Assembly: GCA_030524545.1 (NCBI GenBank)
Contig: JAUNGM010000006.1
Span: forward strand, 95,991 to 159,990
Direction: 5' to 3'
Length of the DNA: 64,000 nucleotides
Source of the DNA: Eubacteriales bacterium
GTDB taxonomy: Bacteria > Bacillota > Clostridia > Lachnospirales > Lachnospiraceae
Both the position numbers and the translations under genes were made by a program. This document shows, one piece after another, positions 1 to 64,000 of the stretch. The stretch's first letter is position 1; every line of letters starts with the position of its first letter. Under the pieces are notes generated by a model. It had not been told where the DNA came from. It was given only the letters and a program-made list of their open reading frames with translations, and ran no database searches.

Positions 1-1101
1 ATTAATCCCATGATCCGCGAAATGTGCAAAAGTGCCGGTATTTCCAGAAATCAGATCTACCGGATGTGCGTTGCATCCAACACGACTATGAATCATCTGT
101 TTGCAGGAATCAATGCAGATCCGCTGCGTATGGAACCATACATTCCTGCATTCTTTAAAACAAATTCCCTGTTTGCTTCCGACGTGGGAATTGATATTAA
201 CCAGGACGCCCATATTATTGTGGCTCCGAATATTGGAAGCTATGTAGGCGGTGATATCACTGCCGGAACACTGGTGAGCATGATCTGGAACAGACCGGAG
301 TTCTCCCTGTTCATCGACCTTGGAACCAACGGAGAGCTTGTATTCGGAAATTCCGATTTTATGATGAGCTGTGCATGTTCTGCAGGCCCTGCATTTGAGG
401 GCGGCGATATCAGCTGCGGTATGCGTGCGACAGACGGTGCCATTGAGGCCTGTACCATTGATAAAGAGACCATGGAGCCTACCTACAAGATCGTAGGTGA
501 GCCGGGTACGAAGCCAATCGGTCTCTGCGGTTCCGGTATCATTGATGTGATCAGTGAACTGTTTATTACCGGAATCATCAACCCGAAGGGGAAATTTGTC
601 CGTGAAGGCAGGCGTGTGAAGCATGACGAATACGGAATGGGAAGCTATGTCCTTGCATTTGAGGAGGAAGCAGGATCTGTCAAAGATGTGGAGATCACAG
701 AGGTTGACATTGACAACTTTATCCGTGCGAAAGGCGCGATCTTCTCCGCGATCCGTACAATGCTCAGTTCCCTCGACTTTGATGTTTCCATGATCGATGA
801 CGTCTATGTAGCAGGCGGCATCGGCAGCGGCATCAATATGAAAAATGCGGTAAATATCGGTATGTTCCCGGATATCCCGCTGGACAAATTCCATTACATT
901 GGAAACTCTTCCTTAACAGGAGCCTATCTGATGCTCCTTTCCACAAAGGCAGAGCAGAAAACCTACGAGCTTGCATCTAATATGACTTATCTGGAGCTTT
1001 CCACAGTTCCGACCTATATGGATGAATTTGTAGGTGCATGCTTCATTCCTCATACGGATACTACACTTTTCCCGGATGTAATGGAGCTTTTGAATCAATA
1101 A
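1..1101 (+). CDS. acsV: ASKHA-domain corrinoid activation protein, C-terminal part (5' partial)
   Basis: The reading frame is open to the first base of the window, so the N-terminal part, which in this family carries a [2Fe-2S] ferredoxin domain, lies outside. What remains is the ASKHA/DUF4445 ATPase region: glycine-rich nucleotide-binding turns such as FIDLGTNGEL, GLCGSGIID and VAGGIGSGIN, in the usual order. In acetogens this family (AcsV, RACE) uses ATP to reduce the corrinoid iron-sulfur protein back to the active Co(I) state in the Wood-Ljungdahl pathway. It lies upstream of fhs-fchA-folD, which fits that role. The symbol is inferred from context; a paralogous activator of an O-demethylase corrinoid protein is the main alternative. 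Confidence 0.85.
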   Translation: MNPMIREMCKSAGISRNQIYRMCVASNTTMNHLFAGINADPLRMEPYIPAFFKTNSLFASDVGIDINQDAHIIVAPNIGSYVGGDITAGTLVSMIWNRPEFSLFIDLGTNGELVFGNSDFMMSCACSAGPAFEGGDISCGMRATDGAIEACTIDKETMEPTYKIVGEPGTKPIGLCGSGIIDVISELFITGIINPKGKFVREGRRVKHDEYGMGSYVLAFEEEAGSVKDVEITEVDIDNFIRAKGAIFSAIRTMLSSLDFDVSMIDDVYVAGGIGSGINMKNAVNIGMFPDIPLDKFHYIGNSSLTGAYLMLLSTKAEQKTYELASNMTYLELSTVPTYMDEFVGACFIPHTDTTLFPDVMELLNQ

Positions 1102-1188
1102 TTGATTTATAAATAATTGTCTGTCCGGCGGCAAACAGCCGTAAACACCGGACAGGCACGAAATAGAACATACATACAGAGGTGGCAC

Positions 1189-1902
1189 ATGGCTTTTGAG
1201 AAAAATGATAAAAACAGCAATGCAGGAAATTCTTCTGCATCGCAGCCGGTAGGGCAGCAGTTAGGATATGAAAAGGACAGCAAGGAGCGGATGCCCTGGG
1301 AACATTATATGGAACAGTACAAGAATACTGACCCGGCAGAAATTGCGGGACGCCTGGGGATTCCTTTTAGTCAGGAAACAGGATGCTTTACCCTGAAATT
1401 CCTCGGTACCGTATATGAAATCTCCCATCCGGATTTTCAGGTGACTCATCACGCAGATGACATGGGCTACTATCCTCTGGAAGAGATGATTTACGCAAAA
1501 ATCCTTACGATCCGTTTCCTTCTTGGAGGAGCGGCATCCTGCGGCAGCGGAAGATTCAAAACCTACAGGGAGATGCCCTGGGGTGAGGTGTATCTGCGCC
1601 AGTTTGACGGAAGATGCATCAAACGCCTGGCTTTTTCCTATGGAAACCGGCTGAAGGATTTTCATGCGATCATGGAACATCTCCGTGCAGTTCCTGTAAA
1701 GCATGGAGATACTGCATTTGAAGTGGAGATCTATCCGGGGTATCAGGTGCAGATGATCCTGTGGGAAGGGGATGAAGAATTCCCGCCATCCTCACAGATC
1801 CTGTTTTCCGACAATTTCCCGGTATCTTTCCAGGCAGAGGACATGGCAGTGATGGGAGACGTGATCATCGGCTCTTTAAAGGCATTTGCCAAAGTCATCT
1901 GA
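1189..1902 (+). CDS. DUF3786 domain protein
   Basis: 237 residues, starting at the ATG preceded by GAGGTGG; an in-frame ATG 72 bases upstream has no ribosome binding site and its extra residues look non-coding. The first ~45 residues are polar and low-complexity (Asn/Ser/Gln-rich); the rest is a compact soluble domain containing GGAASCGSGRFKTYREMPWG, matching the DUF3786 family as I know it. No function is established. Members often sit beside Wood-Ljungdahl genes in acetogens, and here it lies between the corrinoid activator and fhs in the same orientation, which suggests a role in corrinoid or C1 metabolism (inference). Confidence 0.75.
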   Translation: MAFEKNDKNSNAGNSSASQPVGQQLGYEKDSKERMPWEHYMEQYKNTDPAEIAGRLGIPFSQETGCFTLKFLGTVYEISHPDFQVTHHADDMGYYPLEEMIYAKILTIRFLLGGAASCGSGRFKTYREMPWGEVYLRQFDGRCIKRLAFSYGNRLKDFHAIMEHLRAVPVKHGDTAFEVEIYPGYQVQMILWEGDEEFPPSSQILFSDNFPVSFQAEDMAVMGDVIIGSLKAFAKVI

Positions 1903-1977
1903 TTTTGATTAAAGCAGGAGAGAACCTGTTTTAAATAAAAGTAAAAGCGTATAGAAAAGAAAAGGAGGTAATTTTCT

Positions 1978-3663
1978 ATGGGATTCAAAACCGACATCGA
2001 AATCGCTCAGGAGTGTGAAATGCTCCCCATTACCGAGATTGCAGCAAAGGCAGGTATTGATGACAAATATCTGGAGCAGTACGGCAAGTACAAAGCAAAA
2101 ATCGACTACAATCTGTTAAAAGATTCCGACAAAGAAAACGGCAAACTGATCCTGGTTACCGCGATCAACCCGACACCGGCAGGTGAAGGTAAGACCACCA
2201 CAACCGTAGGCCTTGCAGACGGTATGCAGAAACTTGGCAAAAACGTTATGGTAGCTCTGCGTGAGCCATCCCTCGGACCGGTATTCGGCGTTAAGGGCGG
2301 TGCTGCAGGCGGCGGATACGCACAGGTAGTTCCGATGGAAGACATCAACCTGCACTTCACAGGTGACTTCCATGCCATCGGCGCAGCCAACAACCTTCTG
2401 GCAGCAATGATCGACAACCATATCTTCCAGGGCAACGCATTAAACATCGACCCGAGAAAGATCACCTGGAGAAGATGCGTGGACATGAATGACCGTCAGC
2501 TCCGTAACGTAGTAGACGGCCTTGGCGGTAAGACCAACGGCATGCCTCGTGAAGACGGCTATGACATCACCGTTGCTTCCGAGATCATGGCAGTTCTCTG
2601 TCTTGCAAGCGACATCAAAGACCTGAAAGCAAGACTTTCCAGGATCATCATCGGATATACCTACGGCAAAGTTTCCGAGCAGAAACCGGTTACCGCAGGT
2701 GACCTTCATGCAGAAGGCGCTATGACCGCACTTCTGAAAGATGCCCTGAAACCAAACCTGGTTCAGACCCTGGAGCACGTTCCTGCAATCGTTCACGGCG
2801 GACCATTCGCAAACATCGCTCACGGATGTAACTCCGTAACCGCAACCAAGATGGCTCTGAAATTAGCTGATTACGCTATTACAGAGGCAGGCTTCGGCGC
2901 TGACCTCGGTGCAGAGAAATTCCTGGATATCAAGTGCCGTATGGCAGGCCTGAAACCGAACGCAGTTGTAATCGTAGCTACCGTACGTGCCCTGAAATAC
3001 AACGGCGGCGTAGCTAAGGCTGACCTGAACACCGAAAACCTGGAAGCTCTGGAAAAAGGTCTTCCGAACCTTCTGAAACACGTAAACAACATTAAGAACG
3101 TATACAAACTTCCATGTGTGGTTGCCATCAATGCATTCCCGACCGATACCAAGGCAGAGCTTGACCTGGTAGAAGCAAAATGTAAAGAACTGGGCGTAAA
3201 CGTAGCTCTTTCCGAAGTATGGGCAAAGGGCGGCGAAGGCGGCGTGAAGCTTGCTGAAGAAGTGATCCGTCTTGTAGAAGAGCCGAATGACTTTACATAC
3301 TCCTACGAACTGGAAGGCAGCATCGAAGACAAACTGAACGCCATCGTTCAGAAGATCTACGGCGGCAAGAAGGTTGTCCTGACTGCAAACGCTCAGAAAC
3401 AGGCAAAAGAACTGGAAGCTCTCGGCTTCGGCAACTGCCCGATCTGTGTAGCTAAGACTCAGTACAGCTTAACGGACGACCAGACCAAGCTCGGCGCTCC
3501 GACCGATTTCGAAGTAACGGTACGTAACCTGAAGATCTCCGCAGGCGCAGGCTTCATCGTAGCCCTGACAGGTGAGATCATGACCATGCCGGGTCTGCCG
3601 AAGGTTCCGGCTGCAGAAAGAATCGACGTAGACGAAACCGGAAAGATCACGGGACTGTTCTAA
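1978..3663 (+). CDS. fhs: Formate--tetrahydrofolate ligase
   Basis: 561 residues, the usual family length. Catalyses ATP-dependent formation of 10-formyl-THF from formate and THF, the first THF step of the Wood-Ljungdahl methyl branch. The phosphate-binding loop [11 protein letters not shown] lies at residues 66-76, followed by [20 protein letters not shown] and the conserved [10 protein letters not shown] segment. Start chosen at the ATG behind AAAGGAGGT, 8 bases upstream. The gene shows strongly biased codon use (many GAA, AAC, GGC), as expected for a highly expressed enzyme. It is followed by fchA and folD, separated by a 326-base gap that holds an inverted-repeat element. Confidence 0.98.
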
Positions 3664-3695
3664 TTCTTTTAAAAAGAATCAGTTTTAAGAAAACC

Positions 3696-3962
3696 TTGAG
3701 GGGAGACCATCTCAAAGTTGCGAAGCCCGAAGGTCTCCCCTCAAACTCCCCTCTTCTTGGGCACGCCGGCTGCGCGATAGGATATTCCAAATGGTATATA
3801 GCCAATGCTAGTGCCATGCACACCTGCCTGCGCCATGCACACCTGCCTGCGCGGCAGGATATCCAAATGGCATTTTATTGGAAAAAGTATCCGGCTGCGG
3901 GCGTGGCCAACAGGGGAGCGCGAGGGGAGTGCGGCCTTCGCAACTATGAGCTCTCCCCTCGC
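3696..3962. mobile_element. MITE/REP-like inverted-repeat element
   Basis: A ~267-base non-coding element fills the fhs-fchA gap. Its left end is a hairpin with a perfect 13-bp stem (3696-3708 with 3732-3744) around a core reading AGTTGCGAAGCCCG. The right end (3920-3962) carries the same hairpin and core in inverted orientation, with a 10-bp stem (3920-3929 with 3953-3962). The similarity runs inward from each hairpin to about 70 bases, as far as a CACGC/GCGTG motif. A solo left end recurs at 62967. No transposase is encoded, so this is a non-autonomous or REP-derived repeat. A long frame that runs from here in phase into fchA is chance. Confidence 0.8.
3813..3850. repeat. Tandem 19-bp direct repeat inside the element
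   Basis: Two adjacent perfect copies of GCCATGCACACCTGCCTGC (3813-3831 and 3832-3850) sit in the middle of the inverted-repeat element. Flanking them, GGATATTCCAAATGG and GGATATCCAAATGG form a second, imperfect direct pair. This looks like internal slippage or duplication within a non-coding element. Confidence 0.9.
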
Positions 3963-3989
3963 ATAAAGAGTAAAAAGGAGAAATTTGAA

Positions 3990-4619
3990 ATGGGATTTTC
4001 CACTAGTACATGTACGGAATTTGTTGAAGTTTTGGCTTCCAAGGCTCCGGTACCCGGCGGCGGCGGTGCTTCTGCACTGGTTGGTGCAGTAGGAACCGCA
4101 CTTGGCAACATGGTAGGAAGCCTTACTGTAGGTAAGAAAAAATACGCAGATGTTGAAGAAGAAATGTGGGAGCTGAAAGCAAAATGCGATCAGCTTCAGA
4201 AAGACTTCCTCCGTCTGATCGAAAGAGATGCTGAAGTATTTGAACCGCTTTCCAAAGCATACGGAATGCCGAGAGAAACGGAAGAAGAAAAAGCAGAAAA
4301 AGCAAGAGTTATGGAAATCGTCCTGAAAGATGCCTGCTCTGTTCCTATGGAAATTATGGAGAAGTGCTGTGAGGCGATTGATGTGATCGTGGAATTTGCG
4401 GCAAAAGGCTCTAAACTTGCTATCAGCGATGCTGGTGTAGGAGCTGCATTCTGCTGCGCTGCTCTGAAGGGGGCAAGCCTGAATGTTTATATCAATACCA
4501 AATCCATGGCAGACAGAGAGTATGCGGAAGAGCTGAATAAAAAGGCTGATGCAATGCTGGAAAAATATACCAGGATCGCAGATGAGACTTTTGAAAGCGT
4601 ATTAGGAAGACTGAAATAA
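3990..4619 (+). CDS. fchA: Methenyltetrahydrofolate cyclohydrolase (FTCD-type)
   Basis: 209 residues, the usual length for this family. Converts 5,10-methenyl-THF to and from 10-formyl-THF, the second THF step of the pathway. The N-terminal signature FVEVLASKAPVPGGGGASA is the hallmark of the cyclodeaminase/cyclohydrolase family; the rest is helical with Lys/Glu-rich stretches. The ATG at 3990 is chosen because AAAAGGAG lies just upstream; the in-frame extension to 3696 is the repeat element. folD follows after 15 bases, so the two are almost certainly co-transcribed. Confidence 0.95.
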   Translation: MGFSTSTCTEFVEVLASKAPVPGGGGASALVGAVGTALGNMVGSLTVGKKKYADVEEEMWELKAKCDQLQKDFLRLIERDAEVFEPLSKAYGMPRETEEEKAEKARVMEIVLKDACSVPMEIMEKCCEAIDVIVEFAAKGSKLAISDAGVGAAFCCAALKGASLNVYINTKSMADREYAEELNKKADAMLEKYTRIADETFESVLGRLK

Positions 4620-4634
4620 GCGGAGGAATAAAAA

Positions 4635-5489
4635 ATGGCTAAACAGTTATTAGGTAAGGAAGTTACCGCAGCATTAAATGAAAGAATTAAAGCAAATGTA
4701 GCAGAATTGCAGGGAAAGGGCGTAAACCCGACTCTGTGTATCATCCGTGTTGGTGAGAACCCAAGTGATATCTCTTATGAAAAAGGTGCAACGAAACGCT
4801 GTGAAACTCTTGGTGTGGCATGCGAAAAGATTCTTCTTCCGGGAGATGTTTCCCAGGAAGAGCTTCTGGCAACCATCGATAAAGTAAACAAAGATGACCA
4901 TATCCACGGCGTGCTTCTGTTCCGTCCGCTTCCGAAGCATCTGGATCAGGCAGTGATCGAGAACGCACTGGCTGCAGAAAAGGACGTTGACTGTATGACA
5001 GACCTGTCCATGTCCGGCGTATTTACCGGCAAAAAGATCGGTTTCCCGCCATGTACACCGCAGGCTTGTATGGAAATCCTTGATCACTACGGAATTGACT
5101 GCACAGGCAAAAAAGCAGTTGTAATCGGCAGAAGCCTTGTAGTTGGAAAACCGGCTGCTATGATGCTTGTTAAGAAAAACGCAACTGTTACGATCTGCCA
5201 TACAAGAACCGTAGATATGCCGTCTGTTGCAAGAGAAGCTGACATTGTGATCGTAGCTGCAGGCCGTGCAGGTGTTGTAGGTGCTGAATATGTTAAAGAA
5301 GGCCAGACCATCATCGATGTTGGTATTAATGTAAATGCAGAAGGCAAGCTTTGCGGAGACGTTGACTACGCAGCAGTCGAGCCGATCGTAGATGCGATCA
5401 CTCCTGTTCCCGGCGGTGTTGGAAGCGTTACCACTTCCGTACTTGTAGGTCATGTAGTAGAAGCGGCTATGAGAAAAGTAAACGCATGA
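4635..5489 (+). CDS. folD: Methylenetetrahydrofolate dehydrogenase (FolD)
   Basis: 284 residues, full length. Reduces methenyl-THF to methylene-THF with NAD(P)H; in most bacteria it also has cyclohydrolase activity. Tyr48 and Lys54 correspond to E. coli Tyr50 and Lys56, and the Rossmann signature GRSLVVGKPAAMML and the C-terminal PVPGGVGSVTTSVL are present. The usual VQLPLP motif, whose Gln is part of the cyclohydrolase site, reads LFRPLP here, so Phe96 replaces that Gln. This predicts reduced or lost cyclohydrolase activity, which the adjacent fchA would supply. Ribosome binding site GGAGG is 8 bases upstream; the stop overlaps the next gene by 4 bases. Confidence 0.95.
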   Translation: MAKQLLGKEVTAALNERIKANVAELQGKGVNPTLCIIRVGENPSDISYEKGATKRCETLGVACEKILLPGDVSQEELLATIDKVNKDDHIHGVLLFRPLPKHLDQAVIENALAAEKDVDCMTDLSMSGVFTGKKIGFPPCTPQACMEILDHYGIDCTGKKAVVIGRSLVVGKPAAMMLVKKNATVTICHTRTVDMPSVAREADIVIVAAGRAGVVGAEYVKEGQTIIDVGINVNAEGKLCGDVDYAAVEPIVDAITPVPGGVGSVTTSVLVGHVVEAAMRKVNA

Positions 5490-6364
5490 GAAAACGCTCA
5501 AATCAATCGAAACGGAGATCAAATTCCAGATTGAGGATTGAAAGAAAGAAAAAATTTCTTCGGAGCATAGGCATAGTGGCGGGTGTCCTGATTATCGGGA
5601 CACCCGTTTGCCGTAAGATGCTCCTTGCTCTGCCGGGAAGTGTGGCGGAAGCTGTGGCAGGAACGGAAGAATCCGTGTCTACAGGAGAAGAACAGGAAGA
5701 GGCTGATCTGAGTCAGGAGGGTCAGATCGGCAGACCGGCAGGAGCGGATGTGTTCAGTGAATCCGGAGCAGATGATTCTACGGATAATACCTATGAATAT
5801 TATACGATCATGGGAAAGACAACGGTAGATGCGGTTGATATGGTTTCTCTGTATAATGGAAGAAATGTGGAGTTTCCGTCTTCTGTTCTGGGGGCTGGAG
5901 GTGCCGGAACGATCGAGGAATTCTGTGAAATCATTCTGGAAGAAGCGGAGGCGGAAGGCGTACGCGGAGAAGTGGTGTTTGTACAGTCTATGCTGGAGAC
6001 GGGATGGCTGCAGTACGGCGGAGATTCCGGTGCGGAGCAGTTCAATTTTTCCGGTCTCGGAACGACAGGAGACGGTGTTCCGGGGATATCTTTCCCTGAT
6101 GTACGGACAGGCATCCGGGCACAGGTACAGCATCTGAAAGCATATGCCTGCTCTGAGGAATTGAATAATGAATGTGTGGACGAGCGCTTTGCCTATGTGG
6201 CAAGAGAAAGTGCACCCTATGTAGAATGGCTTGGAATACAGGAGAATCCCTACGGCGGAGGATGGGCGGCAGGAGAAGGCTATGGCTATAAGCTTCGTGC
6301 CTTGCTTGCTGAACTGAAAGGAACGGAGTATCAGGCATTCAAACTGCCGGAAGGAGAAAGCTAA
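5486..6364 (+). CDS. Membrane-anchored or secreted glucosaminidase-domain protein
   Basis: 292 residues. The start overlaps the folD stop (ATGA), so translation is probably coupled. A highly basic N-terminus (~26 residues, Arg/Lys-rich) precedes one hydrophobic segment at about 26-50, an uncleaved anchor or signal. An acidic, low-complexity linker (about 55-110) leads to a glucosaminidase domain (PF01832-like, about 150-285). It contains VVFVQSMLETGWLQYGG with candidate catalytic Glu171, and NFSGLGTTGDG. The family cleaves peptidoglycan or related glycans. Its place at the end of a one-carbon metabolism operon is odd; a bidirectional terminator follows. Confidence 0.85.
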   Translation: MRKRSNQSKRRSNSRLRIERKKKFLRSIGIVAGVLIIGTPVCRKMLLALPGSVAEAVAGTEESVSTGEEQEEADLSQEGQIGRPAGADVFSESGADDSTDNTYEYYTIMGKTTVDAVDMVSLYNGRNVEFPSSVLGAGGAGTIEEFCEIILEEAEAEGVRGEVVFVQSMLETGWLQYGGDSGAEQFNFSGLGTTGDGVPGISFPDVRTGIRAQVQHLKAYACSEELNNECVDERFAYVARESAPYVEWLGIQENPYGGGWAAGEGYGYKLRALLAELKGTEYQAFKLPEGES

Positions 6365-6380
6365 GCCAAAGAGAGCAAAA

Positions 6381-6422
6381 AAGAACACCGAACAGCCAAA
6401 GAGCCATCCGGTGTTCTTTTTT
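6381..6422. terminator. Bidirectional rho-independent terminator
   Basis: Stem AAGAACACCG (6381-6390) pairs with CGGTGTTCTT (6409-6418), followed by a T run on the plus strand and preceded by A residues that form a T run on the minus strand. It sits between the converging glucosaminidase and hydrogenase genes and can serve both. Confidence 0.9.
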
Positions 6423-6423
6423 A

Positions 6424-7929
6424 TTAGTCCAGTTCGATTTCCTCCAGCTCCTTGGGAGGAAGCTTTTTAGAAGAAGTATCTACAAATTTCTTCAGTGCCT
6501 TGGAAGATTTTGCAAAAGATACATTGGTTCCGGCACCGCCCATGCAGCCGCCCGGGCAGGCCATACCTTCGATCATACAGCCCTTGATCTTGCCTGCTTT
6601 GGCCAGAGCAAGCACTTTCTTACATTCTGCAAGACTTTCTGCGTGCTCAATATGTACCGGTACATCCGGATAGTATTCTTTCAGGCAGGCTTCGATAGCA
6701 CCTGCAACACCGCCGGCAACCGCATATCCGCGTCCTGCAGCAGTTGCATTATGAAGAGAAGAATCTCCCTCAAAACCGGCCGGGTCGATTTCTTTGGCAT
6801 CGAACATAGCTGCCAGCTCTTCAAAGGTTACTACAAAATCTACATCGCTTCGGATGGTTCGGCGCATCGCTTCCAGCTTCTTGGAGGCGCATGGTCCGAT
6901 GAAAACGACTTTGGCATCCGGGTGTTCCTGTTTGACCTTACGAGCAGTAGCAACCATCGGTGTCAGCTCCTGGGAAATGTTGTCGATCATGGTCGGGAAG
7001 TATTTCTTTGCCATCATGGACCAGGACGGACAACAGGAGGTGAGAAGGAACGGGATATTTCCGGTAGCTACTTCATTAGCATAATGATGTGCTTCGGAAA
7101 TAGCACCGATGTCGGCTCCAAGAGCAACCTCATACACGTCGGAGAAGCCCAGGACTTCTAATGCGGCCTTAAACTTACGCGGTGTAACATCCTCTCCAAA
7201 CTGGCCGATATATGCCGGAGCAACGATTGCCATGATCTTCGTGCCCTCGCGAAGGGAATGGGCAAGCTGGAAAATCTGGGATTTGTCCGAAATCGCTCCA
7301 AACGGACAGCTTACCATACACATCCCGCAGGAAACACATTTGTCATCTACAATTTTAGCGCGGCCCTGCTCGTCGCTTGTGATGGCTTTCACACCGCAGG
7401 CACGTTCGCAGGGACGTTCCTTGTGGGCAATGGCATCATAGGGGCAGACTGCCTTGCATTTCCCGCATTTGATGCACTTTTCCTGATCAATGTGGGATTT
7501 GCCGTCTACCATGGAGATGGCACCCTTGGGACAGGCCTGCATGCATGGATGGGCCACACACCCTTTACACATGTTGCTGACTTCATACTTATTCGGTGCA
7601 CAGGCCGCACAGGCGGAAGGAATGACCTGCATAAGAGGCGGCTCATAATATTTCTCATCAATGTTGCTGGCTTCCAGACCGTCAGTCAGATGGACGGCTC
7701 TGTTCTCAGGACGAAGGGAAAGACCCATGGCCAAGCGGACGCGTTCGCTTGCAACGGCTCTTTCGCGGTAAATACTGTCACGGTATTTGGCGCGTTCTTC
7801 TACAATATTGTAAGGAATCGCTTCAATATCATGAATCAGAGTTTCATCTGTGGATTCGAAGCCAATTTTTGCAATTTCCGTAAAAATTTTCCGGCGGATT
7901 TCCCGAACCGGGGTATCCAGATTTCTCAT
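6424..7929 (-). CDS. Monomeric [FeFe] hydrogenase, group B type
   Basis: 501 residues. Candidate H-cluster motifs are TSCCPSW (297-303), FIGPCASKKLEA (343-354) and EGMACPGGCMGGAG (454-467). The GPC form of the second motif, instead of MPC, is typical of group B enzymes. Upstream lie Cys motifs for several [4Fe-4S] clusters (about 107-135, 152-163, 174-178, 198-208). It probably couples reduced ferredoxin to H2 evolution or uptake in the cytoplasm. The start follows ATAGGAGTG. It is transcribed away from hydCBA with a shared ~500-base regulatory gap holding a Rex operator. Confidence 0.9.
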   Translation of the reverse strand: MRNLDTPVREIRRKIFTEIAKIGFESTDETLIHDIEAIPYNIVEERAKYRDSIYRERAVASERVRLAMGLSLRPENRAVHLTDGLEASNIDEKYYEPPLMQVIPSACAACAPNKYEVSNMCKGCVAHPCMQACPKGAISMVDGKSHIDQEKCIKCGKCKAVCPYDAIAHKERPCERACGVKAITSDEQGRAKIVDDKCVSCGMCMVSCPFGAISDKSQIFQLAHSLREGTKIMAIVAPAYIGQFGEDVTPRKFKAALEVLGFSDVYEVALGADIGAISEAHHYANEVATGNIPFLLTSCCPSWSMMAKKYFPTMIDNISQELTPMVATARKVKQEHPDAKVVFIGPCASKKLEAMRRTIRSDVDFVVTFEELAAMFDAKEIDPAGFEGDSSLHNATAAGRGYAVAGGVAGAIEACLKEYYPDVPVHIEHAESLAECKKVLALAKAGKIKGCMIEGMACPGGCMGGAGTNVSFAKSSKALKKFVDTSSKKLPPKELEEIELD

Positions 7930-7958
7930 GATTTTTCACTCCTATATGTATTTAAAAA

Positions 7959-8183
7959 TTATCTACCTTTATTAATCATATAAGAAATAAGATTAAAAAT
8001 CAACGATATCTTGTGGATGTTTCTAAGCAAATACATAATCTGGTCACTGTTCAAGCCTTCGGCATAAACAGTAACGAATTTCGTACCATGCCTGACAACT
8101 GTAATCTGCTGCAGGCTGGTCAGTGAGCGGCAGCTATGAAACACCATCTTTGAAGAAAAAATCTTCTTATTGTGATTTTGCAC
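7959..8183 (-). CDS. Possible small protein upstream of group B hydrogenase
   Basis: A 74-residue frame ends 29 bases upstream of the hydrogenase start, same strand. The C-terminal half (KFVTVYAEGLNSDQIMYLLR and a hydrophobic tail) has natural-looking amino acid and codon use. There is no clear ribosome binding site for the first ATG or for the internal ATG at 8147. I do not recognise the family. It may be a co-transcribed small protein or a chance frame in a leader region. Confidence 0.3.
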   Translation of the reverse strand: MQNHNKKIFSSKMVFHSCRSLTSLQQITVVRHGTKFVTVYAEGLNSDQIMYLLRNIHKISLIFNLISYMINKGR

Positions 8184-8200
8184 AAAAAAACAAAAAAGTG

Positions 8201-8218
8201 ATGTTTAATTATTAACAA
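8201..8218. promoter_or_regulatory. Candidate Rex operator
   Basis: ATGTTTAATTATTAACAA matches the Rex consensus TTGTTAA-N4-TTAACAA at 12 of 14 defined positions, with a perfect right half. It lies between the divergent group B hydrogenase and hydCBA genes. A minus-strand TTGACA at 8222-8227 sits directly beside it, so the operator would overlap the hydrogenase promoter on that strand, although I see no good -10. A Rex protein is encoded at 56783. Binding is inferred. Confidence 0.6.
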
Positions 8219-8258
8219 TATTGTCAAGGAAATTGCATTGTATTTTTTTAGGTACAAT

Positions 8259-8292
8259 CCTGAAAAAAGCCCGTTTTATAAGGGTTTTCAGG
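8259..8292. promoter_or_regulatory. Hairpin in the divergent hydrogenase spacer
   Basis: CCTGAAAA (8259-8266) pairs perfectly with TTTTCAGG (8285-8292), with an additional CCC/GGG pairing inside. It lies just upstream of the hydCBA -35 box and has no T run. Role unknown; possibly a protein-binding palindrome or insulation between divergent transcripts. Confidence 0.4.
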
Positions 8293-8324
8293 GACGAATT
8301 TACTGAAAATTGCAAATATATTGC

Positions 8325-8353
8325 TTGTGAAAAATGTCAATATCATGTATAAT
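8325..8353 (+). promoter_or_regulatory. Sigma-A-like promoter of hydCBA
   Basis: TTGTGA (8325-8330), a 17-base spacer and TATAAT (8348-8353). It would give a 5' leader of about 70 bases before hydC. Confidence 0.7.
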
Positions 8354-8431
8354 TAGTCTATAACTTTATGTGAAAAATGACTAAATATGAGTGGACAACA
8401 AAAGTGAAAATCATTTTAAGGAGGGAAATGA

Positions 8432-8911
8432 ATGTTAGACCAGTCTTATTACAAAAAGGCGGATGAGATTATCGAGCATTACGGCAGAAAAGCCGGATCG
8501 TTAATTCCCATCATGCAGGACATCCAGGCAGAGTACCGTTACCTGCCGGGAGAACTTCTCACCTATGTAGCAGCCGAAATCGGCGTAACAGAGGCTAAGG
8601 CATACAGCGTAGCTACTTTCTATGAGAACTTTTCCTTTGAGCCAAAAGGAAAGTACATCATCAAGGTCTGCGACGGAACAGCCTGTCATGTAAGAAAGTC
8701 CATGCCAGTGAAGGAAGCCATGATGAAAGAGCTTGGCTTAAGCCACAAGAAGCACACGACAGATGATATGATGTTTACCGTAGAGACAGTATCCTGTTTG
8801 GGTGCATGCGGATTAGCACCTACATTGACTGTCAATGATGAAGTACATCCCAAGATGACACCGGAAAAAGCTGTTGAGCTGCTGAATGGATTGAGAGGTG
8901 AAAAGGCATGA
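8432..8911 (+). CDS. hydC: Bifurcating [FeFe] hydrogenase subunit HydC (NuoE-like)
   Basis: 159 residues, thioredoxin-fold [2Fe-2S] subunit of the NuoE family. Cluster ligands are in VCDGTACHVR and VSCLGACGLAPT. In HydABC complexes it passes electrons between the flavin subunit and the hydrogenase subunit. The start follows AAGGAGGG. Its last codons overlap hydB (ATGA), and hydA follows, giving the canonical three-gene order of the cytoplasmic electron-bifurcating hydrogenase. Confidence 0.93.
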   Translation: MLDQSYYKKADEIIEHYGRKAGSLIPIMQDIQAEYRYLPGELLTYVAAEIGVTEAKAYSVATFYENFSFEPKGKYIIKVCDGTACHVRKSMPVKEAMMKELGLSHKKHTTDDMMFTVETVSCLGACGLAPTLTVNDEVHPKMTPEKAVELLNGLRGEKA

Positions 8912-10779
8912 GTATCGCTTGTAGAGATGACCTGTTAATGAAACAGGAAGAAGTGAAAAAAACTTTAGAAACTTATACCTGCCGTGTCCTCGTCTGTTCC
9001 GGTACCGGATGTATCGCGTCCGGTTCACAGAAGATTTATGACGAGATGGTCAGATTATGTGCAGATATTGACGGCGTGAAGGTAGAAATGCAGAAAGATG
9101 TTCCACATGTCGGCGTTGTGAAAACAGGCTGCCAGGGCCTTTGCGAGCTTGGGCCTCTGATGCGCATTGAGCCGTATGATTATCAGTATGTACACGTTCA
9201 GATCGAAGACTGCAAGGAAATCGTAGAGAAAACGATCCTCAACGGCCAGCCGATCGAGCGTCTGTTCTATAAACATAATAATGAAGTCTGTCAGCATCCG
9301 GATGATATTCCTTTCCTGAACCAGCAGACCAGAATCGTTCTGGAAAACTGCGGAAAGATTGATGCGGAATCCATTGACGAATATATTGCAGTGGGCGGTT
9401 ACACAGCACTTGCAAAGGCTCTTTTTGATATGGAACCGAAGGATGTTATTGACGAAGTGACCAAGTCCGGTCTGCGCGGCCGAGGCGGCGCCGGCTTCCC
9501 GGCAGGCAAGAAATGGGGCCAGGTAGCACGCCAGAAAGAAAAAGTCCGCTACGTAGTCTGCAACGGTGACGAAGGTGACCCGGGTGCATTCATGGACGGT
9601 TCCGTAATGGAAGGCGATCCGTATAAGATGATCGAAGGTATGACCATCGCTGCTTATGCGGTAGGCGCAGAGAACGGTTATATCTATGTACGTGCAGAAT
9701 ATCCCATGTCTGTAAAACGTCTCCGCATGGCTATCGAGCAGGCAGAGGCTTACGGACTCCTGGGTGACAATATCCTTGGATCAGGCGTGAATTTCCATTT
9801 ACATATCAACCGCGGCGCAGGCGCTTTCGTATGCGGTGAAGGTTCTGCCCTGACGGCATCTATCGAAGGAAACAGAGGTATGCCTCGAGTAAAACCGCCT
9901 CGTACTGTTGAAAAAGGCCTTTGGGAAAAACCAACCGTCCTGAACAACGTAGAAACCTATGCAAACGTTCCGAAGATCATCCTTCAGGGCGCTGACTGGT
10001 TCCGCACCATCGGAACAGAGGGAAGCCCGGGAACCAAGACCTTCTCCCTGACAGGCGCAATTGAGAACACCGGACTTATTGAGGTTCCGATGGGAACCAA
10101 CCTTCGTCATATTATCTATGATATCGGCGGCGGATTAAAGAGCGGCGCTGCATTTAAGGGCGTACAGATCGGCGGCCCGTCCGGCGGATGTCTGATTGAG
10201 GATCAGCTTGATCAGCCACTGGATTTCGATTCCGTGAAGAAACTTGACGCCATCATGGGTTCCGGCGGACTTGTTGTTATGGATGAAAACACCTGTATGG
10301 TTGAGGTTGCCAGATTCTTCATGAGCTTTACCCAGCGTGAGAGCTGCGGCAAATGTGTGCCGTGCCGTGAGGGAACAAAGCGCATGCTTGAAATCCTGGA
10401 AAAAATTGTAGCAGGCAAGGGCGAGATGTCTGACCTTGACGAGCTGGAAGAACTTGCAAGAATGGTACAGAGCATGGCTCTCTGCGGCCTTGGCAAGAGC
10501 GCTCCGCTTCCTGTAATCAGTACCCTGAAACGCTTCCGCAGCGAGTACGAAGAGCATATCAAAGATAAGAAGTGCCGTGCGAAGGTTTGTACCGCGCTCC
10601 GTCAGTTCCATATTAATCCGGAATTCTGTATCGGATGCGGCAAATGTGCGAAGAACTGCCCGGCAGGAGCAATCCACGGCAAGATCAAGAATCCATATAA
10701 GATTGACAATGACCTTTGTATCAAGTGTGGTGCATGTAAAGATAACTGTAACTTTGATGCAGTTTATGTGGAAGCATAG
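8908..10779 (+). CDS. hydB: Bifurcating hydrogenase flavin subunit HydB (NuoF-like)
   Basis: 623 residues. Order of domains: an N-terminal [2Fe-2S] thioredoxin-like domain (VCSGTGCIASGS and GCQGLCELGP, about 28-85), the NuoF FMN/NAD-binding core with LRGRGGAGFPAGKKW and CNGDEGDPGAF, an SLBB segment, the N3-type [4Fe-4S] motif ESCGKCVPCREGTKRM, and a C-terminal two-cluster ferredoxin domain (CIGCGKCAKNCPAGA and CIKCGACKDNC). It binds NAD(H) and is the likely site of flavin-based bifurcation coupling NADH, ferredoxin and H2. Start overlaps the hydC stop by 4 bases; hydA follows after 15 bases. Confidence 0.95.
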   Translation: MSIACRDDLLMKQEEVKKTLETYTCRVLVCSGTGCIASGSQKIYDEMVRLCADIDGVKVEMQKDVPHVGVVKTGCQGLCELGPLMRIEPYDYQYVHVQIEDCKEIVEKTILNGQPIERLFYKHNNEVCQHPDDIPFLNQQTRIVLENCGKIDAESIDEYIAVGGYTALAKALFDMEPKDVIDEVTKSGLRGRGGAGFPAGKKWGQVARQKEKVRYVVCNGDEGDPGAFMDGSVMEGDPYKMIEGMTIAAYAVGAENGYIYVRAEYPMSVKRLRMAIEQAEAYGLLGDNILGSGVNFHLHINRGAGAFVCGEGSALTASIEGNRGMPRVKPPRTVEKGLWEKPTVLNNVETYANVPKIILQGADWFRTIGTEGSPGTKTFSLTGAIENTGLIEVPMGTNLRHIIYDIGGGLKSGAAFKGVQIGGPSGGCLIEDQLDQPLDFDSVKKLDAIMGSGGLVVMDENTCMVEVARFFMSFTQRESCGKCVPCREGTKRMLEILEKIVAGKGEMSDLDELEELARMVQSMALCGLGKSAPLPVISTLKRFRSEYEEHIKDKKCRAKVCTALRQFHINPEFCIGCGKCAKNCPAGAIHGKIKNPYKIDNDLCIKCGACKDNCNFDAVYVEA

Positions 10780-10794
10780 AAGGGAGGATATACT

Positions 10795-12483
10795 ATGGGA
10801 ACCATGACAATTGACGGTAGAAAAGTCGAATTTACCAATGAAAGAAATGTCCTGACCGTTATCCGTAACGCAGGAATTGATCTTCCGACATTGTGCTACC
10901 ATTCCGAGTTATCCACTTTCGGCGCATGCCGTCTGTGTACGGTAGAAGATGACAGAGGCAAGACATTTGCTTCCTGTTCAGAGGAACCAAGAGACGGAAT
11001 GGTAATTTATACAAATACAGGAAAACTGAGAAAATACAGAAAACTGATTGTGGAGCTGCTGCTTGCGTCCCACTGCCGTGACTGTACTACCTGCCGCAAG
11101 AGCGGAGAATGTAAGCTGCAGGATCTGGCACATAAGCTGGGCGTACGTGAGATTCGCTTCAATAATTACAAAGAAGAGCATCCGATTGATTTCTCTTCTC
11201 CATCCATCGTACGTGATCCGAACAAATGTATCCAGTGCGGCAACTGTGTGCGTGCCTGTGAAGAATTACAGGGAATCGGTGTTCTCGGATTTGCTCATCG
11301 TGGAACAGAAGCGATTGCCACCACCGCATTCGACAGACCGATTGCAACGACCGACTGTGTAAACTGCGGCCAGTGCCGTGTATTCTGTCCGACCGGAGCA
11401 ATCACCATCCGCTCCAACAGAACCGATGTATGGGATGCACTTTCCGACAAAGATGTACGTGTAATTGCACAGATTGCTCCTTCTGTACGTGTGGCTGTAG
11501 GCGATCACTTCGGACTGCCCAAGGGCAAGAGCGTTATGGGAAGAATCGTAAACGCGCTTCATAAGATGGGATTTGATGAGGTTTACGATACCAACTTCAG
11601 TGCCGATCTGACGATCATGGAAGAAACAGCAGAATTTTTGAAGAGAGTGGAGACAGGCGGCAAGATGCCTCTTCTGACCTCCTGCTGTCCGGCCTGGGTG
11701 AAATTTATCACAGACCAGTACAAGGATTATATCCCGAACCTGTCCACCTGCCGTTCACCGCAGGGAATGCTTTCCGCGGTCATTAAAGAATACTATCGTG
11801 ATCCGGAGAGGGCACAGGGCAAAAAGACCGTTGTGGTATCCATTATGCCGTGTACCGCTAAGAAATACGAAGCAAACCGTCCGAACAGCTATACCAAGGG
11901 CGAAAAAGATACCGATATCGTTATTACCACCACCGAATTGATCCGCATGATCCAGGAATACGGTCTGGATCTCTCCAAGCTGGAAGCAGAAGCATGCGAT
12001 ATGCCGTTTGGCTATGGCTCCGGCGGCGGTGTGATCTTTGGTGTGACAGGTGGTGTGACAGAAGCAGTTCTGCGCCGCTTAAGTCCTGACCACAGTGCGG
12101 AATCACTGCAGACCATTGCAGACTGCGGTGTGCGCGGTACCGATGGAATCAAGGAATTTGTTGTACCATATAACGGAATTGACGTAAAGATCTGCGTTGT
12201 CAATGGTCTTGCCAATGCAAGAATCGTGATGGACCGCGTAAAGAACGGAGAAGCCGAATATCATCTGATCGAAGTTATGGCATGCCGCCGCGGCTGTATC
12301 ATGGGCGGAGGACAGCCTACGGGTGCAGGCGACAGAACAAAGGCAGCCAGAGCGCAGGGCATCTACAATGCAGATAAGGCAAGCATCATCAAGAAGTGCG
12401 ATGAGAATCCGCTGATTCACGGTCTGTATGACGGAATCCTTAAGGGCAAAGAGCACGAACTTCTTCATAACGAATTCTATTAA
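10795..12483 (+). CDS. hydA: Bifurcating [FeFe] hydrogenase catalytic subunit HydA
   Basis: 562 residues. From the N-terminus: a [2Fe-2S] ferredoxin domain (CYHSELSTFGACRLC), a His/Cys-ligated [4Fe-4S] motif (HCRDCTTCRKSGEC, 93-106), a two-cluster ferredoxin domain (CIQCGNCVRAC, CVNCGQCRVFC), then the H-cluster domain with TSCCPAWVKF (295-304), MPCTAKKYEA (351-360) and EVMACRRGCIMGGGQP near 490-505. This is group A architecture with the MPC motif, unlike the divergent neighbour. The ribosome binding site GGGAGG lies 8 bases upstream of ATG. A hairpin terminator follows. Confidence 0.95.
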   Translation: MGTMTIDGRKVEFTNERNVLTVIRNAGIDLPTLCYHSELSTFGACRLCTVEDDRGKTFASCSEEPRDGMVIYTNTGKLRKYRKLIVELLLASHCRDCTTCRKSGECKLQDLAHKLGVREIRFNNYKEEHPIDFSSPSIVRDPNKCIQCGNCVRACEELQGIGVLGFAHRGTEAIATTAFDRPIATTDCVNCGQCRVFCPTGAITIRSNRTDVWDALSDKDVRVIAQIAPSVRVAVGDHFGLPKGKSVMGRIVNALHKMGFDEVYDTNFSADLTIMEETAEFLKRVETGGKMPLLTSCCPAWVKFITDQYKDYIPNLSTCRSPQGMLSAVIKEYYRDPERAQGKKTVVVSIMPCTAKKYEANRPNSYTKGEKDTDIVITTTELIRMIQEYGLDLSKLEAEACDMPFGYGSGGGVIFGVTGGVTEAVLRRLSPDHSAESLQTIADCGVRGTDGIKEFVVPYNGIDVKICVVNGLANARIVMDRVKNGEAEYHLIEVMACRRGCIMGGGQPTGAGDRTKAARAQGIYNADKASIIKKCDENPLIHGLYDGILKGKEHELLHNEFY

Positions 12484-12545
12484 TGAATATCGCGATTCTG
12501 GGATGAAAAGGTATTTTGTCTCACAATATCGAAAAAGTGATCGGG

Positions 12546-12570
12546 CGGCCGCAGAAATGCGGCCGTCTTT
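12546..12570 (+). terminator. Terminator of hydCBA
   Basis: Perfect 8-bp stem CGGCCGCA/TGCGGCCG closed by a GAAA tetraloop, then TCTTT. The U-run is short but the stem is very stable. Confidence 0.75.
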
Positions 12571-12684
12571 CAAATTGCCGAAAAGCGATTTTGTAAAGAC
12601 AGAATAAGAATGAACGGACACCCCTTTGCATATACATATAACAATACATGCGATTGTGTAAATCTATGCAAGGGGGCTTTTATT

Positions 12685-14154
12685 ATGGAAAACTTTCAGG
12701 TTTACCGGGATATCCAGGCGCGGACCGGCGGTGATATATACATAGGTGTTGTAGGCCCTGTCCGTACCGGAAAATCCACTTTTATCCGAAGATTCATGGA
12801 ACTGACGGCACTTGCCGGTATGGAGCTGGAGAAACAGGCAGAGGTACGTGACCAGCTTCCCTTAAGCGGCGCAGGCAGGCTGATTACAACCGTGGAGCCT
12901 AAATTTATCCCCAAAGAGGCGGTGCCTGTCCTTTTGGGCGGTGAGCAGCAGGTAAAGGTCAAGCTTATCGACTGCGTGGGATTTCTTGTAAAGGATGCAT
13001 CCGGCCATGTAGAAGAAGGACGGGAGCGTATGGTCAAGACTCCCTGGTTTGAAAAGGAGATTCCCTTTCACGAAGCTGCGCAGCTTGGTACACGGAAAGT
13101 TATTCAGGAACATTCCACCATTGGTCTGGTCATTACAACGGATGGTACTTTCGGTGAGCTTCCCAGAGAAAATTTTGTGGAAGCAGAAGAAAAAACAGTC
13201 AGTGAACTGAAGAAGCAGGGCAAGCCTTTCCTGATCCTTGTAAATTCCCAGACACCATATAAAGAAGAGACACTTGCCCTTGCCAGGGAACTGCAGGAAA
13301 AGTATATGGTAACTGCCATTACGGCCAATTGTGAACAGCTTCGCAGGGAAGATGTTCCAAGAATTCTGGAAAACATTCTGTATGAGTTCCCGGTAAGCGA
13401 AATTCAGTATTTTATCCCCAAATGGGTGGAAATGCTTTCCGGGGAGCATGAGCTGAAGAACCAGCTTATCATGCAGATTAAGGAAAGAATGCAAAAGCTC
13501 TGCCATATTCGGGATATTACCAGAGAATCCATTCAGTTGAACGGTCCGTATGTACAGGATACAATGCTGGAAAATGTCAGCCTGTCCAATGGATGCGTAA
13601 AAATCCGGGTCCGGATAGACGAAAAGTATTACTATCAGCTTCTAAGCGAAATGTGTGGTGTCAGGATGGCAGGAGAATATGATCTGATCCATACTATCCG
13701 GGAGCTGTCCGACATGCGTGAACAGTATGTAAAAGTCCGGGCGGCTTTAGAAGCGGTCAGAGGAAGCGGATACGGGGTAGTTGTTCCGGAACTTGATGAA
13801 ATTAAGATGGAAGAACCAACCGTAATCCGGCAGGGGAATAAGTTCGGCGTAAAGATACGATCCAAAAGTCCCTCGATCCACATGATCAAAGCAAACATCG
13901 AAACGGAAATCGCGCCTATCGTAGGCACAGAGCAGCAGGCAAAAGATCTGATCCAGTATATAGGAGAGAGCAGTGAAAGAGGAGAAAGTGTCTGGGAGAC
14001 CAACATTTTCGGCAAATCAATCGAACAGCTGGTACAGGATGGCATACGAAGCAAAATCACTGCCATTACGGAAGAAAGTCAGGTAAAACTTCAGGATACC
14101 ATGCAAAAGATTGTGAATGACAGCAAGGGCGGACTTGTGTGTATCATAATATGA
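12685..14154 (+). CDS. spoIVA: Stage IV sporulation protein A
   Basis: 489 residues, matching the ~492 of B. subtilis SpoIVA. An ATPase that polymerises on the forespore outer membrane to form the coat basement layer. The Walker A motif GPVRTGKST lies at 24-32 with Lys30; the TRAFAC-like segment IGLVITTDGTFG and the NKxD-like VNSQTPY follow. The protein ends in a hydrophobic Gly-Leu-Val-Cys-Ile-Ile-Ile, as SpoIVA proteins do. Start chosen at the ATG behind AGGGGG; an upstream in-frame ATG at 12610 would add 25 unrelated residues. It shows that the organism belongs to a spore-forming lineage. Confidence 0.97.
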   Translation: MENFQVYRDIQARTGGDIYIGVVGPVRTGKSTFIRRFMELTALAGMELEKQAEVRDQLPLSGAGRLITTVEPKFIPKEAVPVLLGGEQQVKVKLIDCVGFLVKDASGHVEEGRERMVKTPWFEKEIPFHEAAQLGTRKVIQEHSTIGLVITTDGTFGELPRENFVEAEEKTVSELKKQGKPFLILVNSQTPYKEETLALARELQEKYMVTAITANCEQLRREDVPRILENILYEFPVSEIQYFIPKWVEMLSGEHELKNQLIMQIKERMQKLCHIRDITRESIQLNGPYVQDTMLENVSLSNGCVKIRVRIDEKYYYQLLSEMCGVRMAGEYDLIHTIRELSDMREQYVKVRAALEAVRGSGYGVVVPELDEIKMEEPTVIRQGNKFGVKIRSKSPSIHMIKANIETEIAPIVGTEQQAKDLIQYIGESSERGESVWETNIFGKSIEQLVQDGIRSKITAITEESQVKLQDTMQKIVNDSKGGLVCIII

Positions 14155-14165
14155 AAAAAATTGAA

Positions 14166-14189
14166 AAATTTCGAGATTTTTCGAAATTT
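14166..14189. terminator. Weak hairpin after spoIVA
   Basis: AAATTTCGA (14166-14174) pairs with TCGAAATTT (14181-14189) with a 6-base loop. There is no strong T run after it, so termination is uncertain. The ~145-base gap to the next gene otherwise holds only AT-rich promoter-like sequence, with a GCTGAA/TTCAGC inverted pair. Confidence 0.4.
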
Positions 14190-14300
14190 CCTTCGTATTA
14201 CTAATGTATAAGGTAATAATCTGGCTGAAAAAAAGTTTAAAATAATATTATTCAGCGGAGATCAGAAAAGAAATACACCAGGAAACGGGGGAAAGTACCA

Positions 14301-14543
14301 ATGAGAGAACAGAAGCTGCTGGCCGAAAGGATCAAAACACTTTGCGAAGAGAGAAAAATGTCCTATTATCTTTTGTCGTACAAATCTACGGTACCAATTA
14401 CGACGATTATGAACATCATCCACTGTACTACGAAGAATCCGGGAATTTTTACTATCATCAAGCTGTGTGATGGATTAGGTATTACGATTCAGGAATTCTT
14501 TAAGACAGATGAATTTCAAAATATTGAACGAGAGGCAGATTGA
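14301..14543 (+). CDS. Small XRE-type helix-turn-helix regulator
   Basis: 80 residues, a stand-alone HTH of the Cro/C1 class. The N-terminal helix (LLAERIKTLCEERKMSYYLL) and the recognition-helix region (TVPITTIMNII) fit the fold, and the C-terminal LCDGLGITIQEFF is the usual last helix of this family. There is no sensor or multimerisation domain. A GGGGG ribosome binding site lies upstream and a hairpin terminator directly after, so it is monocistronic. It precedes the polysaccharide locus but its target is unknown. Confidence 0.85.
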   Translation: MREQKLLAERIKTLCEERKMSYYLLSYKSTVPITTIMNIIHCTTKNPGIFTIIKLCDGLGITIQEFFKTDEFQNIEREAD

Positions 14544-14561
14544 TCAATATGCCATGTATGG

Positions 14562-14590
14562 CCGGGGAATCCACCAATTCCCCGGTTCTT
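14562..14590 (+). terminator. Terminator of the XRE gene
   Basis: CCGGGGAAT (14562-14570) pairs with ATTCCCCGG (14577-14585), followed by TTCTT. The following stretch to 14823 has no gene that I can support. Confidence 0.8.
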
Positions 14591-14823
14591 GTCTTCGGAG
14601 ATACCTGAAACGCAGGTTCTGCGAATTTTTTTTGCGTGAACGGAAAACGAGACAAAATTGTGCCGTTTTTTTGTTCAAAATCAGGTACGTGGTCTTAAAA
14701 ACTTGCAAACAGGCTGAGATATTGCTATAATAATAAAATGTGTATGTGAATGTTTTACATTTTTATGATGCATAAAATGGCAAAAATAGATAGAATTGTG
14801 ACTTAATTTGTATGGAAATAACA

Positions 14824-14852
14824 TTGACTAAAATGTAAATAAAGTTTATCAT
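14824..14852 (+). promoter_or_regulatory. Promoter of the polysaccharide locus
   Basis: TTGACT (14824-14829), 17-base spacer, TATCAT (14847-14852), about 48 bases before the first transferase gene, in a very AT-rich intergenic stretch. Confidence 0.6.
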
Positions 14853-14899
14853 AAAAGAAATAAAGATTTAATGTATGAATAGTGTTGGAGAAGAAAAAT

Positions 14900-16354
14900 A
14901 TGTATAAGAAATCAGCACAGGGTTGGTTGAAGCATTGGGATTTTATTCTGATGGATGTGGTTTGCCTGCAAATCGCTTTTGTGATTGCGTATCTTTCACG
15001 CCTGGGAATCAGGAACCCATATAACGATCAGCTCTACCGTAACCAGGCAATTGTACTTATTTTCTGTCAGGTTTTTGTAGCCTTTTTTGGTCAGACATTT
15101 CGTGATATTTTAAGGCGCGGATATTATGTGGAGTTTATAAAAACGGTGAAACATGTATGCGCGGTCATGCTCCTTGATATGTTGTATATGTTTATGACCC
15201 AGCAATCCGTTTCCTATTCACGTCTGACATTTATTATTACGGCTGCCGTATATTTCATTCTGGCATATGCTCAGCGTGTAGCATGGAAAGCATTTCTTGT
15301 AAAAAGGGGAAAGGGAACCGCCGGTAAGCGTTCCATGGTTGTCATCACTGTATGGGATACGGCCAGAGATGTATTAAAAAGGCTGGATATTAATCCTTAT
15401 GATGGTTTTGCTGTCACCGGAATTGCATTACTTGACAAAAATCTTACCGGGCAGTATATTAGAGGCGTTCCGGTTGTGGGAGATGCAAAGAGCATTAAGG
15501 ATTATGTGTGTCGGGAATGGGTAGATGAAGTCTTTGTCAGTATTCCGGATGACGCTGAATATCCCAAGAGCCTTGTCGATGCATTCATCCTCATGGGAGT
15601 GACCGTACATATGACGCTTTCTGAAATCGATAAGGTCAGTGCCGGTAAGCAGCATGTAGAGAAAATGGGTGATTATACGGTTCTCACCACCAGCATCAAT
15701 ATGACAACACCGAAGCAGCTTCTCTGGAAACGTCTGATCGATATTATGGGAGGTCTGGCAGGATGTCTGTTGACGGGAATTCTGTTTATTTTCGTTGCGC
15801 CGGCTATTTACATAAAGTCTCCGGGGCCGATCTTCTTCTCGCAGATTCGAATCGGTAAGAACGGAAGGAAGTTTAAGATTTATAAATTCCGAAGTATGTA
15901 TATGGATGCGGAGGAGCGTAAGAAGGAACTGATGGAGCAGAACAAGGTGAAGGATGGATTCATGTTCAAGATGGACTTCGATCCCAGAATCATCGGCAGT
16001 GAGAAGCTGGATAAGAACGGTAACCCCAAGGGCATCGGCAATTTCATCAGAAAAACTTCAATCGATGAATTCCCACAGTTCTGGAATGTGCTGAAGGGCG
16101 ATATGAGCCTGGTAGGGACAAGGCCGCCGACAGTAGATGAGTGGGAGAAATACGATCTTCATCATAGAGCTCGAATGGCTATCAAGCCCGGTATTACAGG
16201 AATGTGGCAGGTAAGCGGACGAAGCGATATTACGGATTTTGAAGAAGTTGTTCGTCTGGATACCGAATATATAGAGAACTGGAGCATTGGACTGGATATT
16301 AAGATTTTGGGCAAAACGGTTTTGACGGTGCTTCACAATGATGGTGCGATGTAA
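14900..16354 (+). CDS. Polyprenyl phosphoglycosyl transferase (WbaP/WcaJ type)
   Basis: 484 residues. Several hydrophobic N-terminal segments (about 15-130), a CoA-binding-like middle domain (about 145-265) and the C-terminal bacterial sugar transferase domain with KRLIDIMGG, IYKFRSMYMDAEE, TSIDEFPQFWNVLKGDMSLV and PGITGMWQVSGR. Such enzymes transfer a sugar-1-phosphate from a nucleotide sugar to undecaprenyl phosphate at the inner face of the membrane, starting a repeat unit. The ATG at 14900 has GGAG 9 bases upstream; a GTG 18 bases earlier is less likely. A second enzyme of this class is at 45578. Confidence 0.92.
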   Translation: MYKKSAQGWLKHWDFILMDVVCLQIAFVIAYLSRLGIRNPYNDQLYRNQAIVLIFCQVFVAFFGQTFRDILRRGYYVEFIKTVKHVCAVMLLDMLYMFMTQQSVSYSRLTFIITAAVYFILAYAQRVAWKAFLVKRGKGTAGKRSMVVITVWDTARDVLKRLDINPYDGFAVTGIALLDKNLTGQYIRGVPVVGDAKSIKDYVCREWVDEVFVSIPDDAEYPKSLVDAFILMGVTVHMTLSEIDKVSAGKQHVEKMGDYTVLTTSINMTTPKQLLWKRLIDIMGGLAGCLLTGILFIFVAPAIYIKSPGPIFFSQIRIGKNGRKFKIYKFRSMYMDAEERKKELMEQNKVKDGFMFKMDFDPRIIGSEKLDKNGNPKGIGNFIRKTSIDEFPQFWNVLKGDMSLVGTRPPTVDEWEKYDLHHRARMAIKPGITGMWQVSGRSDITDFEEVVRLDTEYIENWSIGLDIKILGKTVLTVLHNDGAM

Positions 16355-16363
16355 GTGACAATA

Positions 16364-16416
16364 CAAATAATATATTTAACGGCTGGAAGGCTTCCAACCG
16401 CTAAATATATTATTTG
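16364..16416. promoter_or_regulatory. Long hairpin between the first transferase and rfbA
   Basis: A 53-base inverted repeat with a 25-bp stem, two mismatches and a 3-base loop, beginning CAAATAATATATTTA and ending TAAATATATTATTTG. No T run follows, so it is not an obvious terminator; an RNA processing or stability element, or an attenuator in the polysaccharide operon, is possible. Confidence 0.6.
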
Positions 16417-16453
16417 TGATAAGTAATAAATATAATAAACAGAGGGAGATAGC

Positions 16454-17350
16454 ATGAAAGGAATTATTTTAGCAGGCGGTTCAGGGACAAGACTGTATCC
16501 ATTGACAAAGGTAACGTCAAAACAATTGCTGCCTATATACGACAAACCTATGATCTATTATCCGATGTCCGTTTTGATGAATGCGGGTATCCGGGATATT
16601 TTGATTATTTCGACACCAAGCGATACACCGAGATTTCAGGAGCTGCTTGGCAGCGGAGCACAATTTGGCGTGAATTTAACGTATGCCGTACAGCCGTCAC
16701 CGGATGGCCTGGCACAGGCTTTCATCATCGGAGCTGATTTTGTTGGTGATGATACGGTTGCTATGGTGTTAGGGGACAATATTTTTGCAGGACATGGTCT
16801 GAAGAAACGTCTGCAGGCCGCCGTACATAATGCAGAGAACGGAAAAGGAGCCACTGTATTTGGATACTATGTAGATGATCCGGAACGGTTCGGTATCGTA
16901 GAATTTGATCAGAACGGACATGCTGTTTCCATAGAAGAAAAGCCGCAGAAACCCAAAAGTAATTATTGCGTAACCGGGCTGTATTTTTACGATAACCGTG
17001 TCGTTGAATTTGCCAAAAATCTGAAACCTTCGGCTCGTGGAGAATTGGAGATCACAGATTTAAACCGCATCTACCTGGAAAAAGGTGATCTGAATGTCGA
17101 ATTGCTCGGCCAGGGATTTACGTGGCTGGATACAGGAAGTCATGAGAGTCTGGTGGATGCTACGAACTTTGTAAAAACTGTAGAAAATCATCAGCATCGT
17201 AAGATTGCCTGTCTGGAGGAGATTGCTTACCTGAACGGCTGGATCAGCCGGGAGGAACTGCTTTCTGTCTATGAAGTGATGAAGAAAAACCAGTATGGAC
17301 AGTATCTGAAGGATGTGCTGGATGGAAAATATATGGATGCGCTTAGATAG
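16454..17350 (+). CDS. rfbA: Glucose-1-phosphate thymidylyltransferase
   Basis: 298 residues, full length. Makes dTDP-glucose from dTTP and glucose-1-phosphate, feeding dTDP-rhamnose or dTDP-amino-sugar pathways. The nucleotidyltransferase signature [11 protein letters not shown] is at 8-18 and the catalytic-site motifs VLGDNIFAG and [10 protein letters not shown] follow. Start behind GAGGGAG. rfbB, rfbC and rfbD are not in the window, so the later steps must be encoded elsewhere. The product could supply the aminotransferase at 17737. Confidence 0.96.
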
Positions 17351-17463
17351 ATAAAACATCTTGATCGAAATATGGATGCCTGTTTTAGGGATGGGATAAG
17401 TTTTTTGTGATTTGTCGAACAGGCATTATTGGTCATGCGATACGGAAACAGAGAGGAGCAGTT

Positions 17464-17703
17464 ATGATCGGAGAGCTAATTGTGATTGAAGGGCTGGATG
17501 GAAGCGGAAAAATGACCGTAAGGTATCGCGGAGATGAAAGCAAGAAGGATATACATGAGTGTAATCTAGAGTATATGAATTGATCAAAACTGGCTGCAGA
17601 GTATTGTGCCAGGAAACTGGAATGGAAGATTGTTCACAGTGTGAAAGATTGTACAATGCGGAGTATTGAGGAAATACATGACGAAATTGTCTCGTATATC
17701 TAA
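17464..17703 (+). pseudogene. Remnant of a thymidylate-kinase-like gene
   Basis: After GAGAGGAG, the frame begins with MIGELIVIEGLDGSGKMT, a dTMP-kinase P-loop N-terminus (normally GSGKST). It reaches an in-frame TGA at 17581 after 39 codons. The same frame then continues for 39 sense codons (through ARKLEWKIV and SIEEIHDEIVSYI) to TAA at 17703, resembling the C-terminal tail of the same family. So the two ends survive with a large internal deletion and a stop codon. It lies just before the AT-rich core of the locus. A 9-bp inverted repeat (17376-17384 with 17418-17426) precedes it. The stretch 17351-17736 contains nothing else I recognise. Confidence 0.75.
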
Positions 17704-17736
17704 AGAACATTGAAGAAGGAATAAAGGAGAAAAAGA

Positions 17737-18840
17737 ATGTCTATTTTGGTAACAAGATCCTCTATGCCGAAACTGGAGGACTATATTGAAGAAATTAGAC
17801 CTATTTTTGAGAGCCATCGTTTAACTAATATGGGACCCGTTTATAAACAGTTCCAGCATCAGTTAATTGATTATTTGGGAGTACCGGAGCTTTCTCTGTT
17901 TGTAAATGGTCATATGGCTTTAGAAATGGCTATCCATGCGTTGGGGCTGAGACGTGAGGGCGGAGAAGTCATTACAACTCCATTTACATTCGTTTCTACG
18001 ACACATGCCATTGTAAGAAATGGATTAAAGCCTGTATTCTGTGACATTAAACCAGATGATTATACAATGAATCCTGAGAAAATTGAGGACTTGATTACAG
18101 ATAAGACTGTCGCAATTATTCCTGTTCATGTTTATGGAAATTTATGTGATGTGGAAGCCATAGACAAAATATCTAAGAAGCATAATTTGAAAGTGATTTA
18201 TGATGCAGCACATGCATTCGGCGTTACATATAAAGGAGTCGGAGCCGGAAATTTTGGCGACGCATCTATGTTTAGTTTCCATGCAACTAAAGTATTCAAT
18301 ACGATTGAAGGAGGAGCAGTCGCTTTTCATGATCAGTCATTTCGTGAAAAACTACATGAGTTAAAAAATTTTGGTATTCATGGTGTCGACGATGTGATGG
18401 CAGTTGGAGGCAATGCGAAGCTGGATGAATTCCGCGCTGCTATGGGTATCTGTAATTTGCGGCGTATGGACGAGTGCATCACCAGGCGGGCTGAAGTAGC
18501 AGCAAGATATAATGAGCGCCTTGGTAATATTCCGGGAATCAGACTTGGAAAGCCAAAAGAAGGCGTTATGCCGAATCATGCTTATTATCCGGCGTATTTT
18601 GATGAAAATGTTTTTGGAAAGAGCCGTGATGATGTGTTTGAACAGTTGAAAGAGAATGATATTTATGCAAGAAAATATTTCTATCCCGCTGTAAATGAAA
18701 TGGCTTGTTATAAAGATGGCGGTTACGCGGAAACTCCGATCGCACATGATGTTTCCATGCATATTCTGACATTGCCGATATATGAGGAACTGGCTTTGGA
18801 AGATGTGGATCGGATATGTGATGTAATTCTTAATAAATAA
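17737..18840 (+). CDS. DegT/DnrJ/EryC1/StrS sugar aminotransferase
   Basis: 367 residues, PLP fold type I. The PLP lysine is Lys185 in FHATKVFNTIEGG, and the DAAHAFG motif with the cofactor-binding Asp is present. The FHATKVFNTIEGG signature resembles VioA-type enzymes that make dTDP-4-amino-4,6-dideoxyglucose from dTDP-4-keto-6-deoxyglucose (substrate assignment is an inference). It directly precedes a PglC-like transferase and an ATP-grasp ligase, so a free amino group on the first sugar could be the acceptor for an amino acid. Start behind AAAGGAG. Confidence 0.9.
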   Translation: MSILVTRSSMPKLEDYIEEIRPIFESHRLTNMGPVYKQFQHQLIDYLGVPELSLFVNGHMALEMAIHALGLRREGGEVITTPFTFVSTTHAIVRNGLKPVFCDIKPDDYTMNPEKIEDLITDKTVAIIPVHVYGNLCDVEAIDKISKKHNLKVIYDAAHAFGVTYKGVGAGNFGDASMFSFHATKVFNTIEGGAVAFHDQSFREKLHELKNFGIHGVDDVMAVGGNAKLDEFRAAMGICNLRRMDECITRRAEVAARYNERLGNIPGIRLGKPKEGVMPNHAYYPAYFDENVFGKSRDDVFEQLKENDIYARKYFYPAVNEMACYKDGGYAETPIAHDVSMHILTLPIYEELALEDVDRICDVILNK

Positions 18841-18858
18841 TTTGTTGGGGAAAGAAAA

Positions 18859-19716
18859 ATGCAGGATATAACTGAATTATCTAAATCGCAGAAAGCTGAG
18901 ATTGCAAGTTATATAGCGAGAGATAACCTTGCAATAGTAAATGCGAAAGTTAAACAGGTGACAGTTAAAGATACCTTTTATACCCGTTATGGGAAGCGTG
19001 CTATAGATATCGTTATTTCTTTGTTCGCATTGATTGTCACCTTGCCGATTAATTTCTTTATTGCAATAATAACTTTTTTTGATGTTGGTTCTCCTATTAT
19101 TTTTAAACAGCATCGTGTAGGAAGAAATGAGAAGATTTTTACAATTTACAAATTTCGAAATATGACTAATGAAACGGATGCTAATGGAGAATTGCTGCCA
19201 CCGTCTGAACGAGTAACAAAATGGGGAAACTTTGTAAGAAAGACCTCTTTGGATGAACTTCTTAATTTTGTATCAATTTTGAATGGTTCAATGAGTATTA
19301 TCGGACCTAGACCATTATTGGAATATTATGCAGAGCGATTGAATGTACGCCATAAAAAAATTTATGCAGTTCGTCCGGGATTGGAGTGTCCTACTTTAAA
19401 TAAGGTTGACCATACATTATCTTGGCAGGAACGTTTAGAGAATTATATTTGGTACGTGGAAAACTGCAGTTTTTGGATTGATGTGAAACTGGCATTCAGA
19501 ATTGTTCAAATTGCATTTGATCGAAAAAGTACTGCACAAAGAGCTGACGCAAGCCATGGAGGGTTGCTGGGGTATGACTTGGAAGGAAATGTGATTTATA
19601 CCAAATCTGTACCGGATCATTTTGTAGAAGAGTTTTGTAAAAAGCACGGCTATAAGAATTTAGAAGATGCAGTTTCTATTCGCATAAAGGATGCGAATAA
19701 AGGTAAGAATATTTAG
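18859..19716 (+). CDS. PglC-like phosphoglycosyl transferase
   Basis: 285 residues. An N-terminal re-entrant hydrophobic segment (about 48-75) precedes the bacterial sugar transferase core IYKFRNMTNETDANGELL, KTSLDELLNFVSILNGSMSI and GPRPLLEYY, closely following the PglC layout (small monotopic enzyme, no CoA-like domain). The usual PGITGxxQVxGR motif is replaced by RPGLECPTLNKV, and there is an extra C-terminal tail of ~60 residues. It probably links a modified (amino) sugar phosphate to undecaprenyl phosphate. The gene starts 18 bases after the aminotransferase and ends just before the ATP-grasp gene. Confidence 0.85.
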   Translation: MQDITELSKSQKAEIASYIARDNLAIVNAKVKQVTVKDTFYTRYGKRAIDIVISLFALIVTLPINFFIAIITFFDVGSPIIFKQHRVGRNEKIFTIYKFRNMTNETDANGELLPPSERVTKWGNFVRKTSLDELLNFVSILNGSMSIIGPRPLLEYYAERLNVRHKKIYAVRPGLECPTLNKVDHTLSWQERLENYIWYVENCSFWIDVKLAFRIVQIAFDRKSTAQRADASHGGLLGYDLEGNVIYTKSVPDHFVEEFCKKHGYKNLEDAVSIRIKDANKGKNI

Positions 19717-19753
19717 TTATATGATTTTAGGGAAGAGTAAAAGAGGAATTGTA

Positions 19754-21043
19754 ATGAAAAAATATGAAAACAAACGTTTACTGATTATTGGAGCGACATC
19801 TTATTTTATTGATGTTATTCAAGAAGCAAAGAAAATGGGAATCTATACAATATGTACGGATTATAATCCAAATGCAATTGCGAAAAAATATGCAGATAAA
19901 TCGTATGATGTTAATACGGTTGATCATGAAGCCATTTTACAATTAGCAAAAGATGAAAAAGTAGATGGCGTTTTTGTTGCGTGGTCTGATGCGAATTTAT
20001 ATACAGCACAGTATGTATGCGAAAAACTTGGAATGCCATTTTATGCAACGAAAGATCAATTGGATTGCGCAGTTAACAAAGATTATTTTAAACAAATGTG
20101 CCGCAATTATAACGTTCCGTGTACGAAACAGTATCAACTGGATGAATCGTTTAAGAGAGAGGATCTTGACCAGATTGAATATCCTGTTATCGTGAAACCG
20201 GTAGATAATGGAGGTTCACGTGGAATTACGGTATGTAATTGTGAAGAAGAATTGAAGGAAGCATTTACAAAGGCATTAAGTTATTCTAAACGTAAAAATG
20301 TGATAGTGGAGCAGTTTATGGAAAATCAGGGAAAAACTATCAGCGTTAAATATTTAATTCGTGATGGGGTTCCATATCTGCTTAGTGTAGGAGATCGGCG
20401 AGTTCTGGATGCGCATGATGGAAAAGCATTGATAACAAGTGCTGCTATTTATCCTGCAAGTATTACGCAAAGGTATAAGGACACTCTTGATGAAAAAGTT
20501 CGTAAGATGCTGATAGAAATGGGCTTCCGCAATGGTCAATTGTTTATGGAGGCAATTCCGGCAGAGGATGAAATTTATTTTTATGAAATGGGTTACAGGT
20601 TAAGTGGCGGTATAACCTACCATATTACAGATTCATTAACTGGTATAAATGGTATGCGCATGCTGATTAACTTTGCACTGAGCGGTGAAATGTGTGATCA
20701 AGAGACTGCTGAACGTATTGATCCTTTCATGCAGGGGAAAGCCGCATGTAGTTTTGCGATTTTGATGAAACAAGGCACAGTGACTAAAATTAATGGTTTA
20801 GAAGAAGTTCGACAAAGTCCCAATGTGCTGGATATTACACAATACTATAAAGAGGGAATGACCGTAGAGCCAAGAGATGTTGGGAATGTGGGACAGATGT
20901 TTGCTCGTATTACAACGATTGGAAAAAATCGTGAAGATTTAGTGCAGGTGATTCATCAAATTGAGGAAAGAATATGTATTTTGGATGAAAATGGTGAGGA
21001 CATGTTTTTAAGAGCATTTGATCCAAATACAGTTTTGGAATAA
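19754..21043 (+). CDS. ATP-grasp ligase (amino-acid ligase-like)
   Basis: 429 residues. An N-terminal pre-ATP-grasp Rossmann domain (KRLLIIGATSYFIDVIQEAK) is followed by the ATP-grasp fold: YPVIVKPVDNGGSRGI (nucleotide-binding loop) and FYEMGYRLSGGITYH (metal-binding end). The layout resembles L-amino-acid ligases and biotin-carboxylase-type enzymes, which activate a carboxylate as acyl phosphate and join it to an amine. Cytosolic. The start is the ATG at 19754 behind AAGAGGAAT; an in-frame extension to 19691 overlaps the previous gene. Substrates unknown; context suggests amide formation in polysaccharide precursor assembly. Confidence 0.88.
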   Translation: MKKYENKRLLIIGATSYFIDVIQEAKKMGIYTICTDYNPNAIAKKYADKSYDVNTVDHEAILQLAKDEKVDGVFVAWSDANLYTAQYVCEKLGMPFYATKDQLDCAVNKDYFKQMCRNYNVPCTKQYQLDESFKREDLDQIEYPVIVKPVDNGGSRGITVCNCEEELKEAFTKALSYSKRKNVIVEQFMENQGKTISVKYLIRDGVPYLLSVGDRRVLDAHDGKALITSAAIYPASITQRYKDTLDEKVRKMLIEMGFRNGQLFMEAIPAEDEIYFYEMGYRLSGGITYHITDSLTGINGMRMLINFALSGEMCDQETAERIDPFMQGKAACSFAILMKQGTVTKINGLEEVRQSPNVLDITQYYKEGMTVEPRDVGNVGQMFARITTIGKNREDLVQVIHQIEERICILDENGEDMFLRAFDPNTVLE

Positions 21044-21054
21044 AGGAGAGAAAA

Positions 21055-22311
21055 ATGATAGGAATCAATACAGTCAGTTCGCAATCTGGACGGGCGTATT
21101 TTGCAGATTATTTGAAAAATGGCTATCAAATGATTGGATATGCACGTCACTCTATGCATGGCACAACATTCATTAATGCTGTAAGTAGTGCTGGAGGGAT
21201 TTATATGGATCGTCCTCAAAACAAGAATCAGGAGAGTAAAGTCTTTTTACCGTTGAAGGACAGCCGCGTTACGCAGGATTTGGAGGAATTAGTATCGAAT
21301 TCTGAACTGATTATTTTAGCCGAACCATCTCACTATTTTGTTCAGAGTGTAAAAGAAATGGTAGAAGCCGGACTGCTAAAATACCGCGTGCCTTTGGTTC
21401 TGTCTCCCTCAAGAACCTTTTCTTCTCCATATTTATGGGAAATTTTGGGGGAAGGGTATCCCATTGCTTGTTTTTCAACATGTGCGTATTCTTGTAAAGC
21501 ACCAGAACCGGATGTTGCATATATAAAACGACGCAAGCGTAATTGGATTATTTCGCTTGAAGGAGAGTTTTATGAATCACAGATAGGATTATTGCAGGAG
21601 TTGTTTCCACAGGCTGTCATTAATCATATTCCAGCTACGACATCACTCGGTAATGTAGGTGCAATTTTTCATCCTGCTACATATTTGTTAAATTACGATG
21701 AAATAAAACGCTGTGAAAGTTCAGGAAAGACTTTTTCTTTCTATATGGATGGAATTGCCGCAAGGCCAGAAGTGGGAGAAGTTTTGGAGGCAATTGATCA
21801 AATGCGTTTGGAGATTGCTGCGTGGTTTGGATATCCGGTATTTGGATTAAAAAGGAAACCATTTGAGGAACAGTGGGCAGAACTAATGCAAAATATGCGT
21901 ATAAAAGAAAAAACAGATGAGAATTTACGGGAATTACGTAGGATTCGTAGGGATAGTCTGCAAATTCTGAATAGTTCTATTACATCATGTAAACACTGGT
22001 TAGATTATACATACGGTGTGAAACGTATTCCGGATGAGCCGCTGTATAAGGCAATTGGTCGTACGCCTACATATCAGAAAAATAGTGTACCACAGGAACG
22101 GTATGTCAATGAAGATATTTCAACGGGTTTACTTCCATTGAGAAATATGGCAGCTCGATTTGGAATTGATACAAGTGCTGCGGATTACGTTTTGGAAATA
22201 TTTCAACGTTATTATAATTTTGAAGATGCAGTGGGAGTGCGCACACTAAATGAGTTTAGTGATGAGTATATTAAAAATTACTTACAAGGTAAATATTTTA
22301 AATTAATTTGA
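21055..22311 (+). CDS. Opine (octopine/nopaline) dehydrogenase family protein
   Basis: 418 residues. The middle and C-terminus follow the opine dehydrogenase family: STCAYSCKAPEPDVAYIKRR, SLGNVGAIFHPATYLL with candidate catalytic His206, FYMDGIAARPEVGEVLEAID, and a final helical domain with PLRNMAARFGIDTSAAD. These enzymes reductively join the amino group of an amino acid to a 2-keto acid. The N-terminal Rossmann glycine motif is missing: the first strand reads MIGINTVSSQSGRAYFADYL, so cofactor binding may differ. It is 11 bases after an ATP-grasp gene. Substrates unknown. Confidence 0.8.
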   Translation: MIGINTVSSQSGRAYFADYLKNGYQMIGYARHSMHGTTFINAVSSAGGIYMDRPQNKNQESKVFLPLKDSRVTQDLEELVSNSELIILAEPSHYFVQSVKEMVEAGLLKYRVPLVLSPSRTFSSPYLWEILGEGYPIACFSTCAYSCKAPEPDVAYIKRRKRNWIISLEGEFYESQIGLLQELFPQAVINHIPATTSLGNVGAIFHPATYLLNYDEIKRCESSGKTFSFYMDGIAARPEVGEVLEAIDQMRLEIAAWFGYPVFGLKRKPFEEQWAELMQNMRIKEKTDENLRELRRIRRDSLQILNSSITSCKHWLDYTYGVKRIPDEPLYKAIGRTPTYQKNSVPQERYVNEDISTGLLPLRNMAARFGIDTSAADYVLEIFQRYYNFEDAVGVRTLNEFSDEYIKNYLQGKYFKLI

Positions 22312-22342
22312 CAGTGCTTAATAGATATTAAGGAGATATGTA

Positions 22343-24193
22343 ATGAAAAATTTATATCTGGCAATGACATTAGGGGCAGATCCTCATACTGTAGGGATTT
22401 ATAAAGCGGTTCGTATCGCAAATTTATTGGGAATTCCCAGTAAAATTCTTGCTACAGATATGGATGATGAGAAAAAAATTCAGATCATAAAAGAAGAGGC
22501 CCCAGTGTTCCTTGGGTTGAGTTATCGTTTAAGTCCTGATAAGGCAGTATATGAATTACAAAAATTTTTAAAAAAAATGGAGAATGCAGGCTTAATAAGG
22601 GATGAACAATTTATCTGTTTTGCCGGGCTGCTTCCGACTTTGGATTTAGTAAGAAAGTTGGGAATAGATAAAAAATATAATATTTCGTTGATGGGAAGCT
22701 ATAAGGATATAGATAGGACTACATCTGAGACGATAGATTTTTTTCGCATTGCCACGTCTGACCAAAGGAAAAAAATAATTAAAATGGTACATGATGAATC
22801 AGAACCAGAACGCATCAAAATAATTGATGAAATAGCAAAAGATGTTTTTCGTAATGATGCATATCTTCTGGAACCTCCATTGCCTGTTCCGAGTCAGAAG
22901 GCTGTTTTATCTATTACAGATAGAATTGATGAATCCAAAATTCCAATTATTCGCAGTCATTATGGAGTGCCGGCACCGGATATTAATCCGACTGTGGATG
23001 GCATTCGGAGAATAGCTCAAGCCAGAGCTATTGATGAATTAAGTCTTGGTTCAAGTGATCTTTCACAACGGTATTATGGGCATCCGGAGATGTTTTTAGA
23101 CAGAAAGAATGATGGCGGGGTTCCGTATAAAAACCGGGAAGATCTCGAACGTATTTTTGCAGCTTCACGTGACGGTAATTTTCCATCTGTAAAACCATAT
23201 TGTCACGTGAACAATATTATTCCTTTTATTGATGAATGTTTGGATATTGGTATGTTAAAGGGAGCTCATCAGGCTATCCCTTTATTTTGGTTTAATGAAT
23301 TGGATGGGAGAGGTCCAATGACAGTGCCAGATTCCATTGAAGAACATCTTCGGGCAGTACAATATCTTGCTAAGAAGGGTATTCCCGTTGAAATGAATGA
23401 TCCGAATCAATGGTCTTCACGTATGGTACATGACACACTTTTTGTGGTTAGTTATTGCCTGTTGTCTTCTGTAATGTATAAATATGGTGTTAAAAATATG
23501 GTTGTACAATGCCAGTTTAATAAACCAGCAACAACAGGAGATTATGCAGATCTGGCAAAAATGATGACAGGGCAATATTTTATCGAGCAGTTACGTCCTG
23601 CTGGTAATCGTACAAGAGTACTTTATGAATGCCGATCAGGTATTGAACATTTTAGTACTGATCAGGAATTAGCCAAATTTCAGTTGGCACGCAGCACAAT
23701 TCTACAGATGTTAATTAATCCGAGTATTTTACATTTAGTTAGTTATTGTGAAGCTGATCATGTTGCGACGGCAGATGATGTAATTGAAAGCAGCAAGATT
23801 TTGCGTCATGCAGTAAGGTTATTCCGTGAAAATGAACAGGATATTCGTCGTGCTGTGAAGTGGGATGTTGTCCAGAAAAGAAGTGATTTCTTAAAAGAAG
23901 AGGTACGTGTCGTTTTAGATGAATTGGTTGCGTTAAGTGGGCATCGGAAGATTACGAATCTTCGTGAGTATCATCAGTATCTTGGACAGGCAAAAACGCT
24001 CCAGGGTGCTATGCAATATGGAATTATGGCAGCCCCCGGTATTACTCATAAAAAATATGCACATCCTGAGCTTTTAACTAAGATTGGGGAGTATGGAGTG
24101 ATGGATTGCTATCGTAACTGGGATGATAATAATCCGATGCGGGAAAAAGAAAGGCTTGCAGATATTAGAAAAAAGTACAATTTGAAGTATTAG
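22343..24193 (+). CDS. Fused cobalamin-binding, glutamate-mutase-like protein
   Basis: 616 residues. The N-terminus (1-130) looks like a B12-binding Rossmann domain, with DPHTVG at 13-18 matching the DxHxxG ligand motif. The remainder is a TIM-barrel-like domain whose pattern (NFPSVKPYCHVNNIIPFID, YLAKKGIPVEMNDPNQW, KYGVKNMVVQCQFNKPATT) distantly follows the epsilon subunit of glutamate (methylaspartate) mutase. In glutamate mutase the two parts are separate proteins; here they are one chain. I infer an adenosylcobalamin-dependent carbon-skeleton rearrangement of an amino acid, feeding the neighbouring ligases and opine dehydrogenases. Alternatives are another B12 radical mutase or a non-catalytic homologue. 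Start behind AAGGAG. Confidence 0.7.
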   Translation: MKNLYLAMTLGADPHTVGIYKAVRIANLLGIPSKILATDMDDEKKIQIIKEEAPVFLGLSYRLSPDKAVYELQKFLKKMENAGLIRDEQFICFAGLLPTLDLVRKLGIDKKYNISLMGSYKDIDRTTSETIDFFRIATSDQRKKIIKMVHDESEPERIKIIDEIAKDVFRNDAYLLEPPLPVPSQKAVLSITDRIDESKIPIIRSHYGVPAPDINPTVDGIRRIAQARAIDELSLGSSDLSQRYYGHPEMFLDRKNDGGVPYKNREDLERIFAASRDGNFPSVKPYCHVNNIIPFIDECLDIGMLKGAHQAIPLFWFNELDGRGPMTVPDSIEEHLRAVQYLAKKGIPVEMNDPNQWSSRMVHDTLFVVSYCLLSSVMYKYGVKNMVVQCQFNKPATTGDYADLAKMMTGQYFIEQLRPAGNRTRVLYECRSGIEHFSTDQELAKFQLARSTILQMLINPSILHLVSYCEADHVATADDVIESSKILRHAVRLFRENEQDIRRAVKWDVVQKRSDFLKEEVRVVLDELVALSGHRKITNLREYHQYLGQAKTLQGAMQYGIMAAPGITHKKYAHPELLTKIGEYGVMDCYRNWDDNNPMREKERLADIRKKYNLKY

Positions 24194-24234
24194 CGGTTTG
24201 GGATAAGTGTGAAAATATACAGGAGAGTGATGAT

Positions 24235-25338
24235 ATGGCAGATAGATCAAAGATGGGTTTGCTTTTAGATCATGCATATATTTATGGCAAAACGTTAAAG
24301 TATTGTGTTAATAAATCAAGATATGCAAAAAAGAGAATTAAGATGATTGGAGGAGGATATAAGGGAAGCCAAAAAGAATATAAAGAAACGGTATTAGAAT
24401 ACTGGAAACCTTATGGTATACGTCCAAGAAGATATTGGTATACATTATATTGCTCAAGAGAAAATTCATATGATCCAAGATATATTCCAGATAATATATG
24501 GTTTGGAAAGATTTATCCATATTTTAACAATATTATTGCGCGTAATACTTATGCAGATAAGGGGTTTTTTGATACTTTATTTTCTGATTTAAAGCGCCCA
24601 GAAACTATTGTAAAAAATATGGCGGGAAAATACTATGATGCAGATATGAACAGAATGTCAAAGGAAGAAGCAGTAGAGCGCTGTCTTAAGGCTAAGAATT
24701 GGGTAATTAAAGCTTCAACTAATACTGGTGGGGGAAAGAGTGTACAGTTTTTTGATTTTTCTGGTGAGAATGACAGAATTAAAATAGAAAAACTGTTTTC
24801 TGAATATAAAGTGAATTTTATTGTACAGAATTTAGTTGAGCAGCATCCTGATTTAGCAAGAATTCATGATAAGTCATTAAATACGATACGTGTTCAATCG
24901 TTTTTCTTTAAAGATAAGGTACATATTTTATCATCACAGCTTCGTATGGGAAGCGGGGAATCTCGTCTTGATAATGTGTCTTCAGGAGGATGCGCTTGTG
25001 CAATTGGCGAAGATGGCTGGTTAGTCGGGAAAGCAGTCACTAGAAAATCAGAATGGACGGATCATCATGAAAGTGGAATCTATTTTAAAGATGTACGAGT
25101 TCCTTCATATGATAAAATCCTTGAAATTGTAAAGAAAAAACACCCGCAGTTGCCTTATTTTGGAATTATAGGATGGGATTTTGCGGTTGATGCGGAAGGG
25201 GAACCGGTTTTTATTGAAATAAATGCAACATCTGAGCCTAATCAGATAGCAAGTGGTCCAACTTTTGGGGATTTGACTCAGGAGGTTCTGCAGGAAGTTT
25301 TCATTGATAAAACGATGAAAGATTACTTTATTAATTAA
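24235..25338 (+). CDS. Sugar-transfer-associated ATP-grasp ligase
   Basis: 367 residues. Basic, helical N-terminus (1-60), then an ATP-grasp fold with NWVIKASTNTGGGKSV (nucleotide loop), RIHDKSLNTIRVQSFFF, GGCACAIGEDG and GIIGWDFAVDAEGEPVFIEINATSEP carrying the metal-binding Asp/Glu/Asn. This matches the sugar-transfer-associated ATP-grasp family (PF14397-like), found in surface polysaccharide loci. It probably forms an amide between an amino acid or sugar carboxylate and an amine. Second ATP-grasp of the locus and unrelated in detail to the first. Confidence 0.85.
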   Translation: MADRSKMGLLLDHAYIYGKTLKYCVNKSRYAKKRIKMIGGGYKGSQKEYKETVLEYWKPYGIRPRRYWYTLYCSRENSYDPRYIPDNIWFGKIYPYFNNIIARNTYADKGFFDTLFSDLKRPETIVKNMAGKYYDADMNRMSKEEAVERCLKAKNWVIKASTNTGGGKSVQFFDFSGENDRIKIEKLFSEYKVNFIVQNLVEQHPDLARIHDKSLNTIRVQSFFFKDKVHILSSQLRMGSGESRLDNVSSGGCACAIGEDGWLVGKAVTRKSEWTDHHESGIYFKDVRVPSYDKILEIVKKKHPQLPYFGIIGWDFAVDAEGEPVFIEINATSEPNQIASGPTFGDLTQEVLQEVFIDKTMKDYFIN

Positions 25339-25357
25339 TTGATAAGAGTGAGGAATT

Positions 25358-26512
25358 ATGAAAATAAGTTTTACAGGCGATTTAACCTGTGATAAACCGC
25401 TTTTAAAGGCTGCGTATTTGAATGACGAATTTCATTTTGAGAATGTGTTTTTTCATGTTTCGGAGTTGTTTAGGGATTCTCAGTATGTAGTATCAAATTT
25501 AGAAACGACTTTTTCAGAAGAGGGAAATTATAATAAAAAGGCTTATTGCTATAATTCGCCTAAAGTGTTCCTGGATGCAGCATGTAAGGCAGGAATTAAT
25601 ATTTTTAGTATTGCAAATAATCATTGCTGTGATGGGGGATTACCGGGACTGAAAAATACAGTTTCTGAATTGGAGAAAAGAAATTTATTATACATGGGTT
25701 ATAAAGGAAGAAGTTGTACTGTGCAGCAGGATGGGCAAAGAGTTACATTTTTGTCTTATACCTACGGAATTAATGATAACGGATACGATTTAGAGGATAT
25801 AGAAAAAAGCGTAAATGTGTTAAGACCCTATGCCAGGGGAAAAGATACGGGATTCAGAAAAGTAATACCAATGTCTTGGCGCAGGAGAATACGTAAAACA
25901 ATTCGCTTATTAAAAGGAAAGCCTACTTTGGCAAAATCTGTAGATGACTATCCTGTAAATGAATCATTCTGTGAAAAGATCAAAGAAGATATTCGTGATG
26001 CAAAAGAGAATTCTGATTTTGTATGTGTGTATCCGCATATGGGAGGGCAGTTTAATTTAGAAATAGGTAGCTTCAGTCGGACTATGGCAAAGTGTTTTGA
26101 AGACGCAGGTGCAGATTTGATTGTAGCTAATCATGCTCATATTGTACAGAAGTACGAAAATGAGACAATTCCTATATTTTACTGTCTAGGGGGATTAAGT
26201 ATTTCCCCTAGTGCATCGTACTTAATTCAGGACGATATGCCGCAATATTCTATTGTCGTGCATCTCTATATTAGTGAGAAAAAGCATAAACTTACATTTT
26301 CAATTATAAAATGTGTGGAGGATGAAAACGGATATGTTACGATATGGCCTGTAGATAGTCTTTATAAATCGCTCACAGAAAATAATAAGAGACATCAGCT
26401 AAAGAAAGAAGCAGTTCTTATCTATAACAGACTTTTGTCTACAAATGTAGATTGGGAAGATTTTGAGCTAAAAAAAGAATACGAAATAAAAGAGGTTAAG
26501 AGCAATGTGTAA
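25358..26512 (+). CDS. CapA-family (PGA_cap) metallophosphoesterase-like protein, copy 1
   Basis: 384 residues with no signal peptide or membrane segment. The calcineurin-like fold motifs of CapA/PgsA proteins are present: GDL (7-9), SNLETTF (46-52), ANNHCCDGGL (86-95), YPHMGGQFN and ANHAHIVQ. In poly-gamma-glutamate capsule systems CapA/PgsA acts with CapB and CapC, but neither of those is here. Its product overlaps the next start by 8 bases. The second copy at 28804 shares the same motifs. Role in this locus unknown, plausibly hydrolysis or transfer on an amino-acid-bearing intermediate. Confidence 0.88.
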   Translation: MKISFTGDLTCDKPLLKAAYLNDEFHFENVFFHVSELFRDSQYVVSNLETTFSEEGNYNKKAYCYNSPKVFLDAACKAGINIFSIANNHCCDGGLPGLKNTVSELEKRNLLYMGYKGRSCTVQQDGQRVTFLSYTYGINDNGYDLEDIEKSVNVLRPYARGKDTGFRKVIPMSWRRRIRKTIRLLKGKPTLAKSVDDYPVNESFCEKIKEDIRDAKENSDFVCVYPHMGGQFNLEIGSFSRTMAKCFEDAGADLIVANHAHIVQKYENETIPIFYCLGGLSISPSASYLIQDDMPQYSIVVHLYISEKKHKLTFSIIKCVEDENGYVTIWPVDSLYKSLTENNKRHQLKKEAVLIYNRLLSTNVDWEDFELKKEYEIKEVKSNV

Positions 26513-27485
26513 ACGTACAATGGGATTTCTAATTAGTCATAAAAATAATGAGAAAAGACGAGCATTATTACCAAAAGATTTGTCAATGATTAAAAATTGT
26601 GATTGTCTTTATTTTGAGTCCGGTTACGGAGAGAGTGTGAATTGCACAGATGAGGAATATTTACGTTATGGAGTACATGTGGTATCACGTGAAGAGGTGT
26701 TAGAGTGTGATATTATTGTCGATGTTAAATTAGGTGATGCAGATTATTTGGAAGAGATTGAAGATGGAAAGATTTTATGCGGATGGGCACATGCTGTTCA
26801 GGGGATTGAATTTACATCCGTTTGTTTAAAGAAAAATTTTACAGTCATAGCATGGGAAGAAATTTTTGAACATGGCCAGTATATATTCCATAGAAACAGG
26901 GAAGTTGCCGGGGAAGCAGGAATTCTTCAAGCATTTTTATACTGTGGAAAGATGCCATATGATACTAAGGTTGCCATTTTAGGAAATGGTCAGACAGCAA
27001 AAGGAGCCTTAAGAGTACTTAACGGATTAGGTGCAGAAGTTGATGTATATGGAAGAAATCTTGAGAATCTTTTTAAACGGAACATGGACCAATATGATGT
27101 TCTGGTTAACTGTATTATGTGGGATACCAACAGAACAGATCGTATCATCTATCGCGAAGATTTAAAACGTTTAAAAAAGGGTTGTATGATTGTTGATATT
27201 AGTTGTGATCCAAATCTTGAAATAGAGACCACACATGCCACCACAATTGATAATCCAGTTTATGTTGTAGATGGTATTATCCATTATGCAGTAGATAATA
27301 CACCAGCAATGTTTCCTTATACAGTTACGAAAGTATTGAGCAGCGGTTTTGCCCTTTATGTGGATCAAATTCTTGAGAACCGTTTGTCAGAGTCGATTAA
27401 TAAAGCAACTGTAATAAAAGAGGGTAATATTAAGGATATCAATATTCGAAAGTTCAGAGAAAGAATCGGGGAATTTTGTAAATGA
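26505..27485 (+). CDS. N5-(carboxyethyl)ornithine synthase-like dehydrogenase
   Basis: 326 residues, alanine dehydrogenase/transhydrogenase superfamily. N-terminal NEKRRALLPKDL and FESGYGESVNCTDEEY follow the carboxyethylornithine synthase (CEOS) branch; the nucleotide-binding loop ILGNGQTAKGALR lies at 158-170, and DNTPAMFPYTVTKVLS is the conserved C-terminal part. CEOS joins pyruvate reductively to the side-chain amine of ornithine or lysine, giving N-(1-carboxyethyl) amino acids. It overlaps the CapA gene upstream (8 bases) and the PP-loop gene downstream (4 bases), so the three are translationally linked. The exact substrate is inferred; lysine 2-oxidoreductase-like activity is an alternative. 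Confidence 0.8.
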   Translation: MCKRTMGFLISHKNNEKRRALLPKDLSMIKNCDCLYFESGYGESVNCTDEEYLRYGVHVVSREEVLECDIIVDVKLGDADYLEEIEDGKILCGWAHAVQGIEFTSVCLKKNFTVIAWEEIFEHGQYIFHRNREVAGEAGILQAFLYCGKMPYDTKVAILGNGQTAKGALRVLNGLGAEVDVYGRNLENLFKRNMDQYDVLVNCIMWDTNRTDRIIYREDLKRLKKGCMIVDISCDPNLEIETTHATTIDNPVYVVDGIIHYAVDNTPAMFPYTVTKVLSSGFALYVDQILENRLSESINKATVIKEGNIKDINIRKFRERIGEFCK

Positions 27486-28747
27486 TTAAGATACGCAATC
27501 TTCAAAAAAAATATGTTAATAAACGGGTTCGTATTAGTGCAACTATAGATATTCCGGATGACGCGGCATCAAAGTGGTATCAACATTCTTTGGAACAAGA
27601 GAAAACAAAAGAAGATTACAGTTATGTTGTGGAAGACTATCTTGATTGGATCCAGGGGGAAAGAGAATTATATTATGAAGTTGACAAAGAATTTGAGTCT
27701 TTTCTTGTGACGGAAACATCAGATTGTTTTGTTGCAGGTATATTATATTATGCCATGGCATCAGGTCATGATATTTTTTGTGAGAAACCAGTTTCTCAAC
27801 AATTATTAGAGAATTTAAATAACACATTGATTCCTTTAGTCTGCAAGGCTTCCAATGTTCCAATAATAAAAGTTATTGCTAAGCCATTTTATGGAAAAAT
27901 AGGAGAGGGCACGGAAATCGGAACGGGTATGAGTGCAGGAGTTGATTCCCTTCATACAGTATATTTATATGGAACTCATACAGATCCAGAGCAGAAACTG
28001 ACTGTTTTGACGCAGTTTAACGTGGGGTCTGAAAGATATTATTTTAAACATGAGAAAAACATGGAAGGGTTAGAACGATATGAAAAACAGTTTCAGGAGA
28101 CTAAAAAAAGCCGAGTAAAAAGAGCAAAAGAGGTGGCGGAAGCTCTTGGAATGAAATATTTGCAGGTGGATTCCAATATTCAGGATATTTATCAGGGGTT
28201 ATTTGAAGAGTCTCATATTTATCGTACAGCTTCTGCAGTTTTGGCTTTACAAAAGTTATTTAAGAAATATTATATAGCTTCTAGTGGATGTTCTCATTTG
28301 GATTATCAGCCGTCAATTTATAAAGACCCAGCCCATTATGAACAGATTAGCGTTCCAATGATGAGTACTGTGACCACTCGGATTGTTTCGGCGTCAAAAG
28401 CATATACTCGAATCGATAAAATAAATGATTTGAAAGATTTTCCGCTTGCTAAGAGATATCTTTGTGTATGCGGGAAGCATGAGAAACCATGTTATCATTG
28501 TGGTAAAGAGAGAAGAACTTTTGTTATTTTAGATATTCTTAATTGTTCAGAAAATTTTAGCGAGGTTTTCGACATAAATAAAATAAAAGAAGTAAGAAAT
28601 GAAACATATTACTGGTTATTAGTGGAAAAGGATAAAAAGAATCCTGCAACGCTTTACATTTATGAAAAAGCAGAGGAAAAAGGTCTGATTCCGCAGAAAG
28701 CAAAAATGAAATATTTTTTGCACAAAATGAAACATTTGTTTCATTGA
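27482..28747 (+). CDS. PP-loop ATP pyrophosphatase (AANH superfamily) protein
   Basis: 421 residues. The PP-loop signature appears as GTGMSAGVDSLHT, with SAGVDS at 151-156 instead of SGGxDS. A C-terminal cysteine cluster (CVCGKHEKPCYHCGK) could bind zinc. PP-loop enzymes adenylate a carboxylate, amide or thiolate acceptor (asparagine synthetase, tRNA thiolases, WbpG-type sugar amidotransferases). No amidotransferase (Ntn) domain is fused. I do not recognise the specific subfamily. Its overlap with the CEOS gene suggests it acts on the same intermediate. Confidence 0.75.
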   Translation: MIKIRNLQKKYVNKRVRISATIDIPDDAASKWYQHSLEQEKTKEDYSYVVEDYLDWIQGERELYYEVDKEFESFLVTETSDCFVAGILYYAMASGHDIFCEKPVSQQLLENLNNTLIPLVCKASNVPIIKVIAKPFYGKIGEGTEIGTGMSAGVDSLHTVYLYGTHTDPEQKLTVLTQFNVGSERYYFKHEKNMEGLERYEKQFQETKKSRVKRAKEVAEALGMKYLQVDSNIQDIYQGLFEESHIYRTASAVLALQKLFKKYYIASSGCSHLDYQPSIYKDPAHYEQISVPMMSTVTTRIVSASKAYTRIDKINDLKDFPLAKRYLCVCGKHEKPCYHCGKERRTFVILDILNCSENFSEVFDINKIKEVRNETYYWLLVEKDKKNPATLYIYEKAEEKGLIPQKAKMKYFLHKMKHLFH

Positions 28748-28803
28748 TAGAATATTTTTTGAGTTTTGAAAAATATTTCATTTCATGATTAGGAGAATCT
28801 GAT

Positions 28804-30024
28804 ATGTCAAAAGTTAAGATCACTTTTTTAGGCGATATTATGTGTGAACCCTTACTTATGAAGGCTGCGCAAAACAAATATAATACATATAATTTTGATT
28901 GTGTATTTCAAAATATCCAAGAATTACTTTCTGAATCTGATTATGTAATTGGTAATTTAGAAACACCGTTAGCCGGAAAAGAGGCTGGTTATACACAGGG
29001 ATTATTTGAATTTAATGCACCTGATGAATTTGCAGATGCAGTAAAAAAGGGAGGGATTGATTTAGTCAGTACTGCAAATAATCATTGCCTTGATCGTGGA
29101 ATTGATGGATTACTTCGTACAATTCGAGTATTAGATGAGAAAGGAATAGGACATACGGGGACCTTTTTGCCAGAACAGAAACGTGATAATGCCTTTTTCT
29201 TTGAAATAAAAAATACCCGAATGGCAGTTGTCTCATATACTTATGGAACAAATTATTATGAAAACCGTATATCCCTGGATAAAATGCAAGCAAATATGAT
29301 TAATCTTCTTCGTCCGCAGGAAGAATCCTGTTATATATTGAATAAGTCGACGAAAAAGCCAGCTCTTAGGAAGCGGATATGGGGAAGGTTTTTACGTAAT
29401 TTTCCATTGGAGCAACAGTATGCAATTAAAAGGGCACTGCGTTTACCTTATAATATGGCACGTGAAGACAATAATTTAAACAAGTCTACAATGCTGCCAT
29501 ATATTCAGAAAATGCAGAGGGATATTAAATCTGCAAAAGAAGAAGCTGATTTTGTGTTTTTTTATCCTCATGTAGGGGGACAGTTTAATCTTGAACCTGG
29601 CCGCATTTCGAAGTATGTTTTTGAAAAAGCAGTAGAGTCAGGGTGTGATGCGATTATAGCATCGCATCCTCATATTGTACAGAGAGCAGAGTATTATGGA
29701 AAGGTTCCGTGTTTCTACTCACTTGGTAACTTCAGCATGTCACCGAATTCCGTATACTTATTGCATGAAAATCTGCCAGACTATGGTATTGCTGTTCATA
29801 TATATATAGATGAAGGCAAAATTATTAAAGTGACTTTTTCTATTCTGAAAATTGTCGAGAGTAGTAAAGAACCATTGTCTGTTTATACTGTTGATGAATT
29901 ATACGGTTTACTAAAATCTACTTCTGAAAAAACTAAGTTAATGGAGGAAGTTTCACAAATTTATCAAGTTGTAACAGGAACACAGTTGAAAAATGGTTTA
30001 GTGAAACGGGAGTATAGTTTTTAA
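28804..30024 (+). CDS. CapA-family protein, copy 2
   Basis: 406 residues, paralogue of the protein at 25358. Shares GDI at the N-terminus, GNLETPLAG, ANNHCLDRGIDGLL, FYPHVGGQFNLE and ASHPHIVQRAE, in the same order and without a signal peptide or membrane anchor. A basic, less conserved insert (about 175-225) is present in both copies. Having two cytosolic CapA homologues in one locus without PgsB/PgsC is unusual. It is followed after 14 bases by the polymerase gene. Confidence 0.88.
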   Translation: MSKVKITFLGDIMCEPLLMKAAQNKYNTYNFDCVFQNIQELLSESDYVIGNLETPLAGKEAGYTQGLFEFNAPDEFADAVKKGGIDLVSTANNHCLDRGIDGLLRTIRVLDEKGIGHTGTFLPEQKRDNAFFFEIKNTRMAVVSYTYGTNYYENRISLDKMQANMINLLRPQEESCYILNKSTKKPALRKRIWGRFLRNFPLEQQYAIKRALRLPYNMAREDNNLNKSTMLPYIQKMQRDIKSAKEEADFVFFYPHVGGQFNLEPGRISKYVFEKAVESGCDAIIASHPHIVQRAEYYGKVPCFYSLGNFSMSPNSVYLLHENLPDYGIAVHIYIDEGKIIKVTFSILKIVESSKEPLSVYTVDELYGLLKSTSEKTKLMEEVSQIYQVVTGTQLKNGLVKREYSF

Positions 30025-30038
30025 GGAGGTGAAAGGGA

Positions 30039-31325
30039 GTGGTTACTCCACAGTTAAAATTAAAACTAAAGTTTCGAGTAACAAGTGAGACACTTAAACA
30101 GCTTGTATTTATTTTATATTTTTGTAATCCTTTTATCAGGCTGTTTTTTTCTGCATTGCTTTCTAAGTTTGGAATGTCAGAATATGCATATCTTGCTACC
30201 ATAGTACTTATTTATAGTTTGGTTCTATTTCTAATAGTCTTGGATAGAAGAAATTTTATTAAGGATTTTGCAGTTTTGTTCCTTTTTATAATCGCATTTT
30301 TTGCAATCACATTATTAATACATCCGAATTATGAATATTGGTATAAACGAAGTACATACGGGGTATGGGATTATGTGTTGCGTCCTGACAATGGTCTTTA
30401 TGCGTATTTTTTCATTCGCTTATTAAATAATCCAGAAAATATTATGAAAACACTGAAAAAATGTGCCTGGATTATGTACCCGTATTATATGTATTTATTA
30501 TTAAATGCCTCCAGAGTGGGATACTGGATAGATCACAATTCCTCGGGCCAATTGATTCATTATAAGTACAGCCTAACTTTTGGATATGATGTTCTATTAT
30601 ATGTACTGGTCTTTTTGTATGCGGCATTTGAAAAAAAGAAGGTAATAGATATTATCCTTTCTATTGCTGGAATCTTCATGATTTTAAAAGGAGGATCGCG
30701 AGGCCCTTTACTTTGTATTGCAATTTTTGTAATAATACTCATTGCAAAATCATTCCAGGAATCGCGTTCTAGTAAGAAGATGGGAATGCTATTGGCTACT
30801 ATTGGACTAGCTGTGATTTTATTTGTATCATATGATAAAATTCTTTCAGCTTTAATAAATTTACTAAATCAATTTAATGTTTCTTCAAGAACGTTGACGA
30901 TGTTGCTGGAGGGAAGTATTGCAGATAATAATGGCAGGTATGAAATATGGAATGCAGCCATTGAAATGATTAAAAAGAATCCCTTTGGATATGGTGCAAT
31001 GGGAACCAGACATGTTATTTATTATTATCACTATGTAGGGCATTGTCATCAGATTTTCTTAGAAATGCTCGTTGATTATGGAGTATTTTTAGGTACTGCC
31101 TTGATTATTCTGATGCTTGCGAAAGCATTTCAAATCCTTTTTTCTAAAGGTACTGAAAAGTGGTTTGGTGTCTTTATGATTTTTTTCTGCAGATCATGTC
31201 ATTTGCTAATGTCGGGAACTTATTGGCATCTTTTGTCTTTCTGGGCATGCATTGGAATAGGAGTCAGTATTTATTATGAAAAAAAGACATGCAAAAGGAG
31301 GAGAAAAATAAATGGCAGATTCTAG
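30039..31325 (+). CDS. Wzy/O-antigen-polymerase-like membrane protein
   Basis: 428 residues with about ten hydrophobic segments. ILKGGSRGPLLCI matches the conserved GSRG region of O-antigen ligases and polymerases, and NGRYEIW with GHCHQIFLEMLVDYG matches the later His-containing loop. It would polymerise lipid-linked repeat units outside the membrane. The start is GTG at 30039, set by a perfect AAGGAGGT 8 bases upstream. It overlaps the flippase gene by 14 bases. Confidence 0.85.
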   Translation: MVTPQLKLKLKFRVTSETLKQLVFILYFCNPFIRLFFSALLSKFGMSEYAYLATIVLIYSLVLFLIVLDRRNFIKDFAVLFLFIIAFFAITLLIHPNYEYWYKRSTYGVWDYVLRPDNGLYAYFFIRLLNNPENIMKTLKKCAWIMYPYYMYLLLNASRVGYWIDHNSSGQLIHYKYSLTFGYDVLLYVLVFLYAAFEKKKVIDIILSIAGIFMILKGGSRGPLLCIAIFVIILIAKSFQESRSSKKMGMLLATIGLAVILFVSYDKILSALINLLNQFNVSSRTLTMLLEGSIADNNGRYEIWNAAIEMIKKNPFGYGAMGTRHVIYYYHYVGHCHQIFLEMLVDYGVFLGTALIILMLAKAFQILFSKGTEKWFGVFMIFFCRSCHLLMSGTYWHLLSFWACIGIGVSIYYEKKTCKRRRKINGRF

Positions 31326-32841
31326 AACTGGAAATGTCATAAAAAATTCAGGAGCGAGTTTACTTTATAAAGGAAGCCATATTATCATCCAATTTGCATT
31401 AAGAACCGCCTTTATTCGTATCTTGGGCAAGGAGTATGGAGGTATATCGACATTATTTACAGATATTCTTAGTGTACTTTCCCTTATGGAGCTTGGAATG
31501 GGAAGTGCAATGACGTATGCATTATATAAGCCCTTAGCAGAAAAGGACGGTAAGAAAATTTCTGCTCTTATGAATTTCTATAAGAAAGCATATACGCTAA
31601 TTGGGGTAATGGTATTGCTTGTCGGATTAGCTTGTACACCATTTCTCCAGTATATTGTAAAAGATGTTCCTAATATTAAAGAGGATATCCGGCTAATTTT
31701 TGTAATGTACGTGTTAACATCCTCTGCGTCTTATTTACTGGTATACAAAACAGCACTGTTACGGGCGGATCAAAAGCCAAGAATTATATTTATGGCTGAT
31801 GCAGTGATTCAGTCTTGTGAAAGTTTAATTGAAATTATTTTGCTTGTGATTTTTAGGGAATATTTTATTTATTTAATCCTACATCTGATTGCGACACTCC
31901 TTCGAAATATTATTCTCTCTTATAAAAGTCAGAGAATGTATTCGGAATATTTATGCAATCGAGACTCAAGCTTGAAGAAAGAAGAAACTAAAAAATTATT
32001 CAAAGATATTTATGCTCTGGCAATTTATAAAATTTCTGGGACTATTGTAAATAGCACAGATAGCATTGTGATATCTGCCTTTGTAGGTACTGTTGAAGTA
32101 TCACTTTTAGGCAACTTTACACTGATTATTAATAGTATACGAACAGCAATTGAACAAATTGTGAATGCTGCAAGACCCAGTGTTGGAAATTTAGCCGCAA
32201 CATCATCAAGTGAAAAACAAGAATCTGTTTTTGAGCAGATGAATTTTATAGCATTTTGGGTTGCGTGTTTTTGTTGTACTTGTTTTTATATCTTATTAAA
32301 CCCCTTTGTTGGAAATATATGGTTTGATAAGAGTTTTGAAATGTCAAATACAGTAATTGTTGTTCTGACAGCTAATTTTTTTATCTCGGTTATGGTTTAT
32401 CCGGTGGAGATTTTTCGAACAGCAAATGGACTATTTATTCAAGGAAAGTATCGGCCAGCCATAATGGCCGTAATGAATATCGTTTTAGACATTTTACTTG
32501 TAGAAAATTGGGGAGCTGTTGGTGTATTACTCGCAACTACTTTTTCTAGGCTATCTACACAGGTTTGGTTTGATCCCTATTTGATTTATAAATTTGCCTT
32601 TTTTAAAAAACCATGGACATATTATCTTGAGTATCTCAAAGATGCAGTAGTAACATTGATGAGTTGCGTGATTGCGCAGTTTATCGTTGGTGTATTAACA
32701 TTTGATAATGTCTATTTTGACTTCATATATCGAATGATTGTTGCTATATGTGTACCTAACATTTTATTGTTTGTTCTTTATCATCGTAGATCTGAGTTTA
32801 TAACAATGAGAGAAAGAATTATTAAGAAAATGAAACACTGA
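31312..32841 (+). CDS. Wzx-type lipid-linked oligosaccharide flippase
   Basis: 509 residues with about 12-14 predicted membrane helices, polysaccharide-export (MOP/MATE) superfamily. Characteristic features are the N-terminal NSGASLLYKGSHIIIQFALR, the conserved basic residues after it, and FRTANGLFIQGKYRP in the C-terminal half. It flips undecaprenyl-diphosphate-linked units across the membrane. Start behind AAGGAGG, overlapping the polymerase gene. Confidence 0.9.
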   Translation: MADSRTGNVIKNSGASLLYKGSHIIIQFALRTAFIRILGKEYGGISTLFTDILSVLSLMELGMGSAMTYALYKPLAEKDGKKISALMNFYKKAYTLIGVMVLLVGLACTPFLQYIVKDVPNIKEDIRLIFVMYVLTSSASYLLVYKTALLRADQKPRIIFMADAVIQSCESLIEIILLVIFREYFIYLILHLIATLLRNIILSYKSQRMYSEYLCNRDSSLKKEETKKLFKDIYALAIYKISGTIVNSTDSIVISAFVGTVEVSLLGNFTLIINSIRTAIEQIVNAARPSVGNLAATSSSEKQESVFEQMNFIAFWVACFCCTCFYILLNPFVGNIWFDKSFEMSNTVIVVLTANFFISVMVYPVEIFRTANGLFIQGKYRPAIMAVMNIVLDILLVENWGAVGVLLATTFSRLSTQVWFDPYLIYKFAFFKKPWTYYLEYLKDAVVTLMSCVIAQFIVGVLTFDNVYFDFIYRMIVAICVPNILLFVLYHRRSEFITMRERIIKKMKH

Positions 32842-32896
32842 TGATTAAAAAGGTGTTTATTTGAGAAGGGAAATTAGAAGAAGGAGGGTGTTGCGA

Positions 32897-35800
32897 ATGA
32901 AAAATGTGAAATTCAATCAATTAATAGCTTGTGGGATGGCATTAATTATGGCAGTAAGTACATCGTCATCGGTGTTTGCTTTTGATGATGGAAGTATGCA
33001 GGTTGAAGAAAGTGAGGTCCTTTTTTCTGCGGGTGAAGAAGATAATGGGGGTAAAGAACTTGTTGATGATTCAGAGGTATTTGAGTTATCTTCTTATGAT
33101 GATTTAATTTCAAGTGATGATGATAGTTCTGATGAACTATTTGCGGAAGAAAGTTTAAGTATATTTTCGGAAGGGGATGTGGAGGAAAATTTTAGCGAAT
33201 TTTCAGCTTTGGCGGACGCTGACGAACAAAATAGATTGCGGATCATAATTCAGCCAGTAGATGTAACATGTGAAGAAAATGCAATTGCAAAGTTTAGTGT
33301 CAAAGCTGAAGGAAAAGGATTGACATATAAATGGCAGTATAGTGATAACGAGGGAACTACGTGGGCGACGGGGACTGTAAAGACGGCCGATTATTCCACA
33401 ACGGCAACTGCTGCCCGTCATGGTCGTTTGTTACGATGTATCGTGACGGATAGTTATGGAGATGTGGTGATATCTGATTCGGCTAGATTATTAGTTATTG
33501 GCTGTGAACTGAAAATTACATCACAGCCGAAGGACGTGATATGTGAAGAAAATGCAACTGCAAGATTCAATGTGACAGTGGTGGGGACAGGTCTGACATA
33601 TAAGTGGCAGTACAGTGATAATGAAGGAGTGACATGGACAACAGGAACTGTAAAGACAGCCAATTACTCCACAAATGCATTATCTAGCCGTCATTGTCGT
33701 TTGCTGCGTTGTATTGTGACAGATAGTTATGGGAATGAAGTAGTATCTGAGTCTGCCCGATTGATAATTTCAGGGGGAAAGCTGAAAATTACATCACAGC
33801 CGAAAAACGTAATATGTGAAGAAAACGCAACTGCAAAATTCAGTGTGACGGCAGTGGGGGTGGGGCTTACATATAGGTGGCAGTATAGCGATAATGAAGG
33901 AGTAACATGGACAACAGGAACTGTAAAGACAGCCAATTATTCTACAACTGCAACTGCTGCCCGTCATGGCCGTTTACTGCGGTGTATTGTGATGGATAGT
34001 TATGGAAATGAAGAGATATCCGAGTCTGCCCGATTGATAGTTTCAGGGGGAAAGCTGAAAATCACATCACAGCCGAAGGACGTGATATGTGAAGAAAATG
34101 CAACTGCAAGATTTAGTGTGACAGCATTGGGGACAGGTCTGTTATATAAGTGGCAGTATAGTGATAATGGAGGAGCAACGTGGACAACAGGAACTGTAAA
34201 GACAGCCAATTATTCTACAACTGCAACTGCTGCGCGCCATGGCCGTTTGCTGCGGTGTATCGTAACAGATAGTACGGGAAAAGAGATTGTATCAGAACCG
34301 GCTTGTTTATTGATTATAGATGCAAAGCCAAGCATTAAATCACAGCCGAAAGATGTAATATGCGAAGAAAATGTGACTGCAAAATTTAGTATATCGGCAG
34401 TAGGGACAGGTCTGACATATAAATGGCAATATAGTGATAACGAAGGAGCAACATGGGCAACGGGAACTGTAAAGACAGCTAGTTATTCCACTACTGCAAC
34501 TGTTGCCCGTCATGGCCGTTTGTTGCGGTGTATTGTAACAGATAGTACAGGAAAAGAAATTGTATCAGAACCAGCCCGCCTGTTAGTGAAAGGTGTAAAA
34601 CCAATTATTAGATCACAGCCGAAAGACGTGATATGTGAAGAAAATGCAACTGCAAGATTTGGTATAACAGCAGTAGGGACAGGTTTGACATATAAATGGC
34701 AGTATAGTGATAACGAAGGAGCAACATGGGCAACGGGAACCGTAAAGACAGCCGGTTATTCTACAACTGCAACCGTTGCTCGTCATGGACGTCTGCTGCG
34801 CTGTATTGTAACAGATAGTACAGGAAAAGAGGTTATATCAGAACCGGCTCGTTTGTTAATTAAAGGTGTAAAACCAATTATTAGATCACAGCCGAAAGAC
34901 GTGATATGTGAAGAAAATGCAACTGCAAGATTTGGTATAACAGCAGTAGGGACAGGTTTGACATATAAATGGCAGTATAGTGATAACGAAGGAGCAACAT
35001 GGGCAACGGGAACCGTAAAGACAGCTAATTATTCCACCACTGCGACTGCTTCCCGTCATGGTCGTTTACTGCGCTGTATTGTAACAGATACTTATGGAAA
35101 TGAGATAATTTCGGAATCGGCTCGTTTATTAATTGAATCAAAGTTGAAAATCGATATTTTAAAACAGCCGGAAAATGTTGTATGCAGTGTTGGAAACACG
35201 GCTGAATTTTCGGTGATGGCGGAAGGGATATCTATTTCTTACCAATGGCAGTTTAGCCAGGACTCAGGAAAAAATTGGAAAGATACGGACTCAAAAGAAT
35301 CAAACTATAAATTTATCGTTGCAAATGAGCACTTTAGTTGGCAGTTTCGTTGTATTATTTTAGATGCATATGGAAATCGAGAAATATCCAAAGTTGTTGT
35401 TTTGGATAAATCGGCGGAGCTCATAACTATACAACCACGGGATTGGACAGGATGTGAGAATGCGAAGGTATATTTTCATGTTGCTACAAATGAGAAGAAT
35501 GCTGCATTTCAATGGCAGTACAGTGAGAATCAGGGCGGGACTTGGAAAAATAGTTCTGTAACAAAAGCTGATTATACGGCAACAGCATTATCCAGCTATA
35601 ATGGTAGGCTTTATAGATGTATTGTGACAAGCGAAGATGGAAATCAAGAGATATCATCAGTAGTTCGATTGTCCATATCTAATGTATTTAGGATAGTAGT
35701 ACAGCCTGAAAAGTGCCAGGGAAATTTAGATGAGACAGTATATATGGAAATTCAGGCTGGAGGGGATGATCTATCCTATGAATGGCAAATTAGTGAAAAT

Positions 35801-38800
35801 GGGAATGACAAATGGAGTACGGTAACAACGACTAATACTGCATCACAAGCTCGTTTATCTCAAAGAGTTGCACCATATAATATTGGAAAATTCTACCGCT
35901 GTATTATAAGAAATAGTGACGGTAGTACCTTAATAAGTAATGTTGTACAGCTTACATGGATAAATACTGGTTTTTTTGACTATGGTGATTATCGCTATTT
36001 TGTAGAAGAGGACGGATTACTTGCTGTTGGATGGAAGACGATAGATACGAAACTTTATAGTTTTCGTGATAACGGAACAATGCGTACGGGAATTTTTATG
36101 ATTGATGGAAAGCGTTATCATTTTGATTCCATATCAGGTGTTGCTATGAATGGCTTTGTTCAGGAGGAAAGTGGTTATACATACTACTATGACGGTCTAA
36201 ATGGAGCACTTACAGGTTTGCAGACTATTGAGGGAAAAATATTTTATCTGGGCGACAATGGAGCGCTTCGTTATGGACTGAGAACCATTAATGATAAAAT
36301 ATATTATTTCCAGGAAGATGGAACTGCGGCAAAAGGTTTTACTTATGTTCCGGAAAAGTTTTACACCTACTACTTTGACTCTGATGGAGCGGCAAGAATT
36401 GGATGGACCGAAATAGATAATCAGACTTACTATTTTTATCCTAATGGATCAATGGCTCACGGTATTACGCAGATAGGTAGTGGGGAATATTATTTTGATT
36501 TTGAAACCGGAATCCAAATGTATGGGTTGATTCAGGTTGGCTTAAGCAACTACATGTATTTTGAGAGGGGGGCAGAAAAACCATTTGCCGGACTGAAAAT
36601 GGTTAATGGAAAGTTGTATTACTTTTCAGAAAAAGAAAATTCCTATGGAGTTACATTATCTGGTATGCAGGTAGTGGATGAAAATACTTATTATTTTGAT
36701 CCTGATACAAAACAGGCAGTTACTGGCTTTATAGAAAATAGTGGTTATACCTATTACATGGGCAGTGACTTTAAGATGATGTCGGGTTCTCTTCTGGATG
36801 TTGAAGGAAAAAAATATCTTTTAAGTGAGTCTGGTACTGTTCAATATGGAATGCAGACTATTGACGGAAAACGTTATTATTTCGTTCCGGATAGTGGTGA
36901 GGCTATAAGTGGATGGCGTAATATAGACGGTTATACATACTTTTTTGATTTGGAGAATTTTACAGCATTAACAGGCTTACAGGTGATTGATGGAAAAAAC
37001 TATTTTTTCAATAATTCCGGACGTATGGCTACGGGGTTGACCAAAATTGGAACGGTAAATTATTATGCAGAAGAGGGAGAAGAAAATAATGGCTTTAAGC
37101 AAATAAATGGTAGAACTTATTATGTAAATGAGGATCAAACTGTAGCTGTTGGCCTTAAGAAGATTGATGGTAACATGTATTACTTCAGTGATACTGGAAG
37201 CAGACAAACGGGATTTAGGATTATTAATAATGTTCGGTATTTCTTTGATTTAGAGACCGGGGCAGCAGTAACCGGAATGGTTACAATGGAAAATGGTCGG
37301 ACATATTATTTTGCGGGTGAAAAAGGAACACTTACTGGACTGCAGAAAATTAATGGAGAACTGTATTATTTAAGTTCAACCGGAACTGTACAGTATGGAA
37401 GAATTCAAGTTGGAGATGCATATTATTTCTTTGATACAAAAACTGGTAAAGCTGTATCAGGTTGGAAGGCTGTAGCTGTAAGCAGTGGTGCAGTTTATAA
37501 AAGCTATTATGATCCTGTAACTTATCAGGCCGCATCAGGACTGCAGAAAATTGAGGATAGGTTATATTGCTTTGATGAAAGCGGATGGGCTTTATCTGGT
37601 AAACGTACAGTTGACGGAGTAACTTACTATTTTGCTCCTTCTACCTATGAAGCATATACAGGCTGGTATCGTAGTTCCGGTGGATATCACTATTATTATG
37701 ATGGGGAAAATGGGATGTGTACTGGACCGGCACTTTATGAAATTGATGGTTCAACATATTATTTCAGTGCTGACGGAGTAAGAGGAACGGGGCTTCAAAT
37801 TGTTAATGGAGTCAGAATGTATTTTGACACGGTTACTGCCGAGATTGTTACTGGTTTTGTATTTATTGAAGATGAAAATTATACCAATGGGGGGAAAACC
37901 TACTATTTCGATGGAGCAAACGGTGCATTGTATGGATTACAGACAATTGAAGGGAACCAGTATTATTTCAACTCATATGGCATCATGCAATATGGTTTTC
38001 AGCTTATAGATGGTGTTCGCTGTTATTTTGATAATATAACGGGAATTAGGACCGAGGGTGTATTACTGTCCGAGTCAAACCAAACCTATTACCTATTTGA
38101 TTCTAGGAATGCCAGTGGTGTTGGAAATAAAATTTCAGAATATGGTAACGTTCTATATCTTTTGAACAACAGTGGAACATTAAAAACTGGATATTGTTCA
38201 ACCGATGTCAGCGGCTTAAATTATAGGGTTTATTTAGATGACGAAACAGGTGAACAACAGTTTGGATTGATAACATATACAAATTCCAGCGGAACATCAT
38301 ATACCTACTATTTCCAGAAAGATGACTGTCAGAGTAGTGTGGGGGCGATTCGTCAACAATTAGAGGCTGCTCTTGCTCAGGATGGATGGACGGAAGTGGG
38401 CGGTCTGACCTACTATATAAGAAATGGTGCCTTTTTGAAGGGAATTCAGACTGTAAATAACAGCAGGTATTATTTTAGTAACATGACTGGTGCAATGTTG
38501 TCAGGATTACGCAGAATTGGATCGGATTACTATTATTTTGATGAAAGTTCTGGAAAAATGCTTACGGGATGGGTTGAAATTGAAGGAAAATCTTTTTATT
38601 TTGATCCACAAAGCGGTAAGCAATTGACTGGAATTACAAAAATTAATGGTGATAATTATTATCTTTTAATTGGCGGCAGTTATGCAGTAGGTATTGTTCA
38701 GGTCGGAAGTGACCAATATGAATTTAGTGATTTAGGAGTCGGGACAATTGTGAATGCGGATAGCAAGATACCAGCTCCTGTGCAGGCAGAGAATGCAGGT

Positions 38801-40405
38801 TCATGGGGAGAACTTGATGGAGTCAAATGCTATTATGGAGCCAATGGTCAGCCACTGGAAGGCTTTCAGACTATTAATGGTGTTCTATACTATTTTGACC
38901 AGGATGGAAAGATGAAAACCGGTTTTATAATGCTTGATGGTGCAACATACTATTTTACTGAAAACGGTGCCGCTCAAGGCTTAGTGGAAATCGGGAAAGA
39001 AATCTATTATTTTAGTCCAAAAGATTTCTCTATGCTAACCGGAATGCAAGAGATAGATGGAAAATATAGATTCTTCAATGAAACTGGTATAATGCAGAAG
39101 GGCTGGATTACATTAAATGGAAATAAGCAATATTATTTGACAGAAGAAAACGGTGTATTGACCGGACTGCAAACGATAGAAGGTAAGCGCTATTTGTTTA
39201 ACTCATCTGGAGTAATGAGTACTGGTGTACAGATTGTCGAAACAGAAGAAGGAAATCAGAAAGTTTTCTTGTTTGGTGACGATGGTGCAATGATTACTGG
39301 ATTAGTTCAGTCAGATGATGGATTATATTATTATGACGAGACAACAGGAGAAAGAGTAACAGAATGGGTGAACCTGAATGAAGAAGAATATTATTTCAAT
39401 CCATTAACAGGGAAGGCTTCTACTGGTCTGGTTACGATAGATGGTTTTAATTACTATTTTAATCCAGAAACTGCGAAAAGAGAGCTTGGGCTTCAAAAAA
39501 TAAATGATAAGATTTACTGTTTTAATGATGATCCTACCGGAGATGGTTTCACATATGGATTAAATGTAATTGATGGTAAAACTTATTGTTTTAGTGAGAT
39601 TACCGGTATTGCACGAAAAGGATACTATTCTCTGGATGATGTAAGATATTATTTTGATTCAGAAACAGGAGCATCTGTTTCCGGAATTTACCGTTTGGAA
39701 AGTGGCAATGTGTATGCATTTAAGGAAGGTGGAGGAACGGAAATTGGTTGGGTCGAATCAAATGGTAAACATTATTATTTCTATCCAGCCACCGGCTTTA
39801 TGGCTGAAGGATTAGCATCTATTGGCGATACATTATACTATTTTGATTTTGACGACGGGTATCTTTGCAATACCACTGTTAAGGTGGGTGGAATAACATA
39901 TGCAATTGATAAAGAGGGATCTGCGAAAGCTGTTGGAGATTCAAAAATTGTAAATCTAATTAATGCAGGTATTGAAAGATTAGGTAAAGCTTATGGAGAA
40001 GATGACTCGGACGTAGATTTAGGTAATGCATCAAGTTATTCTTGCAGTCAATTGATTGTCACTGTTTTTGCTGAAATTGGCATTGATATAAGAACAGACG
40101 TTTATTTACAGCATTATTCGCTGCTTCATGGTAATTATGAAATGGAATTGGTGGATAATCTTAGTAATGCACAGGCAGGTGATATTATCTATTATTCAAT
40201 AGTTGATTGCAAATATGGAGATAGTTGCTCTTTTTGGAATGAAATTCATCATGTTGGAGTTTATCTTGGAGATGGGAAGATTTTGGAATCTACAGAGGTT
40301 TCAGGTGATGAAGAGCATAATGGAGTTATGATTAGGGATAGTTATGATACGGCATCTTGCTTTGTTTATCAGATAGTCAGATTAAATGATATGTGCGGAT
40401 CGTAA
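32897..40405 (+). CDS. Giant secreted protein: Ig-like repeats, cell-wall-binding repeats, NlpC/P60-like C-terminus
   Basis: 2502 residues. The ATG at 32897 follows AAGGAGGG. A Sec signal peptide (about 1-30, ending SSSVFA) leads to an acidic Asp/Glu/Ser-rich region (31-110). Ten Ig-like domains of ~91 residues follow (114-1022); seven are very similar and three divergent. Next come about 60 short repeats of the choline/glucan-binding type (GWxxIDGxxYYF, 1023-2350). The C-terminus (2351-2500) resembles NlpC/P60, with SYSCSQLI carrying the candidate Cys and EIHHVGVYLGDG the His. There is no LPXTG motif, so attachment is probably through the repeats. Likely a surface adhesin or peptidoglycan hydrolase that binds the neighbouring glycan (inference). 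Confidence 0.88.
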   Translation: MKNVKFNQLIACGMALIMAVSTSSSVFAFDDGSMQVEESEVLFSAGEEDNGGKELVDDSEVFELSSYDDLISSDDDSSDELFAEESLSIFSEGDVEENFSEFSALADADEQNRLRIIIQPVDVTCEENAIAKFSVKAEGKGLTYKWQYSDNEGTTWATGTVKTADYSTTATAARHGRLLRCIVTDSYGDVVISDSARLLVIGCELKITSQPKDVICEENATARFNVTVVGTGLTYKWQYSDNEGVTWTTGTVKTANYSTNALSSRHCRLLRCIVTDSYGNEVVSESARLIISGGKLKITSQPKNVICEENATAKFSVTAVGVGLTYRWQYSDNEGVTWTTGTVKTANYSTTATAARHGRLLRCIVMDSYGNEEISESARLIVSGGKLKITSQPKDVICEENATARFSVTALGTGLLYKWQYSDNGGATWTTGTVKTANYSTTATAARHGRLLRCIVTDSTGKEIVSEPACLLIIDAKPSIKSQPKDVICEENVTAKFSISAVGTGLTYKWQYSDNEGATWATGTVKTASYSTTATVARHGRLLRCIVTDSTGKEIVSEPARLLVKGVKPIIRSQPKDVICEENATARFGITAVGTGLTYKWQYSDNEGATWATGTVKTAGYSTTATVARHGRLLRCIVTDSTGKEVISEPARLLIKGVKPIIRSQPKDVICEENATARFGITAVGTGLTYKWQYSDNEGATWATGTVKTANYSTTATASRHGRLLRCIVTDTYGNEIISESARLLIESKLKIDILKQPENVVCSVGNTAEFSVMAEGISISYQWQFSQDSGKNWKDTDSKESNYKFIVANEHFSWQFRCIILDAYGNREISKVVVLDKSAELITIQPRDWTGCENAKVYFHVATNEKNAAFQWQYSENQGGTWKNSSVTKADYTATALSSYNGRLYRCIVTSEDGNQEISSVVRLSISNVFRIVVQPEKCQGNLDETVYMEIQAGGDDLSYEWQISENGNDKWSTVTTTNTASQARLSQRVAPYNIGKFYRCIIRNSDGSTLISNVVQLTWINTGFFDYGDYRYFVEEDGLLAVGWKTIDTKLYSFRDNGTMRTGIFMIDGKRYHFDSISGVAMNGFVQEESGYTYYYDGLNGALTGLQTIEGKIFYLGDNGALRYGLRTINDKIYYFQEDGTAAKGFTYVPEKFYTYYFDSDGAARIGWTEIDNQTYYFYPNGSMAHGITQIGSGEYYFDFETGIQMYGLIQVGLSNYMYFERGAEKPFAGLKMVNGKLYYFSEKENSYGVTLSGMQVVDENTYYFDPDTKQAVTGFIENSGYTYYMGSDFKMMSGSLLDVEGKKYLLSESGTVQYGMQTIDGKRYYFVPDSGEAISGWRNIDGYTYFFDLENFTALTGLQVIDGKNYFFNNSGRMATGLTKIGTVNYYAEEGEENNGFKQINGRTYYVNEDQTVAVGLKKIDGNMYYFSDTGSRQTGFRIINNVRYFFDLETGAAVTGMVTMENGRTYYFAGEKGTLTGLQKINGELYYLSSTGTVQYGRIQVGDAYYFFDTKTGKAVSGWKAVAVSSGAVYKSYYDPVTYQAASGLQKIEDRLYCFDESGWALSGKRTVDGVTYYFAPSTYEAYTGWYRSSGGYHYYYDGENGMCTGPALYEIDGSTYYFSADGVRGTGLQIVNGVRMYFDTVTAEIVTGFVFIEDENYTNGGKTYYFDGANGALYGLQTIEGNQYYFNSYGIMQYGFQLIDGVRCYFDNITGIRTEGVLLSESNQTYYLFDSRNASGVGNKISEYGNVLYLLNNSGTLKTGYCSTDVSGLNYRVYLDDETGEQQFGLITYTNSSGTSYTYYFQKDDCQSSVGAIRQQLEAALAQDGWTEVGGLTYYIRNGAFLKGIQTVNNSRYYFSNMTGAMLSGLRRIGSDYYYFDESSGKMLTGWVEIEGKSFYFDPQSGKQLTGITKINGDNYYLLIGGSYAVGIVQVGSDQYEFSDLGVGTIVNADSKIPAPVQAENAGSWGELDGVKCYYGANGQPLEGFQTINGVLYYFDQDGKMKTGFIMLDGATYYFTENGAAQGLVEIGKEIYYFSPKDFSMLTGMQEIDGKYRFFNETGIMQKGWITLNGNKQYYLTEENGVLTGLQTIEGKRYLFNSSGVMSTGVQIVETEEGNQKVFLFGDDGAMITGLVQSDDGLYYYDETTGERVTEWVNLNEEEYYFNPLTGKASTGLVTIDGFNYYFNPETAKRELGLQKINDKIYCFNDDPTGDGFTYGLNVIDGKTYCFSEITGIARKGYYSLDDVRYYFDSETGASVSGIYRLESGNVYAFKEGGGTEIGWVESNGKHYYFYPATGFMAEGLASIGDTLYYFDFDDGYLCNTTVKVGGITYAIDKEGSAKAVGDSKIVNLINAGIERLGKAYGEDDSDVDLGNASSYSCSQLIVTVFAEIGIDIRTDVYLQHYSLLHGNYEMELVDNLSNAQAGDIIYYSIVDCKYGDSCSFWNEIHHVGVYLGDGKILESTEVSGDEEHNGVMIRDSYDTASCFVYQIVRLNDMCGS
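33236..35146. repeat. Seven 273-bp tandem repeats encoding Ig-like domains
   Basis: Period exactly 273 bases, unit starts at 33236, 33509, 33782, 34055, 34328, 34601 and 34874. Each encodes QPKDVICEENATA, LTYKWQYSDNEG, TGTVKTANYSTT and RHGRLLRCIVTD in order. Units 6 and 7 are identical over 164 bases (34589-34752 and 34862-35025), showing a recent duplication or conversion. Three more divergent Ig-like units follow to about 35961. Confidence 0.95.
35962..39945. repeat. Array of cell-wall-binding (choline/glucan-binding-like) repeats
   Basis: Degenerate ~60-75-base units encoding Gly-Trp/Leu, Ile-Asp/Asn-Gly and Tyr-Tyr-Phe motifs, about 60 in all judged from length. Such repeats bind choline-teichoic acids in pneumococci and glucans in glucosyltransferases; the ligand here is unknown. 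Confidence 0.85.
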
Positions 40406-40439
40406 TAGTAGTTACAGAAAATTGAAATATTAAAAGGAT

Positions 40440-40489
40440 AAAAAGGGTTCTATACTATAAAAAGCAACAATATAAAGAGAACCCTTTTT
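40440..40489 (+). terminator. Terminator after the giant surface protein
   Basis: AAAAAGGGTTCT (40440-40451) pairs with AGAACCCTTTTT (40478-40489), a 12-bp stem ending in a T run. It lies just upstream of the antiporter ribosome binding site. Confidence 0.85.
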
Positions 40490-40502
40490 ATATGGAGGTT
40501 TT

Positions 40503-41909
40503 ATGGAAACAATGGGTTTTATTTCAATCATTCCAGCGATTTTGTCAATTGTCTTATCATTTGTCACAAAGAATACAATTGTTTCGCTGGTGATTGCTTG
40601 TATTACGGGAACATTATTGGCTGGTAAAGGGATTATGGGTTTTCCAACCCTGCTCAAGGAGAGCTTGGGTACGACCAGTTTTTCATGGGTAATGCTTTTA
40701 AACACTTTCATTGGGATTTTGGTTGCCTATTTTCAGAAAACAGGTGCTATTCAGGGGTTTTCTCAAAAAGTGCATGATAAAAAACTAAGCCGAAAAGGTG
40801 CACAGCTCTTGGCATGGATTCTGGGAATTTTTATCTATTTTAGTGATTCTTTTAGCCCTTTGTTTGTTGGATCTACAATGAGAAGCATTACAGACAAAGC
40901 TAAAATTTCGCGTGAAAAATTAGCATATATTGCAGATTCCACGTCTGCTCCTGTAAGCGTACTGATGCCAATTACCGGATGGGCAGCCTATTTGATGGGG
41001 CTTGCTGTTGGAGTGGGGAGTATCGCTACACAGGAAGATGCTTCCACATTATTTTTAAAGGCAATTCCATTTAATTTTTATGCTCTATTTGCAGTAATCT
41101 TTGTTGGGTTGATTGCAACAGGGATAGTTCCTGATTTTGGTCCGATGAAGAAAGCGGAAAATCGTGCTATGGAGGAAGGAAAAGTGTTACGGGATGGTGC
41201 AACACCTTTGATTGGAAAAGAATTAACGGAAATGGAAGCATATCCTGGAATAAAGCCACGTGTGTTTTTAAACTTTATTTTACCTGTTTTGATGATTATA
41301 AGTATTGCTATTGGAACTTATATTTCCATGAAATCCGCAAAAACGATGGAAGCATTTTTGTTTGTATTAATATTTATGAGCATAAGTATGATGATTCAGG
41401 GAATTCCATTTAAGGAAGTTATGAATACATTAACTGACGGGGTAAAAGGTGCAGTTCCTGCGGTTATGTTGTTAGCATTGGCATATTCCGTAAATGAATT
41501 AAGCACACAGATGGGGACAGCGAATTATATAATTTCCTTGACAGAAGATTTTCTTACTCCACGTATGCTTCCAGCAATCATCTTTTTAGTATCTGCAATT
41601 ATGGCTTTTGCAACAGGGTCTTCCTGGGGAACTTTTGCAATTTGTATGCCTATTGCATTGCCGTTGGCTTTTAGCTTTACGAATAATCAAATGTCTACAT
41701 TGATTATTGCAAGCTTTGCTTCAGTTGCAGGGGGAGGAGTATTTGGTGATCATTGTTCGCCTCTTTCTGATACTACTGTATTATCCTCTACAGGTGCAGC
41801 GTCTGATCATATCGATCATGTAAAAACACAGTTACCGTATGCACTGGTCTGCGGTACGTTTGCACTAATTGCATATTTGATGGTTGGGTTTATACTTGTT
41901 AAAGTTTGA
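40503..41909 (+). CDS. NhaC-family Na+/H+ antiporter-like transporter
   Basis: 468 residues with about 11-12 hydrophobic segments. NhaC-superfamily features include YFSDSFSPLFVGSTMR, APVSVLMPITGWAAY, ATGSSWGTFAICMPIALPLA and GGGVFGDHCSPLSDTT. The family exchanges Na+ for H+ or antiports organic acids and amines. Start at the ATG behind TGGAGG. It is AT-rich like the polysaccharide core but separated from it by a terminator, so it is probably transcribed alone. A link to the polymer is not evident. Confidence 0.88.
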   Translation: METMGFISIIPAILSIVLSFVTKNTIVSLVIACITGTLLAGKGIMGFPTLLKESLGTTSFSWVMLLNTFIGILVAYFQKTGAIQGFSQKVHDKKLSRKGAQLLAWILGIFIYFSDSFSPLFVGSTMRSITDKAKISREKLAYIADSTSAPVSVLMPITGWAAYLMGLAVGVGSIATQEDASTLFLKAIPFNFYALFAVIFVGLIATGIVPDFGPMKKAENRAMEEGKVLRDGATPLIGKELTEMEAYPGIKPRVFLNFILPVLMIISIAIGTYISMKSAKTMEAFLFVLIFMSISMMIQGIPFKEVMNTLTDGVKGAVPAVMLLALAYSVNELSTQMGTANYIISLTEDFLTPRMLPAIIFLVSAIMAFATGSSWGTFAICMPIALPLAFSFTNNQMSTLIIASFASVAGGGVFGDHCSPLSDTTVLSSTGAASDHIDHVKTQLPYALVCGTFALIAYLMVGFILVKV

Positions 41910-42077
41910 TATTGAGGTGAAATGAAGAGTACGTGTCTCGAAGGATACCAGCTACCATCTTATGGTATGATGTTAACATCAATTTGTGTAAGTGCTTCAA
42001 AAGAGGGTGTAGTGTAATTCTCCCACTATTTTGCTATACTTCTTTAGGTAAGTATCAGATTCAGAGCAGACCAAAAA

Positions 42078-42105
42078 GAGCAGTTCTGAAAACTTAGAAC
42101 TGCTC
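42078..42105 (+). terminator. Hairpin after the antiporter gene
   Basis: GAGCAGTTCT (42078-42087) pairs with AGAACTGCTC (42096-42105), a perfect 10-bp stem with an 8-base loop; the T run is absent, so efficiency is doubtful. Confidence 0.55.
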
Positions 42106-42153
42106 TGAATGTGATTCTTTCCAATTGTACCAAGTCGCGGTCATTTAGCCGGG

Positions 42154-42834
42154 ATGTATATGGGGATTGCTTTTTCCCCTGATGCAGAGAGTATTTTTAC
42201 GGGAACGAATCATTTTGTATCAAATTCAATGTCAGTTGATGCATATACGGATATTTTTGGCTTTACAAAAAGAGATGTGGATAGCTGCTTGCGGATACGG
42301 ATTTGGAGGACCATGCAGAGGAGATTCAAACGAAGAGGTTAAGACAATTTTTGCAGAAACTGTGGCCGAATGGTTCAGGGATAGTATGAAAGAGACCAAT
42401 CGTAAACCGTTAATGACTGCATTGTGGGGCGGGGAAGAAGAGAAAGCCTCTTCCATACTGACCGACTTACTGTTTCAGACAATTATTTACCACAATTATA
42501 AAGAGGACTATTACCATGCGTTCCTGACAGGTATTTTTGTCGGACTTGGTTATGCAGTCTAAAGTGACAGGGGATACGGCGAAGGCCGCCCGGACATGGT
42601 TATAAAAGACAGCGCGAACAGGCGTGTGATAATTATTGAGGCAAAGCATTCTAAGAGTTCCAAGAAATAATTGATCCGCTGGATGACAGGCGAAGATCTC
42701 TCGTAGATACAGAAGAGGAAGCAGATGAGTATATGAATATCGCTCTCGAACTATGTATGATGTATGAAAGATACGGCTACATTGAAGGAATGGAAACTGG
42801 AGCCAGGCTGATGATGGAACTGATGCCGGCATGA
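42154..42834 (+). pseudogene. Decayed AAA-ATPase-like / PD-(D/E)XK family gene
   Basis: Pieces of one protein lie in different frames. Frame one has AESIFTGTNHFVSNS and FGFTKRDV, matching ESIFTGLNNFDVNS and FGFTDSEV of the intact gene at 42975. A second frame has VKTIFAETVAEWFRDSMKE and YYHAFLTGIFVGLG (intact: QIQEWFKECVADDEK and FYHGLLLGLL). A third, from about 42569, has GEGRPDMVIKD and RRVIIIEAKHS, the nuclease core, ending in TAA near 42670. The AAA part is missing and about 170 residues are deleted internally. The last segment (to TGA at 42834; DEYMNIALELCMMYERYGY) may belong to another gene. Confidence 0.75.
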
Positions 42835-42974
42835 TTGTATGTCTACACGGCACAAGACATACCACAGTAAAAAAAGTCTCTGGGATTAACTTGCTATTCA
42901 CCAGTCTATGCGGTAAAATAAATTTGGAATAACACAGAAAGTATTGCGCCAGCCAGGAAAGGAGGATGAGCCGT

Positions 42975-44657
42975 ATGCAGAAAAAGAAGTTGCCGGTTGG
43001 AATTGAGAACTTTGAAGATATCCGTAAAAAAGGCTTCTATTATATCGATAAAACAGGCCTCATCCGGGACTTGTTGAATAACTGGAGCATGGTAAATCTG
43101 TTCACCCGTCCTCGCCGCTTTGGAAAAACACTGAACATGAGTATGCTGAAATACTTTTTCGGGATTGGGACAGATAAAACGTTGTTTGATGGACTCGCTA
43201 TTTCACAGGAGACGGCGTTGTGCGAAGAATACATGGGGAAGTACCCGGTGATATTCATATCTCTTAAAGGTGTCGATGGATTAACATATGAACTGGCAAT
43301 AGAACGATTGAAGACTATTATCCAAGAAGAAACTATGAGACTTCATAGCATGTTGAAGGATGAGCTTCTGTCACCTTTCGATAGTAAAAAACTCAGTCAA
43401 ATGGAAAACCGGGAGCTGCCGGAAAAAGAAATTCCGGACAGCTTGAAGTTTCTTTCCAGAGTATTATATACTTGCTTCGGTCAAAAAGTAATCCTGCTGA
43501 TCGATGAGTATGATGTGCCGCTGGATAAGGCATTCCAGCATGGTTATTATGAAGAGATGGTATCGCTGATCCGTGGGATGTTCGGACAGGCATTGAAAAC
43601 GAATGACTTCCTCGAATTTGCAGTCTTGACAGGCTGTCTGCGTGTTTCTAAAGAGAGCATTTTCACAGGGCTTAATAATTTTGATGTCAATTCGATCGTT
43701 GATGTGGAGCATGATGAGCAGTTCGGGTTTACGGATTCAGAAGTGCGGGAACTCCTGGAAGATTATGGCCTGAAAGAAAAGACTGATGTTGTAAAAGAGT
43801 GGTATAATGGATACCGTTTTGGCAATGCAAATATTTACTGTCCGTGGGATGTGATTAAATATACGAAAAAGCTGCTGGCAGACCCTCACGCAGAACCGGA
43901 AGCCTTTTGGATCAACACCAGCGGGAATGAACTGGTGAAGCGATTTATCGATAAGGCAGACAAAACGACGCAGAATGAGATCGAGCGTTTGGTTGCGGGG
44001 GAGGCGATCGAAAAAGCGCTCCGTTTGGATTTGACGTATAACGAACTTGATGCCAGCATAGCCAATCTTTGGAGCGTCCTGTTTACTACGGGCTATCTGA
44101 CCCAGGCCGGGAAGGCAGTAAATGGTATTTATAAGCTGGTAATTCCCAACCGGGAAGTGAGGGAAGTCTTTGTTTTACAGATACAGGAGTGGTTCAAAGA
44201 ATGTGTGGCAGATGATGAAAAGCCGATGCGTGCGTTCTGCCGGGCATTCCTGGAAGGGAAGGCGGAGGACATACAGAAGCAGCTCAACGTGATACTGAAC
44301 CGGATGATCAGCGTTCTGGATGCAAAGGCTCCCGATGATAAGAAAGAAAACTTTTACCACGGTTTGCTGCTGGGGCTGCTCCGAAGTGAAGCGAGATGGC
44401 TGATCCTATCTAATGCGGAGTCCGGGGATGGTTTTAGCGATATATTGGTTGAACCGGACGACCCGGATGCAGGGATCGTCATTGAAGTAAAGTATGCATC
44501 AAGCATTGCAGGGCTGGATAAAGCCTGCGAGGAGGCCCTGATGCAGATCAAAGAAAAGCGCTATGACGAAAGGCTTCGTAATGATGGCATGACAGAGGTG
44601 CTGGCCTACGGTATTGCTTTCTGCAAGAAGCGCTGTAAAGTAGTATGCGGAAAGTAA
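42975..44657 (+). CDS. AAA-ATPase-like protein with C-terminal PD-(D/E)XK nuclease domain
   Basis: 560 residues. N-terminal AAA-ATPase_like domain (PF09820 type): GIENFEDIRKKGFYYIDKT, a degenerate Walker A region TRPRRFGKTLNMSMLKYFF, and the Walker B-like VILLIDEYDVPLDKA. The C-terminal domain (PF08011/PDDEXK_9 type) has FSDILVEPDDPDAGIVIEVK with the D and ExK residues. The family is abundant and often multicopy in gut Clostridia and Bacteroidetes and its function is unknown. Start at 42975 is preferred because AAAGGAGG is 9 bases upstream; the ATG at 42966 abuts it. Confidence 0.88.
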   Translation: MQKKKLPVGIENFEDIRKKGFYYIDKTGLIRDLLNNWSMVNLFTRPRRFGKTLNMSMLKYFFGIGTDKTLFDGLAISQETALCEEYMGKYPVIFISLKGVDGLTYELAIERLKTIIQEETMRLHSMLKDELLSPFDSKKLSQMENRELPEKEIPDSLKFLSRVLYTCFGQKVILLIDEYDVPLDKAFQHGYYEEMVSLIRGMFGQALKTNDFLEFAVLTGCLRVSKESIFTGLNNFDVNSIVDVEHDEQFGFTDSEVRELLEDYGLKEKTDVVKEWYNGYRFGNANIYCPWDVIKYTKKLLADPHAEPEAFWINTSGNELVKRFIDKADKTTQNEIERLVAGEAIEKALRLDLTYNELDASIANLWSVLFTTGYLTQAGKAVNGIYKLVIPNREVREVFVLQIQEWFKECVADDEKPMRAFCRAFLEGKAEDIQKQLNVILNRMISVLDAKAPDDKKENFYHGLLLGLLRSEARWLILSNAESGDGFSDILVEPDDPDAGIVIEVKYASSIAGLDKACEEALMQIKEKRYDERLRNDGMTEVLAYGIAFCKKRCKVVCGK

Positions 44658-44771
44658 ACGGCATCATATAAACTGCATGATGCGGAAGATGGGATTGGAG
44701 ACAATCTATACCTGCAAGGACAAAGATATGCTGATGGAATATCTTAATGGTCGCCTATTATTGTCATAGCG

Positions 44772-44837
44772 GATAAGACGCTGTTTGACGGCCTGACAAT
44801 CTCACAGGAGACGGTCGTAAGAGCGGAACTGAAGTAG
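44772..44837 (+). pseudogene. Small fragment of another AAA-ATPase-like copy
   Basis: Twenty-one codons (DKTLFDGLTISQET and on) then TAG. Fourteen of the first 15 codons, except one Ala/Thr change, match an internal segment of the intact gene just upstream (near 43171). It is a third, nearly erased, copy. Confidence 0.75.
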
Positions 44838-44847
44838 GATGATGAAA

Positions 44848-44888
44848 CCAGGAAAAATCAATACACCATTGATTTTTCCTGGCTTTTT
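44848..44888 (+). terminator. Strong rho-independent terminator
   Basis: CCAGGAAAAATCAAT (44848-44862) pairs with ATTGATTTTTCCTGG (44868-44882), followed by CTTTTT. Between it and 45229 I see no gene; a GATTTCC/GGAAATC inverted pair lies near 45082-45101. Confidence 0.9.
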
Positions 44889-45229
44889 ATGCGCTTTTTA
44901 TGCAGATTTTGTCGATAAGATTGCATTGCTCTTTTTCCTTTTTCATGGTATTCTTTTATTATAGTTTTCATTAAAGTTCTTTTGGATTCCCGGCGTTCGC
45001 CATTTTATCCCTGATTCTTTTATGAAAGCAGAATGATGGTAACAGAAAAACATATCTTACTTATTTTGTATTGACAGGAGGTGATTTCCGTATCAGGAAA
45101 TCTCTGACAGGCAATGATCGTCAATTGTTCTGCGATTTCTGATTAAAATTTTCAAGAGTAACATAAAATATATTTGAGACAATAGATGGGGTAAACTTGA
45201 CCGGATAGAATGTGAAGAAGGGAGTGAAA

Positions 45230-45445
45230 ATGAATATGTTTTATTCCATAATGTTAGGTGCTGCAGTTTTTCTTCTGCTTTTTATCTTTTTCTGGGGGTT
45301 ATGTGCGGGATCGAATACGGATATGGGAATTGACGAGGATGAAGAACAGGCGGAATGGTTTCGGGAATATCAAAGAGAACAACAGCAAAAAAAGGAGCAG
45401 AAGATGATGCGCAGAAGCAGCAGGATAAGCAGAATAAAGCACTGA
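45230..45445 (+). CDS. Small single-pass membrane protein
   Basis: 71 residues. One hydrophobic segment (about 4-26, SIMLGAAVFLLLFIFFWG) followed by an acidic stretch (DEDEEQAEW) and a Gln/Lys/Arg-rich tail. Start at 45230 behind AAGGGAG; an in-frame GTG 18 bases upstream is less likely. No family recognised. It lies 132 bases before a phosphoglycosyl transferase and may be part of the polysaccharide locus. Confidence 0.65.
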   Translation: MNMFYSIMLGAAVFLLLFIFFWGLCAGSNTDMGIDEDEEQAEWFREYQREQQQKKEQKMMRRSSRISRIKH

Positions 45446-45577
45446 ATCATTTGAGCAATTAAAATAAAGTCTTTAAAAACTGCCTGATTAGTGATATGAT
45501 TAGTTTTGAAATTTGACGATAATGATACTTTTATATTTTTTGATCTAATAGAATATCATACACGGAAGGTTAGGTAA

Positions 45578-46939
45578 ATGAACGAGAAACAGAAGAAGAA
45601 TATAGTGAAATTGGTTTATAAGTTATTGGCAGTCCTTCTGGCTTTTTTAACATCTGCGGCATTGTGGTATTGGAATGTGGGGCCTTACTGGAAGAAGAGT
45701 TTCAATGGAAACAGAACTCTGACCCTGGTTGGAGCAATCTTCTGCATTACGTATTGGTTTTTTGTAAAAATGTATAATGCACAGAAAATCGGGCATTATC
45801 GTTTGCCTGAGCTGGTGTTTTCCCAGATGCTGTCATTTGCAATAGCAGATTTCTGTCTTTATGGGGCTGCTTTTATCTGGTTTCATGATATTTCCAGAAT
45901 GAAGATTTCTCTATTCCTGTCGGCATTTATTTTTCAGATGTTCGTGATTACTCTGATTATGTATATATGCAACAAGCTGTATGCGAGGTACTCGGAGAAG
46001 GTCAATATTCTCATTATCTATGGTGATGATAGTTATCAATTGCTGGTGAAAAAAATGAAAATAAAGAATTATCACTATAGAATTCAGGGATGTATGGATC
46101 ATCATACGGACTTTTCCGGACTGTGTAAGGCGATTGATCAGTGCGATGATGTATATTTATATAATGTGGATGCGATGATCCGGAACCGACTGGTGTGGTA
46201 TTGCGACAGTATTAACAGGGATATTCACATATCGGTGGAAATCGAAGAAGTGATGACCATGGGATATGATATTTCCCATGCGTTCGATACACCGTATATT
46301 CGCAATAAGAAGGCTCCGGTGGCGTGGTATTATCCGTTTGCAAAAAGACTGTTTGATATTGCATGTTCTCTTGCCGGACTGATCGTGTTGTCCCCGGTTC
46401 TGTTAATAACTGCAGCTGCGATTAAGATTTGTGACGGCGGGCCTGTGTTTTTTAAACAGGAAAGACTGACGCAGAATGGTAAGAAATTTTACATTTACAA
46501 GTTCCGGAGTATGGTGATGAATGCGGAACAGGATGGTGCAAGACTGGCTGCACAAAACGATGACAGGATCACTCCGGTTGGCAAAATCATCCGCGCTCTT
46601 CGGATTGATGAATTGCCGCAGCTTCTGAACATTTGTAAAGGTGAAATGTCTATTGTGGGTCCGCGTCCGGAACGGCCGGAAATTGCGGATTTGTATATGG
46701 AAGAGCTTCCGGAATTCAGTCTGCGTCTGAAAGTGAAAGCAGGTCTGACCGGATACGCACAGGTTTTCGGAAAGTATAATACAACACCGGAAGATAAGCT
46801 GAAGCTGGATCTGCTGTATATCAATCAGCGTTCCGTATTGTTTGATCTGCGGATTATTTTCTATACTATGAAGATTATTTTCCTTCCGGAAAGCACCGAA
46901 GGAATTGAAGAAGGTAAAAAGACAGCAGCAGATAAATAG
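45578..46939 (+). CDS. Polyprenyl phosphoglycosyl transferase, second WcaJ-type copy
   Basis: 453 residues. Four N-terminal membrane segments (about 12-130), a short Rossmann-like middle, then the sugar transferase domain with KRLFDIACSLAG, IYKFRSMVMNAEQD, RIDELPQLLNICKGEMSIVGPRPERPE and KAGLTGYAQVFGKYNT. It loads a sugar-1-phosphate on undecaprenyl phosphate. It is distinct from the enzyme at 14900, so the locus carries two full-length initiating transferases plus the PglC-like one. Its GC is like the flanks rather than the AT-rich core. Confidence 0.92.
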   Translation: MNEKQKKNIVKLVYKLLAVLLAFLTSAALWYWNVGPYWKKSFNGNRTLTLVGAIFCITYWFFVKMYNAQKIGHYRLPELVFSQMLSFAIADFCLYGAAFIWFHDISRMKISLFLSAFIFQMFVITLIMYICNKLYARYSEKVNILIIYGDDSYQLLVKKMKIKNYHYRIQGCMDHHTDFSGLCKAIDQCDDVYLYNVDAMIRNRLVWYCDSINRDIHISVEIEEVMTMGYDISHAFDTPYIRNKKAPVAWYYPFAKRLFDIACSLAGLIVLSPVLLITAAAIKICDGGPVFFKQERLTQNGKKFYIYKFRSMVMNAEQDGARLAAQNDDRITPVGKIIRALRIDELPQLLNICKGEMSIVGPRPERPEIADLYMEELPEFSLRLKVKAGLTGYAQVFGKYNTTPEDKLKLDLLYINQRSVLFDLRIIFYTMKIIFLPESTEGIEEGKKTAADK

Positions 46940-46945
46940 ATGAGT

Positions 46946-46982
46946 ACCGGGTCAGCAACAGGATGCTGCCCGGTGCTTTTTT
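46946..46982 (+). terminator. Terminator of the second transferase gene
   Basis: ACCGGGTCAGCA pairs (one bulged T) with TGCTGCCCGGT, then GCTTTTTT. Confidence 0.88.
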
Positions 46983-47048
46983 ACGTTTGGCGGTCTGTTT
47001 CAAATAAAGACAATTTTCTTACAAATTATGTTTTTTTTGCAGAACAGC

Positions 47049-47077
47049 TTGCTTTTCCTCGCTATAGAGTCTAAAAT
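47049..47077 (+). promoter_or_regulatory. Candidate promoter of the LCP gene
   Basis: TTGCTT (47049-47054), 17-base spacer, TAAAAT (47072-47077). A small hairpin (TCCTGC/GCAGGA near 47090-47110) lies in the leader. Confidence 0.45.
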
Positions 47078-47149
47078 AAAAAAAAGTATCCTGCGCTTGT
47101 TGTGCAGGAATATGAATATGATTAAAACGAAGTAGGAGGATTTATCATA

Positions 47150-48625
47150 ATGAGTAGAAAAAAGGACCGGCTTCCCGGTAAGATAATTTCTGCTGTCTTT
47201 TTTGTTTTGGTTTTTGCATTTATTACACTGCTGGTTTATACCAAGCTGCTGCCTGCGAAGTATCTGGCTATTGTTTGCGGCGTGCTGATACTTCTCGTTC
47301 TGGTTGTATATCTTCTGGTACGCAAACTCAGGCATAAGGTTCCATTTGTGATAGGTATTGTTCTGATGCTTCTCGTAGTTGTATTTATGGGCTTCGGAAG
47401 TCTTTATATTTATAAAACGGTAAACACGATCGACAATATTACCGGAGTCAATACGGAGGTTGCGCAGATCGGTGTTTATGTATTGAGTGATGATGCTGCG
47501 GAATCGATCAACGATGCGGCAGGTTATACCTTCGGTATACTTTCTTCTCTTGACAGGGAGAGTACGGATGATACGGTCAGCCAGTTAAATGCGGAACTTC
47601 CGAATTCTATTCAGACGCAGGAATATATGACTCTTACAGAACTTGCCGATGCGATTTTGAGAGGCCAGACCGGGGCTATTATTTTAAATCAGGCGTATCT
47701 GGATGTGCTGGATGAAATGGATGGTTACGATAATTTTTCTTCACTTGTACGGGAAATTACCACAAAACATGTCGAAACCGTCATTGAGCGTACAGAACCG
47801 CAGCGCGTGGTTGATACCGGCAATTCAAATACGAATGATATGGTCTTTACTCTTTACATCAGCGGTATTGATACGAGAGGAGCCATGACAGCCAAGAGCA
47901 GAAGCGATGTAAATATCATTGCTACCGTAAATACCAAGACGAAGCAGATTCTTCTTGTTTCCACGCCCCGTGACTATTATGTGCCGCTTTCCATTTCCAA
48001 CGGTGCACCGGATAAGCTGACACACGCAGGAATTTATGGAATTAACGTATGTATGGATACGTTGGGTATGCTGTATGAGGAGGATATCAACTATTACTTC
48101 CGTCTGAACTTTGGCGGCTTTGTAAATATTATTGATGCATTGGGCGGTATTACCATTAATTCTGACTATGATTTTGATTCCAAGAATATTACAGGATATC
48201 ATTTCAATCAGGGAGAGAATTTTGTAAACGGTGAACAGGCGCTGGTATTTGCAAGAGAGAGGTATGCATTTACGGAAGGTGACCGTCAGCGAGGAAGAAA
48301 CCAGATGGCTGTGATCGAAGGCGTTATCAAGAAAGCGCTCTCACCGGATCTGTTGAGGAATTATACCTCTGTACTGAGCGGTATTGAGGGAAGCTTTGAG
48401 ACAAATGTTCCGTATGATATGATTGCGTCTCTGGTACGTGATCAGCTGAATGACGGCGGAAACTGGAATGTGGTAAGTTATAGTGTTGATGGTACGGGAG
48501 ATACCCAGAAACCTTATTCCATGAGTCAGAAAGCATACGTTATGGTTCCGGATTATACCACCGTAGATAAAGCCAAGGCGCTGATGGATCAGGTTCGCAA
48601 CGGAGAAGTCATTAGCCAGGAGTAA
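47150..48625 (+). CDS. LytR-CpsA-Psr (LCP) family glycopolymer transferase
   Basis: 491 residues. Three N-terminal membrane segments (about 10-30, 38-57, 65-88), then an extracellular accessory region and the LCP domain with SGIDTRGAMTAKSRSDVNIIATVN, VSTPRDYYVPL, LGGITIN and FARERYAFTEGDRQRGRNQM, which include the Arg/Asp residues that bind the pyrophosphate lipid. LCP enzymes transfer undecaprenyl-linked polymers to peptidoglycan, so this is the likely attachment step for the polymer of this locus. Start behind TAGGAGG. Confidence 0.93.
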   Translation: MSRKKDRLPGKIISAVFFVLVFAFITLLVYTKLLPAKYLAIVCGVLILLVLVVYLLVRKLRHKVPFVIGIVLMLLVVVFMGFGSLYIYKTVNTIDNITGVNTEVAQIGVYVLSDDAAESINDAAGYTFGILSSLDRESTDDTVSQLNAELPNSIQTQEYMTLTELADAILRGQTGAIILNQAYLDVLDEMDGYDNFSSLVREITTKHVETVIERTEPQRVVDTGNSNTNDMVFTLYISGIDTRGAMTAKSRSDVNIIATVNTKTKQILLVSTPRDYYVPLSISNGAPDKLTHAGIYGINVCMDTLGMLYEEDINYYFRLNFGGFVNIIDALGGITINSDYDFDSKNITGYHFNQGENFVNGEQALVFARERYAFTEGDRQRGRNQMAVIEGVIKKALSPDLLRNYTSVLSGIEGSFETNVPYDMIASLVRDQLNDGGNWNVVSYSVDGTGDTQKPYSMSQKAYVMVPDYTTVDKAKALMDQVRNGEVISQE

Positions 48626-48690
48626 AATCCGACTGCCGTTTGGCAGAAAGCCGAACAGTATAAATTTGGCAGAAAAAGGCGAAATTTTCC

Positions 48691-48719
48691 TTGTGTATCT
48701 GTGAAGAATACGATATAAT
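48691..48719 (+). promoter_or_regulatory. Promoter of the cpsB-cpsC-cpsD operon
   Basis: TTGTGT (48691-48696), 17-base spacer, TATAAT (48714-48719). A small CTGCC-GTTT-GGCAG hairpin lies at 48633-48646, just after the LCP gene. Confidence 0.6.
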
Positions 48720-48774
48720 AACCATGTTTGTAAAGGATCAGAGTTTGATAAAAGGAAGAAGATGAAGCAGCTTT

Positions 48775-49494
48775 ATGAGAGGATTATATGATATGCACTG
48801 CCATATTGTCCCGCATGTTGATGACGGTGCCGATAATATGGAAGAAGCAGTAAAAATGCTGAAATTGGAGTATGCGGAGGGTGTTCGCCATATTATTGCC
48901 ACACCGCATTTCCGGTTTAATATGTTTGAAACACCTCTGGAGAAGGTGCAGGCACAGTTTGAAGCATTGAGGAAAGAAGCTGAAAACATTGGGGAAGATG
49001 GTATTGAAATGCATCTGGGCTGTGAGTTCCACGTGAATATGAATATGGTCGAGATGCTGCGTGATAAAAGTGTCCTTACCATGGCCGGTTCCCGATATGT
49101 GCTTACCGAGTTTTCCGGGCCGGCACCGCAGAGCCAGATCAGAGAACGTCTGTATTCCCTTATCTCCAGCGGCTACAAGCCGGTTATTGCACATGTGGAG
49201 CGCTGTGCGAAGCTTCGCAGCGATATTAATTTTGTAGAAGAAATGGTGGAGATGGGAGCCAGGATTCAGGTGAATGCGGAGAGCATTATGGGGAAGGAAG
49301 GGTTTGGAACCAAGCGTTTCTGCAATAAACTGATGAAAGCAGATTTACTTCACTTCGTGGGAACAGACAGTCATGGAAGTTCCTACCGGGTGCCGAAGAT
49401 CAAAGATGCGTATCTCTATGTTTCCAAAAAGATGGGGCAGGAGTATGCGGATCATATATTTATCGAAAATCCGGCAAGAATGATTAAAAAATAG
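48775..49494 (+). CDS. cpsB: Protein-tyrosine phosphatase CpsB/CapC (PHP superfamily)
   Basis: 239 residues. Metal-binding PHP motifs: DMHCHIVPHVDDGA near the N-terminus, ATPHFR, HVERC and GTDSHGSS near the end. It dephosphorylates the CpsD kinase and thereby controls capsule chain length. The start at 48775 keeps the conserved N-terminus but its ribosome binding site (GGAAGAAG) is distant; ATG 48793 is an alternative. cpsC follows after 17 bases. Confidence 0.93.
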   Translation: MRGLYDMHCHIVPHVDDGADNMEEAVKMLKLEYAEGVRHIIATPHFRFNMFETPLEKVQAQFEALRKEAENIGEDGIEMHLGCEFHVNMNMVEMLRDKSVLTMAGSRYVLTEFSGPAPQSQIRERLYSLISSGYKPVIAHVERCAKLRSDINFVEEMVEMGARIQVNAESIMGKEGFGTKRFCNKLMKADLLHFVGTDSHGSSYRVPKIKDAYLYVSKKMGQEYADHIFIENPARMIKK

Positions 49495-49511
49495 GGGATG
49501 GAAGGAAAAAG

Positions 49512-50252
49512 ATGGAAAATCAGTACACCACGAACAATGATGAAATTGAAATCGACTTAAAAGAAATATTTGGATTGATTCTGGGAAAGCTATGGATCAT
49601 CTTCCTTGCTGGAATTACAGCAGGACTGGTATTTATTGTTGTGACTATGCTGTTTATTACACCGCAGTATGAATCGTCGACGAAGATGTATGTGCTGAAT
49701 AAGCAGGATACCAGTACCCTGACAAATTCAGACATGCAGACCAGCTTGTCCCTGACCAAGGACTATGCGGAAATGATCACCAGCCGTACGGTTCTGGAAG
49801 GGGTTATTGCACAATTAAACCTTGATATGACAAGCAAGGAATTAAACAGAAAGATCTCTGTCGGAACCGGGACAGATACACGTATCCTTGAAATTTCGGT
49901 AAGAGATGAAGATCCATACCAGGCAAGCCAGATTGCGAATTCTGTCCGTGACATTGCAGCGGCTCATATTCAGAGCGTTATGAATATTGAGGCTGTCAAT
50001 GTTGTTGATACGGCGAATATCCCTGATGAAAAAGCCAGTCCGAGCTTAAGTAAGAACGGAATTATCGGCGGACTGCTTGGAGTGATCATCGCAACAGCAA
50101 TTATTTTGATCGTTTATCTTACTAACGATACCATTAAGTCTCAGGAAGATGTTGAAAAGTATTTGCAGTTGAGTGTTCTTGGAACCATTCCGTTAATGGA
50201 AATGGAAAAGAAATCCAAGAGACAGAAGAAGGGTAAAGGGAGAAAGAGATAA
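49512..50252 (+). CDS. cpsC: Capsular chain-length determinant / kinase activator (Wzz family)
   Basis: 246 residues. Two membrane segments (about 22-45 and 170-195) flank an extracellular loop; IDLKEIFGLILGKLWIIF and DEKASPSLSKNGIIGG are typical of Wzz/CapA-type transmembrane activators, and the C-terminus is basic. It pairs with CpsD to form a split bacterial tyrosine kinase. Its stop overlaps the cpsD start by one base (TAATG). Confidence 0.92.
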   Translation: MENQYTTNNDEIEIDLKEIFGLILGKLWIIFLAGITAGLVFIVVTMLFITPQYESSTKMYVLNKQDTSTLTNSDMQTSLSLTKDYAEMITSRTVLEGVIAQLNLDMTSKELNRKISVGTGTDTRILEISVRDEDPYQASQIANSVRDIAAAHIQSVMNIEAVNVVDTANIPDEKASPSLSKNGIIGGLLGVIIATAIILIVYLTNDTIKSQEDVEKYLQLSVLGTIPLMEMEKKSKRQKKGKGRKR

Positions 50253-50956
50253 TGAAACAGATAACAGTTGCTCGTCCGAAATTAAATTACAGTGTAGACG
50301 AATCTTACAAATCACTGCGAACCAATCTGCTTTTCTGCGGTGATGATAAGAAGATCATCGCGATTACAAGCTGTACCCCTAATGAGGGGAAAAGCAATGT
50401 TTCCTTTAATCTTTCCATTTCTCTGGCAGAATCGGGAAAGAGGGTATTGCTGATTGACGCTGACCTTAGAAAATCAGTACTTGTTGGAAGAACAGAGGTT
50501 GACGGAGAAATTAAAGGGTTGTCTCACTATCTGTCCCAGCAGGTGTCTCTGGAAAATGTGATCTATGCAACCAACATTCCAAGGTTTCATATCATTTATG
50601 CCGGCATTGTTCCTCCAAACCCCGCAGAGCTTCTCGGAAGTAAGCATTTTAAGAACCTTCTGAAGGTGGTCAGCGATGTATATGATTATATTATCATTGA
50701 TACACCTCCTCTTGGCAGCGTAATTGACAGTGCCGTCATTGCAGACCAATGCGATGGTTCTATCATGGTTATGGAATCCGGTGTGATCAGCTATCGTTTT
50801 GCTCAGGAAGTAAAAGACCAGTTGTCCAGATGTGCCTGCCCGATCCTTGGGGTCATCCTGAACAAGGTTGACATGAGCAAACAGGGATATTATGGTAAAT
50901 ATTACGGCAAGTATTATGGAAAATACGGAAAATACGGCAATTACGGTAAGGAGTAG
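50252..50956 (+). CDS. cpsD: Capsular tyrosine-protein kinase CpsD/CapB
   Basis: 234 residues. Walker A TPNEGKSNVSFNL, Walker A' VLLIDADLRK and Walker B IIIDTPPLGS mark a BY-kinase. The C-terminus is a Tyr/Gly/Lys repeat (YYGKYYGKYYGKYGKYG), the cluster that is autophosphorylated in this family. Acts with cpsC and is reset by cpsB to control polymer synthesis. Confidence 0.94.
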   Translation: MKQITVARPKLNYSVDESYKSLRTNLLFCGDDKKIIAITSCTPNEGKSNVSFNLSISLAESGKRVLLIDADLRKSVLVGRTEVDGEIKGLSHYLSQQVSLENVIYATNIPRFHIIYAGIVPPNPAELLGSKHFKNLLKVVSDVYDYIIIDTPPLGSVIDSAVIADQCDGSIMVMESGVISYRFAQEVKDQLSRCACPILGVILNKVDMSKQGYYGKYYGKYYGKYGKYGNYGKE

Positions 50957-50964
50957 AGAAGCAT

Positions 50965-51810
50965 ATGGCAAAGAAATTAGCTGTTTTTATGGCAATTGTC
51001 TGTGTCGGACTGATTGCATTTGTAGTATGGTCCAGATTTGGTGCGGATAAAACAGGGCCTGAAATAAAATTCAGCAATGAAGAGCTGGTTTATCATGATG
51101 GCATGAGCCATTCTGAATTACTGCAGGATGTGACTGCTTTTGACGAAAAGGACGGAGATGTGTCGGACACTCTGGCAGTAGAGTCCGTTTATCCTGTAGA
51201 GGATGGACAGGTCGTAGTAGTTTATGTTGCCAAGGATAACTCAAACAATATTACGAAAGTAAAGCAGTTCTATGCCTATGATGCGGATGCTTCTGATGAG
51301 GAAGGTACCGGAGCAGATGCGGACACGGGAATCAATGATAATAATGATAATATAGGAGTCGATACGAACAATACGGAAGCAGATATGAATTCCGGTACGG
51401 CAGAAGGTACTGATGTTGGCCCTTCCCAGCCGGCAGAACCGGAAGGTCTCGCTGACAATGCGAATGCTGAAGGAACGAGTGATTCTTCTGTCCCGGCTTC
51501 TGCTTCTGCAGATGCGGAACAGATTCGTAAAGAGCAGGAAGAAGCAGCAGACCAGATGCCTGCGGGTGCTCCGCGGATTTATCTGAGTGATTATGTAGTC
51601 AAAGTTCCTGTTGGAACAACAGTTGACCGTCTCAGCTATGTCAAGGAGATTACGGATGATTCTGACAATGTTTATGATCTGTGGACGAAGATTCAGATTA
51701 AGGGAACCTTGGATACGATGACTGCCGGTACTTATGAATGTACATATTATGTTGTAGATTCTCAGGGTAATACTTCCAATCAGGCTGTAGTACAGTTTAT
51801 TGTAGAATAG
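50965..51810 (+). CDS. Membrane-anchored extracellular protein with Ig-like ends
   Basis: 281 residues. One N-terminal membrane segment (about 4-24). Two predicted beta-sandwich regions, about 30-105 (KTGPEIKFSNEELVYHDG, VYVAKDNSNNITKVKQF) and 200-281 (YVVKVPVGTTVDRLSYV, GTYECTYYVVDSQGNTSNQ), resemble DUF5011/HYR-type bacterial Ig domains. The ~90-residue linker is Asp/Asn/Ala/Glu-rich. It is 8 bases after cpsD, so co-transcribed; perhaps a surface component of the polysaccharide machinery. Function unknown. Confidence 0.75.
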   Translation: MAKKLAVFMAIVCVGLIAFVVWSRFGADKTGPEIKFSNEELVYHDGMSHSELLQDVTAFDEKDGDVSDTLAVESVYPVEDGQVVVVYVAKDNSNNITKVKQFYAYDADASDEEGTGADADTGINDNNDNIGVDTNNTEADMNSGTAEGTDVGPSQPAEPEGLADNANAEGTSDSSVPASASADAEQIRKEQEEAADQMPAGAPRIYLSDYVVKVPVGTTVDRLSYVKEITDDSDNVYDLWTKIQIKGTLDTMTAGTYECTYYVVDSQGNTSNQAVVQFIVE

Positions 51811-51846
51811 TAAGATTTTAATTATATAAGATTCTCCATGAAAGAG

Positions 51847-51886
51847 AACAGGACTGAATTCTGAGGAACTCGGTCCTGTTTTTTTA
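51847..51886 (+). terminator. Terminator of the cps operon
   Basis: AACAGGAC (51847-51854) pairs with GTCCTGTT (51873-51880), with a TTTTTTT run. Confidence 0.88.
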
Positions 51887-51887
51887 T

Positions 51888-52049
51888 TTATTTATTGGCT
51901 GCATTGTGGCACTCCCTCCAGTTTCGGAGAAACTCTATCTGTTCCTGATCGGAAATTGCCTGGGAAACAGGATCATTTCCGGCTGCTATACAGCAGAACA
52001 GAACCAGTGTCTGCATGGCAAAAAATACAACGAAACACAAAATCAGCAT
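51888..52049 (-). CDS. Small membrane protein
   Basis: 53 residues. The minus-strand start is supported by a strong AAGGAGG 6 bases upstream. An N-terminal hydrophobic segment (LILCFVVFFAMQTLVLFC) is followed by a polar tail with SDQEQIEFLRNWREC. No family recognised. It converges on the cps operon and shares the terminator region. The 52050-52298 gap otherwise holds nothing I can support. Confidence 0.6.
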   Translation of the reverse strand: MLILCFVVFFAMQTLVLFCCIAAGNDPVSQAISDQEQIEFLRNWRECHNAANK

Positions 52050-52298
52050 AATGAACCTCCTTTTTCCTTGATATATACCAGTATTTGTATTTTGACGGGA
52101 TTTATACATGAATTATTTTTTTGAAAAGACGGATAAACTGTGCAGCAGCTATGACCTGTCAGGTGCTGAATAGACGGGATGGTTGATTTATAACAGTATA
52201 TGCCGGTCAGATGGAAATATGACAATATTTTCTTTTTATGGCGCAAACTCTATGACTGATGAATAGTTTAAATTAAAGTCCTGTATTTGGAGATAGGA

Positions 52299-53135
52299 AT
52301 GGAGCAGAAGGAATATACCGGAAGAGGAATTACAGCAGCAGTTCTGGATACGGGAATTTATCCGCATAAAGATTTCGGAAACAGAATCCGTGTTTTTCAG
52401 GATTTTATTTCGTGTAAAATACAGCCCTACGATGATAACGGCCATGGAACACATGTATGCGGGATTTTATGCGGTGATGGAAGATCGTCTTATGGAAGAT
52501 ACAAAGGGATTGCACCTGAATGCAGTATTGCGGCCTTGAAGGTATTGGATCGCTTTGGTAACGGAAACAAGGAAAATGTACTTCGTGCATTTCAGTGGCT
52601 GTTAAAATACAGAGGAAAATATGGGATTCGTATTGTGAATATTTCTGTTGGAACTACTTATAAGACCAGAAATGATCATGATGCATTGATCCAGGGGGTG
52701 GAAGAACTGTGGGATAATGGTTTGGTAGTAGTGACCGCTGCAGGAAATCAGGGGCCAAAGCCATCCAGTATTACAGCACCGGGATGCAGCAGAAAAGTAA
52801 TTACTGTTGGCTCCAGTGATCTTCTGGCAGGAAAGTCCGCAGTTTCAGGAAGGGGCCCAACTTCTGAATGTGTATGCAAGCCGGATATTGTGGCTCCGGG
52901 AAACAGGATTATTTCCTGTTCACCCGGATCAGCTTCTTCCTATACGACAAAAAGCGGAACATCCATGTCGACACCTCTGATTTCCGGCGCAATTGCGCTT
53001 ATGCTGGAGAAAGATCCAAATCTTACAAATGCAGAGATCAAAATGATGCTGAAAGAGAGTGCGGACGATCTGGGATTGCCAAGAAATCAGCAGGGTTGGG
53101 GCAAATTTAACTGTAAAAAGTTTTTATCACTATGA
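52299..53135 (+). CDS. Subtilisin-like serine protease without signal peptide
   Basis: 278 residues, peptidase family S8. The catalytic triad is Asp17 (AVLDTGIYPH), His52 (NGHGTHVCGIL) and Ser222 (SGTSMSTPLISGA), with the oxyanion Asn150 in TAAGNQG. There is no signal peptide and no propeptide, so it should be cytosolic, like intracellular subtilisins. Start at ATG 52299 behind GGAG; a TTG at 52287 is possible. Isolated gene; substrate unknown. Confidence 0.9.
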   Translation: MEQKEYTGRGITAAVLDTGIYPHKDFGNRIRVFQDFISCKIQPYDDNGHGTHVCGILCGDGRSSYGRYKGIAPECSIAALKVLDRFGNGNKENVLRAFQWLLKYRGKYGIRIVNISVGTTYKTRNDHDALIQGVEELWDNGLVVVTAAGNQGPKPSSITAPGCSRKVITVGSSDLLAGKSAVSGRGPTSECVCKPDIVAPGNRIISCSPGSASSYTTKSGTSMSTPLISGAIALMLEKDPNLTNAEIKMMLKESADDLGLPRNQQGWGKFNCKKFLSL

Positions 53136-53181
53136 TTTTTCGGGGTTTTGCATGAAAGTCATATGGTAACGTATAAAAGTG

Positions 53182-53210
53182 TTGACGGGAAGACAAATTT
53201 TGGATAAAAT
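53182..53210 (+). promoter_or_regulatory. Promoter of icd
   Basis: TTGACG (53182-53187), 17-base spacer, TAAAAT (53205-53210), about 98 bases before the icd start. Confidence 0.6.
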
Positions 53211-53308
53211 ATGTATTAATTGATGCGAAACACAAGTAACAGGCTTTTACAGACATCATCAAGGATGCGGGGCAGTCTTTTGTATGCTCCGGGACAGAGG
53301 AGGACATT

Positions 53309-54517
53309 ATGGAAAAAATTAAGATGCAGACACCGCTTGTGGAAATGGATGGAGATGAGATGACCAGGATTCTCTGGCAGATGATCAAAGAAGAACTTCT
53401 CCTTCCTTATATTGAACTGAACACAGAATATTATGATCTTGGATTGAAGCACCGTAATGAAACCGATGATCAGGTGACGATTGATGCTGCTGAGGCAACG
53501 AAGAAATATGGTGTTGCTGTCAAGTGCGCCACGATCACCCCGAATAAAGCAAGAATGGATGAGTACGACCTAAAAAAAATGTACAAGAGTCCTAACGGAA
53601 CAATCCGTGCAATTTTGGACGGTACCGTTTTCCGTGCTCCTATTGTCGTAAAAGGGATTGAGCCGTGTGTAAGGAACTGGAAAAAGCCTATTACTCTGGC
53701 GCGCCATGCATATGGAGATATCTACAAGAATACGGAATTTTATATTGATAAACCAGGTAAGGTTGAACTGGTATTTACCGGTGAAGACGGTGAAGAGAAG
53801 CGTGCTCTTGTACAGGAATTTAAAGCTCCGGGAGTTGCCATGGGAATGCACAATATGGAAGCCTCTATTGAGAGCTTTGCAAGAAGCTGCTTTAATTATG
53901 CATTGGATACGAAGCAGGATGTGTGGTTTGGCGCTAAGGATACTATTTCCAAGACATATGACGGCAAATTTAAAGAAGTGTTCAGCCATATTTTTGAAGA
54001 GGAATTTAAAGAGAAATTTGAAGCAGCAGGACTGACTTATTTCTTCAGCCTGATCGATGATATTGTGGCCCGTGTCATGAAAGCAGACGGAGGATTTATC
54101 TGGGCATGTAAAAACTATGATGGAGATGTAATGAGTGATATGGTTTCTTCAGCCTTTGGTTCACTGGCGATGATGACCTCTGTTCTTGTTTCTCCTTATG
54201 GCTATTATGAGTATGAGGCTGCCCATGGTACTGTACAGAAGCATTATTACCGTTATCTGGAGGGACAGGAGACTTCCACAAACTCTGTAGCAACTATTTT
54301 TGCATGGACCGGCGCTCTTCGCAAACGGGGAGAACTGGATGGGAATCAGGAACTGGTTTCCTTTGCCGATACTCTTGAAAAAGCAACTCTGGGAACGATA
54401 GAGTCCGGCAAAATGACAAAGGATCTGGCTCTTATCACTACTTTGGAAAATCCTGTGGTGCTTAACAGCAGGGAGTTTATTCTTGCCATTAAAGAAACCC
54501 TGGATACTTTGATGTAA
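53309..54517 (+). CDS. icd: NADP-dependent isocitrate dehydrogenase
   Basis: 402 residues, the length of the homodimeric eukaryotic-like (type II) enzyme. Converts isocitrate to 2-oxoglutarate with NADP+, providing precursor for glutamate. Substrate-binding [30 protein letters not shown] and the metal-binding Asp region ([20 protein letters not shown]) are present, as is the [20 protein letters not shown] cofactor segment. Start behind AGAGGAGG. Monocistronic, with its own promoter and a shared terminator. Confidence 0.95.
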
Positions 54518-54615
54518 TATTACCTGTGAACAGTAACGATATGATCATTTCCGCCCGCATTGAAGGGCAGTTATAACTTTGCGTGTATTCAAATTTTATG
54601 ATACACTCCATAAAG

Positions 54616-54653
54616 AAAACCGCAGATTCCGTAAAAGGATTTCTGCGGTTTTT
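54616..54653. terminator. Bidirectional terminator between icd and the ABC-F gene
   Basis: AAAACCGCAGA (54616-54626) pairs with TCTGCGGTTTT (54642-54652); T runs on both strands serve the converging genes. Confidence 0.88.
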
Positions 54654-54676
54654 GAATGTAGTAAAATTTTTATGAT

Positions 54677-56587
54677 CTACGCCAGTGTTTCCCATTTTTC
54701 GTAAAGCTCTTCCAGCTCTCTGGCTATTGCTTCCTTTTCGCGGCTGAGCTCCGTACACCTGGCAACATTGGTGCATACGTCCGGAAGCACAAGAGTATCA
54801 TCAATTTCCCTGTCCCGGGTTTCCAGTTCCTCAATACGCTGCTCCGTCTTTCTCAGTTCATTTTCCCTTTTCCGCTTCTGGGCCTGTTCTTCTTTCTGCT
54901 GCTGCCAGGACACCTTGCTCTCGGAGGTCTGTGCCGGAAGCTGTCCCGTCTCTTCCGGGGCAGGAGCATATTTCTCCGTCAGCTCATCTTTCTTCTCTAA
55001 GTAGTAATCGTAATCGCCGATATAATTTACGACGGTCTGATTGGTCAGATCCAGAATCCTGGTAGCGGTCTGATTGATAAAATAACGGTCATGGGAAACG
55101 TAAAAGACAGTTCCTGTATAGCTGTTCAGGGCTTCCTCCAGAATTTCCTTGGAGGCAATATCCAGATGGTTGGTCGGCTCATCCAGAATCAGGAAGTTTG
55201 CCTCGGAAAGCATGAGCTTGGCCAAAGAGACACGGCCGCGCTCACCGCCGGAAAGTGCGGAGATTTCTTTAAATACATCATCACCCGTAAACAAAAAAGC
55301 AGCCAGCATATTACGTATCTCCGTCTCTGTGAGAGTCGGATAGGTGTCCGAAATTTCCTGAAAGATCGTCTTTTCCATATGCAGGACGTGGTGCTCCTGG
55401 TCATAATATCCGATCTGTACCTTGGAGCCGAGGGTGAATTTCCCTGTATCTGCAGGCAAAATGCTGTTGATGATCTTCAGCATTGTCGTCTTGCCTGTAC
55501 CGTTGCTGCCGATCAGGGCAACACGCTCACCGCGTTTGATTTCAAAGGAAATATCGGTAAACAGGGTCTGTCCGGGAAAACTCTTGGAAAGCCCCTCTAC
55601 CATAAGGACATCATTCCCGCTTACAAACCGCGGCTCCAGTGAAAGCCGCATTTGATCCTGAATCTCAACAGGTTTCTCCAGACGATGGATCTTATCCAGC
55701 ATCTTTTCGCGGCTTTCTGCCCGTTTAATGGATTTTTCTCTGTTAAATGACTTCAGTTTTGCAATAACGGCTTCCTGATGCTTAATTTCCCGCTGCTGAT
55801 TCAGGTAGGCTTTGTACTGAGCATCCCGAAGCCGGGCCTTCTTCAGCGCAAATGCAGAGTAGTTGCCGCTGTACGCGCGCACTTCACCGGCTTCAATTTC
55901 CACAATTTTTGTAACGACCTTGTCAAGGAAATACCGGTCATGGGAAACGATGAAAACAGCTCCGGGATAGTTCATAAGATAAGTTTCCAGCCAGGAAATG
56001 CTTTCCATATCCAGGTGGTTGGTCGGCTCATCCAAAAGAAGAATATCCGGTTTGGAGATCAGAAGCTTGCCCAGGGCTACGCGGGTCTTCTGCCCGCCGG
56101 AGAGTGTTTCGATCTGTTTGTCAAAATCCTCTTCCTCAAAACCAAGGCCTTTTAAAACGCCTGTAAGTTCGCTTTTATATGCATACCCGTTCTCCAGTTC
56201 AAATTCATGGGTCAGGCGCGTATAGGTGTTCATCAGTGAGTCCAGCTCTTCTCCGGCAGTATGCTTCATTTCCTGTTCAATGGAACGCATGCGGGCTTCC
56301 ATATCCAGAATGTGCTGTTTGGTGGTAAGCAGCTCTTCATAGATGGTATGATGACCGCGGATATCCTGGTACTGTGCCAGATAACCGATGTTCTTGTCAC
56401 GGGAGATGACTACAGTGCCGGAGTCAGACGGCATTTCCTGCATGATGATACGCAGAAGTGTTGTTTTGCCGGCGCCGTTGTTGCCGATCAGGGCAGCTTT
56501 TTCACGTTCTTCTATATGAAAGGATGCGTCATGGAGAATCACTTTTTCACCAAAGGATTTGCAAATGTTCTGACATGATAAAATCAT
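54677..56587 (-). CDS. ABC-F family ATPase (ribosome-associated)
   Basis: 636 residues with two ABC domains in tandem and no membrane segments. First: GNNGAGKTTLL, LSGGQKTRVAL, LLLDEPTNHLD; second: GSNGTGKTTML, LSGGERGRVSL, LILDEPTNHLD. The linker between them is basic and helical (about 240-315), and a Glu/Lys/Arg-rich coiled coil ends the protein (about 555-636), as in Uup/YdiF-type members. ABC-F proteins act on the ribosomal E site in translation or antibiotic protection. The start is set by GGAGG upstream. Confidence 0.92.
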   Translation of the reverse strand: MILSCQNICKSFGEKVILHDASFHIEEREKAALIGNNGAGKTTLLRIIMQEMPSDSGTVVISRDKNIGYLAQYQDIRGHHTIYEELLTTKQHILDMEARMRSIEQEMKHTAGEELDSLMNTYTRLTHEFELENGYAYKSELTGVLKGLGFEEEDFDKQIETLSGGQKTRVALGKLLISKPDILLLDEPTNHLDMESISWLETYLMNYPGAVFIVSHDRYFLDKVVTKIVEIEAGEVRAYSGNYSAFALKKARLRDAQYKAYLNQQREIKHQEAVIAKLKSFNREKSIKRAESREKMLDKIHRLEKPVEIQDQMRLSLEPRFVSGNDVLMVEGLSKSFPGQTLFTDISFEIKRGERVALIGSNGTGKTTMLKIINSILPADTGKFTLGSKVQIGYYDQEHHVLHMEKTIFQEISDTYPTLTETEIRNMLAAFLFTGDDVFKEISALSGGERGRVSLAKLMLSEANFLILDEPTNHLDIASKEILEEALNSYTGTVFYVSHDRYFINQTATRILDLTNQTVVNYIGDYDYYLEKKDELTEKYAPAPEETGQLPAQTSESKVSWQQQKEEQAQKRKRENELRKTEQRIEELETRDREIDDTLVLPDVCTNVARCTELSREKEAIARELEELYEKWETLA

Positions 56588-56723
56588 AGGAATTCCTCCA
56601 TATTTCGTGTTTCTTTTCTGTTACTCAAAGTTCATTATAACGGAAACGGGAATTTTGTAAAGGAAAATTTGGGAAAATCGTCAAGAGAAATACAGAAAAT
56701 TTGTGAATATGCTACAACTTTAA

Positions 56724-56752
56724 TTGACAATAAAATGTCAACTCGGTATAAT
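56724..56752 (+). promoter_or_regulatory. Consensus promoter and palindromic operator of rex
   Basis: TTGACA (56724-56729), 17-base spacer and TATAAT (56747-56752) form a perfect sigma-A promoter. The -35 box is the left half of the palindrome TTGACA-ATAAAA-TGTCAA (56724-56741), a probable repressor site. It shares TTG and CAA ends with the Rex consensus but not the inner bases, so autoregulation by Rex is a guess. Confidence 0.8.
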
Positions 56753-56782
56753 TGACATAGTATGATAAGGAGGGAATATCTG

Positions 56783-57430
56783 GTGGAGGCAAAAGAGATT
56801 TCGAGGGCTGTGATAAAACGTCTTCCACGCTATTACCGATATTTGGGGGAGCTGCTGGAAGAGAACGTAGAAAGAATCTCGTCCAATGATCTAAGCAAAA
56901 AAATGAAGGTTACTGCATCACAGATTCGTCAGGATTTAAATAATTTCGGTGGCTTTGGACAACAGGGGTACGGATATAATGTAAAATACCTCTATACGGA
57001 AATCGGCAAGATTCTGGGACTGGATACCCAGCATCCCATGATTATCCTGGGTGCGGGCAATCTCGGACAGGCGCTTGCGAACTATGTGGATTTTGAGAAA
57101 AGAGGATTTAAACTGGTTGGTATTTTTGACATCAATCCTGTATTGGAAGGAATCGCTGTCCGTGGAATTGAGATTCAGATGCTCAGTGAGCTTCCGCTCT
57201 TTCTGAGAGAAAATCTGGTGGAAATCGCTGTACTTACCCTGCCTAAGAATAAGGCCAGGGAAATGGCGGATATCCTGATTGAAAATGGAGTGAAGGCAAT
57301 TTGGAATTTTGCACACGTAGATCTGGATACGCCTGATGACGTAATTGTAGAGAATGTTCATCTTTCGGAAAGCCTGATGACTCTTTCCTATAATCTCAGC
57401 AAGTATCGTCAGGAACATATTGAGGAGTAG
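56783..57430 (+). CDS. rex: Redox-sensing transcriptional repressor Rex
   Basis: 215 residues from a GTG start at 56783, set by AAGGAGGG 8 bases upstream; the ATG at 56762 lies only 10 bases after the -10 box. N-terminal winged helix (AVIKRLPRYYRYLGEL, VTASQIRQDLNNFGGFGQQG) and a Rossmann domain with ILGAGNLGQALANY. Rex binds NADH or NAD+ and releases DNA when NADH is high, controlling fermentation and hydrogenase genes. A matching operator lies between the two hydrogenase units at 8201. Confidence 0.95.
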   Translation: MEAKEISRAVIKRLPRYYRYLGELLEENVERISSNDLSKKMKVTASQIRQDLNNFGGFGQQGYGYNVKYLYTEIGKILGLDTQHPMIILGAGNLGQALANYVDFEKRGFKLVGIFDINPVLEGIAVRGIEIQMLSELPLFLRENLVEIAVLTLPKNKAREMADILIENGVKAIWNFAHVDLDTPDDVIVENVHLSESLMTLSYNLSKYRQEHIEE

Positions 57431-57553
57431 ACAGGAAGAGCTGTTATCGGCCGGGAGGTTTTCCAGAAGGCCAGGTGACGGCTTTTTCTTCATACCATAG
57501 CATATAAACAGCTGCCACTGGCAGGCATTTGATATCGGAGGGCGGGTGATCAC

Positions 57554-59110
57554 ATGAAAAAAATTGTAACCTGCAGCCGGATGAAGGCTCTGGATACCGC
57601 AGCGATACAGGAAAAGGAGATTCCTTCCTGCGTGCTGATGGAGCGGGCTGCTTTAAAGACAGTAGAAGAACTGAAAAAAGGATTTTCCATGGAAGTGCAG
57701 AAGGAACGGGTGCTGGTGGTCTGCGGGAGCGGCAATAACGGCGGCGACGGTATTGCCATAGCAAGAATTCTCCATCTGGCAGGGGTTCGGGCGGAGTATT
57801 ATCTGGCGGGTTCCGCTGATCATATGACAGAGGAGACACAGCGGCAGTACCGCATTGCAGTAAATTATCAGGTTCCCAGAGTGCATAACCCGAAGTGGGA
57901 TGAATATACTACTATAGTAGATGCCATCTTTGGCGTTGGTCTTGCAAGACCTGTGGAGGGGCGTTACCGGGAAACGATCCGCCGGATGAATCAGGCGGAT
58001 GCATGGAAAGTGGCTGTGGATATTCCGTCCGGAGTGGATGGTGACACAGGCAGAGAACTGGGAATTGCTTTCCGCGCAGATCTGACTGTGACCTTTGCAT
58101 ATCGTAAACGCGGCCTGTGCTTTTACCCCGGAAGGATGTATGCAGGCAGGACAGTGGTAGCAGATATCGGCATCTACGGGGCAGAACAGGCAGAGGACCG
58201 TACCTCTCATCTGGAATGGACGGATCTGCGGCTGCTGCCGGAACGTGTTGCATATGGAAATAAGGGAACCTTTGGAAAGGTTCTTGTGGTGGCCGGAACG
58301 GAAGGCATGTGCGGAGCAGCATTCCTCTGCGCATCGGCAGCACTGGCAGGAGGCGCCGGTATGGTCCGGATCCAGACTGTAGAAGAAAATCGAATTCCTC
58401 TTCAGACCCTGCTGCCGGAGGCCATGGTCACCTGCGAATTTACAGAAGTGTCTAATCGGAAATGCCTTGACTGGTGCGATGTTCTTGTCATCGGACCGGG
58501 GCTCGGCGTTTCGGGGAGAAGCCGGGAACGTGCGGAATGGTTTTTGAAAAATGCCGCCGATGACGGGAAACCGGTGATCTTGGATGCGGATGGGCTGAAT
58601 CTTCTGGCATTGCACCCCGAATGGAATACCTGTCTGTCTGAGCGTGTGACAGTAACCCCGCATCTTGGGGAAATGTGCAGACTTGCCGGGAAAAGCATAG
58701 GCCAGATTCAGCACCGCATAGCAGAAACCGCACAGGAATTTGCAGCAGACACGGGAGCAGTGTGCGTCCTGAAGGATGCCTGTACCGTGGTTGCAGATAA
58801 AGAAGAAAATATATATCTGAATCTTTCGGGGAATCCTGGTATGGCTACCGCAGGGAGCGGAGATGTTCTTTCGGGAGTTCTCTCTGCTGTACAGTGTATG
58901 TATCTGAATGAAAAAGGTTCCGCACCGGATCCGGGAATGCGGGCAGCACTCGGGGTTTATCTCCATGCATGCAGCGGCGATCTGGCGGCGCGGAAAATGG
59001 GCACAAGGGGGATGACAGCACGGGATATCATTCGGATGCTTCCTGAAGTATTGCGCAGGATATCCGTAGGAGAAGGCTTTGAGGATGATAAAGAGAATGG
59101 ATGCCGCTAA
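57554..59110 (+). CDS. nnr: Bifunctional NAD(P)H-hydrate epimerase / ADP-dependent dehydratase
   Basis: 518 residues, fused YjeF_N and carbohydrate-kinase-like domains, the usual bacterial fusion. The epimerase half (1-215) has VVCGSGNNGGDGIAIAR and VDIPSGVDGDTG; the dehydratase half has GNKGTFGKVLVVAGTEG, GPGLGVS, LDADGLNLLA and GSGDVLSGV. It repairs hydrated NADH and NADPH. Ribosome binding site GGAGG lies upstream. alr follows after 58 bases, a common pairing. Confidence 0.95.
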   Translation: MKKIVTCSRMKALDTAAIQEKEIPSCVLMERAALKTVEELKKGFSMEVQKERVLVVCGSGNNGGDGIAIARILHLAGVRAEYYLAGSADHMTEETQRQYRIAVNYQVPRVHNPKWDEYTTIVDAIFGVGLARPVEGRYRETIRRMNQADAWKVAVDIPSGVDGDTGRELGIAFRADLTVTFAYRKRGLCFYPGRMYAGRTVVADIGIYGAEQAEDRTSHLEWTDLRLLPERVAYGNKGTFGKVLVVAGTEGMCGAAFLCASAALAGGAGMVRIQTVEENRIPLQTLLPEAMVTCEFTEVSNRKCLDWCDVLVIGPGLGVSGRSRERAEWFLKNAADDGKPVILDADGLNLLALHPEWNTCLSERVTVTPHLGEMCRLAGKSIGQIQHRIAETAQEFAADTGAVCVLKDACTVVADKEENIYLNLSGNPGMATAGSGDVLSGVLSAVQCMYLNEKGSAPDPGMRAALGVYLHACSGDLAARKMGTRGMTARDIIRMLPEVLRRISVGEGFEDDKENGCR

Positions 59111-59168
59111 GCAGGCAACCGCAAATAAAGTTACGCATCAGCAGAAATGATGTGGATGGAGGATGATT

Positions 59169-60335
59169 ATGAAAAAATACAGCAGGGCAAAAGCAGTGGT
59201 ATCCCTGGATGCCATTGCACATAATTTTCAAGAAATGAAAAAAAACATTGCAGAAGGAACGCAGATGATCGCTGTGATCAAAGCGGATGGCTACGGGCAT
59301 GGTGCAGTTGCAATTGCCCATCTTGTACAGGATTATGATTATATCTGGGGATTTGCCACTGCTACTGCGGAGGAGGCTTTGCAGCTTCGGAATGCAGGTG
59401 TAACCAAGCCGATTCTGATCCTTGGCATTGTGTTTGAAGAAACCTTTGAAGAACTGATCAGGGCAGAAGTGCGCCCTGCCGTCTGTACACTTCCTATGGC
59501 ATTGAGACTGTCGGAGGAGGCTGTCCGTCTTGGAAAAACCGTACATATTCATCTTGCACTGGATACAGGCATGACAAGAATCGGCTTTGCAGATACGCCT
59601 GAGAGCGTAGAAGTAATCAAAAAAATCGCGGTTCTTCCGAATCTGGAGATTGAAGGGATGTTCACTCATTTTGCAAGAGCAGACGAATATGACATAAGTC
59701 CTGCGATCGTGCAGTTAGAACGGTATCTGAAATTTGCGGATATGCTGGAAGTCGCCGGTGTGAAGATTCCGGTCCGTCATTGCTCCAACAGCGCGGGAAT
59801 CATTCGCATACCAGAGGCAAACCTGAACATTGTCCGCGCGGGAATTACCATTTACGGGATTTATCCGTCAAATGAAGTGGAACGCGATGTTGTCAGGCTG
59901 GAGCCGGCTATGGAATTGAAAAGCCATATTTCTTATGTAAAAGAAGTGGGGGCCGGAAGTGCGGTCAGCTACGGCGGTACATTTATTACGGAGAGCCCGA
60001 CCAGAATCGCAACCATTCCGGTAGGTTATGCAGATGGCTATCCAAGGCAGCTGTCCAATAAGGGATGGGTGTTGATCCATGGGAAACGTGCGCGGATACT
60101 TGGCAGAGTCTGCATGGATCAGTTTATGGTAGATGTCACGGAAATTCCGAATGCAAAGGCCGGTGATGAAGTGACCCTGATCGGACGTGACGGAGAAGAA
60201 TTTATCAGCATTGAAGAATTTGGAGATCTTTCCGGACGATTCTCCTATGAGTTTGCCTGTGAGATCAGTAAGAGAGTACCAAGAGTCTATATCAGAGACG
60301 GCAAAGAATGCGGCGAACTGACATTCTTTGAATAG
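59169..60335 (+). CDS. alr: Alanine racemase
   Basis: 388 residues. PLP-dependent racemase that supplies D-alanine for peptidoglycan. PLP lysine is Lys38 in AVIKADGYGHGA; the catalytic Tyr of the C-terminal domain is in AVSYGGTF, and GRVCMDQFMVD is present. The ATG at 59169 is preferred because GGAGG lies 6 bases before it; ATG 59163 abuts the site. Confidence 0.96.
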   Translation: MKKYSRAKAVVSLDAIAHNFQEMKKNIAEGTQMIAVIKADGYGHGAVAIAHLVQDYDYIWGFATATAEEALQLRNAGVTKPILILGIVFEETFEELIRAEVRPAVCTLPMALRLSEEAVRLGKTVHIHLALDTGMTRIGFADTPESVEVIKKIAVLPNLEIEGMFTHFARADEYDISPAIVQLERYLKFADMLEVAGVKIPVRHCSNSAGIIRIPEANLNIVRAGITIYGIYPSNEVERDVVRLEPAMELKSHISYVKEVGAGSAVSYGGTFITESPTRIATIPVGYADGYPRQLSNKGWVLIHGKRARILGRVCMDQFMVDVTEIPNAKAGDEVTLIGRDGEEFISIEEFGDLSGRFSYEFACEISKRVPRVYIRDGKECGELTFFE

Positions 60336-60457
60336 GCTGTCTTTTTAAAACACCACACACAATGCATGTATACCCAAGAAAAATCTGGAAATACTAATTC
60401 TATACCCTTTGGGGAGAATACGGCGGAAGCCGGAAATAGAATCGGAGTGTGAATTGT

Positions 60458-60805
60458 GTGGTAATTAAAAGAGGGGATATCTTTTATGCGGATTTAAGAC
60501 CGGTAGTGGGAAGTGAGCAGGGCGGTATACGTCCTGTCCTGATCATTCAGAATGATGTTGGAAATAAACACAGTCCGACAGTCATTTGTGCAGCCATTAC
60601 ATCAAAAATGAATAAGGCAAAACTGCCGACACATATCGAAATTGATGCATCTGCTTATGGAATTGAGAAAGATTCGGTTATTTTGCTGGAGCAGCTTCGA
60701 ACGATTGATAAAAGACGGCTGAAGGATAAAGTATGTCATCTGGATCAGGTCATGCTGGACAGAGTGAATCATGCGCTGGAAATCAGCCTGGAATTAACTT
60801 TTTAG
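60458..60805 (+). CDS. mazF: MazF/NdoA-family endoribonuclease toxin
   Basis: 115 residues from GTG 60458 (or GTG 60449). [37 protein letters not shown] and [13 protein letters not shown] follow NdoA/MazF closely. The family cuts single-stranded mRNA at short motifs. In B. subtilis the antitoxin gene ndoAI lies between alr and ndoA; here only 122 non-coding bases separate alr and mazF and no antitoxin frame is visible. The toxin motifs look intact. Confidence 0.92.
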
Positions 60806-60905
60806 ACTCGCTTTTTTCCGGCAGTTCTTGACGAATGCCGGGGAAAGTGCTATATTTTAGCAGTAATTGTACATTTGCTGCATTGGAGGATGAATTTAGG
60901 AACAT

Positions 60906-62264
60906 ATGGAAGATGGCAGTAGTCTGCCCTTATGGGGCTGTTTGATACTGATTCTGCTGCTCTGGCTGAACGGAATCTTTTATGGGTTTTCAGCGGCAGT
61001 AAGGAATCTTAGTGAAAATGAAATACTGAAGCAGGCAATGGACGGCAACAAAAAAGCAATCCTGCTGAAAAAGATGCTTGACCGTCCGGTACAGTACGTA
61101 AATGCAATTCCGCTGATCGTGACTGCATCGGGAATCTCTATCGGTGCTTTTTTAGTTCCGTGGATCATCCGGTTATCACGTCACTACATAGATCACTTGC
61201 CGGCAATTGTCCTTGTACTGGTTCTTAGTGTGCTTGTACTGGCTGCTTTTGGAATTCTTACGTTCCGAAGAGTAGGAACGTACTGCCCGGAAAAATTTGC
61301 GTTCCGTTATGTGGGAATGGTCAATGCAATCGTGACCATTCTGTATCCGCTGACGGTATTTGTTACCTGGATTGCCAAGCTGACAGCAGTTCCCTTTGGC
61401 GTAGAGCTGAATCAAAAAGAGGATGCTGTGACGGAGGAGGAAATCATCTCCATTGTGGATGAAGCCCATGAACAGGGCGTCATCGAGGAAAATGAAGCAG
61501 AAATGATTCAGAATATCATTTCTTTTAACGAGACAGTTGCCAGGGACATTATGACCCACCGTAAACATGTTGTGGCATTCAGTCAGGATATCCTGCTGAA
61601 AGAAATGGTGGAAGAAATGATGGAAGAGGGCAATTCCAGATATCCTGTTTATGGTGAAGATTTAAATGATATTATTGGTATTGTCCACTATAAAGATGCC
61701 ACAAAATTTATGACCAAGAACTCCTGGGCAAAATTTAAACCATTAAAAGAGCTGCCCGGTCTCATCCGTCCGGCCGTATTTATTCCGGAAACCCGTGGAA
61801 TCGGAGATCTTCTGAAGTCCATGCAGAGCAGGAAGGTGCATATGGCGATTGTGGTAGACGAATATGGACAGACAGAAGGCATCGTATCCATGGAAGATAT
61901 CGTAGAGGAGATCGTCGGAGAGATCATGGATGAATACGATGAAGAGGAAATTTCCATTCGTACCCAGATTGACAACAGTGTTATTATCAATGGTCTTGCT
62001 TATCTGGAAGATGTCGGGGAGGAACTGGGAATTGATTTCCGGGATCTGGATTTCGAGACTCTAAATGGGTATCTGACTTCCCTTCTCGGACATATCCCTG
62101 CAGAAAAGGATCTGGACAAAGAAATCGTTGCAAACGGCTACCGTTTCAAAATCTTGTCGCTAGGAAACAAAACTATTGACAAAGTGCGGGCCGAAAAAAT
62201 AAATGACAAAGAACCAAAAGGAGAAAAAGAGAAATGTCAGGACATTCAAAATTCGCAAACATAA
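60906..62264 (+). CDS. CNNM/CorC-family membrane protein with CBS domains
   Basis: 452 residues. DUF21/CNNM membrane part with four hydrophobic segments (about 8-30, 64-85, 98-118, 135-160), a tandem CBS pair (about 208-325, with [28 protein letters not shown] and [16 protein letters not shown]) and a C-terminal CorC_HlyC transporter-associated domain (about 345-430). Members are implicated in Mg2+ or Co2+ transport; hemolysin names are historical. Its last 31 bases overlap yebC. Confidence 0.9.
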
Positions 62265-62962
62265 AGCATAAGAAAGAGAAAAATGATGCCAAAAAGGGCA
62301 AGATCTTTACCGTTATCGGCCGTGAAATCGTGATGGCTGTCAAAGCAGGCGGCCCGGACCCGAACAACAACAGCAAACTGCGCGATGTTATTGCAAAGGC
62401 AAAAGCCAACAACATGCCGAACGATACGATTGAAAGAGGTATTAAAAAGGCTGCGGGTGCTGACTCTGCGGATGCATATGAAAGAGCGACTTATGAAGGC
62501 TATGGCCCGAATGGTGTTGCCATCATCGTTGAGACTCTGACAGACAACAAGAACCGTACTGCAGGTAATGTAAGAAATGCATTTACCAAAGGCTACGGAA
62601 GCATCGGAACACAGGGCTGTGTGTCCTTTATGTTTGACCAGAAGGGGCAGATCATCATTGACAAAGAAGAATGCGAAATGGATGCCGATGAGCTGATGAT
62701 GGTTGCTTTGGATGCAGGTGCAGAGGACTTCTCTGAAGAGGAAGACAGTTTTGAGGTGCTCACTGCTCCGGACGATTTCAGTGCAGTCCGTGAGGCTCTG
62801 GAAGCGGCAGGCGTACCGATGCTGGAAGCACAGGTTGCCATGGTTCCTCAGACCTATGTAGAACTGACTGACGAGAAAGACATCAAAAACCTTCAGAAGA
62901 CACTTGATCTTCTGGATGAGGATGATGATGTTACAGATGTATGGCATAACTGGGACGAATAA
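62234..62962 (+). CDS. yebC: YebC/PmpR/TACO1 family protein
   Basis: 242 residues, full length. [20 protein letters not shown] at the N-terminus, the [12 protein letters not shown] segment and [14 protein letters not shown] are family hallmarks. Once viewed as transcription regulators; recent evidence supports a role in translation of difficult sequences. Start behind AAAGGAG inside the upstream gene. Confidence 0.95.
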
Positions 62963-62966
62963 AACC

Positions 62967-63044
62967 TTGAGGGGGAGCAACTCAGAGTTGCGAAGCCCGC
63001 AGCTCCCCCTCAAACTTCCCCTGCCTGGGCACGCTTCGTGTGCC
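62967..63044. repeat. Solo end of the inverted-repeat element
   Basis: Directly after yebC. Stem TTGAGGGGGAGC (62967-62978) pairs with GCTCCCCCTCAA (63002-63013) around AGTTGCGAAGCCCG, then TCCCCT and TGGGCACGC, as in the copy at 3696. Stem bases differ from that copy but stay paired. A small GGCAC/GTGCC hairpin follows (63028-63044). No inverted partner end is seen nearby. Confidence 0.85.
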
Positions 63045-63111
63045 GGAAGGCAAATATAAGGGTTGAAGAGTTTTATAGATTTGGGATAAAAAATGAAAAA
63101 CTGTGCATAAT

Positions 63112-63143
63112 ACCTCCAGGAATATTTCTTGGAGGTGTTTTTT
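63112..63143 (+). promoter_or_regulatory. Hairpin containing the tepA ribosome binding site
   Basis: ACCTCCA (63112-63118) pairs with TGGAGGT (63130-63136), extended by a G-T pair and GAA/TTC to 11 pairs with a 3-base loop, then GTTTTTT and at once the tepA ATG. The 3' arm is the Shine-Dalgarno sequence, and the stem plus T run also has terminator form. It may limit tepA translation or attenuate transcription. Confidence 0.7.
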
Positions 63144-63905
63144 ATGTCAGAGGAGAGAGAACTGAGAGACGACGACAGAAATGTAACAGATAAAAAAGAG
63201 GAGCTGGAAAAAGAAAGCCGGCAGAATGAACAGATTAAGGAAATGGGACAGGTAATGCTGGATGAAAATCCAAAAAAGCATAGGGTGGAGCTTTTGACGA
63301 TTATTGGGGAGGTGGAGGGGCATGAATCGGCGCCCTCTCAGAGTAAGACAACGAAGTATGAGCATGTGCTTCCGAAGCTTGCCATGATTGAGGATGATGA
63401 GAATGTAGACGGACTTTTGATTCTCTTGAATACTGTGGGAGGTGACGTGGAAGCCGGGCTTGCTATTGCAGAGATGATCGCATCCCTGAGTGTGCCTACA
63501 GTTTCTCTTGTTCTTGGAGGAGGACATTCCATCGGTGTTCCTATGGCAGTATCCGCAGATTATTCTTTTGTCGTTCCAAGTGCAACGATGGTCATTCATC
63601 CGGTGCGTTCCAGCGGCATGTTTATCGGCGTTGCACAGACTTACCGGAATATGGAGAAAATCCAGGACCGTATCACTACTTTTATTTCCAATCATTCCAG
63701 GATCACCCAGAAACGCCTGGAGGAGCTGATGCTGGATACGACACAGCTTGTGAAAGATGTGGGAACCATGCTGGAGGGAAGGGAAGCAGTGGAAGAAGGA
63801 CTGATTGATGCAGTCGGAGGCATGAAAGAAGCGCTTGCAAAACTCTATGAACTGGTAGAAGATCAAAAAGACCAAAACGAATTGAAGAAATCGCTCAATT
63901 TGTAA
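63144..63905 (+). CDS. tepA: ClpP-like protease, TepA family
   Basis: 253 residues. A charged N-terminus (1-55, Glu/Lys/Arg-rich) is followed by a ClpP/crotonase fold: LLILLNTVGGDVEAGLAIAE, GGGHSIGVPMAVSADY with the candidate nucleophile Ser, and MVIHPVRSSGMFIGVAQTY with the His. This matches TepA (translocation-enhancing peptidase) proteins of spore-formers, which are cytosolic and act on signal-peptide-like substrates. Start chosen at the ATG directly after the hairpin. After it, 63906-64000 shows only AT-rich intergenic sequence. Confidence 0.88.
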   Translation: MSEERELRDDDRNVTDKKEELEKESRQNEQIKEMGQVMLDENPKKHRVELLTIIGEVEGHESAPSQSKTTKYEHVLPKLAMIEDDENVDGLLILLNTVGGDVEAGLAIAEMIASLSVPTVSLVLGGGHSIGVPMAVSADYSFVVPSATMVIHPVRSSGMFIGVAQTYRNMEKIQDRITTFISNHSRITQKRLEELMLDTTQLVKDVGTMLEGREAVEEGLIDAVGGMKEALAKLYELVEDQKDQNELKKSLNL

Positions 63906-64000
63906 AAATTTATACATTTTCCTTTGATTGTCCGTCCTTTTGTGGTATCTTGACTTTTGCTAGAGATTGAGTAAAAAAAGCTCTGAACACCGTATAAATA

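Follow-up and report, generated by a model that had tools for sequence, protein, structure and literature searches.

In a window of 64,000 nucleotides from a Eubacteriales bacterium of the Lachnospiraceae (contig JAUNGM010000006.1, positions 95,991 to 159,990), a set of genes closing with a Wzy-type polymerase and a Wzx-type flippase contains no gene of a known glycosyltransferase family and may represent a capsule locus of the Wzx/Wzy type, with a repeat unit that would require no glycosyltransferase (GT) at all, a reading that, taken as a full route, we give an even chance of being right. The encoded enzymes suggest, as the most likely product, a polymer of flipped units in which a lipid-linked amino sugar bears a block of opine or peptide nature. 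The first-pass annotation had already proposed a lipid-linked amino sugar extended with amino acids or opines, which is indeed the best fit to the genes and is a pattern repeated in a sister locus of the same genus (G574:C31). Its count of two opine-type dehydrogenases, however, is to be reduced to one, the enzyme at 26505 being a member of the alanine dehydrogenase (AlaDH) family (Pfam, 2eez). The features of the locus and its surroundings are as follows:

14882..16354, + strand: full-length WbaP/EPS-type phosphoglycosyl transferase (PF02397 and PF13727)
16454..17350, + strand: RmlA-like glucose-1-phosphate thymidylyltransferase (PF00483)
17737..18840, + strand: DegT/DesI-like aminotransferase (PF01041, 3.1e-96; TIGR04427 DesI, 6.3e-87, under the model cut-off)
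18859..19716, + strand: PglC-like phosphoglycosyl transferase of a separate RPGLECP subfamily (PF02397, 3.3e-48; motif and neighbours)
19691..21043, + strand: ATP-grasp ligase of the L-amino-acid-ligase type (PF02786, PF18603 LAL_C2; solved L-amino acid ligase 3vot, 2.8e-17)
21055..22311, + strand: octopine/opine dehydrogenase, ODH (PF02317, 1.9e-24; 1bg6, 4.5e-14)
22343..24193, + strand: B12-dependent-mutase-like protein, 616 aa (N-terminal DPHTVG, remainder remotely glutamate mutase E-like)
24235..25338, + strand: ATPgrasp_ST ligase (PF14397, 1.1e-34)
25358..26512, + strand: CapA-like (PGA_cap) protein 1 (PF09587, 5.8e-46; no TM-like segment)
26505..27485, + strand: alanine-dehydrogenase-family oxidoreductase (PF01262 and PF05222; 2eez, 1.3e-25)
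27482..28747, + strand: PP-loop ATPase with conserved cysteines (SAGVDS at residue 151)
28804..30024, + strand: CapA-like protein 2 (PF09587, 5.4e-62; no TM-like segment)
30039..31325, + strand: Wzy-type polymerase, Wzy_C/O-antigen ligase family (PF04932, 3.1e-16; 42% to the Wzy of G574)
31312..32841, + strand: Wzx-type flippase (59% to a G574 protein matching PF01943; nine TM-like segments)
40503..41909, + strand: NhaC-like antiporter (PF03553)
45578..50956, + strand: third phosphoglycosyl transferase, LCP ligase, CpsB phosphatase, Wzz and BY-kinase-like ATPase (PF02397, PF03816, PF19567, PF02706, PF13614)

The Wzx/Wzy operon is intact, runs from 14882 to 32841 and occupies the variable capsule site between SpoIVA and a subtilase, its first gene—the transferase at 14882—being fixed as the first gene of the capsule site in the genus (it lies at this site in L062, L064, L065 and L070 as well). 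The finding itself concerns the 12 genes at 17737-32841, the locus thus beginning upstream of them with the additional phosphoglycosyl transferase and RmlA. Pfam families above cut-off were assigned to nine of the 12 (DegT, Bac_transf, ATP-grasp types, Octopine_DH, ATPgrasp_ST, PGA_cap twice, AlaDH and Wzy_C), the remaining three being the 616-aa DPHTVG protein, the PP-loop protein and Wzx. It is very improbable that the locus has simply decayed and lost its GTs; capsule sites are variable and decaying in relatives, as illustrated by the truncated WbaP-like gene of G574, but all 12 open reading frames are intact and tightly spaced (intergenic gaps of -26 to +56 bp), and the independent sister locus is without GTs as well. 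Downstream, the genes at 45578..50956 are, judged by their domains, those of capsule control and attachment, and the NhaC-like antiporter is a possible partner of the AlaDH-like enzyme, its 61% homologue in G042 overlapping an AlaDH homologue. No cobalamin or other riboswitch scored above the Rfam gathering score in the window.

That no GT lies between the aminotransferase and the flippase, as claimed in the first-pass annotation, was borne out by every type of search. Pfam revealed no GT family in the 12 genes at E<=0.1, nor in the transferase and RmlA genes ahead of them, NCBIfam none in the ten proteins scanned (Wzy and Wzx being outside that scan), and home-made GT2/GT4 hidden Markov models, extended with matches from the surveyed loci themselves and blind to other families such as the GT56 of L103 and L124, had zero matches among window open reading frames of at least 150 aa, even at E<=10. 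Concerning the two unassigned proteins—the 616-aa mutase-like and the PP-loop one—their comparison with the GT2/GT4 profiles gave hhalign probabilities of 0.2-0.8%, i.e. no resemblance. A GT hidden in the locus was accordingly rejected on the strength of Pfam, NCBIfam, the home-made models and profile comparison.

With the same home-made models, GT2/GT4 genes turned up at all three of this genome's other Wzy loci and, across the genus, at 18 of 20 more; the absence of GTs from the present locus is thus more than chance. It should be pointed out that up to about 10 kb was scanned on each side, 6 of the 23 stretches being shortened by contig ends, and that 18 of the 42 rows of the survey were excluded because they were weak, fell short of the cut-off or were fragments of long frames; four rows were this genome's own. 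Of the two genus loci without GT2/GT4, one possesses a GT56-like gene and the other is the sister locus G574, located at the same site in another species, where the 14 genes from SpoIVA to Wzx (13 scanned with Pfam, the aminotransferase with BLAST only) include no GT; the contig stops 437 bp past Wzx. In G574, the WbaP-like counterpart keeps only its CoA_binding_3 part, the transferase domain having gone, and the PglC-like protein is the sole phosphoglycosyl transferase.

Several observations speak against the main reading: the genome has, elsewhere, 17 PF00535 (GT2) and 12 PF00534 (GT4) matches that could act in trans; the same module adjoins GTs in other loci, so that it may serve only for decoration; and further points against it are the GT genes of the other RPGLECP loci, the early end of the sister contig, the weak match of the mutase-like protein to glutamate mutase and the lack of a known precedent for a dTDP-sugar as the transferase's dedicated substrate, all detailed here. 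The first two lead to the main rival, an ordinary heteropolysaccharide in which the module would make 4-amino-4,6-dideoxyglucose (Qui4N) with its opine or peptide and GTs encoded elsewhere would build the rest, which we consider possible, albeit with rather less than an even chance. It gains from the Bacteroidales loci, which carry the same module together with GTs, from the flagellin-type loci, which combine a related module with GTs, from the presence of the second, WbaP-like transferase and from the fact that RmlB already has to come from another locus. It is weakened by the GT2/GT4 genes that this genome's other Wzy loci and most of those in the genus have of their own, by the fact that G410 has GTs of its own at this capsule site, and by G574 being likewise free of GTs although its amino sugar differs.

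The amino sugar expected in the GT-free reading would start from RmlA; the single RmlB that passes the cut-off is encoded at another place in the genome (C48:64490). The aminotransferase at 17737 probably serves the synthesis of a dTDP-4-amino-4,6-dideoxyhexose, and together with the RPGLECP-type phosphoglycosyl transferase it points to a 4-amino-4,6-dideoxyhexose. A DegT is found on the same stretch or contig as the RPGLECP transferase in all eight cases known here, being 50-73% identical to that of the window in five of the seven others; all the other RPGLECP loci have a GT2, GT4 or GT56-like gene. Dedicated use of dTDP-sugars by a PglC-like transferase of the RPGLECP type is not known to have been described.

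The opine dehydrogenase exhibits the acidic-amino-acid signature (R120/G202) in 36 of 36 sequences, the catalytic His, Arg, Asp and Trp being kept in the same 36; the PF02317 domain, the His-Asp dyad and the active-site Trp are all present. In the neighbouring mutase-like protein, the DPHTVG motif starts at residue 13, and D13, H15 and G18—the B12-binding DxHxxG pattern—are invariant in 35 of 35 sequences. Its profile aligns with that of glutamate mutase E over 346 columns (hhalign 77.8%, E 1.9e-5; unrelated control 0.5%), with no match to PF06368. The arginine claw of glutamate mutase, for both carboxylates, is not conserved: at the aligned positions there are a His, a Ser/Gln region and a Tyr, and a plain glutamate mutase was for this reason not accepted. 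The best PDB profile match of the protein was a Toll-like receptor by chance, B12 proteins being weaker, and single-sequence PDB searches with it and the PP-loop protein gave chance matches only (a reductase, E 0.75; STRAD kinases, E 0.009). Of 37 loci with the mutase, 34 also have an ODH on the stretch examined, in 28 cases no more than 300 bp away, and no viral copy of the mutase-like gene was confirmed. By profile similarity, the "B12 mutase" would be a distant relative of glutamate mutase; it is the usual neighbour of ODH.

Among the remaining enzymes, the ATPgrasp_ST ligase has no solved relative at E<=1, and the PP-loop ATPase is a probable amide-forming enzyme. Both CapA-like proteins are apparently soluble; the only solved relative of the second is the MslH-type peptide epimerase, whose metal and acid/base residues are kept in six of the seven positions that fall within the alignment, with His259 replaced by Tyr and Asp11 falling outside the alignment. 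Two known polymer types were rejected: poly-gamma-glutamate (Cap/Pgs), the CapB Mur-ligase-like and CapC domains being absent from the 12 genes by Pfam and CapA being without a TM-like segment, and teichuronopeptide (TupA), there being no TupA-like ATP-grasp, with the Pfam matches being of the ATPgrasp_ST and LAL types.

As for the components of a Wzx/Wzy-dependent polymer locus, Wzy is recognised by its Wzy_C domain and Wzx, which itself has no credible Pfam match, through its 59% homologue; PF02397 transferases are encoded at 14882, 18859 and 45578, and the repeat-building GTs are missing at the locus. PF04932 includes O-antigen ligases besides Wzy, the unit apparently consists of one sugar, and a related module is in use in flagellin-type loci, all of which would suit a ligase attaching single opine/peptidyl amino-sugar units, once flipped, to a wall polymer or protein; with Wzz, CpsB, BY-kinase-like and LCP genes at the same site, as in chain-making capsule loci, we regard this as improbable.

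Returning to the reading with polymerisation and without GTs, what is directly established is the gene content, with its intact frames, the lack of GT families, the key residues and the recurrence of the pattern. The route that we infer, including every substrate, the sequence of reactions and the type of linkage that Wzy would form, would run as follows. RmlA, with RmlB from elsewhere, would provide dTDP-4-keto-6-deoxyglucose, which DegT would aminate to dTDP-4-amino-4,6-dideoxyhexose (Qui4N or Fuc4N), and the RPGLECP transferase would transfer the amino-sugar phosphate to undecaprenyl phosphate. ODH and the glutamate-mutase-like enzyme would produce an acidic, probably carbon-branched opine, to be joined to the 4-amino group of the sugar by the ligase at 19691; ATPgrasp_ST and the PP-loop enzyme would attach more components through amide bonds, one of which may come from the AlaDH-like enzyme, and the CapA-like proteins would fix configuration in an epimerase-like manner. 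Wzx would then flip the unit and Wzy link the units, the LCP, CpsB, Wzz and kinase genes serving for polymer attachment and length control.

More tentatively, and with doubt outweighing confidence, "opino-glycan" capsules may be proposed, with one lipid-linked amino sugar per repeat, the rest—possibly even the backbone—consisting of amide-ligated opines and amino acids produced locally, with B12-dependent carbon-skeleton rearrangement as one of the steps, and with no GT at all. Their first members would then be the present locus and G574, which are independent but belong to one genus. If the GT-free reading is right, Wzx and Wzy can work on a one-sugar lipid-linked unit with complexity arising from amide chemistry, and the boundary between capsule polysaccharides and peptide-type polymers would be blurred. 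Functions would also be suggested for several little-assigned groups (ATPgrasp_ST, soluble CapA, the ODH-mutase pair, the PP-loop family and RPGLECP transferases), and an acidic, branched opine would be predicted in surface polymers of gut bacteria.

Among the closest systems is G574:C31, of which the literature searched contains no description, sharing with the window the site, the aminotransferase and phosphoglycosyl transferase, ATP-grasp ligases including ATPgrasp_ST, octopine dehydrogenase and CapA; the combination of ATPgrasp_ST, opine dehydrogenase and CapA recurs there, with Wzy and Wzx at 42% and 59% identity and again without a GT. It differs by a Polysacc_synt_2 dehydratase in place of RmlA, by the usual motif of its phosphoglycosyl transferase, by the lack of B12 mutase, PP-loop and AlaDH genes, and by an ODH without the acidic signature. 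The G410 capsule locus of the same genus has the site, the first phosphoglycosyl transferase, the CpsB/Wzz/kinase genes, Wzx and Wzy in common with the window, but two GT2 and two GT4 genes where the window locus has none. With glutamate mutase (GlmE/S), the window protein shares the B12 motif and the remote profile similarity, whereas its B12 part is fused, the claw is missing and its partner is an opine dehydrogenase. In mODH, according to its description (PMC10787698), Arg and Gly at ArODH positions 111 and 198 were shown to select acidic amino acids; the window ODH has the same two residues and differs in that amide ligases and a mutase are encoded in its operon. The lasso-peptide epimerase MslH (PMC10406935) has the PGA_cap/calcineurin-like family and most metal/catalytic residues in common with the CapA-like protein, which scores 51.9 bits against a model cut-off of 700 and has its first coordinating His replaced by Tyr. 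The first-pass annotation could match the locus to no described system, and no paper describing this gene combination was found in the open-access literature; the annotation's statement is qualified by the Bacteroidales loci and by precedents in chemistry. In Microbulbifer, a one-sugar capsule bears amide-linked D-alanine. The O-polysaccharide of Providencia alcalifaciens O35 contains, going by the title of its description, alanopine on Qui4N, an opine amide-linked to the amino sugar as proposed for the window polymer, its repeat being, by our assumption, an ordinary GT-built one, unlike that proposed here.

The window's capsule locus (genome of 4.34 Mb, 76 contigs) lies between SpoIVA (12610-14154) and, at 52287-54517, a subtilase/isocitrate-dehydrogenase-family pair. 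It comprises the following features:

14882, + strand: WbaP-like transferase, start of the window allele
16454, + strand: RmlA, between the WbaP-like transferase and the 12 genes under study
17737, + strand: aminotransferase
18859, + strand: PglC-like phosphoglycosyl transferase (PGT)
19691, + strand: ATP-grasp protein of the L-amino-acid-ligase (LAL) type
21055, + strand: octopine dehydrogenase (ODH)
22343, + strand: mutase-like protein
24235, + strand: ATPgrasp_ST
25358, + strand: CapA1
26505, + strand: AlaDH-like enzyme
27482, + strand: PP-loop protein
28804, + strand: CapA2
30039, + strand: Wzy
31312-32841, + strand: Wzx, last gene of the window allele
45578-50956: chain-length and attachment genes

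All the genes of the allele (14882-32841) lie on the same strand; neighbours among the last 12 are -26 to +56 bp apart, and RmlA lies 386 bp from the aminotransferase. At the same site, one genome of the genus (L064) carries the WbaP-like transferase alone; in another (L065), CpsB, Wzz and a kinase-like ATPase come after it, and then a longer locus that includes two GT2 and two GT4 glycosyltransferases (GTs). A 2514-aa protein (32861-40405; TTG start as called) that has an NlpC/P60 domain and numerous repeats of the choline-binding type begins 19 bp past Wzx and is perhaps in one transcript with it.

No GT family was found in any of the 12 proteins by Pfam at E ≤ 0.1 (nine being assigned above the cut-off), nor by NCBIfam in the first ten, and home-made GT2/GT4 HMMs gave no match in the window at E ≤ 10. 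The first-pass annotation, which saw no GT between aminotransferase and flippase, is thus confirmed, and the same lack of GTs recurs in a sister locus (L116, genome G574, contig C31). This locus occupies the same site (SpoIVA 90% identical), its contig ending 437 bp past Wzx, with the gene order:

Genes 1-4: WbaP-like gene with only its CoA_binding_3 part left; Polysacc_synt_2 dehydratase; aminotransferase; PglC-like transferase
Genes 5-8: GNAT acetyltransferase; 350-aa protein without Pfam match; ATP-grasp protein; ATPgrasp_ST (47%)
Genes 9-11: ODH (PF02317, 2.6e-39); hexapeptide acetyltransferase; second ATPgrasp_ST
Genes 12-14: CapA (47%); Wzy (42%); Wzx (59%)

Pfam revealed no GT among these genes (13 of 14 scanned, the aminotransferase by BLAST only), and the GT2/GT4 HMMs no match at E ≤ 1. 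The sister Wzx, matching PF01943, is the closest homologue of the window Wzx among 194 relatives, the next being 37% identical. Two species with different amino-sugar routes thus share a common GT-free plan. Next to ligase/ODH modules, proteins for which Pfam gave no match under the thresholds applied are found repeatedly (L116:1965-3014, L026:7721-8689, L028:28-888, L035:4973-5836).

Concerning the genus as a whole, 20 matches of other genomes and three others of this genome, taken from a Wzy_C search (38 genomes, 42 rows), were examined up to ~10 kb on either side. GT2/GT4 genes were present in 18 of the 20 and in all three; the exceptions are the sister locus and L124 (genome G572). The latter has an aminotransferase (66%), an RPGLECP transferase, Wzy (33%), acyl-synthesis genes judged from N-termini, and a GT56-like protein, which shares 50% identity with the PF07429 protein encoded in L103, a similar locus. 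Elsewhere in this genome (contig C48, ~60-95 kb; L077, L078), a second polymer locus contains RmlA, the genome's only RmlB over the cut-off, a DegT (31%), a further LAL-like ATP-grasp (29%) and several GT2.

The remote-homology comparison by HMM found two of the three proteins without Pfam assignment, the mutase-like and the PP-loop protein, to be unlike the GT profiles. The 616-aa mutase-like protein has a DPHTVG motif at residue 13 and, with 34 homologues, aligns to the glutamate mutase E profile (probability 77.8%, E 1.9e-5, 346 columns; unrelated control pair 0.5%), against 0.8% for GT4 and 0.3% for GT2. Searched as a profile against the PDB, it produced six weak matches (E 0.06-0.95): the top one, to a Toll-like receptor, is due to chance, while four bear the names of cobalamin proteins and match at the motif. 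In the PP-loop protein, SAGVDS stands at residue 151. The profile of its family matches seven PDB sequences at E ≤ 10 (best 0.0083); their names are MnmA or 2-thiouridylase, a tRNA thiolase and NAD synthetase, all of which we take to be PP-loop enzymes. It shows no resemblance to the GT4 and GT2 profiles. Elsewhere in the order (L048, L049) this family occurs in ~845-aa proteins with an additional C-terminal half.

The ODH aligns to 1bg6, N-(1-D-carboxylethyl)-L-norvaline dehydrogenase. Arg at ArODH position 111, in combination with Gly at 198, has been shown to switch enzymes of this kind to L-aspartate (2024; PMC10787698); counted along the 1bg6 alignment, the window ODH has Arg120 and Gly202 there. 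Both, with His206, Trp315, Arg349 and Asp354, are invariant in 36/36 ODHs (the window's and those found by BLAST in mutase loci), whereas the ODH of the mutase-free sister locus has Tyr and Asn at the two positions, so that among the ODHs examined the acidic signature accompanies the mutase. In 34 of the 37 mutase loci an ODH shares the stretch with the mutase, at a distance of no more than 300 bp in 28, and in two of the remaining three (L015, L017) the stretch ends just past the mutase. Going by record titles, these loci span Bacillota, Bacteroidota, Hydrogenedentota and Planctomycetota, with a LAL-type ATP-grasp in 21 and a DegT in 14 of the 37 neighbourhoods; in L008-L013, L018 and L027 the pair stands without LAL, DegT or PGT homologues nearby. 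Hosts of such lone pairs include Halolactibacillus alkaliphilus and Natronobacillus azotifigens, presumably haloalkaliphiles. The tree places the window together with L025 (98) and requires the label 'glycan locus' to change at least four times on well-supported branches, so the ODH-mutase pair seems to have entered glycan loci more than once. DegT-LAL-ODH-mutase modules also lie within glycosylation loci (L029, L034, L037, L039), apparently adjoining flagellin genes in L029 and L037 as judged from N-termini; a similar aminoacyl sugar may therefore decorate flagellin there.

Since the product of classical glutamate mutase, 3-methylaspartate, is an acidic amino acid, the block made in the window is predicted to be an acidic, carbon-branched opine. 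It should be noted that, at what we take to be their positions in the profile alignment, the glutamate-binding arginines are not conserved in the 616-aa family, and the mutase may thus in truth act on the opine itself or on some other acid.

With regard to the sugar, DesI is the model that the aminotransferase matches best, with a score below the model's cut-off, and the PGT carries RPGLECP where the other PGTs compared have RPG followed by TGWAQVNGRN-like letters. Its close relatives (E ≤ 1e-60) occur in 6 of 392 genomes of the order, the window genome counted; the motif is present in all five others and in two more PGTs, from L124 and L125. A DegT 50-73% identical to the window's is found near the RPGLECP PGT in five of the seven other loci (L096, L098, L100, L103, L124), the order in L098 and L100 being DegT, RmlA, an RmlB-like ORF (judged from its N-terminus) and the transferase; for L125 and L101/L102 the DegT identity is 32-33%, and in L101/L102 the gene is ~9 kb away. 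The DesI-like aminotransferase and these neighbourhoods point to dTDP-4-amino-4,6-dideoxyhexose as the substrate. A GT2, GT4 or GT56-like gene is, however, present in all seven, which counts against a GT-free reading; the main rival explanation is that GTs act in trans, and it has to be weighed against the recurrence of the GT-free content in the sister locus.

As for the remaining enzymes, the first ATP-grasp protein is similar to L-amino acid ligase, the search for solved relatives of ATPgrasp_ST was empty at E ≤ 1, and the AlaDH-like enzyme may supply an amino acid; in genome G042, its homologue overlaps that of the window's NhaC-like antiporter, in a locus with GTs. Solved relatives of CapA2 are limited to three PGA-type sequences, and their residue numbering agrees with the MslH paper (PMC10406935). 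Relative to the MslH residues given there, CapA2 keeps Glu44, Asn87, His88, Asp91, His261 and His295, with His259 replaced by Tyr and Asp11 outside the alignment. At the equivalent positions, seven CapA proteins from loci of this kind show no variation. A simple hydropathy test detects no TM-like segment in any of the seven, and an epimerase-like role on peptide or opine is thus a fair guess.

An opine- or peptide-bearing polymer with one sugar is the best-supported reading, to which we give an even chance. No description of GT-free Wzx/Wzy assembly was found in the open-access library searched. The capsule loci L103 and L124, with an RPGLECP transferase, a Wzy that shares 31-33% identity with that of the window, a single GT56-type gene and KAS III, short-chain dehydrogenase and AMP-ligase genes (by Pfam for L103), form an acyl-chain parallel to the window locus. 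Alanopine on 4-amino-4,6-dideoxyglucose is named for Providencia alcalifaciens O35 in a title in a review's reference list (PMC10609480), and a Microbulbifer capsule is described as a homopolymer whose single building block is an amino-sugar acid carrying D-alanine in amide linkage (PMC3210612); with these precedents, the predicted opine block and one-sugar repeats bearing amino acids are chemically reasonable.
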